A program made the position numbers and the translations under genes. Of a stretch of 47,688 nucleotides of DNA, positions 1 to 47,688 are shown piece by piece. Position 1 is the first letter of the stretch. Each line of letters opens with the position of its first letter. The stretch is taken from positions 1 to 47,688 of the IMG/VR virus record IMGVR_UViG_3300022699_000210; one strand, written 5' to 3'. Source of the DNA: a virus. The notes below the pieces were generated by a model. That model was not told the DNA's origin and did not search any database. It saw only the letters and a list, made by a program, of their open reading frames with translations.

Positions 1-470
1 TCGATGACCCGTGACGCGAGCAGTTCGAGCGACCGTGCGGTCGGGTCGTCCGTCTCGTCGACGTGCATGTCGACTGGCACGTCGTGCGTTCGAGCCAGCG
101 CGAGACAGTGGTCGATATGCGTTCGAACGTCCTCGTCGCTCCGTTCGTTGTCCGGCATCCCACCGACGGCGTCCGCACCGGTTTCGAGCGCCTCGGCGAG
201 CAGGTTCGCCGTACCGGGGTCCTGTACGATTCCTTCCTGTGGGAACGCAACGATCTGCACGTCGGCGATAGCCCCGCACCCTTCACGGGCCTCGAGGACG
301 CCCTTCAGCGGTGTCAGGCCACCGATCGTGTCCACGTCGACGTGCGTTCGCATACGGGTACAGCCGTTCTTGACGTGCATCTCGATCGCCCGCGTCGCTC
401 GCTCTCGCACGTCACCGACCGTGTACGCGCTCTTCCGACCGTGGATGCTCTCGATGGCCTTGAGTCTCCA
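1..470 (-). other. Foreign segment: haloarchaeal-type cytosine deaminase fragment
   Basis: This stretch is richer in GC and in TCGA, CGAC and GTCG words than anything to its right. Read on the minus strand it gives about 155 residues of a CodA-family amidohydrolase without its N or C terminus. The junction lies between about 440 and 475, where phage-like GGAWRLKAI passes into AIESIHGRKSAYTV. Cytosine deaminase hydrolyses cytosine to uracil and ammonia using a metal bound by His and Asp residues. The haloarchaeal origin is inferred from codon style and from remembered family sequences, not from a search. Confidence 0.6.
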
Positions 471-1118
471 GGCCCCACCGTCGCAGGGGGAAACCATAAG
501 TTGTACTTCGTCACCACCTGCTGCTTTCTGGACACGGACAACAAAGAGCCTTTCAGGCTGTTCGACCTCCGGAAAGGTGGAGAACGGTTGCAGGGGAAGA
601 GGATTGGGCATTTTTCCCCAGCCCTCCAATTTTATGCCGTTTTTGACGTTTACATGCTGAGTAAACCCATCGTCAGATTGGACAACTTCAGATCTATGAG
701 CCAAGTTGGTGGTCAGGCTCAAAAGTGCATCTCGGCCCTCTGTCGGTAGGCAACAGCTCTGCACCATGATGTTGAAGTCCTCGGTCTGAATGTATTTCTC
801 TTCCGTCCACTTGCCGATTGAGTGGGGCTCTGCAACCAAAAGGACTTCCCGCTGCCGGGTGTCTACCGTCAGGGGGCAGACAAGGGAGACCCTGGCGGGC
901 TCAACGAGCACAAAGGGGTTGATCTCGTCATCATCAATCATTGTATCCGGATCGTTGCAGATGTAGTCCACAAATCCCGACAGAGTGGAGACTTTGAGCG
1001 GGCTGGCCATAGGTTCCGTAATCAGGTGCAGGTTTTTGGACGAATAGGTGAGTTTACCTATCTTTTCCAGCTTTGGCTGTGAGTGTTCGCTGATCCACTC
1101 CAGGGCTTCTTTAATCAT
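1..1118 (-). CDS. Phage protein fused in frame to a cytosine deaminase-like fragment (partial)
   Basis: The frame starts at ATG 1118, overlaps the end of the gene upstream of it by 8 nt, and runs open to the window edge (372 codons). Residues 1 to about 215 look like a phage protein of unknown function, including VEQPERLFVVRVQKAAGG and GGAWRLKAI. From about codon 217 the protein changes to a clear amidohydrolase of the cytosine deaminase (CodA) type: RTHVDVDTIGGLTPLKGV, IVAFPQEGIVQDPGT and MHVDETDDPTARSLE, which contain the family's THVD and HxDE metal and catalytic motifs. Codon use changes at the same point to the TCG/GAC/CGA-rich style of haloarchaea. I see an open frame across the join; that it is one functional protein is unlikely. 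A chimeric assembly or rearrangement is more plausible. Confidence 0.6.
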   Translation of the reverse strand, partial: MIKEALEWISEHSQPKLEKIGKLTYSSKNLHLITEPMASPLKVSTLSGFVDYICNDPDTMIDDDEINPFVLVEPARVSLVCPLTVDTRQREVLLVAEPHSIGKWTEEKYIQTEDFNIMVQSCCLPTEGRDALLSLTTNLAHRSEVVQSDDGFTQHVNVKNGIKLEGWGKMPNPLPLQPFSTFPEVEQPERLFVVRVQKAAGGDEVQLMVSPCDGGAWRLKAIESIHGRKSAYTVGDVRERATRAIEMHVKNGCTRMRTHVDVDTIGGLTPLKGVLEAREGCGAIADVQIVAFPQEGIVQDPGTANLLAEALETGADAVGGMPDNERSDEDVRTHIDHCLALARTHDVPVDMHVDETDDPTARSLELLASRVI

Positions 1119-1356
1119 CACGCACAATCCTCCTTTCAGTTATGATTTTTACAGGACCTAATGATAAAGACGTGACAGTGACATTGGCGTCTTCGTCATA
1201 AAAAACACCTGGATTACCCGCTTCAAAATCTATCCATATTCTTTTGACTTCTTCACGGACACTTTTTCCTTCCTGCACTTCCCACTCTGTCAACAGAACC
1301 CATTGACCGTCTATGTATTGATAGATCTGTATTACGTCGTAGTGCATATCATCCAT
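1111..1356 (-). CDS. Small hypothetical phage protein
   Basis: An 81-residue protein, MDDMHYDVIQIYQYIDG at the start, rich in Asp, Glu and beta-branched residues, with no membrane segment or known motif. I chose ATG 1356 because GGAAGGG lies 7 nt upstream; a GTG one codon earlier is also possible. It overlaps the gene upstream by 8 nt (ATGGATGA) and the gene downstream by 8 nt, so the three are probably translationally coupled. Function unknown. Confidence 0.6.
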   Translation of the reverse strand: MDDMHYDVIQIYQYIDGQWVLLTEWEVQEGKSVREEVKRIWIDFEAGNPGVFYDEDANVTVTSLSLGPVKIITERRIVRDD

Positions 1357-1744
1357 CACTGGACCCTTCCCTTTTCAACGGTGTGACGTTTCCAGATTGG
1401 CTCGGTGATAGTTCTTCATCTTCAATGGGCAGCCTGAATTGCCCGGGAGCACCCTGATTGGCTCCGAGCTCTGCCGCCAGGGGCTTGCCTTGCTTATCTC
1501 GGTCAAAGAGCAGGGTGGTTTCGATAGGCCTAGCTGGAGCCAGCTTGGAAGCCGTGTGGGCTTCGACATCGGCCATGTTTCGATGTTCATTGGGCTTCAC
1601 TTTCAGCTTGATGGTGATTTCCCGCTTGGCCTTGGCTTCGGTGTTGGGGTCGAGGATATTCTCAACCACGTTCTGGAGCTCATAGTCGAATGCCTCCATG
1701 ACCGCGCCCATGGCCAACTGTTCAAGTGTCGTTTTGTTCAGCAC
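1349..1744 (-). CDS. Conserved phage protein of the family often labelled replication terminator protein
   Basis: A 131-residue protein starting at GTG 1744, behind a strong GGAGG four bases upstream. The pattern resembles a small phage family I remember: an N-terminal helix (LEQLAMGAVMEAFDYELQ), then VENILDPNTEAKAKREITI, then KPNEHRNMADVEAHTASKLAP. That family is often annotated replication terminator protein, but the name is inherited and I see nothing proving such a role. The C-terminal 40 residues look disordered. It sits near the distal end of the leftward recombination operon, separated from the next upstream gene by a 440-bp repeat region. Confidence 0.6.
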   Translation of the reverse strand: MLNKTTLEQLAMGAVMEAFDYELQNVVENILDPNTEAKAKREITIKLKVKPNEHRNMADVEAHTASKLAPARPIETTLLFDRDKQGKPLAAELGANQGAPGQFRLPIEDEELSPSQSGNVTPLKREGSSDG

Positions 1745-1774
1745 GTTTCCTCCTTTGTGTTGATGGTTTTACCC

Positions 1775-2175
1775 TTGTTCCTTGCCCAGCCTCGCCAGGC
1801 CCAGCCAGACCGCGCCCTGCCATGCGGCGCCTTGTTCCCTGCTACGCCTCGCCTAGCCATGCCGTACCCAGCCTGGTCGCGCCCTGCCTTGTTCCTCGCC
1901 GTGCCTTGCCCTGCAACGCCGGGCCATGCATTGCCTCGCCAGGCCACGCCTGACCTTGCTCCTTGCCCCGCCTTGCCACGCCTTGCCACGCCTTGCCCCG
2001 CCTTGCCGGGCCTAGCCTGGCCGCGTCCTGCCTCGTTCCTCGCCATGCCTTACCTCGCCGGGCCGGGCCGGGCCATGCCTAACCATGATCCTCGCCGTGC
2101 CTGGCCATGCCGTACCGCGCCCAACCTCGCCACGCCAAACCCTGCCGTGCCGAGCCATACCACGTCTTGTTCCGC
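1775..2175. repeat. Degenerate 5-bp tandem repeat region (CCNNG phase) with GTTCC interruptions
   Basis: The 440-bp gap between two leftward genes is filled by a pentamer repeat, on the plus strand CCTTG CCACG CCTTG CCCCG and similar. About every 52 to 82 bp the phase is broken by a CTTGTTCC-like unit, at 1774, 1831, 1888, 1955, 2032, 2084 and 2166. All spacings (57, 57, 67, 77, 52, 82) equal 2 modulo 5, so each interruption adds the same 2-base shift. The repeat is long, strand-asymmetric in composition and has few stop codons in any frame, which makes spurious repeat-protein frames. I see no gene in it. On the transcribed minus strand it is purine- and G-rich (GGCAAGGCGTGGCAAGGCG). Confidence 0.85.
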
Positions 2176-2184
2176 TTTTGAGGG

Positions 2185-2853
2185 TTATTTGACGGGCTCA
2201 ATGATTGGCTGGAACTTTCCAAAAGTCCCAGAGCTGGGACTACTGGGCCGCCAATCACCTAAACCACATAACGCGCCTGCCTGATTGAGGATCAACTCCA
2301 GAATCTCCTTGGTGATTCCGCTCAGTTCACTGTCGATCACGGTCAAGCTGCCCTGGAGTTCCCAGCTGCGAAACAACGGTCTGACACGAACATTCTTTGT
2401 CCTGCCTATCCTCGCTCTTTTGACCAAAAGCTCGAATCCATAGTCCTCAGCCATGTCAAGATGATCGGTGAATGTGTTGTTTCCGATGAGCTCCTGAAAG
2501 GGCATGATCGGGATCGTCTTGTCATGGGTAAGAATGGTCCATTGTTGCTGATCAACCATGATCCCGGCTTGAGTCTGTTTTTTGTAGGTCTCTTTCCCCT
2601 TGCCGGTTTTGACCTTTGCTCCACCCTCACGAAACATGGTCATGAGGTTGTCTGAAGGCATCCCAAAGTACCTGCCGTCATGATAGACATAGCCCAGCCA
2701 GGTCCAGGCAGGAGAGCGATCATCCCCGTTGACTGACTGCTCTTTGTTTTCAGGTGCTTTTCGCCATGCTTGGATCTTCTCGTTGAAAGCGAGGTTGTCC
2801 TGGTGCAGGATCATTGGTGTGAGTCCTTTGAGCGTGACTTTGTACTGTTCCAT
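2185..2853 (-). CDS. Conserved phage protein, possible RAMP/Cas7-like fold
   Basis: A 222-residue protein starting at ATG 2853 behind GGAGG (5 nt spacing); the frame extends 20 codons further up but without a better site. It begins MEQYKVTLKGLTPMILHQDN, has a central GRYFGMPSDNLMTMFREGG and ends with the glycine-rich GLGDWRPSSPSSGTFGKF. I recognise the general family from phage recombination operons but know no proven function. The order (beta strand with LTPMILH, then a PSDNL helix start, then a C-terminal G-rich loop with aromatic residues) recalls the RAMP fold of Cas5, Cas6 and Cas7 proteins. That is inference only. Confidence 0.65.
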   Translation of the reverse strand: MEQYKVTLKGLTPMILHQDNLAFNEKIQAWRKAPENKEQSVNGDDRSPAWTWLGYVYHDGRYFGMPSDNLMTMFREGGAKVKTGKGKETYKKQTQAGIMVDQQQWTILTHDKTIPIMPFQELIGNNTFTDHLDMAEDYGFELLVKRARIGRTKNVRVRPLFRSWELQGSLTVIDSELSGITKEILELILNQAGALCGLGDWRPSSPSSGTFGKFQPIIEPVK

Positions 2854-2866
2854 GTTTCCTCCAAGC

Positions 2867-3325
2867 CTAGAGTTCAGGTTTTTCGATTGCCGTGCGAACC
2901 TGGGCGGCTGCAATGACCTTGGCCGACCTGGACGTGATGTGATCCAGGCGCTTTTTATTTTCTTCGTTCAAGGCCTTAGCATCTACCAGGGACGCATACC
3001 GATACGATTTATGAGACTGTCTGACCGCAGTGCGAAGTTTGCCGACGCTGAGATCCAGCTTTTCCTCGTCATTGAGGAGCTTGAAACCTTTCCCTCTGAT
3101 CACTCCTATGACCAGGCCGGTCTCGTCTTCGACGATCTTTCGCCAGCGATTCGTCACAGCTCGAAAACGTGAAGAGGTTTGAGGTATCCCCAGAAGGTTT
3201 TCAATGTCTTCGTAGGGTATTTCATCCAGGGCATTGAGTTGGTCTTCCGGGAAAGCCTCCCGGATCTGTTTGATGTCTGGATCTGTTGGAATCCCGCCGA
3301 AATACACCTCCTGCCGCCTGTTCAT
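2867..3325 (-). CDS. Conserved phage protein of unknown function
   Basis: A 152-residue protein with a strong ribosome site (GGAGG, 4 nt, ATG 3325). It starts MNRRQEVYFGGIPTDPDI, followed by IPYEDIENLLGIPQTSSRFRAV and NRWRKIVEDETGLVIGVIRG. The middle segment looks like a helix-turn-helix or winged-helix module (ENLLGIPQTSSRFRAVTNRW), followed by a basic helical tail (KSYRYASLVDAKALNEENKK). This could bind DNA, but I cannot assign it. It lies 13 bp upstream of the RAMP-like gene in the same operon. Confidence 0.6.
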   Translation of the reverse strand: MNRRQEVYFGGIPTDPDIKQIREAFPEDQLNALDEIPYEDIENLLGIPQTSSRFRAVTNRWRKIVEDETGLVIGVIRGKGFKLLNDEEKLDLSVGKLRTAVRQSHKSYRYASLVDAKALNEENKKRLDHITSRSAKVIAAAQVRTAIEKPEL

Positions 3326-3366
3326 GATACCTCCGTATGTGCTTCTTCACTTATTTGTTGATTTTT

Positions 3367-3395
3367 CCGGGGCCGCTCTGGCTGCACGGCCCCGG
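3367..3395 (-). other. GC-rich hairpin between operon genes
   Basis: CCGGGGCCG (3367-3375) pairs perfectly with CGGCCCCGG (3387-3395) around an 11-base loop. On the transcribed minus strand it is followed by A residues, not U, so it is not a canonical terminator for the leftward operon. It may be an RNA stability or processing element between the helicase and the next gene. The rest of the 167-bp gap shows nothing I can name. Confidence 0.6.
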
Positions 3396-3492
3396 ATGAG
3401 CTCCGATTACCGCTCCCGATTACTCCCGGACGCTATGCCATCGGCTGGGGAAAGGAGAAACCCTGGCCGCTTTTCATCGGTCCCCCTCGGAG

Positions 3493-5325
3493 CTACAGGG
3501 CAAGGCTGGTCTCAGCCGTATCTTGAACCTGGGGTTGGCTCTCGCAGATGAACCTGGACTGTGGAGTGTGTTTCTGCCGTTTGCCGTCCCGGCTGATCTG
3601 AACCTCTGGGCGAATCGTCAAGACCAGCTGGTCCTCGGCCCTGGTCCAGGCCACATAGGCCAGGCGGCGCTCGGCTTCGATGTCGTCACCCTCCATGGCC
3701 CGCTTCGAGGGCAAGGTACCCTCGTTGACCCCAGCCACAATGACCACCGGCCACTGAAGCCCCTTGGCTGCGTGGATGGTGGCCAGGGTGATTTGGTCGT
3801 CCCTCTCTTCCTGGATCTCATCCTGGACATCATAGGTTGCCAGCCAGTCCAGGTAGTCCTTGATGGTGCTGTTGGGGTTGTCCTTCAGATAGGTCCAGAT
3901 GAAACGGGTCACGTCCAGGACCTCCTCTGCTCTCCAGCCCCAGCCATCAGACGGGAACGGAACAGCCCCGGTTGCCATGTATTGAATTTGGAACGTCGAA
4001 GCCGACAAATAACCATTGAAGTTGAAAACAAAAAAATCAGTAAACACGGCGTCTGAGCCATCTATCCACACCTGGAAATGGCTCTGCCCATGCCCTGCTG
4101 CCTGGGCTCTGATTGCCTGATAGTCTTCATCGGAAAGTCCGATCAGGTCCTTGATGAGCATGAAGCTGAAGTTGTCGTGAGGGTTGACCAGGAGCTTCAA
4201 GAAGGCGTGGAAGCGCCGGAAGAGCTCCGTGTTGGTCAGCTTGGACCGTTGGCCAATATAGGTGTGCTCGATCCCGTTGTTGCTCAGGAGCTGGGAGAGC
4301 TTGGCCAGGAGCCCATGGTTGCGGGCAAGGATGGCCATGGGAGAGCTGGCGGGCAGCCTGGAGAGCTTCGAGGCCAGGCCGGCGCTGTCCATGTTGGTCC
4401 AGGTCAGGACGTTTCCAGCATCACCCCGAACAGCCTGCATGGTCTTGGGGATACGTTCCTGGTTGTGGGAAATGACCGCGTTTCCAGCCTCGACAATCGC
4501 GGGTACGCTTCGATAGTTTGACTCCAACTTGAAAACCTCGGCCTTAAAAGAGAGCTCTGTGAGCTCATGGGGCAGGGCTCCGCGCCACTCGTAAATGGAC
4601 TGATCCTGATCCCCGACGACAAACAGGGAGACGTACCTCATGGTATGGTTGATGATCCCATGGATGCAGTCCCATTGCAGATGATTGAGGTCCTGGGCTT
4701 CGTCCACCAGGACATGTCGCCAGTTCAGGTATTGGTGAATCGAGGGGAAGATCCTGCGGAATTCAAGCAGGAGCTGACCGTAGGTCAGGGCGTTGTTCTC
4801 CCGGCAGAGCTGTTGCATGGTATGATAGAGATCAAATCCTTCCTGCCCCACTTCACTGAGCTCAAAGGGCAGCCCATAGGTATAGTGAGCTTCCAGGGCC
4901 CGCTCGAACTCCTTGATCTTGATCTTCTTCCAGGACTTGCCGTTGTAAAAGCCGAGCATGCGGCCAGCCTCTTTGATGATTTGCTGCTCTTCCCAGTCGC
5001 CATAGACGGTAATCTCGGCGGGCCGGTAGCCCAGGACCTCCCCGAACCGCTTGAGGAGGTTCAGGGCGATAGAGTGCATGGTCCCTATCGTGATTTTGTA
5101 GGCCTGGTTGCCAAGCCGTTCCTGCAGCCGCTTTCGCATCTCCCCGGCGGCTTTGCGGGTGAATGTGAGGCAGACGATCTCATAGGGCGAGACCTTGTGT
5201 TGCTCGATCAAATAGGCAACCCGCTCGATAAGGACGCGGGTTTTGCCGGAACCGGCCCCGGCGAGGACCAGGGCCAGTTCTGAACTCGTTTCAACTGCTT
5301 GCTTCTGTTGCCTGTCCAACTGCAT
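3493..5325 (-). CDS. UvrD/Rep-type superfamily 1 DNA helicase
   Basis: A 610-residue ATP-dependent DNA helicase. Motifs appear in order: Q-motif LDRQQKQAV near the N terminus, Walker A AGAGSGKT (22-29), motif Ia LTFTRKAAGEM, motif II VDEAQD (207-212), motif III GDQDQSIYEWRG (238-249), motif IV SNYRS (269-273), then motif V TIHAAKGLQWPVVIVAG and motif VI RRLAYVAWTRAEDQL near the C terminus. It is somewhat shorter than bacterial UvrD (about 720), consistent with a phage form. The start follows AAGGAGG and overlaps the preceding ATPase gene by 35 nt. The family unwinds 3'-5' in repair and recombination. Its place between a Rad50-like ATPase and phage recombination genes suggests it processes ends or recombination intermediates. 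Confidence 0.93.
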   Translation of the reverse strand: MQLDRQQKQAVETSSELALVLAGAGSGKTRVLIERVAYLIEQHKVSPYEIVCLTFTRKAAGEMRKRLQERLGNQAYKITIGTMHSIALNLLKRFGEVLGYRPAEITVYGDWEEQQIIKEAGRMLGFYNGKSWKKIKIKEFERALEAHYTYGLPFELSEVGQEGFDLYHTMQQLCRENNALTYGQLLLEFRRIFPSIHQYLNWRHVLVDEAQDLNHLQWDCIHGIINHTMRYVSLFVVGDQDQSIYEWRGALPHELTELSFKAEVFKLESNYRSVPAIVEAGNAVISHNQERIPKTMQAVRGDAGNVLTWTNMDSAGLASKLSRLPASSPMAILARNHGLLAKLSQLLSNNGIEHTYIGQRSKLTNTELFRRFHAFLKLLVNPHDNFSFMLIKDLIGLSDEDYQAIRAQAAGHGQSHFQVWIDGSDAVFTDFFVFNFNGYLSASTFQIQYMATGAVPFPSDGWGWRAEEVLDVTRFIWTYLKDNPNSTIKDYLDWLATYDVQDEIQEERDDQITLATIHAAKGLQWPVVIVAGVNEGTLPSKRAMEGDDIEAERRLAYVAWTRAEDQLVLTIRPEVQISRDGKRQKHTPQSRFICESQPQVQDTAETSLAL

Positions 5326-5905
5326 GCTCTTCCTCCTTGGGAAGCTGTATCACGTTCCAGCCTTCCGGCATGGAGCCCTCGGGCTTGTGACATGTGTTGA
5401 CGAGGATCTGGGTGTTCTTGTCTACGGAGATGATCCGCTGGACCAGGGCCCCCAGATGAGCATCGTCGAGCTCTGCAGCCTCGACAGCCACGACGCGCTG
5501 CTGGGCGTTGCCCATGAGGGCATAGGCCAGGGCTGAATCGAAGCAGACGAGCTCACCACCGGACAGACCGGAACGAGCAACGGGAGAGCCGTCGTCCCGG
5601 TCCCAGCCCAGAAAGACCTTGCCGTCTTGGATGGAAAAAACAGCCCGGCCGTAGGGGAGCACCTTGCCCATGGTCTCGGCCATAGCTTCGACAGACGCGG
5701 ACAAGGCCTGTTCCCGCTGGGTTTCCAGCTTGGACACGCTCTCTTTGTAGTGCTTGATGTCCTTCTCGACCTTCTGGACCCGCTGTCTGGATTTTTCGAG
5801 CTGTTCGTCCAGACCCTGGGCCTTGGTGAGAAGGCTTTCCTGTTGCCGCAGCTCCTTGAGGGCCTGCTTGATCCCCTCGACGTGTTGATCGTGTATCTCA
5901 GACAT
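5291..5905 (-). CDS. Rad50/SbcC-like ATPase, C-terminal half (ABC signature and Walker B)
   Basis: A 204-residue protein starting at ATG 5905 (GGAGG, 6 nt), overlapping the N-terminal-half gene by 8 nt (ATGTCTGA). Residues 1-80 form a heptad-like coiled coil (IKQALKELRQQESLLTKAQ onward). Residues 114-118 are the ABC signature LSGGE, and RVVAVEAAELDD (137-148) stands where Walker B and the D-loop are expected, followed by a TQILVNTCHK strand that could end in the switch His. The protein has no Walker A, so it must pair with the product of the gene upstream to make a complete ATPase head. In SbcC/Rad50 both halves are in one chain. I infer a two-subunit version. Confidence 0.8.
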   Translation of the reverse strand: MSEIHDQHVEGIKQALKELRQQESLLTKAQGLDEQLEKSRQRVQKVEKDIKHYKESVSKLETQREQALSASVEAMAETMGKVLPYGRAVFSIQDGKVFLGWDRDDGSPVARSGLSGGELVCFDSALAYALMGNAQQRVVAVEAAELDDAHLGALVQRIISVDKNTQILVNTCHKPEGSMPEGWNVIQLPKEEEHAVGQATEASS

Positions 5906-6896
5906 GGGCAGCCTCCTTTTGCTCCACTCGGTATTTGCGGAGCTCTCGTTTGGCCACCAGCTTGGCCGCGCAGGCAGAACATCCAGTCCGGTCCAGAGCT
6001 GAGATAATGGCCTGGATGGATGTGTAGACATCTTCCTTGGCCACGCCTTCCCTGCAGGCTTGTTCCTTCTGCTCCTGGTGGGGAAAGTCGCTATCAAGTC
6101 CTTCGTCGGTCAGGGGTTGCCGTTCTGCCGGCCGCGTGAACTCTTCAGGGCCGGGACACCAGAAGTCCTCTTCAGGCGGCGGCTGGTTGTTCACTGCTGG
6201 TTTTGCCTCGGCGTCTCTCTTTTTGGCTTCGGCCTCTTCGTCAGCCTTGGCTTGCTGGGCGTCCTTGATGGCCTGTTCGAGCTCTTTTTCCTTTTCCTGG
6301 ATCTTGGCCTTGATGTCGGACAGGGTCCCGGATGGGAGCTCCAGCTCGTTCCGCTGCCGCTGCAGGGAGTTGATCGAGTCCTGGGTGGACTTGTGATCAG
6401 CCCGGGAATTGTTCAACTGGGTCTTGGCCTTCTCCAGGTCGCTGTCCAGCTTGGACAGATTGCCCTGGGGCGGGAATACCGAGAAAATCCACTCGATTTT
6501 CTTCTTGTCCGAGAGGGCCAGGAAGGCGTGGAGGTCGAGGACCCTGGGGTCTCCCTGATTGGCCAGCTTCTTGGCAAAGTCGTCTTTGGAAACCTTGCGC
6601 TGGTTGACCCGCATGGTCTGAGAAACAGATCCGTTCTTGCCAGGCCAGAAGGACCGTTCGAACTCGTATCCGTTGATGAACACAGACACGGTCAGATGGT
6701 CTCCGGAGCCGAATGCCTCCCAGGTGTCCTGATTCCGCTTTCCGACCTCCGGGACATAGCCCAGCAGGGCCAGCTCCAGGGCCTTGGTCCGGGAGGACTT
6801 CCCGGAACCATTGGGCCCGATGATGATGTTTTGCTTCTCCAGGGGCTGGTCTATCCGCATGCCCTTGAAGTTTCGTGCTTTGACGTGGGTGATCAT
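5898..6896 (-). CDS. Rad50/SbcC-like ATPase, N-terminal half (Walker A, coiled coil, CxxC)
   Basis: A 332-residue protein starting at ATG 6896 behind AAGGAGG. It begins with the SMC/Rad50 strand MITHVKARNFKGMRIDQ and Walker A GPNGSGKSS (27-35). A long coiled coil follows (about 150-235, including KIQEKEKELEQAIKDAQQAK), then a Pro- and acid-rich stretch, and near the end TGCSACAAK, a CxxC (306-309) that resembles a zinc hook. There is no signature or Walker B here; these are in the next gene. The chain break therefore falls just past the presumed hook, at the apex of the coil. Family role: DNA end-binding ATPase that works with an Mre11/SbcD nuclease. No such nuclease is visible in the window. 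Confidence 0.82.
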   Translation of the reverse strand: MITHVKARNFKGMRIDQPLEKQNIIIGPNGSGKSSRTKALELALLGYVPEVGKRNQDTWEAFGSGDHLTVSVFINGYEFERSFWPGKNGSVSQTMRVNQRKVSKDDFAKKLANQGDPRVLDLHAFLALSDKKKIEWIFSVFPPQGNLSKLDSDLEKAKTQLNNSRADHKSTQDSINSLQRQRNELELPSGTLSDIKAKIQEKEKELEQAIKDAQQAKADEEAEAKKRDAEAKPAVNNQPPPEEDFWCPGPEEFTRPAERQPLTDEGLDSDFPHQEQKEQACREGVAKEDVYTSIQAIISALDRTGCSACAAKLVAKRELRKYRVEQKEAAHV

Positions 6897-6905
6897 AGGG
6901 CCTCC

Positions 6906-8141
6906 TTATTGGGCGTCGAGGACCGCGTTGACCCTCGTATAAACCTGCTGCACTTCCTCTGGAGAAAGTCTGAATCGCCCTTCAAATCCGAGCTCTTTAA
7001 TGGCCTGCAGGTACTCGTCGTAGAATTCAGATCGGATCTCTTCCAGCTGGGCGTTGGCTTTGGCTTCTTCCTCGGTCAGATCCGGGCTGTCCTGTGAATC
7101 ATCTTCGGGCGATGGTCCAGGTGTTTGAGCTGCAGCGGCTTTTTGTTCCTCGGCTGCGTCTTCGGGCTCCATTTCCCCGACGAGCTCTTGTTCCTCGACA
7201 TCCTCGGTGCCCTTGTTGATGTCGATCACGACGCCATCTTTCTGATTCTCCAGGGCAAACTGCTTTCCGTCGCCCTCGGCCAGCTTTTCCACCTTGTCCT
7301 GCAGGTTCTTGTACTGCCGGTTATCCCAGCGCAGGATGTTGCCATTGGTTGATCTCCAGGAATACACGGCGACATCCCACTCTTGCCCCGGGGCTTTCTG
7401 CAGCCCATGGAAATGCTTGGAAGCGTTTCTCTTGGCAAAGGTCTGGGCATAATCCATGGCTTTCTTTTCCCGGTTGATGATCGAGGCGAACCACTGCAGG
7501 GCCTCATCATGCTGGGTGTTGACCCAGAGACACGTTGACTCGTCAAAAGGGTATTTGGCCCAGGTGGCGTTGCCCTCGGTCTTGGGCTCCATCTCTGCCG
7601 GGAGGAGCTTGAAGGCTTGGGGGAACTTCTTGGCCTTGCTCAGGAGGTCGATGAGGCGATAGGACGGGATGTCGAATATCGTGGTCCAGTCGCTGACCTG
7701 GGGCAGGCCTGTGGAGTTGAACCCGAAGCAGATGGCCCGGCAGTAAATGGCCTTGATCCGGCCGTTCTGATCGTCTCGCATGACATACGGGTTTTGCTGA
7801 TATTGACCGTCCACCAGGACTTTGGGGGGCAGGATGCAGGACACGCCTGCACCATCATTCAGAACCTCGTAGCCCTGTGCGCTCACGACATGAGGCCCGC
7901 CCGGTACCGGCTGAACCAGGGTGCCGTCCTTGCCTGACAGATGGACCCGGCGTTTGATGGCCTGGATCTCATCCTCGCCGTCTCTGATGATGAAGGCCTT
8001 ATCGGTGCCGATGGCCAGCGTGTTCTGGTTTTTGAGATTGGTGATGTACTCGGAAAGGACTTTCATGTCCTCCGGGGCTTTTTCCCCCAGTCGCTTGAAG
8101 GCCTCGCGGGCTTTTTGTTCCAGGGCTGATACCTCAGACAT
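6906..8141 (-). CDS. Phage recombination-operon protein, possible ssDNA annealing protein
   Basis: A 411-residue soluble protein; the start at 8141 follows GGAG and overlaps the upstream gene by 8 nt (ATGTCTGA). An N-terminal helical part is followed by a compact mixed domain (about 55-290) with GYEVLNDGAGVSCILPP, GRIKAIYCRAICFGFNSTG and TTIFDIPSYRLIDLLSKA. A disordered Glu/Asp/Ala/Gln-rich linker (about 300-370) and a C-terminal helical piece follow. I do not recognise the family with certainty. Its position directly upstream of the Rad50-like pair is where phages often keep RecT- or Erf-type annealing proteins, and the length and acidic tail would fit, so that role is a guess. Confidence 0.6.
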   Translation of the reverse strand: MSEVSALEQKAREAFKRLGEKAPEDMKVLSEYITNLKNQNTLAIGTDKAFIIRDGEDEIQAIKRRVHLSGKDGTLVQPVPGGPHVVSAQGYEVLNDGAGVSCILPPKVLVDGQYQQNPYVMRDDQNGRIKAIYCRAICFGFNSTGLPQVSDWTTIFDIPSYRLIDLLSKAKKFPQAFKLLPAEMEPKTEGNATWAKYPFDESTCLWVNTQHDEALQWFASIINREKKAMDYAQTFAKRNASKHFHGLQKAPGQEWDVAVYSWRSTNGNILRWDNRQYKNLQDKVEKLAEGDGKQFALENQKDGVVIDINKGTEDVEEQELVGEMEPEDAAEEQKAAAAQTPGPSPEDDSQDSPDLTEEEAKANAQLEEIRSEFYDEYLQAIKELGFEGRFRLSPEEVQQVYTRVNAVLDAQ

Positions 8142-8502
8142 GGTCTTTGCTCCTTTGGATTTGTTTGTGGATCTGCATCTGGGCCCACTCGTAATCTCGA
8201 TCCGTCAGGGTGGGCCACCATTCACCACAGGCCAGACACCCGACCTGGCCGGTGATCGGGTCATGGGTGAGTTTGGAACGCTTCCCCTGCTCGAAGCATG
8301 CAGGGCACAACAGGCTCATGGTCTCCAGCCTGGGGCACTCTCCCCAGAACGGAGTGCAGTTTTGATCTCCGGATCGAAGGGTGCAGAGATAGCCGCTTAG
8401 GTCGTCCAGGTCTCCGGTCTGGAGGTATCGAAAGTAGCTCCCCTCCTGGAGCCAGGAATGGGGGCAGCGTTCCGGGTCAAAGGCGTAAGGAAAACAGCGC
8501 AT
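8134..8502 (-). CDS. Small cysteine-rich, probably zinc-binding protein
   Basis: A 122-residue protein starting at ATG 8502 behind GAGG. Cys pairs LLCPACFEQG and GCLACGEWW form one CxxC...CxxC zinc-ribbon-like unit in the C-terminal half. Further Cys residues (CTLRSGDQNC, GECPRLE) lie before it and could hold a second metal. It is likely a small structural or nucleic-acid-binding protein of the leftward operon. No enzyme motif is seen. Confidence 0.65.
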   Translation of the reverse strand: MRCFPYAFDPERCPHSWLQEGSYFRYLQTGDLDDLSGYLCTLRSGDQNCTPFWGECPRLETMSLLCPACFEQGKRSKLTHDPITGQVGCLACGEWWPTLTDRDYEWAQMQIHKQIQRSKDHV

Positions 8503-8503
8503 G

Positions 8504-8902
8504 CTATGCCTCGGCTTCTTCCTGGATCTCTTCTGGGACAGGGGATGGTTGGCGCAGATGGACGGCCTGCTGCAGCTGCTTGGTCTTTTCGTCGATCAAG
8601 AAGGTGAGGGCATCCTTGAAATACGGTGAGGCACTCCTGGGCAACTTGGAGAGACTGATACGGGGGTTTCGGGTGTCTTGACTTTGGTTAAGGAGCTTGT
8701 TGAAAACCAGCTGCCTGTCCCGTCCAGGATCGGCAGGGAAGACCTCTTTGATAACCAGACGAGCCCAGGGCTGCAGCTTGGTGTCAGCCATTATCTCGAT
8801 GAGCTCGTATTTGACCACACAGTTCTCCTCCACGTTGGCCGCGTAGAGATCCATACCGAGCGTTGCCTCCAGCAACTCGTTCATTTCCTTGATCCTCTCC
8901 AT
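8504..8902 (-). CDS. Hypothetical protein of the leftward operon
   Basis: A 132-residue protein, predicted largely helical, starting at ATG 8902 behind AAGGAG. It contains VVKYELIEIMADTKLQPWARLVI in the middle and a basic Ser/Leu stretch (NPRISLSKLPRSASPYF), and ends in an acidic tail (EEIQEEAEA). No domain recognised. It sits between a tiny membrane peptide and a zinc-binding protein in the same transcription unit, with one base between it and the next gene. Confidence 0.6.
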   Translation of the reverse strand: MERIKEMNELLEATLGMDLYAANVEENCVVKYELIEIMADTKLQPWARLVIKEVFPADPGRDRQLVFNKLLNQSQDTRNPRISLSKLPRSASPYFKDALTFLIDEKTKQLQQAVHLRQPSPVPEEIQEEAEA

Positions 8903-8918
8903 GCCGTATCTCCTTTGA

Positions 8919-9002
8919 TCACATGGTTGCCATCCAGGCCTCCAGGCTCCCCACGAGCGCGAAGAAGGCCACCACCAGAAGAGCCAAGATCCAGCCCTTC
9001 AT
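8919..9002 (-). CDS. 27-residue single-pass membrane peptide, first gene of the leftward operon
   Basis: ATG 9002 follows a strong GGAGG with 5 nt spacing and encodes MKGWILALLVVAFFALVG then SLEAWMATM. One hydrophobic segment (about 4-18) has a basic residue before it, giving a clear inner-membrane anchor. The stop lies 17 nt before the next gene. The size is below most gene-finder limits. In other temperate phages, very small hydrophobic proteins at the start of the left operon can act in superinfection exclusion or host takeover; that is only an analogy here. Confidence 0.6.
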   Translation of the reverse strand: MKGWILALLVVAFFALVGSLEAWMATM

Positions 9003-9306
9003 CGTTTCCCTCCAAGGTTTGGAGTTAGGGCCAGAGACCTGGCCCCAACTATTAAGAAATCCTGAAAGATTCCCTGATCCGCGCCTATTCAGATCAATTT
9101 CCCGAAGCCAGGATGTTGATCTGATCCGTCGTCCCGCCTGCCGTCGTACCGTTCAGCCAAGGCCTACTTGTGTAGAGAGGGCCAGTCGGGGTTGAGAGTA
9201 CCGGTTCCTGGGCCTTGCGGTCCCTCGCTGACCCTCCCGATCTGTTACCTGCTCATGAGCAGTGGCTTCGGGGCGGGGTCAGCTGCAGGGGTCCGCGTCA
9301 ATTTGG
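9003..9306 (-). promoter_or_regulatory. Structured untranslated leader of the leftward operon
   Basis: About 300 nt separate the leftward promoter from the first gene, with no convincing gene. Three dyads are seen: a perfect palindrome CTGCTCATGAGCAG (9249-9262); TCAGATCAA (9089-9097) pairing with TTGATCTGA (9116-9124) over an 18-nt loop; and GGGCCAG pairing with CTGGCCC about 30 nt before the first gene's ribosome site. This could hold an antitermination or attenuation site, as lambdoid left operons do, but none is recognisable by sequence. Confidence 0.4.
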
Positions 9307-9313
9307 TGCCTGC

Positions 9314-9343
9314 AATATGCCATTAGGCATGAGCATGTGTCAA
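9314..9343 (-). promoter_or_regulatory. Leftward early promoter (PL-like)
   Basis: On the minus strand, TTGACA (9343-9338) is followed after 18 nt by CATATT (9319-9314). The -35 is a perfect sigma70 consensus and the -10 is weaker. A palindrome, ATGCCATTAGGCAT, lies within the spacer and touches the -10, as expected for a repressor-controlled promoter. Transcription would run into the recombination operon from about 9307. Confidence 0.6.
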
Positions 9344-9356
9344 TGCCATTTGGGAT
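9317..9356. promoter_or_regulatory. Tandem operators OL (two copies, 26 bp apart)
   Basis: Operator 1 is a perfect 14-bp palindrome, ATGCCATTAGGCAT (9317-9330). Operator 2 is ATGCCATTTGGGAT (9343-9356), differing at two positions. Start-to-start distance is 26 bp. Operator 1 overlaps the promoter spacer and -10 edge; operator 2 abuts the -35. The same ATGCCA half-site recurs in the repressor/Cro intergenic region, so these probably bind the same repressor. Confidence 0.55.
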
Positions 9357-9366
9357 CAAAATGGAT

Positions 9367-9396
9367 AAAAAAAACCCTGAAGCCGGAGCTCCAGGG
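9367..9396 (-). terminator. Intrinsic terminator of the repressor gene
   Basis: On the minus strand, CCCTGGAGC, loop TCCG and GCTTCAGGG form a 9-bp stem with one G-T wobble, followed at once by eight T residues. It lies 26 bp past the repressor stop codon and just before the leftward promoter, so repressor transcription is insulated from the early operon. Confidence 0.88.
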
Positions 9397-9421
9397 CTGA
9401 AAAGTCTATGTCACTTTTTTG

Positions 9422-9829
9422 TCAAACTTTGTCAGGGGCGCGCTTTTTCTTATAGTACAAAACGTCGCTGCGTAGTTTTTCAAAATCCTCGTCTCGGCTG
9501 GATATGAGCTCGATCAGAGCGTCAAAAAACTCTGGATCGTCGTCCCCGACGGATAAAATTGTGGCTGCTCTGTTCTCTCCTAAGACCTCCGATAAAACCT
9601 CTGACATGTCTCCCCCCAGCTTTCGATACGCCCTGAGCACTAGGCGTAAACTTACATTCCTACCGCGTTCGCCAGATAGCCATCTGGAAATCTGACTCTG
9701 GCTACATCCGATTTGTTCAGCCACAACTCGCTGCGGCTGATCCTTGAGACTCGCTCGTAACAGGCCAACAAAGCTATCAAAAAGTTTTTCGGCCAGCAAT
9801 GGCATTTTGTCTCGTCTAAGGGTGCCCAT
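9422..9829 (-). CDS. XRE-family helix-turn-helix repressor (CI-like)
   Basis: A 135-residue protein starting at ATG 9829 (AAGGA, 8 nt). Residues about 33-55 form the HTH: QRVVAEQIGCSQSQISRWLSG, where the Q-I-S-R-W recognition helix is typical of the lambda-repressor/XRE fold. The C-terminal part is helical and acidic (SSRDEDFEKLRSD), with no LexA-type Ala-Gly/Ser-Lys cleavage motif. It is therefore shorter than RecA-cleavable repressors and may be induced another way or be antagonised by a small protein. It is divergent from a small HTH gene across operator-bearing DNA and has its own terminator, the layout of a lysogeny switch. Confidence 0.85.
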   Translation of the reverse strand: MGTLRRDKMPLLAEKLFDSFVGLLRASLKDQPQRVVAEQIGCSQSQISRWLSGERGRNVSLRLVLRAYRKLGGDMSEVLSEVLGENRAATILSVGDDDPEFFDALIELISSRDEDFEKLRSDVLYYKKKRAPDKV

Positions 9830-9852
9830 ACTGCAATCCTTGTTCCGTTAAG

Positions 9853-9974
9853 TGTGACATAAAAAAAATACAAAAAATCCAGGTTGACCTCTAGTCATTT
9901 ATGCCACAGCTCATTATTTCTTGTGGCATAAATTTGACTGCCGAAGGGTTGAAATTTTTCATGCCAACTGTCAT
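9853..9974. promoter_or_regulatory. Divergent operator region between repressor and Cro genes
   Basis: The 179-bp gap carries repeated half-sites: TGTGACATAAA (9853-9863), ATTTATGCCACA (9897-9908), its exact inverse TGTGGCATAAAT (9922-9933), and ATGCCAACTGTCAT (9961-9974). The middle two form a 12-bp inverted repeat with a 13-bp spacer. TTGACC (9884-9889) and TTGACT (9934-9939) are possible -35 boxes for the rightward promoter, but no good -10 stands 17 bp from either, so I do not fix the start site. Confidence 0.55.
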
Positions 9975-10008
9975 CATGAATTCACTCAATTCTTCCAAAG
10001 GGGGTCGC

Positions 10009-10224
10009 ATGGTCAACGCGATCAAACAGTACATGGACGAGCACAACCTGACCCAGCTGGAGCTGGCACAGATGGTAGGGATCGACCAGGGCACAGTGTC
10101 CAAGCATCTTCAGGGCAGGGGGATGCGGCTGGAAACCGCCCTACTCTATCACCAGAAACTCGGCATCCCGCTCGAAGAGCTCCAGCCGAACAACCAGGAG
10201 CAGGAGCCCAAAAATGGGAAATGA
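10009..10224 (+). CDS. Small XRE-family helix-turn-helix protein (Cro-like)
   Basis: A 71-residue protein. I chose ATG 10009, behind AAAGGGGG, over an in-frame ATG 36 codons upstream that would run through the operators. Residues 1-55 are almost entirely one HTH domain: TQLELAQMVGIDQGTVSKHL is the helix-turn-helix, followed by LETALLYHQKLGIPLEEL. The C-terminal tail is Gln/Glu/Asn-rich and polar. It is the first gene of the rightward early operon and is divergent from the larger repressor, hence Cro-like. Confidence 0.85.
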   Translation: MVNAIKQYMDEHNLTQLELAQMVGIDQGTVSKHLQGRGMRLETALLYHQKLGIPLEELQPNNQEQEPKNGK

Positions 10225-10420
10225 GAAGCTGATCCCGAAGACGGTCAAAGTTCCGGAGTCCCTGGACGAAGAAGTCTATCGGGTCCTGCGCCTGCCCGGC
10301 CTGGAGGAGTACGCATACAGTGATTTCATTCGGGATGCGATGCGGGTCTACACCAAGATTCTCAGGGTTCAGAAGTTTTCTGATCAGCATGACCTTACTC
10401 TACCAAACGACGATGGTTAA
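10214..10420 (+). CDS. Small ribbon-helix-helix-like regulator
   Basis: A 68-residue protein, MGNEKLIPKTVKVPESLDEE, then YSDFIRDAMRVYTKI. The pattern (a beta strand ending KTVKVPESL, then two helices with S-DFIR-A in the second) fits the ribbon-helix-helix fold of Arc, CopG and ParD proteins, which bind DNA as dimers through the strand. It overlaps the Cro-like gene by 11 nt. Likely a second early regulator; which promoter it acts on is not visible. Confidence 0.6.
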   Translation: MGNEKLIPKTVKVPESLDEEVYRVLRLPGLEEYAYSDFIRDAMRVYTKILRVQKFSDQHDLTLPNDDG

Positions 10421-10464
10421 GGCAGTAAGACGCTGTGACTCTCTGGTAATACCGAGGTTTTTTT

Positions 10465-10752
10465 ATGATGAACGGATTCTGCCCGAACTGGCCAGACAAA
10501 GTTGATGCCTGCAGGTGTGCTGCAAATCAAAGACTCGCCCAGCAATACGCATTTTTCGCTCCGTGTTTTCGGTGTGAGCACTACGGGAAAAAAATCGAAG
10601 AGCTGACTCAAGAGGATCGCAGAACGCGCACCGAGACCAGCCCGCCCCGCTGCCATAGGTGCGGGACCAGGTTGGGGCCGAACAACAGGAGTGGCTACTG
10701 CCAGAGATGCTATCACAAGCCGGACGTTAAACGCGCCCTAGGGAAAACATGA
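10465..10752 (+). CDS. Small zinc-ribbon-type protein
   Basis: A 95-residue protein starting at ATGATG behind GAGG. It has two cysteine groups: NGFCPNWPDKVDACRCA with APCFRCEHYG in the N-terminal half, and PRCHRCGTRLG with GYCQRCYH in the C-terminal half. The second is a clear CxxC...CxxC zinc ribbon. Small zinc proteins are common in early phage operons; partner and target are unknown. It overlaps the next small gene by ATGA. Confidence 0.65.
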   Translation: MMNGFCPNWPDKVDACRCAANQRLAQQYAFFAPCFRCEHYGKKIEELTQEDRRTRTETSPPRCHRCGTRLGPNNRSGYCQRCYHKPDVKRALGKT

Positions 10753-10862
10753 TCCGGCGAATTTGGATCACTCTGTCCCTCTGCCTGCAGGGCCAGGACC
10801 TGGCAACAGCCTGGGCCTATGCCTCTATGGTTACGGCTAAGGTCAGGAGACGGAAGAGGTAA
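10749..10862 (+). CDS. 37-residue basic peptide
   Basis: ATG 10749 overlaps the stop of the zinc-ribbon gene (ATGA) and the frame ends 3 bp before the initiator gene. It encodes MIRRIWITLSLCLQGQDLAT, a helix, and a strongly basic tail KVRRRKR. The tight packing supports translation by coupling, but there is no independent ribosome site and no known motif. Confidence 0.4.
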   Translation: MIRRIWITLSLCLQGQDLATAWAYASMVTAKVRRRKR

Positions 10863-10865
10863 TCC

Positions 10866-11804
10866 ATGCACAGAGGCTATGTAAAAATCTGGCGCAAGCT
10901 GCTCGACTCCGGGATCGTGCAAGACGGTCCCATGTGCCAGATATTCATGAAAGCCCTCCTGAACGCTACTCACAAACCCATCTCTCGCCGGGTAGGCCGT
11001 CAAATGGTCGAGCTGCAGCCCGGCGAATTCATTTTTGGCCGAAACCGTTGGGCCAAAGAGCTCGGCCTAAGCCCCAAGGTCGTCAGAGGAAGAGTCGAGA
11101 AACTGATAAGAAAAGACGTTTTTTGGGCCAAGCACAGGGCCAACGAGTTTACTATATTTAAGTTCAGAAATTGGGGGGCTTATCAACAACTCGAAGACAC
11201 GGAAGGGCCAACCACTGGGCCAACCGAGGGCCAACCAGGGGCCAACCAAGGGCCACATAAACAAGAATGTAAGAATGTAAACACAGAAGAAGAAGAGGGA
11301 ACCCCTGGACAAAACTTACCTGCCCCACCCTCTCCTGCGGAATACCTCCAGGAGCATTTTCCAAACGCACATATTCAAGAGCTGCTGCAAAAGGCCTTCG
11401 AGCTCTTCCGGCTGACCAGACAGACCGGAAAGATCGCTGACTCTGTCCTGATCCGGTTCATGGACAAGCTCCGGCAATTTGAGGAATGGAAGATCGGAAC
11501 CGGCCTGACCAAATACATCGAGGGCGAATACTACCTGCAGAACAAGAGCGAAGACTACGCACTGGGCATTATCAGGCGCTGTACGGCTGAAGATTACTAC
11601 CAGATCATTGGGCGCGTTCAGAAACAGGGAAAGGGTGAGACTCCAGCCGCGTCCGTTCAGCCGAGGACCTATAGCCAAGCCAAAGATGCAGAGCGCAGAG
11701 CTCGGGCGTTGCGGCTGGTAGGAGGAGGCCATGGCGAGCAAGGGATTGATTCAGAGGGAAGTGGCCAAGCTCTCGATAGCCTACCCATATCCAGAGAGGG
11801 GTGA
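10866..11804 (+). CDS. Phage replication initiator (O-like, winged helix) containing the probable origin
   Basis: A 312-residue protein. Residues 1-105 look like the N-terminal winged-helix domain of DnaD/phage O-type initiators: MHRGYVKIWRKLLDSGIVQD, GEFIFGRNRWAKELGLSP, KVVRGRVEKLIRKDVFWAK. Then comes a Gly/Pro/Thr/Gln-rich unstructured linker (about 112-133), encoded by tandem iterons. The C-terminal domain is helical (PAEYLQEHFPNAHIQELL to EDYALGIIRRCTAEDYYQI) and probably contacts the loader. The layout matches lambda O: DNA-binding N domain, iterons in the linker DNA, loader-binding C domain. The 3' end overlaps the next gene by 74 nt, which may make the last residues specific to this phage. 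Confidence 0.8.
   Translation: MHRGYVKIWRKLLDSGIVQDGPMCQIFMKALLNATHKPISRRVGRQMVELQPGEFIFGRNRWAKELGLSPKVVRGRVEKLIRKDVFWAKHRANEFTIFKFRNWGAYQQLEDTEGPTTGPTEGQPGANQGPHKQECKNVNTEEEEGTPGQNLPAPPSPAEYLQEHFPNAHIQELLQKAFELFRLTRQTGKIADSVLIRFMDKLRQFEEWKIGTGLTKYIEGEYYLQNKSEDYALGIIRRCTAEDYYQIIGRVQKQGKGETPAASVQPRTYSQAKDAERRARALRLVGGGHGEQGIDSEGSGQALDSLPISREG
11205..11255 (+). repeat. 11-bp iteron array, candidate replication origin
   Basis: GGGCCAACC recurs at 11205, 11217, 11228 and 11239, with a fifth partial copy (GGGCCA) at 11250. Spacings are 12, 11, 11 and 11 bp, about one helical turn. Two more copies occur at 11125 and 11137. The array is followed by AT-rich DNA with a direct repeat (AAGAATGTAAGAATGTAAA, 11264-11282), a plausible unwinding element. 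It lies in the linker-coding part of the initiator gene, as the lambda origin does. Confidence 0.65.
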
Positions 11805-12078
11805 CGCAGAGCTAGATGTGCTTTCCGACATGTGGATGGAGGATTTCGAGGGCATGTCTGATCAGGAGTTCGTGGAGAGGGTCAAAACCCATCGAAAGCG
11901 GTCCCGCTTTTTTCCCACCAGCCATGACCTCTTGAGCATAGAGCTCGAAGGGAACAAGCCCCATGCCCATAAAGAGCTACCGGCCCAACCGACGCAGCTC
12001 TCTGACCAGGAAGTGGCCAAGAACAAGGAAAAAGTCGGCAAGCTCCTCAAGATCCTGGAATCCAAGAAGGCCATGTAA
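11731..12078 (+). CDS. Probable helicase loader (P-like) protein
   Basis: A 115-residue protein starting at ATG 11731 behind GGAGGAGG inside the end of the initiator gene. It has a compact helical region with IAYPYPERGDAELDVLSDMW and FVERVKTHRKRSRFFPTSHD, then a Gln/Glu/Lys tail (SDQEVAKNKEKVGKLLKILE). The AYP...W...F...FV..V..HR...RFFPT..D pattern resembles phage proteins placed directly after the initiator that load or inhibit the host replicative helicase. The role is assigned from position and this pattern, so it is moderate. Confidence 0.6.
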   Translation: MASKGLIQREVAKLSIAYPYPERGDAELDVLSDMWMEDFEGMSDQEFVERVKTHRKRSRFFPTSHDLLSIELEGNKPHAHKELPAQPTQLSDQEVAKNKEKVGKLLKILESKKAM

Positions 12079-12543
12079 ATGGGGTTTTCCGAATCAGAGT
12101 TCATAGAAATGGTCGGGGAGAAGAAGGCCAAGGAGATCCTGGCCCAGAACTCTTCCCAGTCCAAACCCAAGAGACAACCAGGGCAGCCCGAGTTCCAAGA
12201 GCAAGCTGCCCTTTTTCGGATGGCGGCCAAAGCGGCTTGCGCGTATCCAGAGCTCGACCTTCTGAACGGATCACTCAACGGTGTCCGTCTGACCATCGGC
12301 CAGGCTCGAAAAGCCAAGACTGCAGGAATGAAAAAGGGGTATCCGGATGTGCAGCTCCCGGTGGCCCGAAGGGGCTACCATGGGATGTACATCGAGATGA
12401 AGCAAGGCAGGAACAGACCGGATAGGGAGCAAAAGGCCTGGCTCAAAAGGCTCAAGGATGAGGGGCATTACGTCACGGTGGCCTACAGTGCTCTGGAGGC
12501 CTGGGACGAGCTCATGTGGTATCTGGGACGCGATGAACGATAG
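12079..12543 (+). CDS. VRR-NUC domain nuclease
   Basis: A 154-residue protein directly following the loader-like gene. The core is the VRR-NUC fold of the PD-(D/E)xK group: GVRLTIGQARKAKTAGMKKG, then GYPDVQLPVARRG, YIEMKQGRN and EQKAWLKRLKDEGHYVTVAY. The Asp of YPD and the E-x-K of IEMK are the expected metal-binding residues. Such proteins are common in phage replication operons in the place of a RusA-type junction resolvase, so a branched-DNA nuclease role is likely. The first 60 residues are helical and may be an extra DNA-contact arm. Confidence 0.85.
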   Translation: MGFSESEFIEMVGEKKAKEILAQNSSQSKPKRQPGQPEFQEQAALFRMAAKAACAYPELDLLNGSLNGVRLTIGQARKAKTAGMKKGYPDVQLPVARRGYHGMYIEMKQGRNRPDREQKAWLKRLKDEGHYVTVAYSALEAWDELMWYLGRDER

Positions 12544-12588
12544 AAGGCTGAAGAGGGAGAAAGCTCAGGGCTGCTGGGAGAGCGGGCA

Positions 12589-12837
12589 ATGCAGAAAGGC
12601 GACTTCATTTATCCTCAGAGGGACCACGCCAGGTACTTGCTCGGCATGCTCGAGTCCGGAGCGGTAGAGGTCTGCCCCGCCTTCCATCTTCCCTTCAGCA
12701 AGAACAAATGCCGCCCCTGCAGGCAGTTCGTGGGCGTCGACATCCGGATACCGCACTGTCCATGCCATGTCTTGGGGCCAAAGGAGGCGGTGAGGCGAGC
12801 ATGGCTGGCCCTGGAGTGGAGAGGCTATCTGAAGTGA
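12589..12837 (+). CDS. Small cysteine-rich phage protein
   Basis: An 82-residue protein starting at ATG 12589 behind GGGAGAG. Cys residues are arranged as VEVCPAF, NKCRPCRQFVG and PHCPCHVLG, enough for one zinc site. The end, GPKEAVRRAWLALEWRGY, is helical. I recall similar small proteins in phage replication operons but know no function. A shorter frame (12533-12667, 44 codons) overlaps it on the same strand and looks less protein-like. Confidence 0.6.
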   Translation: MQKGDFIYPQRDHARYLLGMLESGAVEVCPAFHLPFSKNKCRPCRQFVGVDIRIPHCPCHVLGPKEAVRRAWLALEWRGYLK

Positions 12838-12851
12838 AAGGAGAAGGTGCG

Positions 12852-13052
12852 ATGACGGACAATGCGGACATGAGTCCAAGATACGGGTACCACATGGCCG
12901 ACAATGGGCCTGTCAGGAAGCGCTGCCCAATGTGTGGGGCCTGGATGCACTGGCGGGGGCTGACTCAGGAATGGCTCTGCAGCGATGCAGGCTGCGGACA
13001 TGAGGAAGGCAGGCAAGACCGGTCGGATCGGGAAAAACAGAGCGATCCGTAG
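12852..13052 (+). CDS. Small zinc-ribbon protein
   Basis: A 66-residue protein. The start at ATG 12852 follows AAGGAG; the frame is open further upstream but within the preceding gene. RKRCPMCGAWMHWRG and LCSDAGCGHE make a CxxC...CxxxxC zinc ribbon typical of small phage nucleic-acid-binding or regulatory proteins. The tail is charged. Confidence 0.55.
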   Translation: MTDNADMSPRYGYHMADNGPVRKRCPMCGAWMHWRGLTQEWLCSDAGCGHEEGRQDRSDREKQSDP

Positions 13053-13131
13053 TTTGAAGCAGGGCGACATGGCCCGATGGGTAAAAAGCTGTTTGCGCTC
13101 GATTTCAAAAGCAAATGTGGGAGGGAACGAT

Positions 13132-13338
13132 ATGGAAAATTCTGAAAACAAACTCAGATCAACTGAGCGGTTGTTGAGGTTAAAAGAAGTTCTGCGCCTG
13201 GTTCCCGTCTCCAGAGCCACTTGGTACAGGGGTATGAAGTTAGGGCATTACCCTCAGCCAGTGAGACTTGGATCAAATGTAGTTGCATGGCGTCTATCGG
13301 ACATTGAGAAGCTGATACGTGAAGGCGTAGACGGGTAG
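13132..13338 (+). CDS. AlpA/MerR-type helix-turn-helix regulator
   Basis: A 68-residue protein starting at ATG 13132 behind GGGAGGG. The sequence LRLKEVLRLVPVSRATWYRG, then HYPQPVRLGSNVVAWRLSDIEKLI, matches the AlpA family of phage and prophage regulators. These bind DNA by a winged HTH, and some act as excisionase-type or late-operon activators. It lies 5 bp before another HTH gene and is near the end of the rightward early operon. Confidence 0.8.
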   Translation: MENSENKLRSTERLLRLKEVLRLVPVSRATWYRGMKLGHYPQPVRLGSNVVAWRLSDIEKLIREGVDG

Positions 13339-13342
13339 AATT

Positions 13343-13564
13343 ATGAATATGGAAGATGAATCCCATCACATAGTCGGCACGAGGGACATGGCGGAATACC
13401 TCCGGACCTCAAGGTCTACAGTGCGGCGCTGGATCAGGGAGAAAGGGCTCCCTGTATGGTTCGAGGCCCGCAAGTATCGCTCAACCAAGCCCAGGCTCGA
13501 TATGTGGTTATACGAGCAGATCGAAATTCAACGAAAGGAGCGCGCCAGTTCTGACCCGCCATGA
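13343..13564 (+). CDS. Excisionase-like helix-turn-helix protein
   Basis: A 73-residue protein; ATG 13343 or the Met two codons later could be the start. GTRDMAEYLRTSRSTVRRWI followed by EKGLPVWFEARKYRSTKPRLDMWL is a MerR/excisionase-type HTH with wing. Together with the AlpA-like gene before it, it may control excision or the switch to late genes. No integrase is found next to it. Confidence 0.7.
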   Translation: MNMEDESHHIVGTRDMAEYLRTSRSTVRRWIREKGLPVWFEARKYRSTKPRLDMWLYEQIEIQRKERASSDPP

Positions 13565-13588
13565 CCCAAAACAATCACCGCATGACCC

Positions 13589-13619
13589 TTGCCTTCCGCT
13601 GAATATCTCCTGTTATACT
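13589..13619 (+). promoter_or_regulatory. Candidate promoter for the lysis and late region
   Basis: In the 155-bp gap, TGTTATACT (13611-13619) is an extended -10 element with TATACT as the -10 hexamer. A TTGCCT at 13589-13594 could be the -35, with a long 19-bp spacer. The gap also has a GC-rich inverted repeat, GCCCGGGCGGG to CCTGCCCGGGC, at about 13660-13695. The promoter would drive the genes from 13720 on. Confidence 0.45.
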
Positions 13620-13719
13620 GCGCCCATATCTGACTCATGCTTCCAGCCTCATCCCAGACCCAGCCCGGGCGGGTTTTCCCCACGGCCTGCCCGGGCAAAC
13701 ATCTTGGAGGCCAGTCCTT

Positions 13720-14055
13720 GTGTTCGAATTCACTCCTCTCGAAGCCGGACTCTCGACGGTGCTCGGGGCGATCATCGCCGGCCTGGCCGTTCGGCTCTTC
13801 ATGTCCAACAAATACATGAGCAGGGATGAGTGTTCGCTCCACCGGGAGAACTGCTCAAGCCACACCCAGCATTTCTGCCGCAAGATAGACGACGTGCACA
13901 CAGAACTGAAAGACATCAAGGGTACGAACAAGCGCCAGTTCGACGCCCTTTTCCGCATGGTCCGAGGAATCATCATTCACGGCGACATGGATCCGGATAC
14001 GCGCGAGCGCATCCTGAACGAGCAGCGGTCTTTGGATCACGGATCACATGGATAG
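13720..14055 (+). CDS. Small membrane-anchored protein of the lysis region
   Basis: A 111-residue protein from GTG 13720, behind GGAGG. One transmembrane segment near the N terminus (about 9-29: GLSTVLGAIIAGLAVRLF) is followed by a polar, Cys- and His-containing part (CSLHRENCSSHTQHFC) and helical segments. Size and layout fit an inner-membrane spanin or holin-accessory protein, but no hallmark decides it. It leads a run of small membrane-protein genes ahead of an endolysin. Confidence 0.55.
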   Translation: MFEFTPLEAGLSTVLGAIIAGLAVRLFMSNKYMSRDECSLHRENCSSHTQHFCRKIDDVHTELKDIKGTNKRQFDALFRMVRGIIIHGDMDPDTRERILNEQRSLDHGSHG

Positions 14056-14067
14056 GAGGACAATGAC

Positions 14068-14307
14068 ATGTTGGAGACCATTGGAATCAGCGCCTTGACC
14101 CTGGTTCTGGGCATCTTTGGCGGAGGGTTTTTCGTCCTCAGGTTTGCGGCTCCAAGAACCGAAGCCACGTGGGACGACAAGGCCCTGGACGTGATCGAGG
14201 GTGTGGCGAACCACCTGGAGCTGGACCCTGACGAGCTGGCTGCCAAGTCCTGCGGCAAGCTGAAGAAGAAGCTCATCGTCAACCAGGTGAAGAAGGGGCT
14301 CAAGTGA
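14068..14307 (+). CDS. Small single-pass membrane protein
   Basis: A 79-residue protein starting MLETIGISALTLVLGIFGGG; one transmembrane segment (about 5-26) and a soluble, partly basic C-terminal part with ELDPDELAAKSCGKLKKKL. A member of the lysis or envelope cassette. It could be a holin (class III-like single segment) or a helper; undecided. Confidence 0.5.
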   Translation: MLETIGISALTLVLGIFGGGFFVLRFAAPRTEATWDDKALDVIEGVANHLELDPDELAAKSCGKLKKKLIVNQVKKGLK

Positions 14308-14308
14308 C

Positions 14309-14647
14309 ATGGACCGGGCAATACTCGACATCGTCCAGGGAGGCCTGACCCTTGAGAGCCTTGTGCTGGTGCTGCAGCTCATCGTTGCGGCGTTCGTCGT
14401 CCTGGCGATCAAGGGCTGGATCATGAAGACCTGGGCCTGGCGGACATTCAGGAACTCGACGGTTTTGGGCGTGGGCAGCCTGGTCGTGGTGTGCGTGAAC
14501 GGCACCTACACCTTTGAAGGCGAGATCGTGTCCGCCAACAAGGGCAGGGTGTCCGTGAGCGACGGCGCGACAACCGTGTTCGTGCCGACAACCGAGTTCA
14601 TCAAGCGGGACTGGACGGTCAAGAGGCCTCAGAAGGAGGGCTTATGA
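14309..14647 (+). CDS. Membrane protein with a small MscS-like beta domain
   Basis: A 112-residue protein. A transmembrane segment (about 15-40, LESLVLVLQLIVAAFVVLAI) is followed by a short helix with basic residues and a beta-rich stretch, GVGSLVVVCVNGTYTFEGEI then VSVSDGATTVFVPTTEF. The order of a membrane helix, then a beta strand with G-x-G, then a V-P near the end recalls the pore-lining helix plus beta domain of small mechanosensitive channels. The similarity is by eye. It may be the pore-forming partner of the lysis set. Confidence 0.4.
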   Translation: MDRAILDIVQGGLTLESLVLVLQLIVAAFVVLAIKGWIMKTWAWRTFRNSTVLGVGSLVVVCVNGTYTFEGEIVSANKGRVSVSDGATTVFVPTTEFIKRDWTVKRPQKEGL

Positions 14648-14853
14648 GCATGGTCAACTTCCTGCTCACCAACCTGCTCAATGGACTGATGGCCATCGCG
14701 CTTCTGATGGCCGGCTACAAAGTGTTCGATTGGCTGACTCCAAAGTGGGACACGCATGAGATTTTCGGCCAAGGCTATGTGTCTAACGGCGGCCTTGTTG
14801 TCGGCGCTTTCCTGCTCGGCCTCGCAATCGTCATTGCCAGCACCGCGGGATAG
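14644..14853 (+). CDS. Two-segment membrane protein, DUF350-like
   Basis: A 69-residue protein starting behind GGAGG, overlapping the previous gene by 4 nt. Two hydrophobic segments (about 4-25 and 46-67) flank a polar loop, KVFDWLTPKWDTHEIFGQGY. The second segment, NGGLVVGAFLLGLAIVIAS, resembles half of a DUF350 (YjfL-type) inner-membrane repeat. Two membrane segments and small size also suit a class II holin. It lies just before, and overlaps, the endolysin gene. Confidence 0.5.
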   Translation: MSMVNFLLTNLLNGLMAIALLMAGYKVFDWLTPKWDTHEIFGQGYVSNGGLVVGAFLLGLAIVIASTAG

Positions 14854-15241
14854 CTGCAGGGCGCTTTCCCTGGTCTGCCGGGACCTGGAAGGGACTCCTT
14901 ACGCTTGGGGAGACGAGAGTCCGGACGGCGCTGACTGTTCCGGCTTTGTCTACCTGGTGCACAAGCTGATCGGCAAGCCGATCCCCAGGACCACGGCCAG
15001 GAAGTACTGGCTCATGCTCGACGGGCCCGGGCGGCACTGGAGCAAGGCCGGATGCGGAGACTGGGTCTGGTGGACGCTGCAGGGACTACGGCCCTATGGG
15101 CACATCGGGATCATGGTCATGCCGCCGGCCTTCTGGCAGTCAGGATCGTCCCGGGGAGTGTATTCGAGGAGCTTCTTTGAAGGATCCTACTGGGACCGGA
15201 AGTTCGAGGGCACCAAAAATCCGAACGAGGGGGATTCATGA
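14756..15241 (+). CDS. NlpC/P60-type cell-wall peptidase (endolysin)
   Basis: A 161-residue protein. The catalytic part shows GTPYAWGDESPDGADCSGFV (the Cys of DCSGF is the nucleophile), IPRTTARKYW, CGDWVWWTLQG and GHIGIMV with the His of GHIGI, the usual Cys-His order of NlpC/P60 peptidases. These cut D-glutamyl-diaminopimelate-type bonds in peptidoglycan. The N terminus MRFSAKAMCLTAALLSALSC is a signal-like sequence, encoded within the last 98 nt of the preceding membrane-protein gene. An alternative start is the Met at residue 8; no later ATG or GTG precedes the catalytic domain. The signal suggests Sec export. Confidence 0.85.
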   Translation: MRFSAKAMCLTAALLSALSCSASQSSLPAPRDSCRALSLVCRDLEGTPYAWGDESPDGADCSGFVYLVHKLIGKPIPRTTARKYWLMLDGPGRHWSKAGCGDWVWWTLQGLRPYGHIGIMVMPPAFWQSGSSRGVYSRSFFEGSYWDRKFEGTKNPNEGDS

Positions 15242-15636
15242 ACAAGCGGACGTTCGTTTTCGCCCTGGCGGCTCTGTTCGGGGGCATGTTTCTCATGGCC
15301 CTGGGCATTGCGGGCATGGCAGAGGCTTCTGTCCAGTCCGAGGGCAACTCCACGGCCACTGACGAATCCGTCTCAGACCACCAGGTGTACGAGTGGCAGG
15401 ACGGCAGCGCGATCATCATCAGCGGAGACGGCGACAACGTGATCACCATCGAGGCCATGCCCGGCGAGGAGGAGCGGGCCCGGACCATACCCGCCAGGAT
15501 CAAGGTCTTCGAGGACGGGATGGTCATTCTGGAGCTCAGCAGGACCGACCTGGAGATGCCCGACGGCCTGCGGATGGAGTTTTCCCGGATCGTCATGGAA
15601 CTCAAGGCATTCGAGCTCATCCTTTTCGAGCAATAG
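15238..15636 (+). CDS. Secreted protein of unknown function
   Basis: A 132-residue protein overlapping the endolysin stop by 4 nt (ATGA). It starts with a signal peptide, KRTFVFALAALFGGMFLMAL, with a likely cleavage after MAEA. The mature part is acidic, with GDGDNVITIEAMPGEEERA and a C-terminal helix (RIVMELKAFELILFEQ). It is likely periplasmic and may serve as an outer-membrane-side lysis helper, but that is a guess from position. Confidence 0.5.
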   Translation: MNKRTFVFALAALFGGMFLMALGIAGMAEASVQSEGNSTATDESVSDHQVYEWQDGSAIIISGDGDNVITIEAMPGEEERARTIPARIKVFEDGMVILELSRTDLEMPDGLRMEFSRIVMELKAFELILFEQ

Positions 15637-15645
15637 GGGGACGCG

Positions 15646-15876
15646 ATGAAGTCGGAGATCCACCTGGACGAAGCGGTGGAGAACACCGAAAGGAAGTTCG
15701 GTTCATGGTCGGAGCAGGGCTACTACCCGGCGTTCGTCATTCGGGAGGACGGCGTGAAACAGCCGGCCCTGTTCACCAGGAGCCAGATCGAGATCGCCGT
15801 TGTCCGGGCAAAGAAGAACCCAGAGGACATGCCCGAAGCGGAGAAGAGCCTCTGGGAGGCCATATTCGGCAGTTGA
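15646..15876 (+). CDS. Small hypothetical protein
   Basis: A 76-residue soluble protein, MKSEIHLDEAVENTERKFG, with EDGVKQPALFTRSQIEIAV and an acidic and helical end. No motif or membrane segment. It is placed between two secreted-protein genes in the same run of late genes. Confidence 0.5.
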   Translation: MKSEIHLDEAVENTERKFGSWSEQGYYPAFVIREDGVKQPALFTRSQIEIAVVRAKKNPEDMPEAEKSLWEAIFGS

Positions 15877-15889
15877 GAGGAGAGAGCCC

Positions 15890-16321
15890 ATGAGACAGAT
15901 CCTGTTCGCCGCGATACTGACAGTGGTCCTGCCTGCAGCGGCCCTGGCGTTCACCTGGAACCTCGCCGATCAATCCACTGTGAGCTGGGATCCGGTCAAT
16001 GCAACGACCGAGGGAGACCTCATACCTGCAGGGGAAATCGAGTACGAGGTCTTTCTGGTCGGCAGTGGGGAGCCCAAGGACACCAGGGAATCATTGGGAA
16101 AAACGCATGAATTGGAATTCACGATTACATTTGATGAAGAGGGCAGCTACCTCGCGGGCGTGAAGGCGATTCGAACCGACGGCAATGGGACCACCTTTTC
16201 CGAGAGCGCGATCTCATGGTCGGACAACGCGACCGTGGTGGGTTTTGATGTTTTCGGCTTCCGGTTCTTCTATGCTCCGAAGCACGTGACAGGTCTCAAA
16301 AAACAGGAGGTCGAGCCATGA
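15890..16321 (+). CDS. Secreted fibronectin type III-like domain protein
   Basis: A 143-residue protein. I chose ATG 15890 behind GAGAGGAGAG, because it gives a clean signal peptide (RQILFAAILTVVLPAAALA, cleaved before FTWN). The mature part is one Ig/FnIII-like beta sandwich: STVSWDPVNATTEGD, then GEIEYEVFLVGSG, then GSYLAGVKAIRTDGNGTTF. Phages rarely export such domains; it may modify the host surface or assist superinfection exclusion. Overlaps the next gene by 4 nt. Confidence 0.6.
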   Translation: MRQILFAAILTVVLPAAALAFTWNLADQSTVSWDPVNATTEGDLIPAGEIEYEVFLVGSGEPKDTRESLGKTHELEFTITFDEEGSYLAGVKAIRTDGNGTTFSESAISWSDNATVVGFDVFGFRFFYAPKHVTGLKKQEVEP

Positions 16322-17697
16322 CCCTCATCACCGATCCGGACAGCCTTAATCAAGGCGCTGAAGTCACCATCGACACGGCGGCCAAGACGATTACGCTCAA
16401 TGAGGCGGGCAACCTCTCATCGGATGGCGTGACGCTGCAGGCCTTGTATTCGTTCCTCAAGGAGGAATGGAAGAACGACAACGCGCTGATCCCCTTCCCT
16501 TTTCCCATGGTGGCGATTACCCCGGAGCAGTGCGAGTTCGTCTCTGACTGGGTGCCGGCCGACGATGCGACTCGAAAGCTGATCAGGACAGGTGGCTGGA
16601 GAGAGGTCAACGCGAGCTCTGTCCTGAACCGAGAGTATTGCGGCATCATCACTCTGGGGAACATCGACACCGGGGACAACGCCTACTACGCCTTTGCCAG
16701 TGACGCTGCCCGGACGGCCTTTACCTATGACGGCCCGGTCAACGAGGCTATTCAGACATTCGGGGATGCTGCCAACGGCGATTTCGACAAACGCTCTGAT
16801 GTCCTGACGGTCTATATCCGGGAGCAGGGCAAAGAGTTCGACCAGACAGACACTGACGACATCGGCGTCTCCACTCTGACCAACAAGGTCGAGCGCTTTC
16901 CACTGGGCGAGGACACGGATCTCAAGATCTCAGCTTCGGACAACGATATCGAGACCACCGCGCCCTATACCGGGATGTCGGTCACATTCCACGCCACCGC
17001 CCAATCCCGGACCATTGGCGGGACATCTCGCGACTTCGGGATCATCATCGACGGCAACAACGGCACCGCCGAGCAGATCTACGAGTTCATCCAGTACCAG
17101 CTCAGGCAAGATGTTGATATCGACGCCGGCGGCGCAGGCGTGAACGGTCTCCTGGCAGATGCCATGCTGACCTTTGTTGGAGATCGGCTCGATACCCTGC
17201 AGGCCGCGAACCCCGAAGGTGGCGGCAACGGTGTCACCATCGACAACTACAATTCCAACGACACCAACCGGCTCAGGTTCATCGACAACACCGGGACCTA
17301 TCGGACATTCCCCTTCGTATCGGCCGGGTCCCTGCTCTTCAATGACAATCTGGTCAATGACGCGTCGGCCATCTACCGGATGTTTTTCACCGACCCGGAT
17401 GAGACCGGCAGCAGCGGAGACGAGTACGGAACAGATGGAGCTCTCACTGTTGAGGACGCATCAGGCACTCCTATCGAGGGCAACGTCTCGGGCCAGGCTT
17501 CGATTTCCTTTGACTTCGACTATGACGGCAACACACAAGGGGGGCGCACAGCCGGTACGGACGCCGACGTGACCATTGTGGCTATCGGGCTGGACACGGC
17601 TCAGTTCGTTGTGGCTACAGGGACCATCACCAGATCCACCGGGATCAATTTCAGCTTGGTTTCTGCTTTGGAAAGGAACTACGCCAACCAGGCATAA
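16318..17697 (+). CDS. Virion structural protein
   Basis: A 459-residue, beta-rich protein with no membrane segment and many Asp-Gly-Asn turns, typical of virion appendage proteins. Visible landmarks include RTIGGTSRDFGIIIDGNNGT, then EQIYEFIQYQLRQDVDIDAG and GNGVTIDNYNSNDTNRLRF. It starts a run of structural genes up to 25066. I recall similar proteins in phages with N4-gp56-type capsids, but cannot state its location in the virion. Probably a tail or baseplate appendage. Confidence 0.6.
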   Translation: MTLITDPDSLNQGAEVTIDTAAKTITLNEAGNLSSDGVTLQALYSFLKEEWKNDNALIPFPFPMVAITPEQCEFVSDWVPADDATRKLIRTGGWREVNASSVLNREYCGIITLGNIDTGDNAYYAFASDAARTAFTYDGPVNEAIQTFGDAANGDFDKRSDVLTVYIREQGKEFDQTDTDDIGVSTLTNKVERFPLGEDTDLKISASDNDIETTAPYTGMSVTFHATAQSRTIGGTSRDFGIIIDGNNGTAEQIYEFIQYQLRQDVDIDAGGAGVNGLLADAMLTFVGDRLDTLQAANPEGGGNGVTIDNYNSNDTNRLRFIDNTGTYRTFPFVSAGSLLFNDNLVNDASAIYRMFFTDPDETGSSGDEYGTDGALTVEDASGTPIEGNVSGQASISFDFDYDGNTQGGRTAGTDADVTIVAIGLDTAQFVVATGTITRSTGINFSLVSALERNYANQA

Positions 17698-17709
17698 GGA
17701 GAGCCAAAG

Positions 17710-19554
17710 ATGAGCTTTTCCGGTGGCGGCGGCACCATCACTCAATCAGGGACCGACTCAGACCTTTCCGGGATCTCTGGCCTGACCGGTGTATCGACGG
17801 TTGCAACGTCAAATGGCTACACGGCTTACGATATAGGCGGCAACCAGCTTCATATCGATGGAACCCTGACCATCGACCCGGAATACGAGTGTCTGCTTCA
17901 GGACGACCCAAGCAGCCCTTGCATCAATGTCCGAAATGGCGGCGTGTTGAATGTGGGCAAAGAGTTCACGAAGAACGGTGCCTATCGGTATTCCAACGGC
18001 CTGGCCATTCGTTCAGACAATAACGATTCAGCCTGGGACGAGGATGGTGCGTCACTTGCCGTCCAGAGTGGCGGGACCCTGAATTGGTACGGAGGAACGA
18101 TTTCTCTAAGGGCGGCCATGGCTTTCAACGAGGGCAGTACAGTCCATATTTATTCACAGGACGCCATCCTCAGCGCATACGCCGAAACCGACCAGGCAAT
18201 GCAGATCCGGTTAAGATCAACGGATGTGACCATTGACGGCCTAATCCTTGACCGGGGCGTATTCACCCTGATTGCCAACCCCAACCGTTTGGCGGGCATC
18301 AAGGCTGTCCACTGCCCTGAAGTGTTCGGGCTTTCATCCAGCACACCGGCAAACGTCTTTCTGGTCATTGAGGACTACGTCGCTGGTGGTGGTTCAGATC
18401 AGGACGTTGGGTACAAAGAGGGAGGTTGGATTCGTTCTATCAATGCCGAGTACGGCTCGGACATGATCGTCTTGAAACACCAAAGCGGTCAATATCAAGG
18501 CCTCGTTGAGCACCGAATGAACGTCATCGTGACCGCCGCAGACGCTGCAGATTCATCTGCACTTTCAGGGTTTGGGGCGTTTTTGAAGGATAGGGACTGG
18601 GGCAACAGGCTTTCGGCCAATCAGCTCAACGACAACCCTGACTATACGGCAGACCGTGAATATGCCTCCATGGACGCGTCCGGGACAATCACGTTTGACA
18701 CAGACGGAGGGGTCCTGATTGCTGTGACGTGGTGCCAGAATGAGGATAACGATGTCTGGGACTATCGAGGGGAGTCAAACAGCAACGTCGATCAGTTCAA
18801 TGTCAGGGTCCGCAAATTCGGGTATCTCTTTCAAACCATCGGAGGGGCTGTTCTGAAGGGGGCTGGCGGCTACTCTATCGAAGCATCGATGATCGAAAAC
18901 AGTGCCATCACCCAGGACGCTTCAACAGTCCAAAACCATACCGGCATCACCCTCACCGACCATGGCGGGTCCCCGGCCTCTTGGCAGGGCAAGTTATGGG
19001 GTATCACGGTGGAAGGCGATCTGTCGGTCAACTCTTCGCTGACGGCTGATGATATCTATCACAACCTCCAGTACCACCTGGCCCAGGTCGATACCTCTTT
19101 CAACGGCAAGAATGGCGGGGCATGGCACAACATGCTCAAGCCTTCCGGCCAGGACTTTGTGACAGAGAGTGGTACATACGGCGGGGATCGGACAGCCAAA
19201 GGGGTCCGGGTGGTGGACCAGAACGGAGACGCTTTCCCTGGCGTTGTCGAGATGCAAGCCGATGATGGAACGACCTACGTCCCTCCGATCCAGTACAGCT
19301 TTACCCTGACCGGTCTGGAGAGCAATTCAGAAGTCAGGATCTACGAAGCCGGGACGACAACCGAGTTGGCTGGGGTTGAGAACAGCGGCTCGAGCTTCAC
19401 CTACAATTACCAGTACACAAGCGATTTTGACATTGACTATGTGGTCTTTGCCGTGGGGTTCCAGCCGATTCGCAACCTGGGCGTGACCCTCACCAACGCC
19501 AACAGCTCCATTCCTGTTCAGCAGATCGAGGACAGGGTGTACCTCAATCCATGA
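17710..19554 (+). CDS. Virion structural protein with beta-helix-like region
   Basis: A 614-residue protein. The N-terminal 300 residues repeat short strands separated by G-, N- and D-rich turns (NGGVLNVGKEFTKNG, QSGGTLNWYGGTISL, GSTVHIYSQDAIL), which suggests a right-handed beta-helix. A later part, SLTADDIYHNLQYHLAQVD with WHNMLKPSGQ, resembles a phrase in the preceding structural protein (IYEFIQYQLRQ). The end looks like an Ig-like domain (RTAKGVRVVDQNGDAFPGVV). Likely a tail fibre or appendage. Confidence 0.6.
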   Translation: MSFSGGGGTITQSGTDSDLSGISGLTGVSTVATSNGYTAYDIGGNQLHIDGTLTIDPEYECLLQDDPSSPCINVRNGGVLNVGKEFTKNGAYRYSNGLAIRSDNNDSAWDEDGASLAVQSGGTLNWYGGTISLRAAMAFNEGSTVHIYSQDAILSAYAETDQAMQIRLRSTDVTIDGLILDRGVFTLIANPNRLAGIKAVHCPEVFGLSSSTPANVFLVIEDYVAGGGSDQDVGYKEGGWIRSINAEYGSDMIVLKHQSGQYQGLVEHRMNVIVTAADAADSSALSGFGAFLKDRDWGNRLSANQLNDNPDYTADREYASMDASGTITFDTDGGVLIAVTWCQNEDNDVWDYRGESNSNVDQFNVRVRKFGYLFQTIGGAVLKGAGGYSIEASMIENSAITQDASTVQNHTGITLTDHGGSPASWQGKLWGITVEGDLSVNSSLTADDIYHNLQYHLAQVDTSFNGKNGGAWHNMLKPSGQDFVTESGTYGGDRTAKGVRVVDQNGDAFPGVVEMQADDGTTYVPPIQYSFTLTGLESNSEVRIYEAGTTTELAGVENSGSSFTYNYQYTSDFDIDYVVFAVGFQPIRNLGVTLTNANSSIPVQQIEDRVYLNP

Positions 19555-19576
19555 TTGCCAGGTATTGGAGGGATAA

Positions 19577-20125
19577 ATGCCGGTGACGTTTGATGCTCCA
19601 AACAGAAAAATCATCCTGCCTGCAGCCGGCAGTTATGATGTTCAGATTGATCTGTATTCAGACTGGAAAGAATGGGTCCAACAAAGTGATAACGCCAAGT
19701 ACCCGCCAGCTTTCGATACGATTGGTGGGGATAGTATCGGAGCAGGCCAGGAAGTCGCGCCATATTTCTTTCTCAGGACGGACTTCGGCTGGAGGATCCA
19801 GGCCCCAGAAACAGATGGCAATGTGGTAATCCAGGGCAACCTGTTTCCGCGTGACCCTGGAGATTCGCTCTTCTTGCCGCCCTTGGGAGACTTCACGGTC
19901 CTGATCACGCAACAGCTCTCCAGCCAGGCCGTGGTGGTCGAGACAGGCGTGTCCGGGCTGACCTCCACAGAGTCAAATATCCTGCAGGCGCTTCGGGAAG
20001 CCAACTTCAACAAGCGGGTCTGGGACAAGCAGGGCAATACCATCACCATTTACGCGGACGATGGGGTCACGCCCAAGCATGTCTTTGATGTCAATCTGGA
20101 CCTCACGGAGATCGTGCCGCAATGA
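19577..20125 (+). CDS. Virion-region protein
   Basis: A 182-residue protein starting MPVTFDAPNRKIILPAAGSY. It contains SYDVQIDLYSDWKEWVQQSD and DSLFLPPLGDFTVLITQQLS, a beta-sandwich style, and a C-terminal strand pair (NTITIYADDGVTPKHVFDV). It lies among structural genes and is likely a chaperone or small appendage; no family recognised. It overlaps the next gene by 4 nt. Confidence 0.5.
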   Translation: MPVTFDAPNRKIILPAAGSYDVQIDLYSDWKEWVQQSDNAKYPPAFDTIGGDSIGAGQEVAPYFFLRTDFGWRIQAPETDGNVVIQGNLFPRDPGDSLFLPPLGDFTVLITQQLSSQAVVVETGVSGLTSTESNILQALREANFNKRVWDKQGNTITIYADDGVTPKHVFDVNLDLTEIVPQ

Positions 20126-20331
20126 TCGGGCTCAACACCTTCGGCCTCAACAATGAGGTTTTCTGGTTTCAGTCCATTCGGATTCTCGTGGTTGAAGGCC
20201 GGCTTTGTGTTTACGCGACATTTCACACGCCCGCGGTGGAGATGGCCGGCAAGACCCCAGCCCCGCAAGTAACCGGCAAGATCCCGCAAGTCAAAATGAA
20301 CGACAAACTCACATACAAGGAGAGCTCATGA
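20122..20331 (+). CDS. Small hypothetical protein
   Basis: A 69-residue protein overlapping its neighbours by 4 nt on each side (ATGA), which supports coupled translation. MIGLNTFGLNNEVFWFQSIR is followed by short basic beta-like pieces (PAPQVTGKIPQVKMNDKLT). Function unknown. Confidence 0.45.
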   Translation: MIGLNTFGLNNEVFWFQSIRILVVEGRLCVYATFHTPAVEMAGKTPAPQVTGKIPQVKMNDKLTYKESS

Positions 20332-20537
20332 CCAACGAGGAACTGTTCGACACGAATTGCGAGGACTATTTCGGGGATCGTGAGCCTCTGCGACTTGAAG
20401 GGCTCGACGGTGACGATTCTCTTGATGAGTATGTAGACCAGGAGTTCGGGAGAACAAAAAAGCCGACAGGAAGAAAGAGCGTTGTGCTCCAAGTTGACGA
20501 TGTTCACCACAAGGTGAACTCAGCCTTCAAGCGATAG
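20328..20537 (+). CDS. Small acidic hypothetical protein
   Basis: A 69-residue protein starting at ATG 20328 behind AAGGAGAG and overlapping the previous stop by 4 nt. It is acidic (DYFGDREPLRLEGLDGDDSL) and ends with a basic piece. No motif. It is part of the structural run. Confidence 0.45.
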   Translation: MTNEELFDTNCEDYFGDREPLRLEGLDGDDSLDEYVDQEFGRTKKPTGRKSVVLQVDDVHHKVNSAFKR

Positions 20538-20547
20538 GAGAAAGATC

Positions 20548-20937
20548 ATGGCTAAAGTCGTTCATGATGATGTCTTAGATGCCCTGCTCAATGCCATTGC
20601 TAACAATGGCAATGAGCTGCATATCAACTCTGCACAGCCTACCAACTACACCGAGGCAAGCGACACATATCAACTTGCCAGCTCTACCGGCCTGGCAACC
20701 GGAGATGGTAATGGGGTCTACACCTTGGCTGATGGCGATGTGAACGGCCGGAAGCTGACCATTGCCGAGCAGGTAGACCTGATCGTGGATAACGGCGGCA
20801 GCGCCACGCATGTTTCGATCTGTGACTCGGTCAATTCAAAGGTCCTGCTTGTCACCACCTGCTCGATGCAGAACCTCACGGCCGGCAACACAGTGACCGT
20901 ACCCAGCTTCAAAGATGAAATAGCCGATCCGAGTTAA
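20548..20937 (+). CDS. Small virion-region protein
   Basis: A 129-residue protein, soluble, beginning MAKVVHDDVLDALLNAIANN and continuing with beta strands and Gly/Asn turns (LATGDGNGVYTLADGDVNGR). It ends 2 bp before the large propeller gene. Likely a head- or tail-associated protein of the kind common in phages; no family name. Confidence 0.5.
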   Translation: MAKVVHDDVLDALLNAIANNGNELHINSAQPTNYTEASDTYQLASSTGLATGDGNGVYTLADGDVNGRKLTIAEQVDLIVDNGGSATHVSICDSVNSKVLLVTTCSMQNLTAGNTVTVPSFKDEIADPS

Positions 20938-20939
20938 AA

Positions 20940-23900
20940 ATGGCTCTGACGTTTGCTCAGCCCTCTGATGAGGGTTTCAGATCCGGGACCCTTACAGACG
21001 TCACTTGCAGGGACGACCCTGGCCGCCTTGTGCTGAGCAAGCAACCGCCGGCCTCTGAGCATTGGATGTACAATAATGCGGCCGTTTCGGCAACTGCTGT
21101 GGCTCCAAACGAACGAGTGGTCTACTTTGCAGAGTGGTACTACAATGATGGTTACGAAGCAAATTCGATTCAGAAAGTGGATCAAAACGGCGATTGGGTT
21201 ATTGATACTTACCCCAGTCTTGGAGTTTTAAGGGGTCTTGCCCTTTCCCCTGATGAATCAATAGTGTTTATTTGCGGCATGGATGATCATCTTGAGGAAA
21301 CACGCCTTTATGCCGCTTACTATGCTTCGACTTTGAATTTGATTTGGAGGCAACATAATTTATACGACGTGGCTATGCCTACCTGTTGTTGCGGCAAGAA
21401 CGACGGCACCATGTATAGCGGCGATGCAGACGGTTTGATTAAGGAACGCGGCGGAGGCAGTGGTTGGACCAACAATGAGTTTACATCTTCAATCCGGGAT
21501 CTAAAGCTGACCTCGGACAATGCTTACCTTTTTGCCTCAAGCGGGAGTCAAATCAAGAAGATCGATACAGCCACAGGCAACACGGTCTGGACTCATGACA
21601 TGGGACGAACTGTCAACGGTATGGATTTGGACGCCTCAGATCGTCTCTATGTGGTTACAAGGAGGCCATATCCAGACCTAAGCGTCCTTGCCAGGCTGGA
21701 CGTGTCCGGGATGAGCTCCGCAAGCCTGGAATGGGAAAGTGAGATCGCTGGCACCCTGGACTATTACGAGACCGGACACAATCCCTTTGACAAGAGCTGC
21801 CTCACTGTCGGACCAAACGGCGATCTTGTCATAGCGTATGAGGACTACCTCAATGGTCACAGGTTGAAGATCCTCTCAACAGCCGGCTGCCAGGTTTATG
21901 ACTTCGGGGTTTTTGCCAGCCGGTTCAAAGGCCAGGGCCTGGATGCTGACGGATATGCTTACTACGGTAACACTTCAGCCACAGGCCTTGATGGCAGTAG
22001 CAAATGCTTTTCTCCTTCTCCTGGATACAAGCTCACCGGCGAAAGGATCTCACCCACCAGGGATCTCTCACCGGTCACAAACTGCCTTGATACTGAGATC
22101 ACCTGGTCCACGTCCTTGACCATGGGCGGTTCGATCACGATTGAAACCAATGTCTCATGGGACAACGGCAGCTCATGGAAGGGCTGGAAAACTCCGACAA
22201 ACGGCGGCCAGATCCCGGATATTCCGCTTGAAGGGGCAAGCCTCAGCGGCGTCCTGCTCGACTGCCGGCAAACCATCGATGAGACCAACGACCAGGAAAC
22301 CCCATCTCTCGACAGCCTGACGCTCAAGATCCTTGACGACACGGTGCCCTTTTCAGTTGACGACCTGGTTCACGACCATAAGCTGACCAGCGCCGTGGAG
22401 ATGCAGACTATCAGGGATGAGGACGATACCCAGGCCGAGTTTCAGGAAGGCACCCTTTCTTCGGTAGTTGCCAACGCCTCTGGCGGCCTCGAACTCGAAA
22501 TCCAGGAAGGAACCCCGACCCATCTCTGGGAAACCAGCGGGCACGACAGTTGGCTCGACAATGCTCACTGGGTCGATGTCGAACCAGACGGCGATGCCTG
22601 GGTGACCTGGTACGAGGATTACTTCTACGAAGAGAACTGGTCCTACAGAGCAAGAAGCAGCAATGGTTCAATATCGGAGGATGATGAAGGCGGTAATGAT
22701 CGAGCGGGTGCTATATGTATTGATCCAATCAACATGAAGCGTTTGGTGTACATGTATAACTACAAAGTCACTCTCTACGATGTGAATGGAGGATACACCG
22801 GAAAACAGAGAGACATGGGCGTTGCTGTCTGGGGCATCGTCGTTGACGAAAGTGGTTATTGGTATGTGCTCACCGACGATTGGATGCTGCGAAAGCTCAC
22901 TCCTAACATCGGAAGTGAGGAATGGGCGGTTCCTGTCGTGAACTATCCCGACGCGATGAGGTATAAAAACGGCTTTGTCTACATCGCGGGTGACTACAAG
23001 GACAAGATCCAGAAAATAGATATCACTGACGGATCCATGCCGGTCGAGATTACGGAAAACGCGAGAGCTGTGGCCGTGGATGATGCCGGGAACATCTACT
23101 GCGCCGGGTATATCAGCGGCAGCTACAGGGTGAGGCAGTATTCACCGGATGGCTCTGGCCCGAATTGGACCACAAACACTGGCTATTCCATCGGTGGTGA
23201 TTCCATGGACATCGATCCGAACACCGGCAAGATCTGGATCGGGGGCTGGAATTACGGAACCCTGTATCGCTTCAACACTGACGGCACCCGGGAGCTCAGA
23301 GACACACATTTTTTCAATGAAGATATTAAGGGGCGCTGCACGTTTCATCCTAACGGCAGGTATTTCTACTGCATCAACAATCTCGACCGTTTGGAAAAGA
23401 TCGATGTCGGCGAGTTCTCGGCCGCAGAGACAGGCTACAGGGACTCTGCGATGCTGGACCTTACGCCCGCCGGCACCGTGATCGGATCCATGGTCTACTG
23501 GAACGAGACCCTGAACGGCGGCACGATCACCATCGAGACCAATCTGTCCTATGACGGCGGCAGCTCCTGGGAGGGCTGGCAGACCTGTACCAATGGCGGG
23601 CCAATTCCAGGCCTGACTCCAGGAGACGATCTCTTTTATGACGATGTCCGCTTGTCCTGCAGGCAAACCCTCAATGTTGCAGGAGATGGCAGCTCTCCGG
23701 TCCTGGAGAAGCTGGTCGTTCAGGTCAACTTCGACAGCGTGACGCCCGAGAGCTTAATTCACACCCATGTCCTGCAGACCCCGAATTTCGACCAGGCTCA
23801 CAACCTGGCGCTCAACGATGCCTCTCACGCTCACAACCTGACCGAGACAGAAGCAAAGCTGTTCATCAGGGGCGAAAACATGCTGCAGGCCCACAACCTG

Positions 23901-24542
23901 GGGTCAACCGAGATCACCGATATCAGGACCATCCTGGAAATAGCCAGCATGCTCCACAACCAGAACATGGGCGGCGATTTCTTTCTGGGAGTACATCGAG
24001 TCCTGGCAACAAACAGCTTGAGCCATGGCAACACAGTCACGATTTCCGGGCCTCTGTTTCAGAAGCACACGCTCAATGTGACCGACCTTCTTCAGGCCCA
24101 CACTCTGGCTGAACAGCTTGCCATCCTGCAGAACCATATCCTGACTTCGTTGGGAGACTTGCAGCACGGTCATGAGCTGGGAGACCTGCCGGTCATGTTG
24201 CAGAGATCTTATCTGGTTCCTGCAAACATGCTTCATGGGCATGGCCTGGACGATAAGCGCCTGTACCAGAAGCACGGCCTGCAGCTCGATTCCCTGCAGC
24301 ACCAGGTGATCCTTGAGGACTTCTCTTTTTACTACACCACTGGCTATCTGCAGACATTCTTCTCAGGCAAGGTGCCTTTGGCCGTGGTCAGCGGAGAGAC
24401 CGCCGAAACCGTGATGAGGGCCCAAAAGAACATGAGCGTCCAGGTCAACAGCTCGACCCCCCGGGCAACAGTGGACATCTCGACACCCCTGAAAACAAAG
24501 ATCAGGATGGAACGTGTCGAGGAAAACGACGAGGAAGAATAA
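20940..24542 (+). CDS. Large tail-fibre-type protein with duplicated propeller module and His-rich C terminus
   Basis: A 1200-residue protein. Residues about 1-470 and 490-930 are two copies of the same module. Each starts with a short segment (FRSGTLTDVTCRDDPGRL and FQEGTLSSVVANASGGLE), carries about seven YWTD/NHL-like propeller blades (SIQKVDQNGDW, QIKKIDTATGNTVWTHD, TLYRFNTDGT) and ends with a sandwich (SSWKGWKTPTNGG and SSWEGWQTCTNGG, followed by DCRQT and SCRQT). Residues about 934-1130 hold a roughly 20-residue repeat with an H-x-L or A-H-x-L core (IHTHVL, AHNLAL, HAHNL, AHNLG, KHTLNV, AHTLAEQL, HGHELG, HGHGL). Probably a receptor-binding fibre with a metal-binding trimer stem. Domain calls are by eye. 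Confidence 0.65.
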   Translation: MALTFAQPSDEGFRSGTLTDVTCRDDPGRLVLSKQPPASEHWMYNNAAVSATAVAPNERVVYFAEWYYNDGYEANSIQKVDQNGDWVIDTYPSLGVLRGLALSPDESIVFICGMDDHLEETRLYAAYYASTLNLIWRQHNLYDVAMPTCCCGKNDGTMYSGDADGLIKERGGGSGWTNNEFTSSIRDLKLTSDNAYLFASSGSQIKKIDTATGNTVWTHDMGRTVNGMDLDASDRLYVVTRRPYPDLSVLARLDVSGMSSASLEWESEIAGTLDYYETGHNPFDKSCLTVGPNGDLVIAYEDYLNGHRLKILSTAGCQVYDFGVFASRFKGQGLDADGYAYYGNTSATGLDGSSKCFSPSPGYKLTGERISPTRDLSPVTNCLDTEITWSTSLTMGGSITIETNVSWDNGSSWKGWKTPTNGGQIPDIPLEGASLSGVLLDCRQTIDETNDQETPSLDSLTLKILDDTVPFSVDDLVHDHKLTSAVEMQTIRDEDDTQAEFQEGTLSSVVANASGGLELEIQEGTPTHLWETSGHDSWLDNAHWVDVEPDGDAWVTWYEDYFYEENWSYRARSSNGSISEDDEGGNDRAGAICIDPINMKRLVYMYNYKVTLYDVNGGYTGKQRDMGVAVWGIVVDESGYWYVLTDDWMLRKLTPNIGSEEWAVPVVNYPDAMRYKNGFVYIAGDYKDKIQKIDITDGSMPVEITENARAVAVDDAGNIYCAGYISGSYRVRQYSPDGSGPNWTTNTGYSIGGDSMDIDPNTGKIWIGGWNYGTLYRFNTDGTRELRDTHFFNEDIKGRCTFHPNGRYFYCINNLDRLEKIDVGEFSAAETGYRDSAMLDLTPAGTVIGSMVYWNETLNGGTITIETNLSYDGGSSWEGWQTCTNGGPIPGLTPGDDLFYDDVRLSCRQTLNVAGDGSSPVLEKLVVQVNFDSVTPESLIHTHVLQTPNFDQAHNLALNDASHAHNLTETEAKLFIRGENMLQAHNLGSTEITDIRTILEIASMLHNQNMGGDFFLGVHRVLATNSLSHGNTVTISGPLFQKHTLNVTDLLQAHTLAEQLAILQNHILTSLGDLQHGHELGDLPVMLQRSYLVPANMLHGHGLDDKRLYQKHGLQLDSLQHQVILEDFSFYYTTGYLQTFFSGKVPLAVVSGETAETVMRAQKNMSVQVNSSTPRATVDISTPLKTKIRMERVEENDEEE

Positions 24543-24869
24543 ATGGCGATCCAGATTGTCTTTGAAAAGGAACCGGTGGAAAGGAGCTCCGCTGTCGTGA
24601 TCGTGACCTTCTACGACTACGAGCCGAAGCTGGTCGCGCCAAAACCGGGCTTGAATTGGTCGCTCTACCGCCCTGACGGCTCATACGTCAACGAGCGGGA
24701 GAACGTGGCCGTGTCCTCGGACTCCACGGTGCGGATCCTGTTGAAAGGAGACGACCTCCCTGCAGGAAACCTCATCTTCCTCATTGAAGGGACTTATGAC
24801 TCTGACCTGGGGCAGGATGTCCCCCTTCGAGAGGAAGCGGAATTCTATGTCGAAAGGACGGTGCATTGA
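24543..24869 (+). CDS. Small Ig-like virion protein
   Basis: A 108-residue beta-rich protein, MAIQIVFEKEPVERSSAVVI, with WSLYRPDGSYVNERENVAV. One Ig-like sandwich is plausible. It starts directly after the big fibre gene's stop and may be a fibre partner or cap. Confidence 0.5.
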   Translation: MAIQIVFEKEPVERSSAVVIVTFYDYEPKLVAPKPGLNWSLYRPDGSYVNERENVAVSSDSTVRILLKGDDLPAGNLIFLIEGTYDSDLGQDVPLREEAEFYVERTVH

Positions 24870-25066
24870 TGGACCCAAAAGTCAGGAAGCAGGTCAACCC
24901 CAATGTCCGTGAAGTCATAGAGGACGTGACAAGGCAAATCATTGCATGGTACGAGGACCAAAAGACAGGAAAGCAGATCATCGAGCTCAACTTCAAAAAC
25001 GGCATCGTAACGCCAGAAGGTTATCATCTTCATGCCCATACCAGGCCAATGATCGAAAAGAAGTAA
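24869..25066 (+). CDS. Small virion-region protein, paralogous in style to 34164-34364
   Basis: A 65-residue protein overlapping the previous stop (TGATG). After a helix, it has a beta pattern IIELNFKNGIVTPEGYHLHA then RPMI. The gene at 34164 encodes RFRIRFEDGEVTDNGY with the same order and spacing, ending RPRL, so the two may be paralogs. It ends the fibre block, before a terminator. Confidence 0.5.
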   Translation: MDPKVRKQVNPNVREVIEDVTRQIIAWYEDQKTGKQIIELNFKNGIVTPEGYHLHAHTRPMIEKK

Positions 25067-25098
25067 GCTACACAATATAGAACCGGCTACCTGATACC

Positions 25099-25152
25099 AA
25101 AAGGCCCGGGATGAATTCATCGATAGTGGTGGATCGTCCCGGGCCTTTTTAA
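25099..25152 (+). terminator. Terminator after the fibre block
   Basis: AAAAGGCCCGGGA (25099-25111) pairs with TCCCGGGCCTTTT (25137-25149), 13 bp, around a 25-nt loop that can fold a second small hairpin, followed by a T run on the plus strand. It separates the fibre genes from the packaging genes and could also act on the other strand because of the A run at its left. Confidence 0.85.
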
Positions 25153-25181
25153 TTTCTACGGAGTAACAAGTGAGGTGTGAA

Positions 25182-25322
25182 ATGCCAGGGAAAAAGAAAA
25201 AGGTCTCGTACTCCCAGAAGTGGATCAACACTGTCAAACGCCACAATCGGGCTCCTGATCTCGGGAAAAATGGCGGCGGCAGAAAAAAGAGCTCCAGCAG
25301 CGCTCGAAAGAAGAAGAAATAG
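25182..25322 (+). CDS. 46-residue very basic protein
   Basis: ATG 25182 follows GAGGTG. The product MPGKKKKVSYSQKWINTVKR ends GRKKSSSSARKKKK; about one third is Lys or Arg. It sits 5 bp before the terminase small subunit. Such a small basic protein could bind DNA or package with it. It is short, so low to moderate support. Confidence 0.55.
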   Translation: MPGKKKKVSYSQKWINTVKRHNRAPDLGKNGGGRKKSSSSARKKKK

Positions 25323-25327
25323 GAACC

Positions 25328-25948
25328 ATGGCTGGAAAAAAGAAGCTGACGCCGACGCAGAAAGCCTTTGTGGCCGCTTTTCATGCCGATCCCAGCAACG
25401 CAACCGAAGCCTACTTCAAGGCCAGCCCATCGGTTTCACGGGACCAGGCCAGGAGCCAGGCCTGGAAATACCTCCATGAGCCCAAATTTTTTCATGTGCA
25501 GGCAGAGATAAAACGACTGCAGGAGAAGGCGGAGAAGGAAGCCGAGGTCAGCCGTGGCCGCTTGATGCAGGAGACCGCCATGATCGCCCTTTATGATCCT
25601 GGAGGGCTCTTCGGTGAGGACGGATCTTTGATCGAGCCTCGGCAACTGCCGGAAGAGCTGAGAAGGACCATTAAGTCCATTGAAGTGATTGAGAAGGTGG
25701 ATCATCAGGGGAACACCCATACGACTTACAAATACCACTTCTGGGACAAGGTCAAATGCCTGGAGCTCTATAGCCGTTTCAAGGGCTTGCACACGACCAA
25801 TGTGAACCTGGGCAATCAGGACGGCAAGCCGCTGGAACACCATCACTCGCATTCGGTTGACGAGACGGATCCGGTTTCCCGCCTGATCGATGACATGCTG
25901 GGCACAAAAGACGATTCAAAAGGGGATCATGAAGAGTCCAAGGCTTGA
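25328..25948 (+). CDS. Terminase small subunit
   Basis: A 206-residue protein. The N-terminal HTH part KLTPTQKAFVAAFHADPSNA then TEAYFKASPSVSRDQARSQA matches the terminase_2-type small subunits that recognise the packaging site. A helical oligomerisation part follows (EIKRLQEKAEKEAEVSRGR), then LYSRFKGLHTTNVNLG, typical of the C-terminal end of this family. The tail is His/Asp-rich. The large subunit gene starts 20 bp inside its end, on the same strand. Confidence 0.85.
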   Translation: MAGKKKLTPTQKAFVAAFHADPSNATEAYFKASPSVSRDQARSQAWKYLHEPKFFHVQAEIKRLQEKAEKEAEVSRGRLMQETAMIALYDPGGLFGEDGSLIEPRQLPEELRRTIKSIEVIEKVDHQGNTHTTYKYHFWDKVKCLELYSRFKGLHTTNVNLGNQDGKPLEHHHSHSVDETDPVSRLIDDMLGTKDDSKGDHEESKA

Positions 25949-27455
25949 GCGTGAGGACTTTTATCGTGAGGTTCGCGCCCATGCCACAGGAGATAACGAC
26001 CTTAGGGAGCATTACCGAAGGCTTTGTCTCGAAGATCTCTACTTCTTGGCCGTTGTGATCTGCAAACGGCCAGACATGAGGAAGGACTGGATCTTTGAAC
26101 GCTGTATGGAAGTTCAGGGAAGCCCCAATTTCCATCTCGATCTCTGGGCAAGGGAGCATTACAAGTCCACGATCATTACGTTCAGCTATACGATTCAGGA
26201 CATTCTCTACGATCCTGAAATCACCATCGGCCTGTTTTCGGTTACTAGGCCGATCAGCAAGAGTTTCCTGTATCAGATCAGGAAGGAGCTCTCTGACAAC
26301 TCAGATCTGAAGTGGTGCTTCCCGCATGTGCTGTGGAGCAACCCCTGGAAGGAATCTCCAAGGTGGAGTCTGGACGAAGGGCTGGTCGTTAAGAGGGAGG
26401 GCAACCCGAAAGAGTCCACCATCGAGGCCCATGGTCTGACGGATTCAATGCCCACAGGCCGGCACTTCAAGGTCAGGCTCTATGATGACGTGATCACGGA
26501 AAGACACGTCACCAACCCGGAGATGATCCGCAAGGCCACCCAGAGCTGGGAGCTCTCTTTGAACCTGGGAAGTGCCCAGCCCACGAAGCGCTACAAGCAG
26601 GTGGATATCGAGCGTTACATCGGGACGCGCTACCACTTCAATGATCCCTACAGGGAAATCATGACCAGGGGCGCGGCCGCGAAACGGATCTACCCGGGAA
26701 CGGATAACGGAGAGCCTGATGGCGATCCGGTCCTCTGGACGCATGAGTTCATGGCCAAGAAACGCAGAAACATGGGGAGGTATGTGTTCGCCTGTCAAAT
26801 CCTGCAGAACCCCAAAGCAGACGACAATCAGGGCTTTGACCGCGACTGGCTGAGGTACTGGCAAGCCGACAACGTCACAGGCCTCAACCTCTATCTGCTC
26901 TGTGATCCGGCTGGAGAGAAGCGACCAGAGAATGACTACACGTCCATGGGCGTCCTTGGGCTCGGCCCGGATGAAAACACCTATGTGGTCTTTTTCATGC
27001 GGGACCGGCTCAACCTGACCGAGCGGACCAGGTGGCTCATCTATCTGCACCGGACCTACAACCCCATTGCCACCGGATATGAGAAGTACGGCAAGGACTC
27101 GGACATCGAGCACATTGAGACGGTTCAGGACAAGGAGAACTATCGCTTCGATATCATCCCTCTAGGCGGGCAGACCAAGAAGAATGACCGGATCAAACGC
27201 CTGGTGCCCGATTTTGAATACGGGAAGTTCTTCTTGCCCTTTCACTGTTTCCATACGGACTACGAGGGCCAGCGGCTGGACATGACGAAAGTGTTTGTTG
27301 ACGAAGAATACGAGCCCTTTCCGGTGGGAATTCACGACGACATGTTCGACATGTTGTCCAGGATCAAAGACGAGGACCTGGGAGCTCGGTTCCCGAAGAT
27401 CAAGAAGGGCACATACAGGTTCAAGCGCAAAAACCGCAAAGCGAAGGTGATTTGA
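25929..27455 (+). CDS. Terminase large subunit (packaging ATPase-nuclease)
   Basis: A 508-residue protein; I chose ATG 25929 behind AGGGGATC, giving MKSPRLEREDFYREVRA. The ATPase N domain shows a deviant Walker A AREHYKST (about 74-81) and Walker B VRLYDDV. The nuclease C domain shows LYLLCDPAGEKRPENDY with an acidic metal site and IHDDMFDMLSRIKD near the end. It cuts and translocates DNA into the prohead. Length and motif order fit phages with N4-gp56-like capsids. It overlaps the small-subunit gene by 20 nt. Confidence 0.92.
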   Translation: MKSPRLEREDFYREVRAHATGDNDLREHYRRLCLEDLYFLAVVICKRPDMRKDWIFERCMEVQGSPNFHLDLWAREHYKSTIITFSYTIQDILYDPEITIGLFSVTRPISKSFLYQIRKELSDNSDLKWCFPHVLWSNPWKESPRWSLDEGLVVKREGNPKESTIEAHGLTDSMPTGRHFKVRLYDDVITERHVTNPEMIRKATQSWELSLNLGSAQPTKRYKQVDIERYIGTRYHFNDPYREIMTRGAAAKRIYPGTDNGEPDGDPVLWTHEFMAKKRRNMGRYVFACQILQNPKADDNQGFDRDWLRYWQADNVTGLNLYLLCDPAGEKRPENDYTSMGVLGLGPDENTYVVFFMRDRLNLTERTRWLIYLHRTYNPIATGYEKYGKDSDIEHIETVQDKENYRFDIIPLGGQTKKNDRIKRLVPDFEYGKFFLPFHCFHTDYEGQRLDMTKVFVDEEYEPFPVGIHDDMFDMLSRIKDEDLGARFPKIKKGTYRFKRKNRKAKVI

Positions 27456-27457
27456 TT

Positions 27458-27865
27458 ATGGCCGAGATAGGAAGACGGTTTAGCTATGACGAGGAAGGCA
27501 AGCCATTCATGACCATTTTCCGGAAGATTGATCCGCATGGAAAGTTCTTTGGGATCAAGCAGGTCGAGGCTTGGAAGTTCAGTGAAGAGCACAACCCGCT
27601 CTTCATTTCCTCGATGTCTGACCTGGTGCAGCAGGCCTATGCGCATCTTGGCTTTCAGCTCCACGTTGGAGCGAGTATCTACAGGCGGCGTTTGGCTGAG
27701 ATGGCATCCGTGGTGCAGGAAGGTATAGATGATCTCATTGAGATGCCGCCCATGCCCAAGGATCCAGACGACGATATCATAGTTGGCGAAGGGGTCATGA
27801 CTGTCGGAGATCAGAAGTATTCTGTCGATCTGACGAAGGGGATGTTGAAAGATGGCAGTTTATAG
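27458..27865 (+). CDS. Hypothetical protein between terminase and portal
   Basis: A 135-residue protein; a TTG two codons upstream is possible, but ATG 27458 is preferred. It has a short beta-rich N half (GRRFSYDEEGKPFMTIFRK) and an acidic C half (MPPMPKDPDDDIIVGEGV). It overlaps the portal gene by 14 nt. No family recognised; likely a head-assembly helper. Confidence 0.5.
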   Translation: MAEIGRRFSYDEEGKPFMTIFRKIDPHGKFFGIKQVEAWKFSEEHNPLFISSMSDLVQQAYAHLGFQLHVGASIYRRRLAEMASVVQEGIDDLIEMPPMPKDPDDDIIVGEGVMTVGDQKYSVDLTKGMLKDGSL

Positions 27866-30137
27866 CAAACCTGGGGATTACCAGACCCAGAAGTCCTACG
27901 AGCCCGGTGGCCCTCCCATCATGTCCGAAGAGGACCTTCAGGAGCTGGAGAAAGCCAGCGAAAAGGTCCATCTCCTTGATCAGGAAGAGTACCAGCGGCG
28001 CTTGAGAAAGGCCCAGGAATGGTTCGAGGAAGCCAAGGAAGCCCTTTCCGATGCACGGCTCGAAGCGATCAAGGACCATGAATACTATGATCACTTCCAA
28101 TGGGATGAGGACGATGAGGCCCAGGTCCAAGCAAGGGGACAAGAGGCTGTCGTTTTCAACCAAATCGCGCCGGCCGTGGACTGGGTTCTGGGTGCAGAGA
28201 GGCGAACCAGGACGGACTTCTGGGTTTTGCCTCGCAGAAGGGAGGCTTCAGACAGCGCACAGTCAAAGCACAAGCTGCTCAAGTACGTCATGGACGTGAA
28301 CCTGATCAACCGGGAGCGCAGCCGCGCTTTCGAGGACTCGGTCAAGAGTGGCGTGGGCTGGCTCGAAACTGGCGTCAGGTCTGACATGACCCGGGAGCCT
28401 GTCTTTTGCAAGTACGAGGACTGGCGAAACATCTGGTATGACCCGCTGTCCAGGTCTCCTGATCTGAGGGACGCCCGGTATGTGTTCAGGGCCAAATGGG
28501 TGGACTTGGACATCGCCATGGCCATGTTTCCTGACCGGGCCAACAAGATCAAGGCCGCGGCCTATGAGAGCAAGACCTACTTCGAGGACGACATATTCAG
28601 CCCGGAAGATGAGGATATCGATGTTGATCTCGAAGCAGAGGTCAGTGACGCGCTCACAGAGAACAGGCGCAGTCGGGTTTTACTGGTCGAGTGTTGGTAC
28701 AGGGTACCGGCCAGGACGCAGGTTCTTCGCGGTCAGCTCCTGGGCATCATGGACGGCGAAGAGTACGACCCAGAGGACGAAGGCCACCAGATGCTGGTCC
28801 AGGGCAACCACGCCTCAGTGATCGATGCCCTGAAAATGCAGGTCAGGTGCATGATCTACACCGGAGACGCCTTGCTGCAGGACAGCATCAGCCCGTACCG
28901 GCATGACCGATTTCCGTTCATTCCGATCTGGGGCAAGCGGCGCAAGAAGGACAACACGCCTTACGGCATGGTCAGAGGCCTTCGGAGTCCGCAGGACGAT
29001 CTGAACAAGCGCCGGTCAAAGGCTCTGTTCATCCTGAGCTCCAACAGGATCGTGGCGGACGAGGATGCCACCGACGACTGGGACGGCCTCAAGGAGGAAG
29101 CCGACAAACCGGATGGCCTTCTGCTGAAGAAGACCGGCAAGGAACTGGAAATTTACAGCGAGACGACCCTGGCCGAAGCCCACACCAGGCTCATGGATCA
29201 GGACTCCATGTATATCCAGGATGCCTCCGGCGTGACGAACGAGAACCTGGGCAGGGACACCAACGCCACATCCGGCAAGGCCATCAAGGCCAAGCAGGAT
29301 CAGGGCGAAATGGTGACAAACATCTTTTTCGACCATTTGGCCGACTCTTTTCAGCTTGCCGGAGAGATCCTGCTCTCGCTGATCGAGCAGTTCTATGACG
29401 AGCCCAGAGAGGTCAGGATCACCGGAGACAAAGGCCGCTCTGAATGGCTGGAGTTCAACCAGCAACAGCGAGACGGCACGATCCTGAACGACATCACGGC
29501 CACCAAGGCTGATTTCGTCGTGGCCGAGCAGAACTACAACGAGAGTGTCAGGCAGTCCATGTTCGAGATGATGAGCGACATGATCACCAAGCTCGACCAG
29601 GAAGTGGCTCTGCAGATCCTCGACATGGTGGTGGACATGTCCGACTGGCCTGGCAAGGAGGAGATGGTCAACCGGATCCGGTCCATCAACGGCATGCCGA
29701 ACCCCTACGCCGACCCGGACGATCCCGAAGAGATGCAGCGGCAGCAGAAGTGGGAGCAGGCCCAGGAAGCCAAGAGAAAGCATGAAGAGGCTATGGCCCA
29801 GGCCGAGCTTGAAAAGATCACGGCCGAAGCCGAAAAGGCCAGGGCTGAGGTCCAGCACACCTTGCATGAGGCCGAGAAAACGCGCTATGAGGCCATCATG
29901 GAGCTGGCAAAGGTGGATACTGAAAAAGCCAAACAGGAAGCCACCAGGGCAGGGATCTCCTTTGACGAGGTCAAGCTGAGGCTGGAAAAGGCCAAGACCC
30001 TGCACGATATCAGGACCCAGAACAACGAGCAGAATGGTGAAAGTGGGCAGCCTGGCAAATCCTCTAAGACCAAAACGCAAGGGCCCTACCGAGAGCGGGG
30101 AATGAAGTCCAACAACAAAAAGAAGGCAACGGCATGA
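27852..30137 (+). CDS. Portal protein
   Basis: A 761-residue protein. The N-terminal wing and stem shows a helix-rich start, HEYYDHFQWDEDDEAQVQ, then FNQIAPAVDWVLGAERRTRT, the P22-type portal signature region, followed by a beta core with LVECWYRVPARTQVL and LLQDSISPYRHDRFPFIPIW. The C-terminal 150 residues (QRQQKWEQAQEAKRKHEEAM onward) form a long coiled-coil barrel rich in Glu, Lys and Gln, as in P22 portal. Twelve copies form the channel through which DNA enters. Confidence 0.9.
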   Translation: MAVYSKPGDYQTQKSYEPGGPPIMSEEDLQELEKASEKVHLLDQEEYQRRLRKAQEWFEEAKEALSDARLEAIKDHEYYDHFQWDEDDEAQVQARGQEAVVFNQIAPAVDWVLGAERRTRTDFWVLPRRREASDSAQSKHKLLKYVMDVNLINRERSRAFEDSVKSGVGWLETGVRSDMTREPVFCKYEDWRNIWYDPLSRSPDLRDARYVFRAKWVDLDIAMAMFPDRANKIKAAAYESKTYFEDDIFSPEDEDIDVDLEAEVSDALTENRRSRVLLVECWYRVPARTQVLRGQLLGIMDGEEYDPEDEGHQMLVQGNHASVIDALKMQVRCMIYTGDALLQDSISPYRHDRFPFIPIWGKRRKKDNTPYGMVRGLRSPQDDLNKRRSKALFILSSNRIVADEDATDDWDGLKEEADKPDGLLLKKTGKELEIYSETTLAEAHTRLMDQDSMYIQDASGVTNENLGRDTNATSGKAIKAKQDQGEMVTNIFFDHLADSFQLAGEILLSLIEQFYDEPREVRITGDKGRSEWLEFNQQQRDGTILNDITATKADFVVAEQNYNESVRQSMFEMMSDMITKLDQEVALQILDMVVDMSDWPGKEEMVNRIRSINGMPNPYADPDDPEEMQRQQKWEQAQEAKRKHEEAMAQAELEKITAEAEKARAEVQHTLHEAEKTRYEAIMELAKVDTEKAKQEATRAGISFDEVKLRLEKAKTLHDIRTQNNEQNGESGQPGKSSKTKTQGPYRERGMKSNNKKKATA

Positions 30138-30233
30138 AAAGGACTTGAAACTTACGCAATAATTCAATACTAGATTAAGAAAGCGACAAAAGACCGGCTA
30201 CTGGACGGCTCTCTTTATAAAGAGACTCCCCGA

Positions 30234-30288
30234 AGGCCCGGAGAGAAGATCACACGTTGTTGTGGGTCTTCTCTTCGGGCCTTTTTTT
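30234..30288 (+). terminator. Terminator after the portal gene
   Basis: AAGGCCCG-GAGAGAAGATCACAC pairs with GTGGGTCTTCTC-TTCGGGCCTT as a roughly 22-bp stem with a few mismatches or wobbles, loop ACGTTGTT, then a seven-T run. It ends the packaging transcript before the scaffold gene. A separate perfect palindrome CTCTTTATAAAGAG (30211-30224) lies just before it. Confidence 0.88.
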
Positions 30289-30308
30289 ATTGAGCAAAAG
30301 GAGGCTTT

Positions 30309-31304
30309 ATGGCTGACACATTCACTGAAGAAGAGCTTGAAATGATGAGTGAAGAGGAGAGGCAGGCTCTTCAGGACGAGGAAGAGTCGACTGAGGAGTC
30401 GGACCAGGAAACCGAAACCGCGGAGGAGCAAATTGCGGCAGAAGAGTCGTCAGAGGAAGAGGCAGAGGAGGAGGAGAGCGGAGAAGAAGGCGGCCAAGGA
30501 ATCGAACGAGAAACAGGCGACGAAGCCCATGAGCAGGTTTCTGTAGAGGATCAGGCTGCAGCCTCTGACCAGAGCGAGGACACCCATGAGACGACACAGA
30601 CGCAGTCAGAAAAGCACCAGGCATCTCAGGAACAGTCTGCGGACCAGAGCCAAACCCAGGACCAGGAGCAGGCCCGGGAGGACCCGGATGTGGACAAACG
30701 TCAGGAGCTGAACGATCGGCTCAAGGACGTCCAGCAGAAGTTCGATGAAGGCGAGATGGCTTTCGAGGACTACCTCGAGCAGCGGGACCAGATTAAGGAC
30801 CAGATCAAGGACCTGGACCTCACGGCCAAAATCCGGGCCGAGATGGAAGCCAAGTCTCAGGAGGACGCAGCCAAGGCTGCAGAGCAGCAATGGAACCAGG
30901 ACGTGGCCACCTTCAACACGGACAACCAGGAAGCCCTCAAGGATAAGGCCCTTTACAACACCTTCGTGAAGCAGGCCAACGCCAAGCTGGCCGACTCAGA
31001 CTTCGACAACATGGGCAACCGGGAGCTCCTGGACCAAGCCCTGAAGGAAGCCAAGGCCATCAACGGCTACAAAGAGACCCCGACCAATGATGAGGTGGCC
31101 GAAGCCAGACGAAAGGCCAACGCCAAGAAGAAAGAGCAAGCTGATCAAACGCAGACCCTGGGAGACGTTCCCTCGGCTGCGGATAACGATACAGGCAAAG
31201 ATGAGTTCGCTTATCTGGAAAAGCTCTCAGGTGAAGCGCTCGAAGAGGCCCTGGCAAAGCTCTCTCCTGAACAGGAGAAGCGGTATTTGATGGGTACAGG
31301 CTGA
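30309..31304 (+). CDS. Scaffolding protein
   Basis: A 331-residue, very acidic protein (long EEESTEESDQETETAEEQ-type stretch, residues about 5-110), then a helical part with KRQELNDRLKDVQQKFDEGE and YLEQRDQIKDQIKDLDLTAK. The C terminus is short and basic at places (EARRKANAKKKEQ). Position directly before the major capsid gene and the acidic-helical composition are typical for a prohead scaffold, which is removed before packaging. Confidence 0.85.
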   Translation: MADTFTEEELEMMSEEERQALQDEEESTEESDQETETAEEQIAAEESSEEEAEEEESGEEGGQGIERETGDEAHEQVSVEDQAAASDQSEDTHETTQTQSEKHQASQEQSADQSQTQDQEQAREDPDVDKRQELNDRLKDVQQKFDEGEMAFEDYLEQRDQIKDQIKDLDLTAKIRAEMEAKSQEDAAKAAEQQWNQDVATFNTDNQEALKDKALYNTFVKQANAKLADSDFDNMGNRELLDQALKEAKAINGYKETPTNDEVAEARRKANAKKKEQADQTQTLGDVPSAADNDTGKDEFAYLEKLSGEALEEALAKLSPEQEKRYLMGTG

Positions 31305-31401
31305 GGTTCCTCTACAACCCACCTGGTCAATAATACCGGGGCAAAGGCAGCGACCCACATCCTCAACCTCATGACAATCATCAAATACGACGGAGGCTAT
31401 C

Positions 31402-32499
31402 ATGTCTAAGACGATTATCGGAGTAAATGACCCGAAAGCAGTCAAGAAGTATTCGGCATTTCTTGCCGTGGACACCAACAGGAAGTCCTACTTCACCAAG
31501 AAGTACATGGGAGGTGAGGACAGCTCCATGCCCATCCATCGGCTCATGGAACTTGAGAATGACGCCGGTGAATACATCAGCTTCGACCTGTCTGTTCAGA
31601 TGAACATGCAGCCTGTGGAAGGCGACGATGTTCTGGAAGGCAAGGAAAAGAAGCTCAAGTTCTACACTGACGGTCTCTACATCGATCAGTTGCGCGGCGG
31701 TGTGAACAGCGGCGGGCGCATGACCCGGAAGCGGACAGTTCACGATCTCCGCAAGGTCGGCCGGAACCGGCAGTCTGATTGGTGGGCCCGGGTGTTTGAC
31801 GAGCTCTTCTTCATCTACCTGTCCGGTGCCCGGGGTATCAATTCCGAGTTCAACTATCCCACCAGCTTCACCGGTTTTGCCAACAACGCCCTTTCCGCGC
31901 CTGACTCTGACCACTTGGTGGTGGCTGCAGGAAAGGAAAAGGCCACGCTGACCGACAGCGACACCTTCAGCCTGGACATCATCGACAAGGCCAAGACCTA
32001 TGCGTCGATGATGGGCGGCTCCGAGGATGCGACCCCGAAGATCCTGCCCATCATGATCGAAGGGGAGAAGCACTATGTCGCGGTGATGAACCCCTGGCAG
32101 TCCTACAACCTCCGCAAGAGCACAGACTCTGGAGATTGGCTGGACATTCAGAAGGCCATTGCCACGGCAGTTGGCAAGCAGTCCAACATCATGCGCGGCG
32201 GCCTGGGGATGCACAACAATGTGGTCCTGCAGGAGCATGAATCCCTGATCCGCTTTGATGACTACGGTTCCGGGGACAACGTCGAAGCCTGCCGGGCCCT
32301 GTTCCTGGGTGAGCAGGCCGGCGTGATCGCCTTCGGCTCCCCGGGCACCGGGCTCAGGTTCTCCTGGCACGAAGAGACCCGGGACAACGGCAACCAGCTC
32401 ATCATCACCACGTCCACCATTGTCGGGATCAAGAAGGTCACCTTCAACGGCAAGGATTACGGCGTGATGGCTCTGGATACCGCAGCCAAGAAACCGTAA
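31402..32499 (+). CDS. Major capsid protein, N4-gp56 family
   Basis: A 365-residue protein. The starts and landmarks match the N4-gp56 family: SKTIIGVNDPKAVKKYSAFL, then YFTKKYMGGEDSSMPIHRLM, FDLSVQMNMQPVEGDDVLEG, VNSGGRMTRKRTVHDLRKVG, RQSDWWARVFDELFFIYLSG and NVVLQEHESLIRFDDYG. It builds the icosahedral shell (HK97 fold). The 97-bp gap ahead of it has no gene and may hold a promoter, but none is clear. A hairpin terminator follows. Confidence 0.93.
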   Translation: MSKTIIGVNDPKAVKKYSAFLAVDTNRKSYFTKKYMGGEDSSMPIHRLMELENDAGEYISFDLSVQMNMQPVEGDDVLEGKEKKLKFYTDGLYIDQLRGGVNSGGRMTRKRTVHDLRKVGRNRQSDWWARVFDELFFIYLSGARGINSEFNYPTSFTGFANNALSAPDSDHLVVAAGKEKATLTDSDTFSLDIIDKAKTYASMMGGSEDATPKILPIMIEGEKHYVAVMNPWQSYNLRKSTDSGDWLDIQKAIATAVGKQSNIMRGGLGMHNNVVLQEHESLIRFDDYGSGDNVEACRALFLGEQAGVIAFGSPGTGLRFSWHEETRDNGNQLIITTSTIVGIKKVTFNGKDYGVMALDTAAKKP

Positions 32500-32512
32500 G
32501 CGCGGGAGTAAT

Positions 32513-32547
32513 CGAGCGCACAGGATTGTTTTCTTGTGCGCTCGTTT
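32513..32547 (+). terminator. Hairpin terminator after the capsid gene
   Basis: CGAGCGCACAGG (32513-32524) pairs with TCTTGTGCGCTCG (32532-32544), 12 pairs with one wobble, followed by TTT. The T run is short, so it may be leaky, which would favour high capsid transcript and lower read-through. Confidence 0.6.
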
Positions 32548-32583
32548 GAGGATCCTCAATTTCAAATCACGCGGAGGTAAACC

Positions 32584-33030
32584 ATGCCTGTTTTCAATAG
32601 CGACATTTCTGGGTTTCTGTATCCCCCTGCAACCTCTTCGCAGGCCGGGGTGGTCCTGGCCAGCATTGCTGAGGCCTCTTTGCCGGATTCCCTGGCTGCA
32701 AACGACCTGGTCAAGCTGAACACGCTGCCGGCCGGTCACAGGCCCCTCGACTTTCAACTGGAAGCCGAAAGCCTGGACGATGGCTCTGGCATCACCATCA
32801 GCGTGGGTGTGCTCAATGCTGACGGTGACGACCTGGTTGCCAGCACCAACTTCATCACCGACGACACCGTGGCCCAAGCAGGAGGCCTGAAGCGGGCTGA
32901 TGTTGTTGCCGGTCTCGGCCTGGCCGAAAGCACCGAGGACCGGGTGATTGCCGCCAAGATCACCACTGTGGCCGCTACGCCGGCTGCGGGGGCACTCCGG
33001 GGCAAACTGCTCTACGCGGAAAACGCCTAA
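32584..33030 (+). CDS. Capsid-associated protein (probable)
   Basis: A 148-residue protein starting behind GGAGG. It is a beta-rich, acidic-neutral domain (FNSDISGFLYPPATSSQAG, GITISVGVLNADGDDLV, AAGALRGKLLYAENA). Position after the major capsid gene suggests a decoration or head-completion protein. It ends before a hairpin terminator. Confidence 0.55.
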   Translation: MPVFNSDISGFLYPPATSSQAGVVLASIAEASLPDSLAANDLVKLNTLPAGHRPLDFQLEAESLDDGSGITISVGVLNADGDDLVASTNFITDDTVAQAGGLKRADVVAGLGLAESTEDRVIAAKITTVAATPAAGALRGKLLYAENA

Positions 33031-33045
33031 CCTGACCCCAGGCTC

Positions 33046-33077
33046 AAGGGTGGGGCTCTCCAGCCTCACCCTTTCTT
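33046..33077 (+). terminator. Hairpin terminator
   Basis: AAGGGTGGGGCT pairs with AGCCTCACCCTT (12 bp, one G-T), loop CTCC, followed by TCTT. It lies right after the decoration-like gene. Confidence 0.7.
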
Positions 33078-33093
33078 CAGCAAAGGAGACACC

Positions 33094-33513
33094 ATGCTCA
33101 TCGAGTGCAAGATCAAGCGCGAGGGCCCCACGCATGTGACTGTGGCCGGCTTTGACTACGTCTTTGCCAAGAACGAACACGGTCACAAGGTCTGCGAGGT
33201 CCTGAGCTCAGACCACCAGAGCTATTTCCTGGAGCTCAAGGACTTTGTCTTATACGAGCCCCCGAAAAAGCCGACTCTGGAGGTCCAGGAAAAGCCCAAG
33301 GAAGAGGCTGTTGTTGATTCTGAAATCACAGACCCTCAAGAAGATCCAAAAGTGGAAAACACCGATGGTTTGATTCTCAATGCCAAGGGCAACCCTTTTG
33401 CCAACGAGGCTGCCGCCAAAAGGGCAATGACCAGATATTATGATGAACACAGCGTTTTCATTGTTCCCTATGAAAACGGATATGCCCTCCAGAGGAAGGA
33501 CAGTGCTGAATGA
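33094..33513 (+). CDS. Small protein with a domain also repeated in the giant protein
   Basis: A 139-residue protein starting behind AAAGGAG. The N-terminal part is a beta sandwich (FDYVFAKNEHGHKVCEVLS), then a Lys/Glu/Pro linker, then NPFANEAAAKRAMTRYYDEH and FIVPYENGYALQRK. That C-terminal alpha-beta unit has the same pattern as two tandem units in the protein that starts at 41827 (KKEAQKEANRL then GGYILQP). It overlaps the adaptor gene by 4 nt. Perhaps a virion linker protein. Confidence 0.55.
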   Translation: MLIECKIKREGPTHVTVAGFDYVFAKNEHGHKVCEVLSSDHQSYFLELKDFVLYEPPKKPTLEVQEKPKEEAVVDSEITDPQEDPKVENTDGLILNAKGNPFANEAAAKRAMTRYYDEHSVFIVPYENGYALQRKDSAE

Positions 33514-34154
33514 ACACCAAGGATTTATTAAACAAGGTCCAGCTCAAGCTCGAAGATGATTCCTACACCAGGCGCAATCTCTTGGAGCGCATGAACAATG
33601 GTCTTGTCTATGTCGCCGGCCACATGCCCCTGCCCAAGCTGCAGGTCACGGCTGACGTGGACACCGTGCTGGGCCTGGACTTTGTGGCAATGCCGGATGA
33701 TTTCCAGCACAACCTCTTCTCTGTCTACAACGCTTCCAGGTCATGGAAATGCACGATTCTCTACAGCCGGCGCACCATGGAAGAGCTCTTTAACCGTCCA
33801 GATGAAGATGGCCCGGTCAGCAATGTGGTCGATGAGGGCGATGTCCTTTACTACCGCCGGATCCCAAAAGAAATAGAAACCCTGACCCTGAAGTACAACG
33901 CTTTCCCTGCGGCCCTCCTAGACCAGAACGACAGCGTTCCTGAGTGCCTGCCCCGAAACCTGCACGAACATCTCCTGGTCAACTATGTCCTGGCTGATGT
34001 CTTTTCCGAGATTGAGGACGGCATCGACGGCGCGAAAACCAACACTGACTTCTACTGGAACGAGTTCCTGAGCTCCTACACTTCGCTCGAAGGGTTCTAT
34101 CCGGGCGTTGCCAGGACAAAGCGGTTTATCCCCCGCAGGATTTCGTTCTTCTAA
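33510..34154 (+). CDS. Head-tail adaptor or connector protein
   Basis: A 214-residue protein. It starts with a helical part MNTKDLLNKVQLKLEDDSYT, then RRNLLERMNNGLVYVAGHMP, and continues with mixed beta strands (TLTLKYNAFPAALLDQNDS) and LPRNLHEHLLVNYVLADVFS. The position after the capsid block and the fold pattern suit the P22 gp4-like adaptors that attach to the portal. It overlaps its upstream neighbour by 4 nt. Confidence 0.7.
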   Translation: MNTKDLLNKVQLKLEDDSYTRRNLLERMNNGLVYVAGHMPLPKLQVTADVDTVLGLDFVAMPDDFQHNLFSVYNASRSWKCTILYSRRTMEELFNRPDEDGPVSNVVDEGDVLYYRRIPKEIETLTLKYNAFPAALLDQNDSVPECLPRNLHEHLLVNYVLADVFSEIEDGIDGAKTNTDFYWNEFLSSYTSLEGFYPGVARTKRFIPRRISFF

Positions 34155-34163
34155 AGGATTCAC

Positions 34164-34364
34164 ATGTCCGAGCAAGAAAAAGAGCACACACAGGAGTTGA
34201 ACGAGAGGATTCAGCAAGTGGTCAACCGGATGGCGGTCCTGGTGGGAGCCTATCACGCTCAGGGGCTCTCCGGTGAGATGCGCTTCAGGATCCGGTTCGA
34301 GGACGGCGAGGTCACGGACAACGGATATGAAGAAGCCATACGCCCGAGGCTGAACGATGGCTAA
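34164..34364 (+). CDS. Small virion-region protein
   Basis: A 66-residue protein: a helix (QELNERIQQVVNRMAVLVG) followed by RFRIRFEDGEVTDNGYEEA. Its beta half mirrors that of the 24869-25066 product. It overlaps the next gene by 8 nt. Role unknown. Confidence 0.5.
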   Translation: MSEQEKEHTQELNERIQQVVNRMAVLVGAYHAQGLSGEMRFRIRFEDGEVTDNGYEEAIRPRLNDG

Positions 34365-35265
34365 GACGAAGCGGATCTTTGCCGGCGCGACTGGGCTGAT
34401 CACAAAGACGGATCCTGTCCGGGCAGGGATCGACTGGAAGTCTCTCCTTGTCGATCTGCCTGTGGCCGTCAATATCGACATCTCTGATTCTTACAGGCCA
34501 GGCCGAAGGAAGGGTTATGTTCAAAAAGTCTCTACGCCGGCTCACTCTGTTTTCTGCGATGGCGGCCATTGTCTGCTCGTATGTGGTCCTTACCTCTGCC
34601 GGCTGGCTTCTGACTATTCGATGATCCCAATTCACACCCTCATGTTTCCGGATGCGAAGATGCGTTATGTGCAGGTAGGAGACGAGATTTACTTCTCGAA
34701 CACACATGACTTGGGCATCTACGAGAATGGGGCGGTCAAAGCCTGGGCTGCAGGAGAAACCCCGGAAAACTGGCAGCAGGCAGGATACAACTTCCAGGAC
34801 CCTTTGCCGGCGCGGCACCTGGAGTATTACAACGGCCGGCTGTTCCTCGCGTATTCCAACTATGTGATCTATTCGCAGGAATGGGCCTACTCCTGGTTTG
34901 ACCGCCTGCACAACACCCTGCCGTTCAGGGGCAAGGTGAGGATGATCAGGCGCACCACAGACGGCCTCTATGTGGGCAATGACCAAGGGGTTTTCTTTTG
35001 CGGCGGCGCTGGTCCTGACGAGTTCATGGTCAGACAGGTCGCTCAGGAGCCGCCTATCGAGCATACCGATGTCCGGGTCCGAATCGAGGACTTCCTGGAA
35101 TCGAGCGGAGAGGCGGCAATGTGGACTTCAAAAGCGGGTGTGTGCTTTGGAGGGCCACAAGGCATGTATATCAACCTGACCGAGGACAGGGTGGACCTGC
35201 CGCCGGCGCTCAAAGGGTGCGCGGTGGTCAAGGACCGGAACTATCTGAGCATCCTCAAACTGTAG
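34357..35265 (+). CDS. Tail stabilisation protein, beta-propeller-like (gp10-type)
   Basis: A 302-residue protein with repeated short strands and turns: VFCDGGHCLLVCGPYLCRLA, RYVQVGDEIYFSNTHDLGIY, HLEYYNGRLFLAYSNYVIYS, TTDGLYVGNDQGVFFCGGAG, EAAMWTSKAGVCFGGPQGMY. Four-stranded blades arranged like that, next to the adaptor, resemble the propeller-type tail stabiliser of podoviruses (P22 gp10 style). It caps the portal/adaptor and holds the genome. Confidence 0.6.
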   Translation: MAKTKRIFAGATGLITKTDPVRAGIDWKSLLVDLPVAVNIDISDSYRPGRRKGYVQKVSTPAHSVFCDGGHCLLVCGPYLCRLASDYSMIPIHTLMFPDAKMRYVQVGDEIYFSNTHDLGIYENGAVKAWAAGETPENWQQAGYNFQDPLPARHLEYYNGRLFLAYSNYVIYSQEWAYSWFDRLHNTLPFRGKVRMIRRTTDGLYVGNDQGVFFCGGAGPDEFMVRQVAQEPPIEHTDVRVRIEDFLESSGEAAMWTSKAGVCFGGPQGMYINLTEDRVDLPPALKGCAVVKDRNYLSILKL

Positions 35266-35286
35266 CATCCTTCGGAGGTAAGACTT

Positions 35287-36030
35287 ATGGCTCTCAGGCT
35301 TTCCACAGGGCTGCGAAACGCTCTGCTTGATAAGACCCCGCAGTTTTCAGACTTGAGCAAGCTCATCGTGGACGCTGCCGGGAACATGGACTTTGTCCCT
35401 TCAGGGTCCAGCGGATCCGGGAACCCGGAAATTCAGAACACGGTGGACGATCTCAGCGTGTTCGCTGCCGGGGATATCGTTCAGGTCTACGGCTCGGCCA
35501 GCAATGACGGCACCTATGTCGTGACATCGGTCACTGCCGATACCCTGCAGGTCCAGGAAGAGGTTGTCAGCGAGACCGGCCAGACCTGCTTCCTTGGGGT
35601 GGTCCATGGCGGCGCTCTCAAGGACATCTTCAAGAACGGCGTCATGAAGATCTTTGCCGGCAGCCAGCCCGCGTCTGCGAGTGAGGATGAGAGCGGGTAC
35701 ACCGAGCTCTGTCAGATCACCATGGGAAGCGGCGCGTTCACGGCCAACCAGGGCCAGAACGGCATCAACTTCGGGGATGCTGCAAACGGCACCCTGACCA
35801 AGAAGGCTGGAGAGACCTGGTCCGGGACAAACGGTGCTACCGGAGTGGCCGGATGGTTTCGGTTTTACTCAAACGCCATGGACACCGGGGCTGAGTCGGG
35901 CGGCGACAAGGTGCGCTTTGACGGCGCGGTGGCTACCAGCGGCGCTCAGTTGAATATGAGCTCAACCTCTCTGTCGAGTGGTGCGACAACCACGATCACC
36001 AACTTCTCTGTCTCACTGCCCTCTTCCTAA
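35287..36030 (+). CDS. Tail or appendage structural protein
   Basis: A 247-residue protein beginning MALRLSTGLRNALLDKTPQF. It has NTVDDLSVFAAGDIVQVYGS with TYVVTSVTADTLQVQEEVVS (one small beta domain), then IFKNGVMKIFAGSQPASASE, and a Ser/Gly/Thr-rich C-terminal beta part. Similar proteins occur in many phages just after head-tail joining proteins; no exact role. A strong terminator follows. Confidence 0.6.
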   Translation: MALRLSTGLRNALLDKTPQFSDLSKLIVDAAGNMDFVPSGSSGSGNPEIQNTVDDLSVFAAGDIVQVYGSASNDGTYVVTSVTADTLQVQEEVVSETGQTCFLGVVHGGALKDIFKNGVMKIFAGSQPASASEDESGYTELCQITMGSGAFTANQGQNGINFGDAANGTLTKKAGETWSGTNGATGVAGWFRFYSNAMDTGAESGGDKVRFDGAVATSGAQLNMSSTSLSSGATTTITNFSVSLPSS

Positions 36031-36039
36031 GCTGCAGCG

Positions 36040-36064
36040 GGGCTGCCTTCGGGCAGCCCTTTTT
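36040..36064 (+). terminator. Strong intrinsic terminator
   Basis: GGGCTGCC, loop TTCG, GGCAGCCC then five T residues: an 8-bp perfect stem closed by a stable UUCG tetraloop. It ends the unit before the CAP-domain gene. Confidence 0.9.
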
Positions 36065-36075
36065 CGAGGGCCTGC

Positions 36076-37833
36076 ATGCACACCAGAGTGTTTCTCCATG
36101 GCAATATCGAGCTTGCCAAACGATACCACTTCATAGCAAGCCGGCTCCTGCTTGATATCACTCTGCGGGAGATGGGCTTTCAAAACCTCCTTATTTATCG
36201 ACGCAGATTCAAGCTTGAATACGGCATCGAGGTCGTGATCCGGGTTCAGCACTCGATGCGGGTTATTCACATCACGGCGCCGCACATGCCGGTGGCAGGG
36301 AAAAAGCCCATCAAGCCGGAAGAGCTCTATGTCCTGGTGTTCCTCGGAGACGAGCAGGTGGGCTATCACTTCTTTCTCTGGGGCGTGATGGAGAACGCTA
36401 TGTATGGGCAGATCGAGACGGCAGAGACCCTGGAAGAGATCGAGACCAGGTACCAATACTTGAGACAGGAAATAGCCATTATCCAGCAAATGACAGTGGG
36501 TACAGCGGAGCAGGACTTTTCCGGGTTTGATCTCACCTGCACGGCTCCCTGCACGGTGTACCAGCAAAACGTCTACACGCACCCTGTCGAGGGCTCTGAA
36601 TGGGATGACCGGCTGACCTACCAGGCCGGCACCTACGAGGGAACAAGCGGGGAGATTTTTGAATATGAGCTCTGGCAGTGGATCATCGACTTCTATGACA
36701 CCTACTTCCCTTACTTCTGTGCCAGCAACCTCTTTGAAATGAGGACCCCGGACCAGCTCGGCCAGATGGGATACCTCAAGGTCAGGCTGAACCGCTACTA
36801 TCAGATCGATGTGGACGAAGAGGGGATTCCGGCCTACTTCGCGGCATCCTCGATTTCCTATGACAGCCCCCTTGGCCTGGTCGAGTGCATCCATGGGGAT
36901 CCGCATCCTGAAAGTCAGGCCACGGATGATGATTACTCCTATGTCTGGGGCAGGGGCCCGGATAACTCGGTTGAGTGTATTGCCGGGAACACCCTTGTGC
37001 CCTTCACTTTCGACAAGCGGGCAGACGGCGGGCCTGACTGGCAGAACTCGGACTTCCGGGTCAAGCGGACTTTTGACAACGGGTATTACCTGGACGTGCC
37101 CAGCATGTTCCAGATCTACACGGTTTCTTTCTGGGAGTTTCAAGGCGATTACGATTGGGTTGATTGCGATGTGGATGAGACGTTCAGGCAGCATCTCATC
37201 TTCGTGGCGGCGGCATGCGGCCTGGGTCTGGGCGATCCTACCATACAGGAGAGAAACCCGGACTTCGAGACGGCCATCAAGGACCTGATCCTTCAGGCCC
37301 ACACCGACCAGCTCGCGGCCGGCAGCATCACTGACGAGGACTCCTATCGGGGCTACATCAAGGGCTATTACACCCAGATCTTTTACGACCCCGCGAAAGA
37401 CGATCCGCTTCATCTCAAGAAGAAGGAGATGCTTGGCTATGTCAATGCCGCCCGGGCAGAAAACGGAGCGGATCCTTTGCGGCTCAACCCGGACCTGGCC
37501 AACGCGGCCATCCGACACGCCCAGGACCTGGCAGAAACCCAGTCCAGCGGCCATATCGGCAGCGATGGATCAACGGCCGAGGACCGGATCCTCGATTCCG
37601 GGTATGCGGTCAACGGCCGGCAGACAGGGAACGTGCTCTACGGTGAGAACGCGGCCCAGAACGAGGGCGGTTCTACCCATGACGTGTATGTGGCATGGAA
37701 GAACTCAAGCGAAGGCCACTGGGAGACCATGATCGACCCGGCATATCAGGAGACAGGCTTCGGCATCTTCTATGATGTCGATGGCATGGAATACTGGGTT
37801 GAAACCTTCGGGTACAACCCGAACAATCAATGA
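36076..37833 (+). CDS. Virion protein with a C-terminal CAP (SCP/PR-1) domain
   Basis: A 585-residue protein. The N-terminal 430 residues look like a phage-specific part, with SRLLLDITLREMGFQNLLIY, a central region with many Tyr, Trp and Phe, and DETFRQHLIFVAAACGLGLG. From about 446 a CAP domain starts: KKEMLGYVNAARAENGADPL, LNPDLANAAIRHAQDLAETQ, SGHIGSDGSTAEDRIL, NVLYGENAAQNEGG, YVAWKNSSEGHWETMIDPA and ETGFGIFYDVDG. His of SGHIG, Glu of YGENA and His of EGHWE are the usual CAP-cavity residues. CAP domains are known in bacterial and eukaryotic secreted proteins; in a phage virion they may act on the cell surface. Starts 12 bp after the terminator. Confidence 0.85.
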   Translation: MHTRVFLHGNIELAKRYHFIASRLLLDITLREMGFQNLLIYRRRFKLEYGIEVVIRVQHSMRVIHITAPHMPVAGKKPIKPEELYVLVFLGDEQVGYHFFLWGVMENAMYGQIETAETLEEIETRYQYLRQEIAIIQQMTVGTAEQDFSGFDLTCTAPCTVYQQNVYTHPVEGSEWDDRLTYQAGTYEGTSGEIFEYELWQWIIDFYDTYFPYFCASNLFEMRTPDQLGQMGYLKVRLNRYYQIDVDEEGIPAYFAASSISYDSPLGLVECIHGDPHPESQATDDDYSYVWGRGPDNSVECIAGNTLVPFTFDKRADGGPDWQNSDFRVKRTFDNGYYLDVPSMFQIYTVSFWEFQGDYDWVDCDVDETFRQHLIFVAAACGLGLGDPTIQERNPDFETAIKDLILQAHTDQLAAGSITDEDSYRGYIKGYYTQIFYDPAKDDPLHLKKKEMLGYVNAARAENGADPLRLNPDLANAAIRHAQDLAETQSSGHIGSDGSTAEDRILDSGYAVNGRQTGNVLYGENAAQNEGGSTHDVYVAWKNSSEGHWETMIDPAYQETGFGIFYDVDGMEYWVETFGYNPNNQ

Positions 37834-37844
37834 TGAGGTGATCC

Positions 37845-38387
37845 ATGGCAGAAGGCTGGATTCAACTACCTGCACTCACGGCCTCCGCCTATGACGATAG
37901 CTGGCCCCAGGTGCATATCCTGGCAGACGGCGTTTGTGAGCTGCCAGGGTTCGAGGCAGAGGGGCAAGTCGCTGATGTTGCCTATGACCGGACGGCACAA
38001 AGCGACATGGCCCTTCCTGCCCTGGAGATGTCAGCTCAAGGCCAGGCGTTGGTCACTGTCACCGGTGTTTGTGAGCAGGACCTGCCAGGCATGGAGCTCG
38101 ATGCTGACGGCACAACAGGCCGCGCAGCCGAGGGAGAGGTCACGCTCAGGGCTTTTCTCTCTGCGGGCGAGGCAGAGCTCGGCCAGATTTGTGAAGCCGC
38201 TGTGAGGCTTCCCAGGCTTCGCTGTGAGGGGCTGGAGACGCCCGCCCCTGCAGAGGGGTCTGCAGCTCTTACGCTCCCCTCTCTGGAGCTCACAGGCCTC
38301 ATTCCCGGCCTTGGAGTTTCGCAGGCAGAACGTTCCGTGCTGCTCCAGTGGCAGGATGAAGGGAGGAACTGGGCATGGCTGGACTAG
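37845..38387 (+). CDS. Repeat protein with LPxLE motif
   Basis: A 180-residue protein built from about 7-8 copies of a roughly 22-residue unit whose core is LPxLxxxG or similar: LPALTASAY, LPGFEAEG, LPALEMSAQG, LPGMELDADG, LRAFLSAGEA, LPRLRCEG, LPSLELTG. Gly and acidic residues separate the units, suggesting a long beta arm or spiral. It overlaps the next gene by 13 nt. Probably part of a tail appendage. Confidence 0.65.
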   Translation: MAEGWIQLPALTASAYDDSWPQVHILADGVCELPGFEAEGQVADVAYDRTAQSDMALPALEMSAQGQALVTVTGVCEQDLPGMELDADGTTGRAAEGEVTLRAFLSAGEAELGQICEAAVRLPRLRCEGLETPAPAEGSAALTLPSLELTGLIPGLGVSQAERSVLLQWQDEGRNWAWLD

Positions 38388-38854
38388 GACTCAAAATCAA
38401 TCTCAGAAACAGGGCCCTGACCCAGTACACCAACTGGGATTTCGACTCCATGACCATGTTTGGTGGCAAGGCAATCGGCGTGGGACCGGGTGGCGTGTTC
38501 GAGCTCTGGCAGGGAGACACGGACAATGGGAACGACATCGATGCCCGCATGGACCTGCCGGAAACCGACCTGGGCACGTCCTACAACAAACGGCTGCGCT
38601 CTCTGTTTTTGGGCTGCAGGGCTGACGGAGCTCTGCGGGTGACGGTGATCGACGACGAGGAAAAGGAAGCCGTTTACACCGCATATCCTCTCCGGGCCAA
38701 CAGGCAGGGCGTGATCAAGGTCTCGGCCGGCCGGAACCATAACAAGGGCTGTTACTTCACGCTGAGGATCGAGAACGTGGACGGCTCGGACTTTGACCTG
38801 GACTTCATCGAGGTCCTGCCCATCATCCTGAACCGGAGACCGGGGCGCTTCTAA
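38375..38854 (+). CDS. Appendage structural protein
   Basis: A 159-residue protein: NLRNRALTQYTNWDFDSMTM, then GGKAIGVGPGGVFELWQGDT, KRLRSLFLGCRADGALRVTV and a C-terminal LDFIEVLPIILNRRPGRF. A single beta-sandwich-like domain. Such proteins lie together with LPxLE repeat proteins in many phages and probably cooperate with them. Location in virion unknown. Confidence 0.6.
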   Translation: MAGLGLKINLRNRALTQYTNWDFDSMTMFGGKAIGVGPGGVFELWQGDTDNGNDIDARMDLPETDLGTSYNKRLRSLFLGCRADGALRVTVIDDEEKEAVYTAYPLRANRQGVIKVSAGRNHNKGCYFTLRIENVDGSDFDLDFIEVLPIILNRRPGRF

Positions 38855-38869
38855 GAAAGGGGGAACATC

Positions 38870-40375
38870 ATGGTTCAAATAGTTGAAGTATGGGGCGCGG
38901 GTTCAAACCCTGGACAGATCCCGATTCTGACGGCCGAGTTCACTGACTTTCAGGCCGGGCAGTTGGTCAACCAGCGATTCTCGGACGCCCTGACCTATGC
39001 CGAAGGGGTGCGGGAAAAAGCACTCCTGCAGGCCCAGAAGCTGGTTGACCTGGGAGACTTTGACTTCATCGACAACCTCATTGGTCAGGAGGACAACAAG
39101 CTGGAGTTTGACGACTTCAGCATCGAGCCCGGAGACCTGGAACCAGGCACCTATGACGATGAGGACGTGACCCTCGACGCCGGCGAAAACCGGGTCTTTT
39201 CCTTTGACGAGGGGCTGTTTGACGGCATCCCTTCCATGTCAGCCAGTGACATCCCGGACGGTGACGACATCTATGACCCCCCTCAATTCGAGCAGGTCCT
39301 TTCAGACCAGGTGGAGGACATCGGGGATCCTTCCGCGCTTCCCATCGGGTTTGACGACCCCTATTTGCCGGATCTCAAGAACAGGCTCCTGCAGGAGTTC
39401 ATGGACAGCCTCGGAGAGACGGACGGATCCTATGCCCCGGAGGTCGAGCAGGCCATCTATGACCGGGCCAGGAACAGAAGGAAAACGGACCTGCAGGACA
39501 AGAAGGACGCGGCTTACAACGACTTTGCCAAGAGAGGGTTTCCAGCTCCCCCTGGGGCCCTGTTCAGGCTCATCGAGCGCTATGACATCGAGGACCACCG
39601 GGAAGAGACAGACCTCAACGCGGACATCATGAGGCTGCAGGCCGACCTTGTGCGGCAGAAATACGAATTCATTGTCTCTTCAGGCCTGCAGCTCGAAACC
39701 AGCTTGCTCGAGCGGGCTCGGCAGGTGGCCTCGAACACCCTGGAAAAGTCCAGGCTGCAGGCACAGCAGGCCCTGGACATCTACAACGCGGAGCTTCGCG
39801 GCGTCGAGGTTCATGCCTCGGTGCTGCAGAGCGATGTGGCTTTGTTCGCGGAAAAGGTCCGGGCTGAGACGGCCAAGCTGGAAGCTTTCAAGACCAGGCT
39901 TTCCGGGATCACCAGCAAGCTCGACCTGGAACGGCTCATCGTTCAGATCCAGCAGGAAAAGCGGCAGACCAAAGTGGACAAGTACAACTTCCAGCTTCAG
40001 AAGGACCGGTTCGACCTGGAGAAGGCTCAATCTGAAAAGAACCTGCAGCTCGATCACAAGCGGGTCTCCAACGACGTGAACCGGATGATCATGGAAGGTG
40101 ACAGGCTCAGGTTCGACGTGCAGCGGTCCATAGCAGAGTTCAAGCAGACCAAGTACCAGCAGGAGATCGACATCGCCCTGCAGAAGCAGAACCACAAACG
40201 CGAGATAGCGGCCACCACGGCCAATATCCTTGCCCAGCTTGCTGCCTCGGCTCTGACCGGTGTGAGCGCGTCTGCTTCCATGAGCGGGTCTCAGTCCGAC
40301 TCTGCCAGCAAGAGCTACAGCACCAGCATGAGCCGCAACGACAGCGTGTCCACAAGGGTGGAGAACACTGAATAA
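38870..40375 (+). CDS. Helical internal or tail virion protein with Ser-rich tail
   Basis: A 501-residue protein. The first 200 residues are acidic and partly disordered (EDVTLDAGENRVFSFDEGLF). Then come long helices with Gln/Glu/Lys heptads (about 215-450: QVASNTLEKSRLQAQQAL, IVQIQQEKRQTKVDKYNFQL, HKRVSNDVNRMIMEGDRLRF). The C terminus is Ser-rich (MSGSQSDSASKSYSTSMSRN). Long coiled-coil proteins at this place are often ejected into the host during DNA entry. Exact role is inferred. Confidence 0.6.
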   Translation: MVQIVEVWGAGSNPGQIPILTAEFTDFQAGQLVNQRFSDALTYAEGVREKALLQAQKLVDLGDFDFIDNLIGQEDNKLEFDDFSIEPGDLEPGTYDDEDVTLDAGENRVFSFDEGLFDGIPSMSASDIPDGDDIYDPPQFEQVLSDQVEDIGDPSALPIGFDDPYLPDLKNRLLQEFMDSLGETDGSYAPEVEQAIYDRARNRRKTDLQDKKDAAYNDFAKRGFPAPPGALFRLIERYDIEDHREETDLNADIMRLQADLVRQKYEFIVSSGLQLETSLLERARQVASNTLEKSRLQAQQALDIYNAELRGVEVHASVLQSDVALFAEKVRAETAKLEAFKTRLSGITSKLDLERLIVQIQQEKRQTKVDKYNFQLQKDRFDLEKAQSEKNLQLDHKRVSNDVNRMIMEGDRLRFDVQRSIAEFKQTKYQQEIDIALQKQNHKREIAATTANILAQLAASALTGVSASASMSGSQSDSASKSYSTSMSRNDSVSTRVENTE

Positions 40376-40387
40376 CAGGAGAGCACT

Positions 40388-41818
40388 ATGGCAGCCCCTT
40401 TCTACAACCCCAATTACTATGGTGAGGATGTTTTCCGGGAGAGGCAGAAGAGACAGCTCTCCAAGAGGGAACAGGCCAGCCGGATCAAGGTCAAACCGGA
40501 GACCACTCGAAACACGAACCGGCCGGAAGCGGTTGTCGGCATGAATGACCGCTTCATGGGCAAGACGACCAGGGAGCCAAAGCGGCCATCCTTTCGGCAT
40601 GTGCCGGCCATCTCCGAGACGCCGAGCAGTCAGGCCATTGTCAACAATGTCCCCTCTACGGAGCAGGCAAGCGGCGGGCCCGAGACCCCCTACGTCAACC
40701 AGCTCCTGTCTGATCTGTGGAACAGGGCTGGGCAGGCCTACCAGAAGTCCAGACAGGAGGTCGAGCAGACCCTCGGCCAGGTGAGAGCTCCACTGCCCGG
40801 GACAGGATCTCAGAATCAAAGTGCGACACCCCAAAGTGCGGCAAACCAGGACACGCCAGGACAAGGCACCCGAAGCGCCAATGCTGCACCCCCGCCAAAT
40901 CGGGATCCACAGGCAGCAAACCAGGACAATAAAAATGTCGCACCTTCATCCCTTGACAGCCAAGGTGTTCCTGACCGTGGACAGGTCACGCCGCCCTTTG
41001 GAGTCGGGCCCCAGAGGCAGCGCTCAGTCATGGCTATCGACCCCGAGACCGGGCAGATGAGGCAGGTGGCCCCTGGGGAGTCTCAGAACGAGGTCCGTCT
41101 GATCCAGGAACCCGGCAAGGTGCCCATGATCACCAACAAGGCTTTCGAGGGAGATCTTGCCCAGAGAAGGAGCACTGGAGGTCCCGGGCGCGGACAAGGA
41201 CCTGGCGGCGGCAAGTTCGCTGGGGATGGCTACTACATACGCGGCCAGCACACCAGCCCCCAAGACATTGACCAAAGGGCCCGGTCTGAACTGGCCCGGG
41301 AAGAAACCCAGAACCAGGCTCTGATCCCTGAAGATCGAAGGCAGAACGACATCAACCAGCTCCAGGCCAACCTGGCCTATATGCGAAGCCGGCGAAGGAT
41401 GAACCCGGAAATGAACCCTCCGGGCCTTGAGAAAGACATCAAGGCAACAGAAAAGCGGCTCAAGCAACTGACCTCGGCCGGCAGGGAACAGGAACTGCAG
41501 CGCCTGGCGAACAGGGGAGACATCGAGCAGCAAAGGCTTGCAAGCCAGTCCGATCTGGCAAGTGCTCAGGTCGAGGCCCGGACAGACCTGGCAAAGCGCC
41601 TGTCCAAAAACCAGCTGAAAGAAGTCGAGTCTCAGCGGGAGATGCGCGGCAATGCCATGGACTATGTCAATGAGGCCTGGGAAGCCCTGCCCTTCGAGGA
41701 AAAGCAGCGGTTGCAGTCAGACGTCAAAGCCTACCAGCAATGGAGGAAAAAGACCTACTGGGATTACTACGACAACGTGAACAACTTCCAGCACCTGCCA
41801 AACCCTGACGAATACTGA
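40388..41818 (+). CDS. Gln/Pro-rich internal virion-type protein
   Basis: A 476-residue protein. The first 90 residues are basic, then comes a long low-complexity stretch (about 135-220, with Gln, Asn, Pro, Ser and Gly), and last a helical C domain (about 300-450, DIKATEKRLKQLTSAGREQE, DLAKRLSKNQLKEVESQREM, YVNEAWEALPFEEKQRLQSD). It lies between the helical protein and the giant protein and may be an ejected partner of both. No enzyme motif. Confidence 0.55.
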   Translation: MAAPFYNPNYYGEDVFRERQKRQLSKREQASRIKVKPETTRNTNRPEAVVGMNDRFMGKTTREPKRPSFRHVPAISETPSSQAIVNNVPSTEQASGGPETPYVNQLLSDLWNRAGQAYQKSRQEVEQTLGQVRAPLPGTGSQNQSATPQSAANQDTPGQGTRSANAAPPPNRDPQAANQDNKNVAPSSLDSQGVPDRGQVTPPFGVGPQRQRSVMAIDPETGQMRQVAPGESQNEVRLIQEPGKVPMITNKAFEGDLAQRRSTGGPGRGQGPGGGKFAGDGYYIRGQHTSPQDIDQRARSELAREETQNQALIPEDRRQNDINQLQANLAYMRSRRRMNPEMNPPGLEKDIKATEKRLKQLTSAGREQELQRLANRGDIEQQRLASQSDLASAQVEARTDLAKRLSKNQLKEVESQREMRGNAMDYVNEAWEALPFEEKQRLQSDVKAYQQWRKKTYWDYYDNVNNFQHLPNPDEY

Positions 41819-41826
41819 GTAGCGCC

Positions 41827-44800
41827 ATGAAAAGTCTGGAGAATTACCGCAAGGCCCTCTCGAAGCAGAGAGGCTACGATGTGGGCCCCGATGAGGCAGC
41901 TCAACTCGCCTTCAGGGCGTCCAAGAAGAGGCGCCGCGACGACACTTTTGAGTCCTGGGCCAAGAGAGAAGGCGTTGACAAACAGCTCAAGCAAAGACCT
42001 ACCCCTGAACCCAGACAGAGGTTGCAAGAGGACCTGGCGAAGCGGCCAGACGTAGCCAAGGAACGAGGCCTGGTCGGTGATATCGGTTCGCGTTTGGCGC
42101 GGGGTACGGCCAGGGCGGCCGAGCTCGGCGGGTATGCGCTGCAGACCATGGATCCGGAGGGCGGCATTGAGCTGGCCCAGAGAGCCGGTGAGTCCATAGT
42201 GGGTGCCACCGAGCAAGCCAGAGAGGACTGGGATGTCCTGAAACCGGATGTCTCCGAGGCCAAGGGTGAAGAGGGCTTTGTCGAGCGCGGGATCAAATCC
42301 GGTATCGAGAGTGCGCCGGCGTCCATCTCTCCCGCCCTGATCGGCGGCGCTGCAGGTGCTCCGTTTGGTCCTGCAGGCGTTGCCATTGGTGCCGGCCTGG
42401 TAACCCTTGGGCTTTTCGGTGCCGGTGTCTACGGCCAGTCGCGGGCAGAGGCCGAGGAAAAGGGCCTGACCGAAGATAAGGCTCACAAGTATGCCCTGAC
42501 CCAGGCGGCCATCGAGGGTGGTGGAGAGACCGTCTCCAACATCATCGGGACCATGACCTTCGGGATGGGCAAGCTGGCGACACAGCCCCTGAAGCAGACC
42601 GCGAAAGAGCTCCTGGAAACGCCGATGTCCACGCTGGTCAAGCAGATCGGCAAGAACGCGGCGTTCAACGAGATCCCCACGGAAATACTGCAGGAAGGCG
42701 CTCAGGCCTACTACGACGAGAAGTATGGCATCAGTGACGTGTCCTGGCAGGACGCTGCCAAGGAAGCGATCATTCCGGCCATGACCATGTCCGTCCTCTT
42801 CGGGCTCGGCGCGGAGACGTTCAACACCGTCCAGAAACGAGGCATCAAGCGGAAGCTCAACAGCAAGAACCCCAAGGACCGGGTTCAGGCCGCCAACGCC
42901 ATAGCCAAAAGGCTCAGGCACGAGCACAAGGACAGCCCTGAGCTGGCTGACGCCTGGGTAAAGATGGCTCGGGAGAGGATCGAACAGAATCAGACCATTG
43001 ATCTTCATGAGAACTTCGTCACCTTTGCCGAACAGAAGCGCCGGGAAGAGAAGCAGCAACAAGGCCAGGAAGGCTACCAGCCCCCCGAGGACCTGCAGAA
43101 AGAGACAGACCCGGAAAAGCTCGTCACTGGCGGCAAAGAGACAACTCCGGAAGAGATCCTGAGCGAAGAGGACATTGAGTCCATCTCTGAAGAGACCCTG
43201 GATGCAGCCATTCAGAATCAGCAGGAGCAGGAAGCTCAGGCCGATGAGTTTGGGATGCCTGGCGGGGAGCTGGACTATCAGCCCCAGGAGCAGGTCTACA
43301 CCAGCAAGAAAGAGGCACAGAAGGAAGCGAACCGCTTGACCAGGGAAGGCCGGCCGCAGAAGGTCACACAGGTCGAGGGCGGGTATATCCTGCAGCCGGC
43401 GGGCAGGCAGGTCGAGCAACCAGCCAAAGAGCCCGAGAAAGTGGAGCCAATTCAGGTTGAGTCTGAGAAGCCCAAGGATGAGAAGGCCAAGCAGGAAACG
43501 GTCAGGGCCGAGGGAGCAGTTGAACCCGGTTCACAGACCTGGGTCCAGGACCAGGCCGGTCAAGGCCGGTTCGGGACCAAAAAGGAAGCCCAGAAAGAGG
43601 CAAACCGGCTCACCAAGCAGGGCCAGCCCCATGACGTGATTCAGGTTGGAGACAGGTACGACATTCAGCTCAGGGGCAAGGCTGCACCCAAGAAAAAAGA
43701 GGAAACGGCAGCCAAGGGCAAGAACCCTCTGAAGAACATTTATCAGCATGTCAAGAGGAAAGAGGACCAGGTCGAGCCCAACAGCCCGTTTGAGAGGGTG
43801 GATGCTCCTGAAGGATGGACCCAGACAAACGATAATAGCTACTTGGCTCCATCAGGGAAGGGTGGAGTCTATGGACATATAAACGGGGGTTGGGCTGCTC
43901 ATGCCGCCGGAAAACACAAACGATTCAAAAAGGGCGGCAACACGACAGTGAACCTGTTGAAAGCAATGCAGTGGGTGGAAAATCAGGAAAGCAAAGTTGC
44001 CGAGAGTGGCAAAGCCTCTCCTCAGGCTTCAAAGCCCAGGAGGAAGGTGGAAAAGAAGCAGCCTGCCAAAGCGGAGAAGAAAAAATCAGACACTTCAAGG
44101 GGTGATGTTTCAGAAACGGAGGTTTCCGGGGGGCACAGTCAGCTCCCGGAGGGGTCAGAGCACAAGGAGCCGAAGGAAAGGAGCGGGGCCACCCGTCCTG
44201 GACCACATCAGGAAACGGGTGTTGAAGGTTCGGCTTCCGCCCGAGGTGGTCGACTCGCCGAATCCCACCAGGGATCCCCAACCCCTGGCTCAAATGTACC
44301 AACAAGCATACGGACCAAGGGAAGTGAAAGTCAAGCTCCTGAATGGTCTGGGCCGGAAGAGGTCGTGCATCACGCCGTGGACGAAGCAAAGGCCATGGGG
44401 CTCATCGACGAGGACACGCATGCCCTGATGAGCGGTTTTGCCGAGTTTTTCCCCCGGAGCATGGCCGAAGACCTGGAGAAGTATTTCGAGCCGCGGGTAT
44501 CGGAGCAGGAGTTCAGAGCCACGGATGAGCAGCGCAAGGCTGTTGGGATCGCTGCAAGCGAGCAGAACGAGGCCACAGTAAGAGCCTATCTCCAGGAAGA
44601 AAAAACCGGCGAGCTGCACAAAGACGCCAAGCATCTGGCTGTGCTTCTCAAGGGCGGGAATTCGGCGGACTTTGTTCATGAGTTCGGAGAGTTCGCGTAC
44701 ACCCGCCTGCTGTCCGCTCAAGACAGGGCGGCCGTCAAGAAGGCCTACAAGGCTGACAAGGCCAGAATCCAGAAGGCCAAAAAGTCCGGGAAGGCAGGCA

Positions 44801-47688
44801 AAAAGACATCGGCGCCGTTTCCGAAGGAAAATGAATGGTTCTCGCAAAAATGGACCGATTGGTTCATCCAGCAGAAGAAAACGCCTCAAGGCCTCAGAGG
44901 AGTCTTCACCAGAATGGCCGATGCCCTGCGGAAGACGGTGAGGCAGTTCTTTGCCAGCGGGAGGATCGACAGGAACATGGCTGCCCTGTTCGAGGACATC
45001 GTGACCAGCGGCAGGCAGGTCCGCCACAAAAACGACTACTACTACTCAGATGAAGAGATGCTGCGCAACTACATCATCGGCCGTCCTCCAAAGCCAGAGG
45101 AGCTCAAGTCGCAAGGCATTCACGGCAATCAAAAGACAGGCTTTTCGGTCGACTTCAGCACCAGCTGCCCGAGGCAGATGGAGTTCACGAACTATCTGCT
45201 CAAACAGGTCGAGGAAGGCGGACTGCCCGAAAAAGAGCTCCTCAATCCGGACAATCTGGATGCCCTGTACGAGCAGGCCGTCCGAGACGGCATCGATGTG
45301 CCGTGCAGCTACTGCTACGTGGAGCAGGCCAGGAGAAAGGCCATTGCCTGGCACCATGAGGGAAAGAGAAAATCCCAGGTCGTCTTTGCCCAGGCCAAGC
45401 ATGTGTACCGCGAATCCCTGGAGTACGAGGACCTGCTCCTGAAAATTCCAGAGAGGGATCCCAATCCGGACAATCTCAGCGTGGAGAACATCAACAGGCG
45501 GGGAGGTCTGAGGATATTCTCGTTTTCAGACTATATCCGGGAGAGGGACTTCAAGCAGATACAGAGGCTTCTGGACCATGCCGCGAAGCGGGGCATCGGG
45601 GTGAAGGTCATCACCAAGCAGGAGGACTTCATTACCGACTGGGCCGACACCGGGATCCTGATCAACATCTCCATGGACCAGCATGTCCAGGGAGGCCCGG
45701 GTGCCGGAATGGCATGGAAGCAGGCCATTCGGCACAAAGAGCGATATCCGAACATCAAACTGCGGACTGTCGCCAGGAACATGGACGAGGTGGATCGGTA
45801 CAACAGGATGATGTACCGGCAGCGGGACGAGGAGATCGAGCTTCTCGATCCATGGACCGTGAAAGGGAAGGACAAGCTGCCGGACAAGCCAGACCCCGAA
45901 TATGAGGGCCGCTTGCAGGAAGGAGGGTGGAGGCACGTTTTCGACGTGATCACGCCTTACCACAAAGAGTCGCCCAAGGAAGTCGTGGATCCGGGGTACG
46001 AGGACATGGGCCACAAGCATCGGACCCTGGTCGAATATTTGAGAGACCATCCGGAGACCGATCAACGTTTCTGCTGCATGACCAAGGGCAAATGCTGGCA
46101 TCCGTCGGAAGGGCAATGCCTGACGAACTGCGGCCTTGAGAAGGGAAATCTGCATGTTCCCAAGCTGGCCGGCCATCTCAAAGGAATCAAAGGAGCTCCA
46201 GCCTATCGCCGCAAGAATTCTCCGAGCGGAAAAGGCCTCAAGCGGGAAACCGTCCAGAGCCGGATCGACGCTCTGACAGCCGGGCTGGCTGCTGACCGGC
46301 TGCCCGGGATCAATGTCTACCAGTCCGAATCCGAGCTTCCCAAGCCCATCCTGGAGGACATGGCCATGCGCCAAGCCGAGGGCGATGTGGAGGCCGCCTG
46401 GTGGGACGGAGAGATCCATTTCATCAGGGACAATCTGATGTCCCAAGCCAGAGTGGAGCGGGCCCTGGTGCACGAGCTCTTTGGCCACGTCGGGCCGGAG
46501 GCCATCCTGGGAGACCGAGCGGACAACTTCTATATGAGGGTCTTTCTAGACAAGCCGCGAGAAGCCCGCCAGGTGGCGCACGAATATGGGCTGGATCTGA
46601 AGAATCGCGCGGACAAGATCGCTACCGGGAAGGAGGTCGTGGCCAGGATGGCCGAGAACGGCCAGGAGGACTGGATCCTGGATCGGATCATCGCGGCCGT
46701 CAAGGATGTTCTTCGCCGGGCAGGGTTCCGGCTCGAGATTTCCGACGCCGAGATCAGACAGCTCATCGCAAGGGGGAAAGGACAGCTTCAGGGCAGGAAT
46801 GCCGGTCGGGGGCTGTCAGGAATCAAGGCCGCGGCCTTCAAGCAGCAAGAGCCCGTCTTCTACTCCCAGATGCAGAAAGTTCTGAACGACAAGTTGCCGA
46901 AGAGGGGCAGTCCGGACAGCTACAAGACCATGATCCAGTCCTTTGCCAGGAAGGGGCAGTTCAAGCAGGAAGAGCTCGAATGGTCCGGGATCGAAACCTG
47001 GCTCGGCGAGCAGGCGGACAAAGTCGCGAAGGACCAGATCCTGGACTACCTGAAGGCGAATCAGATCCAGGTCCAGGAGGTCGCGAAAACCGGGCCTACA
47101 GAAACCAGGTATGAACAGTATCAGCTCCCGGAAGGAGAGAACTATCAGGAAGTACTCTTGACCCTGCCGAGAAAGGACAAGCCGACGTTTGAAGAGTGGA
47201 TAGCCCATTGGGGCCGGAGAGGGTTCCTTGGCACAGAAGAAGACGCTCGCGGGATGTATGAGGTTGATATGGCCTATGGAGGGGGAGAAGATGTCGGCTA
47301 TACATCCCCGCACTGGAACGAACCAAATGTCCTGGCTCATGTCCGTTTCAACGAGAGATACGATCCGCAGGGCGACCGGGTACTTTTTGTGGAAGAAATC
47401 CAAAGCGACTGGCATCAGGAGGGGCGCAAAAAAGGATATCAGAGGCACTACCAAAAAGGCGACAGGGTTCCTGTTGGCCATGACCATGGAACAATCGTCG
47501 ACCCGGATCCAGACGAAAATGGATACATCAAAATCGAGTTCAACGGAGAGGTTGAAAAGGTCCTGGCTCGATATGTCGATGATGCAAGGACTCCAGACGC
47601 ACCATTCAAGACCACATGGCCCCTGCTGGTCATGAAAAGAATGTTGAGGTATGCGGCCGGGAACGGCTTCGACAAATTGGCCTGGACG
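41827..47688 (+). CDS. Giant polyvalent virion protein (partial, runs off the right edge)
   Basis: One open frame of 1954 codons with no stop, starting at ATG 41827. Segments in order: an N-terminal basic part; a Gly/Ala-rich hydrophobic segment (about 155-200: SPALIGGAAGAPFGPAGVAI); two tandem alpha-beta units (about 490-525 and 582-617, both KEAQKEANRL); a disordered Lys/Pro/Ser linker; a helical part; then a cysteine region with C1114, C1160 and C1163 (VPCSYCYVEQ) and GLRIFSFSDYI plus AKRGIGVKVITKQ, resembling a radical-SAM barrel; a second Cys cluster CCMTKGKCWHPSEGQCLTNC (1416-1435); a zincin-like HELFGH (1549-1554); and a C-terminal domain (EGENYQEVLLTLPRK, PNVLAHVRFNERY, EEIQSDWHQEGRKKGY) known from large phage polyvalent proteins, cut by the edge. 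It is probably injected to act on the host or on phage DNA. Confidence 0.85.
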   Translation, partial: MKSLENYRKALSKQRGYDVGPDEAAQLAFRASKKRRRDDTFESWAKREGVDKQLKQRPTPEPRQRLQEDLAKRPDVAKERGLVGDIGSRLARGTARAAELGGYALQTMDPEGGIELAQRAGESIVGATEQAREDWDVLKPDVSEAKGEEGFVERGIKSGIESAPASISPALIGGAAGAPFGPAGVAIGAGLVTLGLFGAGVYGQSRAEAEEKGLTEDKAHKYALTQAAIEGGGETVSNIIGTMTFGMGKLATQPLKQTAKELLETPMSTLVKQIGKNAAFNEIPTEILQEGAQAYYDEKYGISDVSWQDAAKEAIIPAMTMSVLFGLGAETFNTVQKRGIKRKLNSKNPKDRVQAANAIAKRLRHEHKDSPELADAWVKMARERIEQNQTIDLHENFVTFAEQKRREEKQQQGQEGYQPPEDLQKETDPEKLVTGGKETTPEEILSEEDIESISEETLDAAIQNQQEQEAQADEFGMPGGELDYQPQEQVYTSKKEAQKEANRLTREGRPQKVTQVEGGYILQPAGRQVEQPAKEPEKVEPIQVESEKPKDEKAKQETVRAEGAVEPGSQTWVQDQAGQGRFGTKKEAQKEANRLTKQGQPHDVIQVGDRYDIQLRGKAAPKKKEETAAKGKNPLKNIYQHVKRKEDQVEPNSPFERVDAPEGWTQTNDNSYLAPSGKGGVYGHINGGWAAHAAGKHKRFKKGGNTTVNLLKAMQWVENQESKVAESGKASPQASKPRRKVEKKQPAKAEKKKSDTSRGDVSETEVSGGHSQLPEGSEHKEPKERSGATRPGPHQETGVEGSASARGGRLAESHQGSPTPGSNVPTSIRTKGSESQAPEWSGPEEVVHHAVDEAKAMGLIDEDTHALMSGFAEFFPRSMAEDLEKYFEPRVSEQEFRATDEQRKAVGIAASEQNEATVRAYLQEEKTGELHKDAKHLAVLLKGGNSADFVHEFGEFAYTRLLSAQDRAAVKKAYKADKARIQKAKKSGKAGKKTSAPFPKENEWFSQKWTDWFIQQKKTPQGLRGVFTRMADALRKTVRQFFASGRIDRNMAALFEDIVTSGRQVRHKNDYYYSDEEMLRNYIIGRPPKPEELKSQGIHGNQKTGFSVDFSTSCPRQMEFTNYLLKQVEEGGLPEKELLNPDNLDALYEQAVRDGIDVPCSYCYVEQARRKAIAWHHEGKRKSQVVFAQAKHVYRESLEYEDLLLKIPERDPNPDNLSVENINRRGGLRIFSFSDYIRERDFKQIQRLLDHAAKRGIGVKVITKQEDFITDWADTGILINISMDQHVQGGPGAGMAWKQAIRHKERYPNIKLRTVARNMDEVDRYNRMMYRQRDEEIELLDPWTVKGKDKLPDKPDPEYEGRLQEGGWRHVFDVITPYHKESPKEVVDPGYEDMGHKHRTLVEYLRDHPETDQRFCCMTKGKCWHPSEGQCLTNCGLEKGNLHVPKLAGHLKGIKGAPAYRRKNSPSGKGLKRETVQSRIDALTAGLAADRLPGINVYQSESELPKPILEDMAMRQAEGDVEAAWWDGEIHFIRDNLMSQARVERALVHELFGHVGPEAILGDRADNFYMRVFLDKPREARQVAHEYGLDLKNRADKIATGKEVVARMAENGQEDWILDRIIAAVKDVLRRAGFRLEISDAEIRQLIARGKGQLQGRNAGRGLSGIKAAAFKQQEPVFYSQMQKVLNDKLPKRGSPDSYKTMIQSFARKGQFKQEELEWSGIETWLGEQADKVAKDQILDYLKANQIQVQEVAKTGPTETRYEQYQLPEGENYQEVLLTLPRKDKPTFEEWIAHWGRRGFLGTEEDARGMYEVDMAYGGGEDVGYTSPHWNEPNVLAHVRFNERYDPQGDRVLFVEEIQSDWHQEGRKKGYQRHYQKGDRVPVGHDHGTIVDPDPDENGYIKIEFNGEVEKVLARYVDDARTPDAPFKTTWPLLVMKRMLRYAAGNGFDKLAWT

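Follow-up and report, generated by a model that had tools for sequence, protein, structure and literature searches.

A new family of radical-SAM-like domains, probably related to phage GP88 and DUF5131 proteins, in a giant phage protein of the polyvalent type

The DNA analysed here (the window) is an entire IMG/VR virus record of 47,688 bases, and it ends in a giant open reading frame that combines virion-gene surroundings with a region of clustered cysteines in which a radical-SAM-like enzyme had been proposed. The question raised by this locus is whether that region is a genuine domain of the radical-SAM type and, if so, what a phage might use it for. The genes that define the setting are as follows:

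25328..36030, + strand: packaging and head genes (small and large terminase, portal, major head protein, Hc3-like connector, head proteins)
38870..41818, + strand: two upstream ORFs of the virion module, both without Cys (501 aa, phrog_10969; 476 aa, Q/P-rich, no match)
41827..47688, + strand: giant ORF of 1954 aa, last gene of the virion module, its 3' end cut by the end of the record

The packaging and head genes place the giant ORF in the virion module. Since the frame runs to the end of the record without a stop codon, the protein is incomplete, and no extension of the cut 3' end was found among the contigs searched. The whole giant protein has no family match in Pfam, PHROGs, NCBIfam or the PDB sequences. 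Its terminal part, residues 1672-1954 (window 46840-47688), matches parts of the giant phage proteins of two other contigs (L022 and L040); judged by its sequence, this stretch with the motif EEIQSDWHQ is a further shared polyvalent segment that has no Pfam name. Before the terminase lies a 1200-aa ORF (window 20940-24542) with weak matches to beta-propeller and PQQ-repeat proteins and a match to phrog_20852, of unknown function.

The giant frame contains eight Cys residues, all of them within residues 1114-1435. The peptides on which the original prediction was built are located where it had placed them: DFSTSCPR at residue 1109, PCSYCYVEQ at 1159, GLRIFSFSDYI at 1227, AKRGIGVKVITK at 1253, CCMTKGKCWHPSEGQC at 1416 and HELFGH at 1549. 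Its count of 46 positions from C1114 to C1160 (45 residues between) is likewise correct. The features of the domain are:

45130..46146, + strand: radical-SAM-like domain, residues about 1102-1440 (from family alignments, a model of residues 1060-1470, and a compact homologue model with Foldseek)
45166..45168, + strand: C1114, the first core Cys, invariant in 23 homologues
45175..45300, + strand: extra residues separating core Cys 1 from core Cys 2, modelled as helices (8-9 residues there in compact members)
45304..45315, + strand: C1160-S-Y-C1163, the CxYC part of the predicted SAM-cluster motif, with invariant Tyr
45505..45534, + strand: GLRIFSFSDY, strand 2 motif, where GP88 has FRIHWDGDFF and DUF5131 has FVNSMSDLFH
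45583..45618, + strand: AKRGIGVKVITK, strand 3 motif, ITK invariant (LTKR in DUF5131, YTR in GP88)
45661..45678, + strand: INISMD, strand 4 motif, S and D invariant
45943..45963, + strand: DVITPYH, strand 6 motif, His invariant
46072..46131, + strand: C-terminal Cys cluster, C1416, C1417, C1423, C1431 and C1435

The clustering of all eight Cys would arise by chance with a probability of 5e-7 for one fixed 322-residue span, a figure that does not count the choice of the span. Five homologous giant ORFs (L003-L007, 1591-2625 aa) contain exactly eight Cys each, in the same layout of three plus five and all in the homologous domain. Because this layout recurs, it is a conserved pattern of putative metal sites rather than a chance motif, and chance clustering of the Cys is ruled out by the conservation. 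The C-terminal Cys cluster is possibly an auxiliary Fe-S (or Zn) site.

Direct sequence searches of the domain against Pfam, PHROGs, NCBIfam and the PDB gave nothing above chance, and single-sequence scans for close relatives recovered no family. Moorella phage MTATph1 provided a distant match, a standalone gene of 231 aa (28% identity, E 5e-8), and the two-sequence profile made from it and the window opened the family, retrieving viral contigs and three MAG loci, and in the next round about twenty more contigs. The 23 aligned members are 28-42% identical to the window; the 23-row alignment used for structure prediction leaves out one row from the phage collection. Invariant in the 23 members are, among others, D1109, C1114, C1160, Y1162, C1163, Y1164, V1165, R1229, D1235, K1260, I1262, T1263, K1264, S1282, D1284, R1313 and H1379, together with four of the five C-terminal Cys (C1416, C1417, C1423 and C1435). 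The fifth, C1431, is substituted in the group of L020, and the Moorella phage protein has Gly at position 1417. We conclude that the domain represents a real and new family.

The family is rare, with one member in 50,697 records of sequenced phages and none in the plasmid search. Among 26 genomes of the genus Desulfobacula, as among 248 genomes of the phylum to which a Cyclobacteriaceae MAG belongs, only the genome already known to carry the domain matched, so the family is not widespread in either group. A 12,712-aa open frame around the Desulfobacula homologue (L012, MAG contig 111963-150098) was discarded as an artefact, being mostly a masked run of N. In a Bacillota MAG, a standalone member (L013:1650-2303) has neighbours that look like FAD oxidoreductase and spore-germination genes, so that some members may be chromosomal. 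A divergent member (L040:2158-12228) has the core CX9CX4C (CPMMTVGLHGCYIDGCYV) and keeps the C-terminal cluster as CC...C..C...C, which indicates that the core motif tolerates change.

The original prediction had pointed out that the first Cys lies too far from the others for the usual CxxxCxxC. This is borne out, and the distance corresponds to an insertion of about 40 residues that the compact homologues are without. The distance from core Cys 1 to core Cys 2 is bimodal, with 8-9 intervening residues in the standalone and most podoviral members, for which the consensus is D[FLIM][ST][TS].C-X8-9-CxYCYV, against 45-56 for the window group and 52 for the T4-like one. Therefore, the odd spacing of the window is accounted for by the insertion, whose residues are modelled as helices within the loop between strand 1 and helix 1. 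In the tree, the window and six other giant carriers form a group (support 100/99), the mid-size carriers of T4-like phages another and those of podoviruses a third, and the standalone members group at 93/90. Two giants, L022 and L038, fall outside the giant-carrier group of this unrooted tree, implying more than one gain or loss of giant carriers.

Kinship with the phage families Gp37/Gp68 (DUF5131) and GP88 had been suggested from the order of the motifs, and our profile comparisons agree, as the similarity to both exceeds the shuffled controls. Against DUF5131 the profile-profile score is 33.0 (best of 60 column shuffles, 22.4; reversed, 12.0), with CxxCY and [IL]TK in register; against GP88 it is 35.3 (best of 60 shuffles, 21.3; reversed, 15.0), with the strand 2 motif, ITK/YTR and S.D in register. 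The hhalign P values are 9e-4 for DUF5131 and 3.6e-4 for GP88 at probabilities of only 23% and 37%, respectively; these probabilities being low, kinship with the two families is supported and membership in them unproven. Neither the window protein nor the aligned family members have an hmmscan match at the gathering score of GP88 (PF17338) or DUF5131 (PF07505), and GP88 has no genome-level match in 13 carrier records. A GP88 search of 247 genomes found mostly DUF5131 genes.

Radical-SAM enzymes are recognized by three Cys, a partial barrel and an aromatic residue in the CxPhiC motif. In the window domain, C1114, C1160 and C1163 follow strand 1 with an invariant Tyr in the CxYC, in the spacing CX8-56CX2C across the family instead of the classical CX3CX2C. 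AlphaFold models of the window domain (residues 1060-1470, 23-row alignment; pLDDT 85.8, pTM 0.84) and of a compact member of 244 aa, L036 (pLDDT 87.4, pTM 0.86), both show alternating strands and helices with the three core Cys between strand 1 and helix 1. The order of secondary structure, together with the Foldseek ranking of the compact member, points to a partial (beta/alpha)6 TIM barrel. Its best match in the PDB is the pyruvate formate-lyase activating enzyme 3cb8 (E 1.9e-4, probability 1.00, TM 0.49), viperin 5vsm has E 1e-3, and 22 of the best 50 matches are radical-SAM chains, the others being mostly ordinary TIM barrels. The window model has no PDB match below E 1e-3, probably due to the insertions; ThiE heads the list, and viperin, SuiB and EpeE are among those below it. 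Among viral models its first match, at E 2e-9, is a probable homologue, an uncharacterised phage protein; the other viral matches are not significant, and several Fe-S, gene-88 and Gp37/Gp68 proteins are among them. The PF04055 profile has no match in the window record, while controls match in 14 of 14 genomes. The fold check that had been proposed for residues around 1080-1450 thus yielded a TIM-barrel-type match, by way of the compact homologue, and at the level of predicted models this match, the leading position of radical-SAM enzymes for that homologue and the placement of the Cys loop support the radical-SAM idea.

One might suppose instead that the domain is a TIM-barrel enzyme with a Cys-bound metal and that its likeness to radical-SAM proteins is convergent, as ThiE, TIM and FMN-binding glucuronidases fill much of the fold-search lists and ThiE leads that of the window model. 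We regard this as very improbable, because radical-SAM enzymes come first for the compact member, and the agreement with GP88 and DUF5131 in Cys placement, CxYC and motif order exceeds that of shuffled profiles. We therefore favor, as a likely though not secure reading, that residues about 1102-1440 constitute a new (beta/alpha)6 radical-SAM-like family near GP88 and DUF5131, situated in a virion-associated polyvalent protein of the ejection type.

A fold derived from radical SAM need not have kept the radical chemistry. The Cys might serve zinc or a structural Fe-S center, and the domain might act as a module for binding or scaffolding within the ejection protein. Radical-SAM enzymes do not usually have insertions in the cluster loop, no GGE motif like that of classical members is present, and dead domains do exist in the window protein, as seen from the upstream one of the two zincin-like segments around the domain:

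44677..44691, + strand: HEFGE, degenerate zincin motif of the upstream domain, residue 951
46471..46488, + strand: HELFGH, downstream zincin-like motif of HEXXXH form, residue 1549

The window, L003, L004 and L012 have HEFGE as the upstream motif, L005-L007 have EEFGY, and L022 has an intact HELGH. Since the second His is lost, the upstream zincin of the window is probably inactive. HELFGH, in a region without Pfam match, had been described as zincin-like; the motif stands as the HEXXXH variant, a zincin clade described for polyvalent proteins (PMC5512222), and not as HEXXH. According to the same source, zincin fusions are ordinary in polyvalent proteins. Returning to the radical-SAM-like domain, the core Cys, the aromatic residue of CxYC, ITK, SxD and His are invariant even where members have diverged strongly, standalone genes among them. 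This points to a conserved active site and makes the loss of chemistry improbable.

The domain is carried by giant proteins of the polyvalent type, in podoviral internal-virion-protein cassettes, in T4-like baseplate cassettes and as standalone genes. The carriers of the homologues differ, while their positions are alike. The giant ORF of the window encodes a large multidomain protein in a virion gene neighbourhood, as in polyvalent proteins, and its relatives contain ART-PolyVal (L003), LPD38 (L004, L006) and a methyltransferase domain directly after the radical-SAM-like domain. The L020 homologue lies between the internal virion proteins phrog_418 and phrog_6651, and in L022 a single gene separates the homologue from a phrog_418 protein upstream. 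The domain gene of ten T4-like contigs is followed by a gp25-type wedge gene and preceded by the baseplate hub (and PAAR where found). In 10 of 11 such contigs a tRNA nucleotidyltransferase gene is just upstream (further away in L030). For example, in L025:2939-7044 the nucleotidyltransferase and the radical-SAM-like protein are encoded between a PAAR protein (hub) and gp25/gp6-type baseplate genes. The two proteins are placed in the T4-like contigs as if they were baseplate cargo. In L028:1-2049 and L037:2966-5227 the nucleotidyltransferase gene is split by about 710 bases, possibly by an intron or a homing-endonuclease insertion.

From this gene order, and from it only, we infer the packaging and injection of the giant protein. 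Alternatively, a true radical-SAM-like domain might never be delivered, the giant protein acting in the producing cell during assembly or late infection. Standalone members (L008, L014 and the Moorella phage) lie outside virion modules, with no common neighbour in their gene context, so the activity would not need packaging. However, the window and the podoviral carriers occupy internal-virion-protein positions, the T4-like carriers belong to a baseplate cassette, and for polyvalent proteins injection has been predicted (Iyer et al. 2017, PMC5512222). We consider action confined to the producing cell rather unlikely.

In the delivered, catalytic reading that we prefer, S-adenosylmethionine would be bound and cleaved at a [4Fe-4S] cluster coordinated by C1114, C1160 and C1163, with an auxiliary cluster near the substrate on the C-terminal Cys group. 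The protein would be carried in the particle and enter the host with the DNA, where the domain might carry out a radical-based modification. As to the target, RNA, and tRNA in particular, is a tentative first guess, weakly suggested by the linked tRNA nucleotidyltransferase gene and by the methyltransferase that adjoins the domain in relatives. The nucleotidyltransferase linkage is confined to the T4-like branch, and it is a lead and not a proof because the nucleotidyltransferase is common in phages (418 records). A protein or peptide, as the second choice, seems doubtful, and nucleotides are less likely still. It is conceivable, somewhat short of an even chance, that several unrelated kinds of phage package and inject a radical-SAM enzyme and thereby make a radical-based change to RNA, protein or nucleotides of the host as soon as infection begins.

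If our reading is right, a radical-SAM-like domain would join the known phage-delivered activities, as an additional type of catalytic domain for polyvalent proteins and a family new to Pfam, PHROGs and NCBIfam. The uncharacterised phage families GP88 and DUF5131 would also be tied to a common fold. Our literature search returned no report of radical SAM in a polyvalent protein; the words radical SAM, cysteine and iron are absent from the main text of PMC5512222, and the jumbo-phage survey PMC7824862 makes no mention of radical SAM. The compact form of the family, at 220-240 aa, suits bench work.

Among known systems, GP88 (PF17338; mycobacteriophage D29 gp88 and relatives) is a phage protein similar in size to the compact members, and its motifs run in the same order as theirs: a Cys group with CY after it, then FRI..GDF, YTR, S.D and a C-terminal Cys cluster. 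It differs in its core, which is CX6CX3CY in D29 but CX8-56CX2CY in the domain family, and the GP88 proteins examined are standalone, unlike the family members in virion-associated giant proteins. DUF5131 (phage Gp37-Gp68, PF07505) has CX6CX2CYAE, FVNSMSD, LTKR and GVSVE in the order of CX8CX2CYVE, FSFGDY, ITK and NVSID of the family, whereas the full-length DUF5131 members examined are without the C-terminal Cys cluster. With the radical SAM superfamily (pyruvate formate-lyase activating enzyme, viperin, EpeE) the domain shares the predicted partial TIM barrel and three Cys, the CxYC among them, in the loop between strand 1 and helix 1, but its Cys spacing is longer than CX3CX2C, PF04055 does not match, and the TM-score is about 0.4-0.5. 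The likeness to the phage polyvalent proteins (PMC5512222) is found at the level of the whole gene: the window has a giant multidomain protein among virion genes with zincin-type domains, and its relatives carry the ART-PolyVal, LPD38 and methyltransferase domains.
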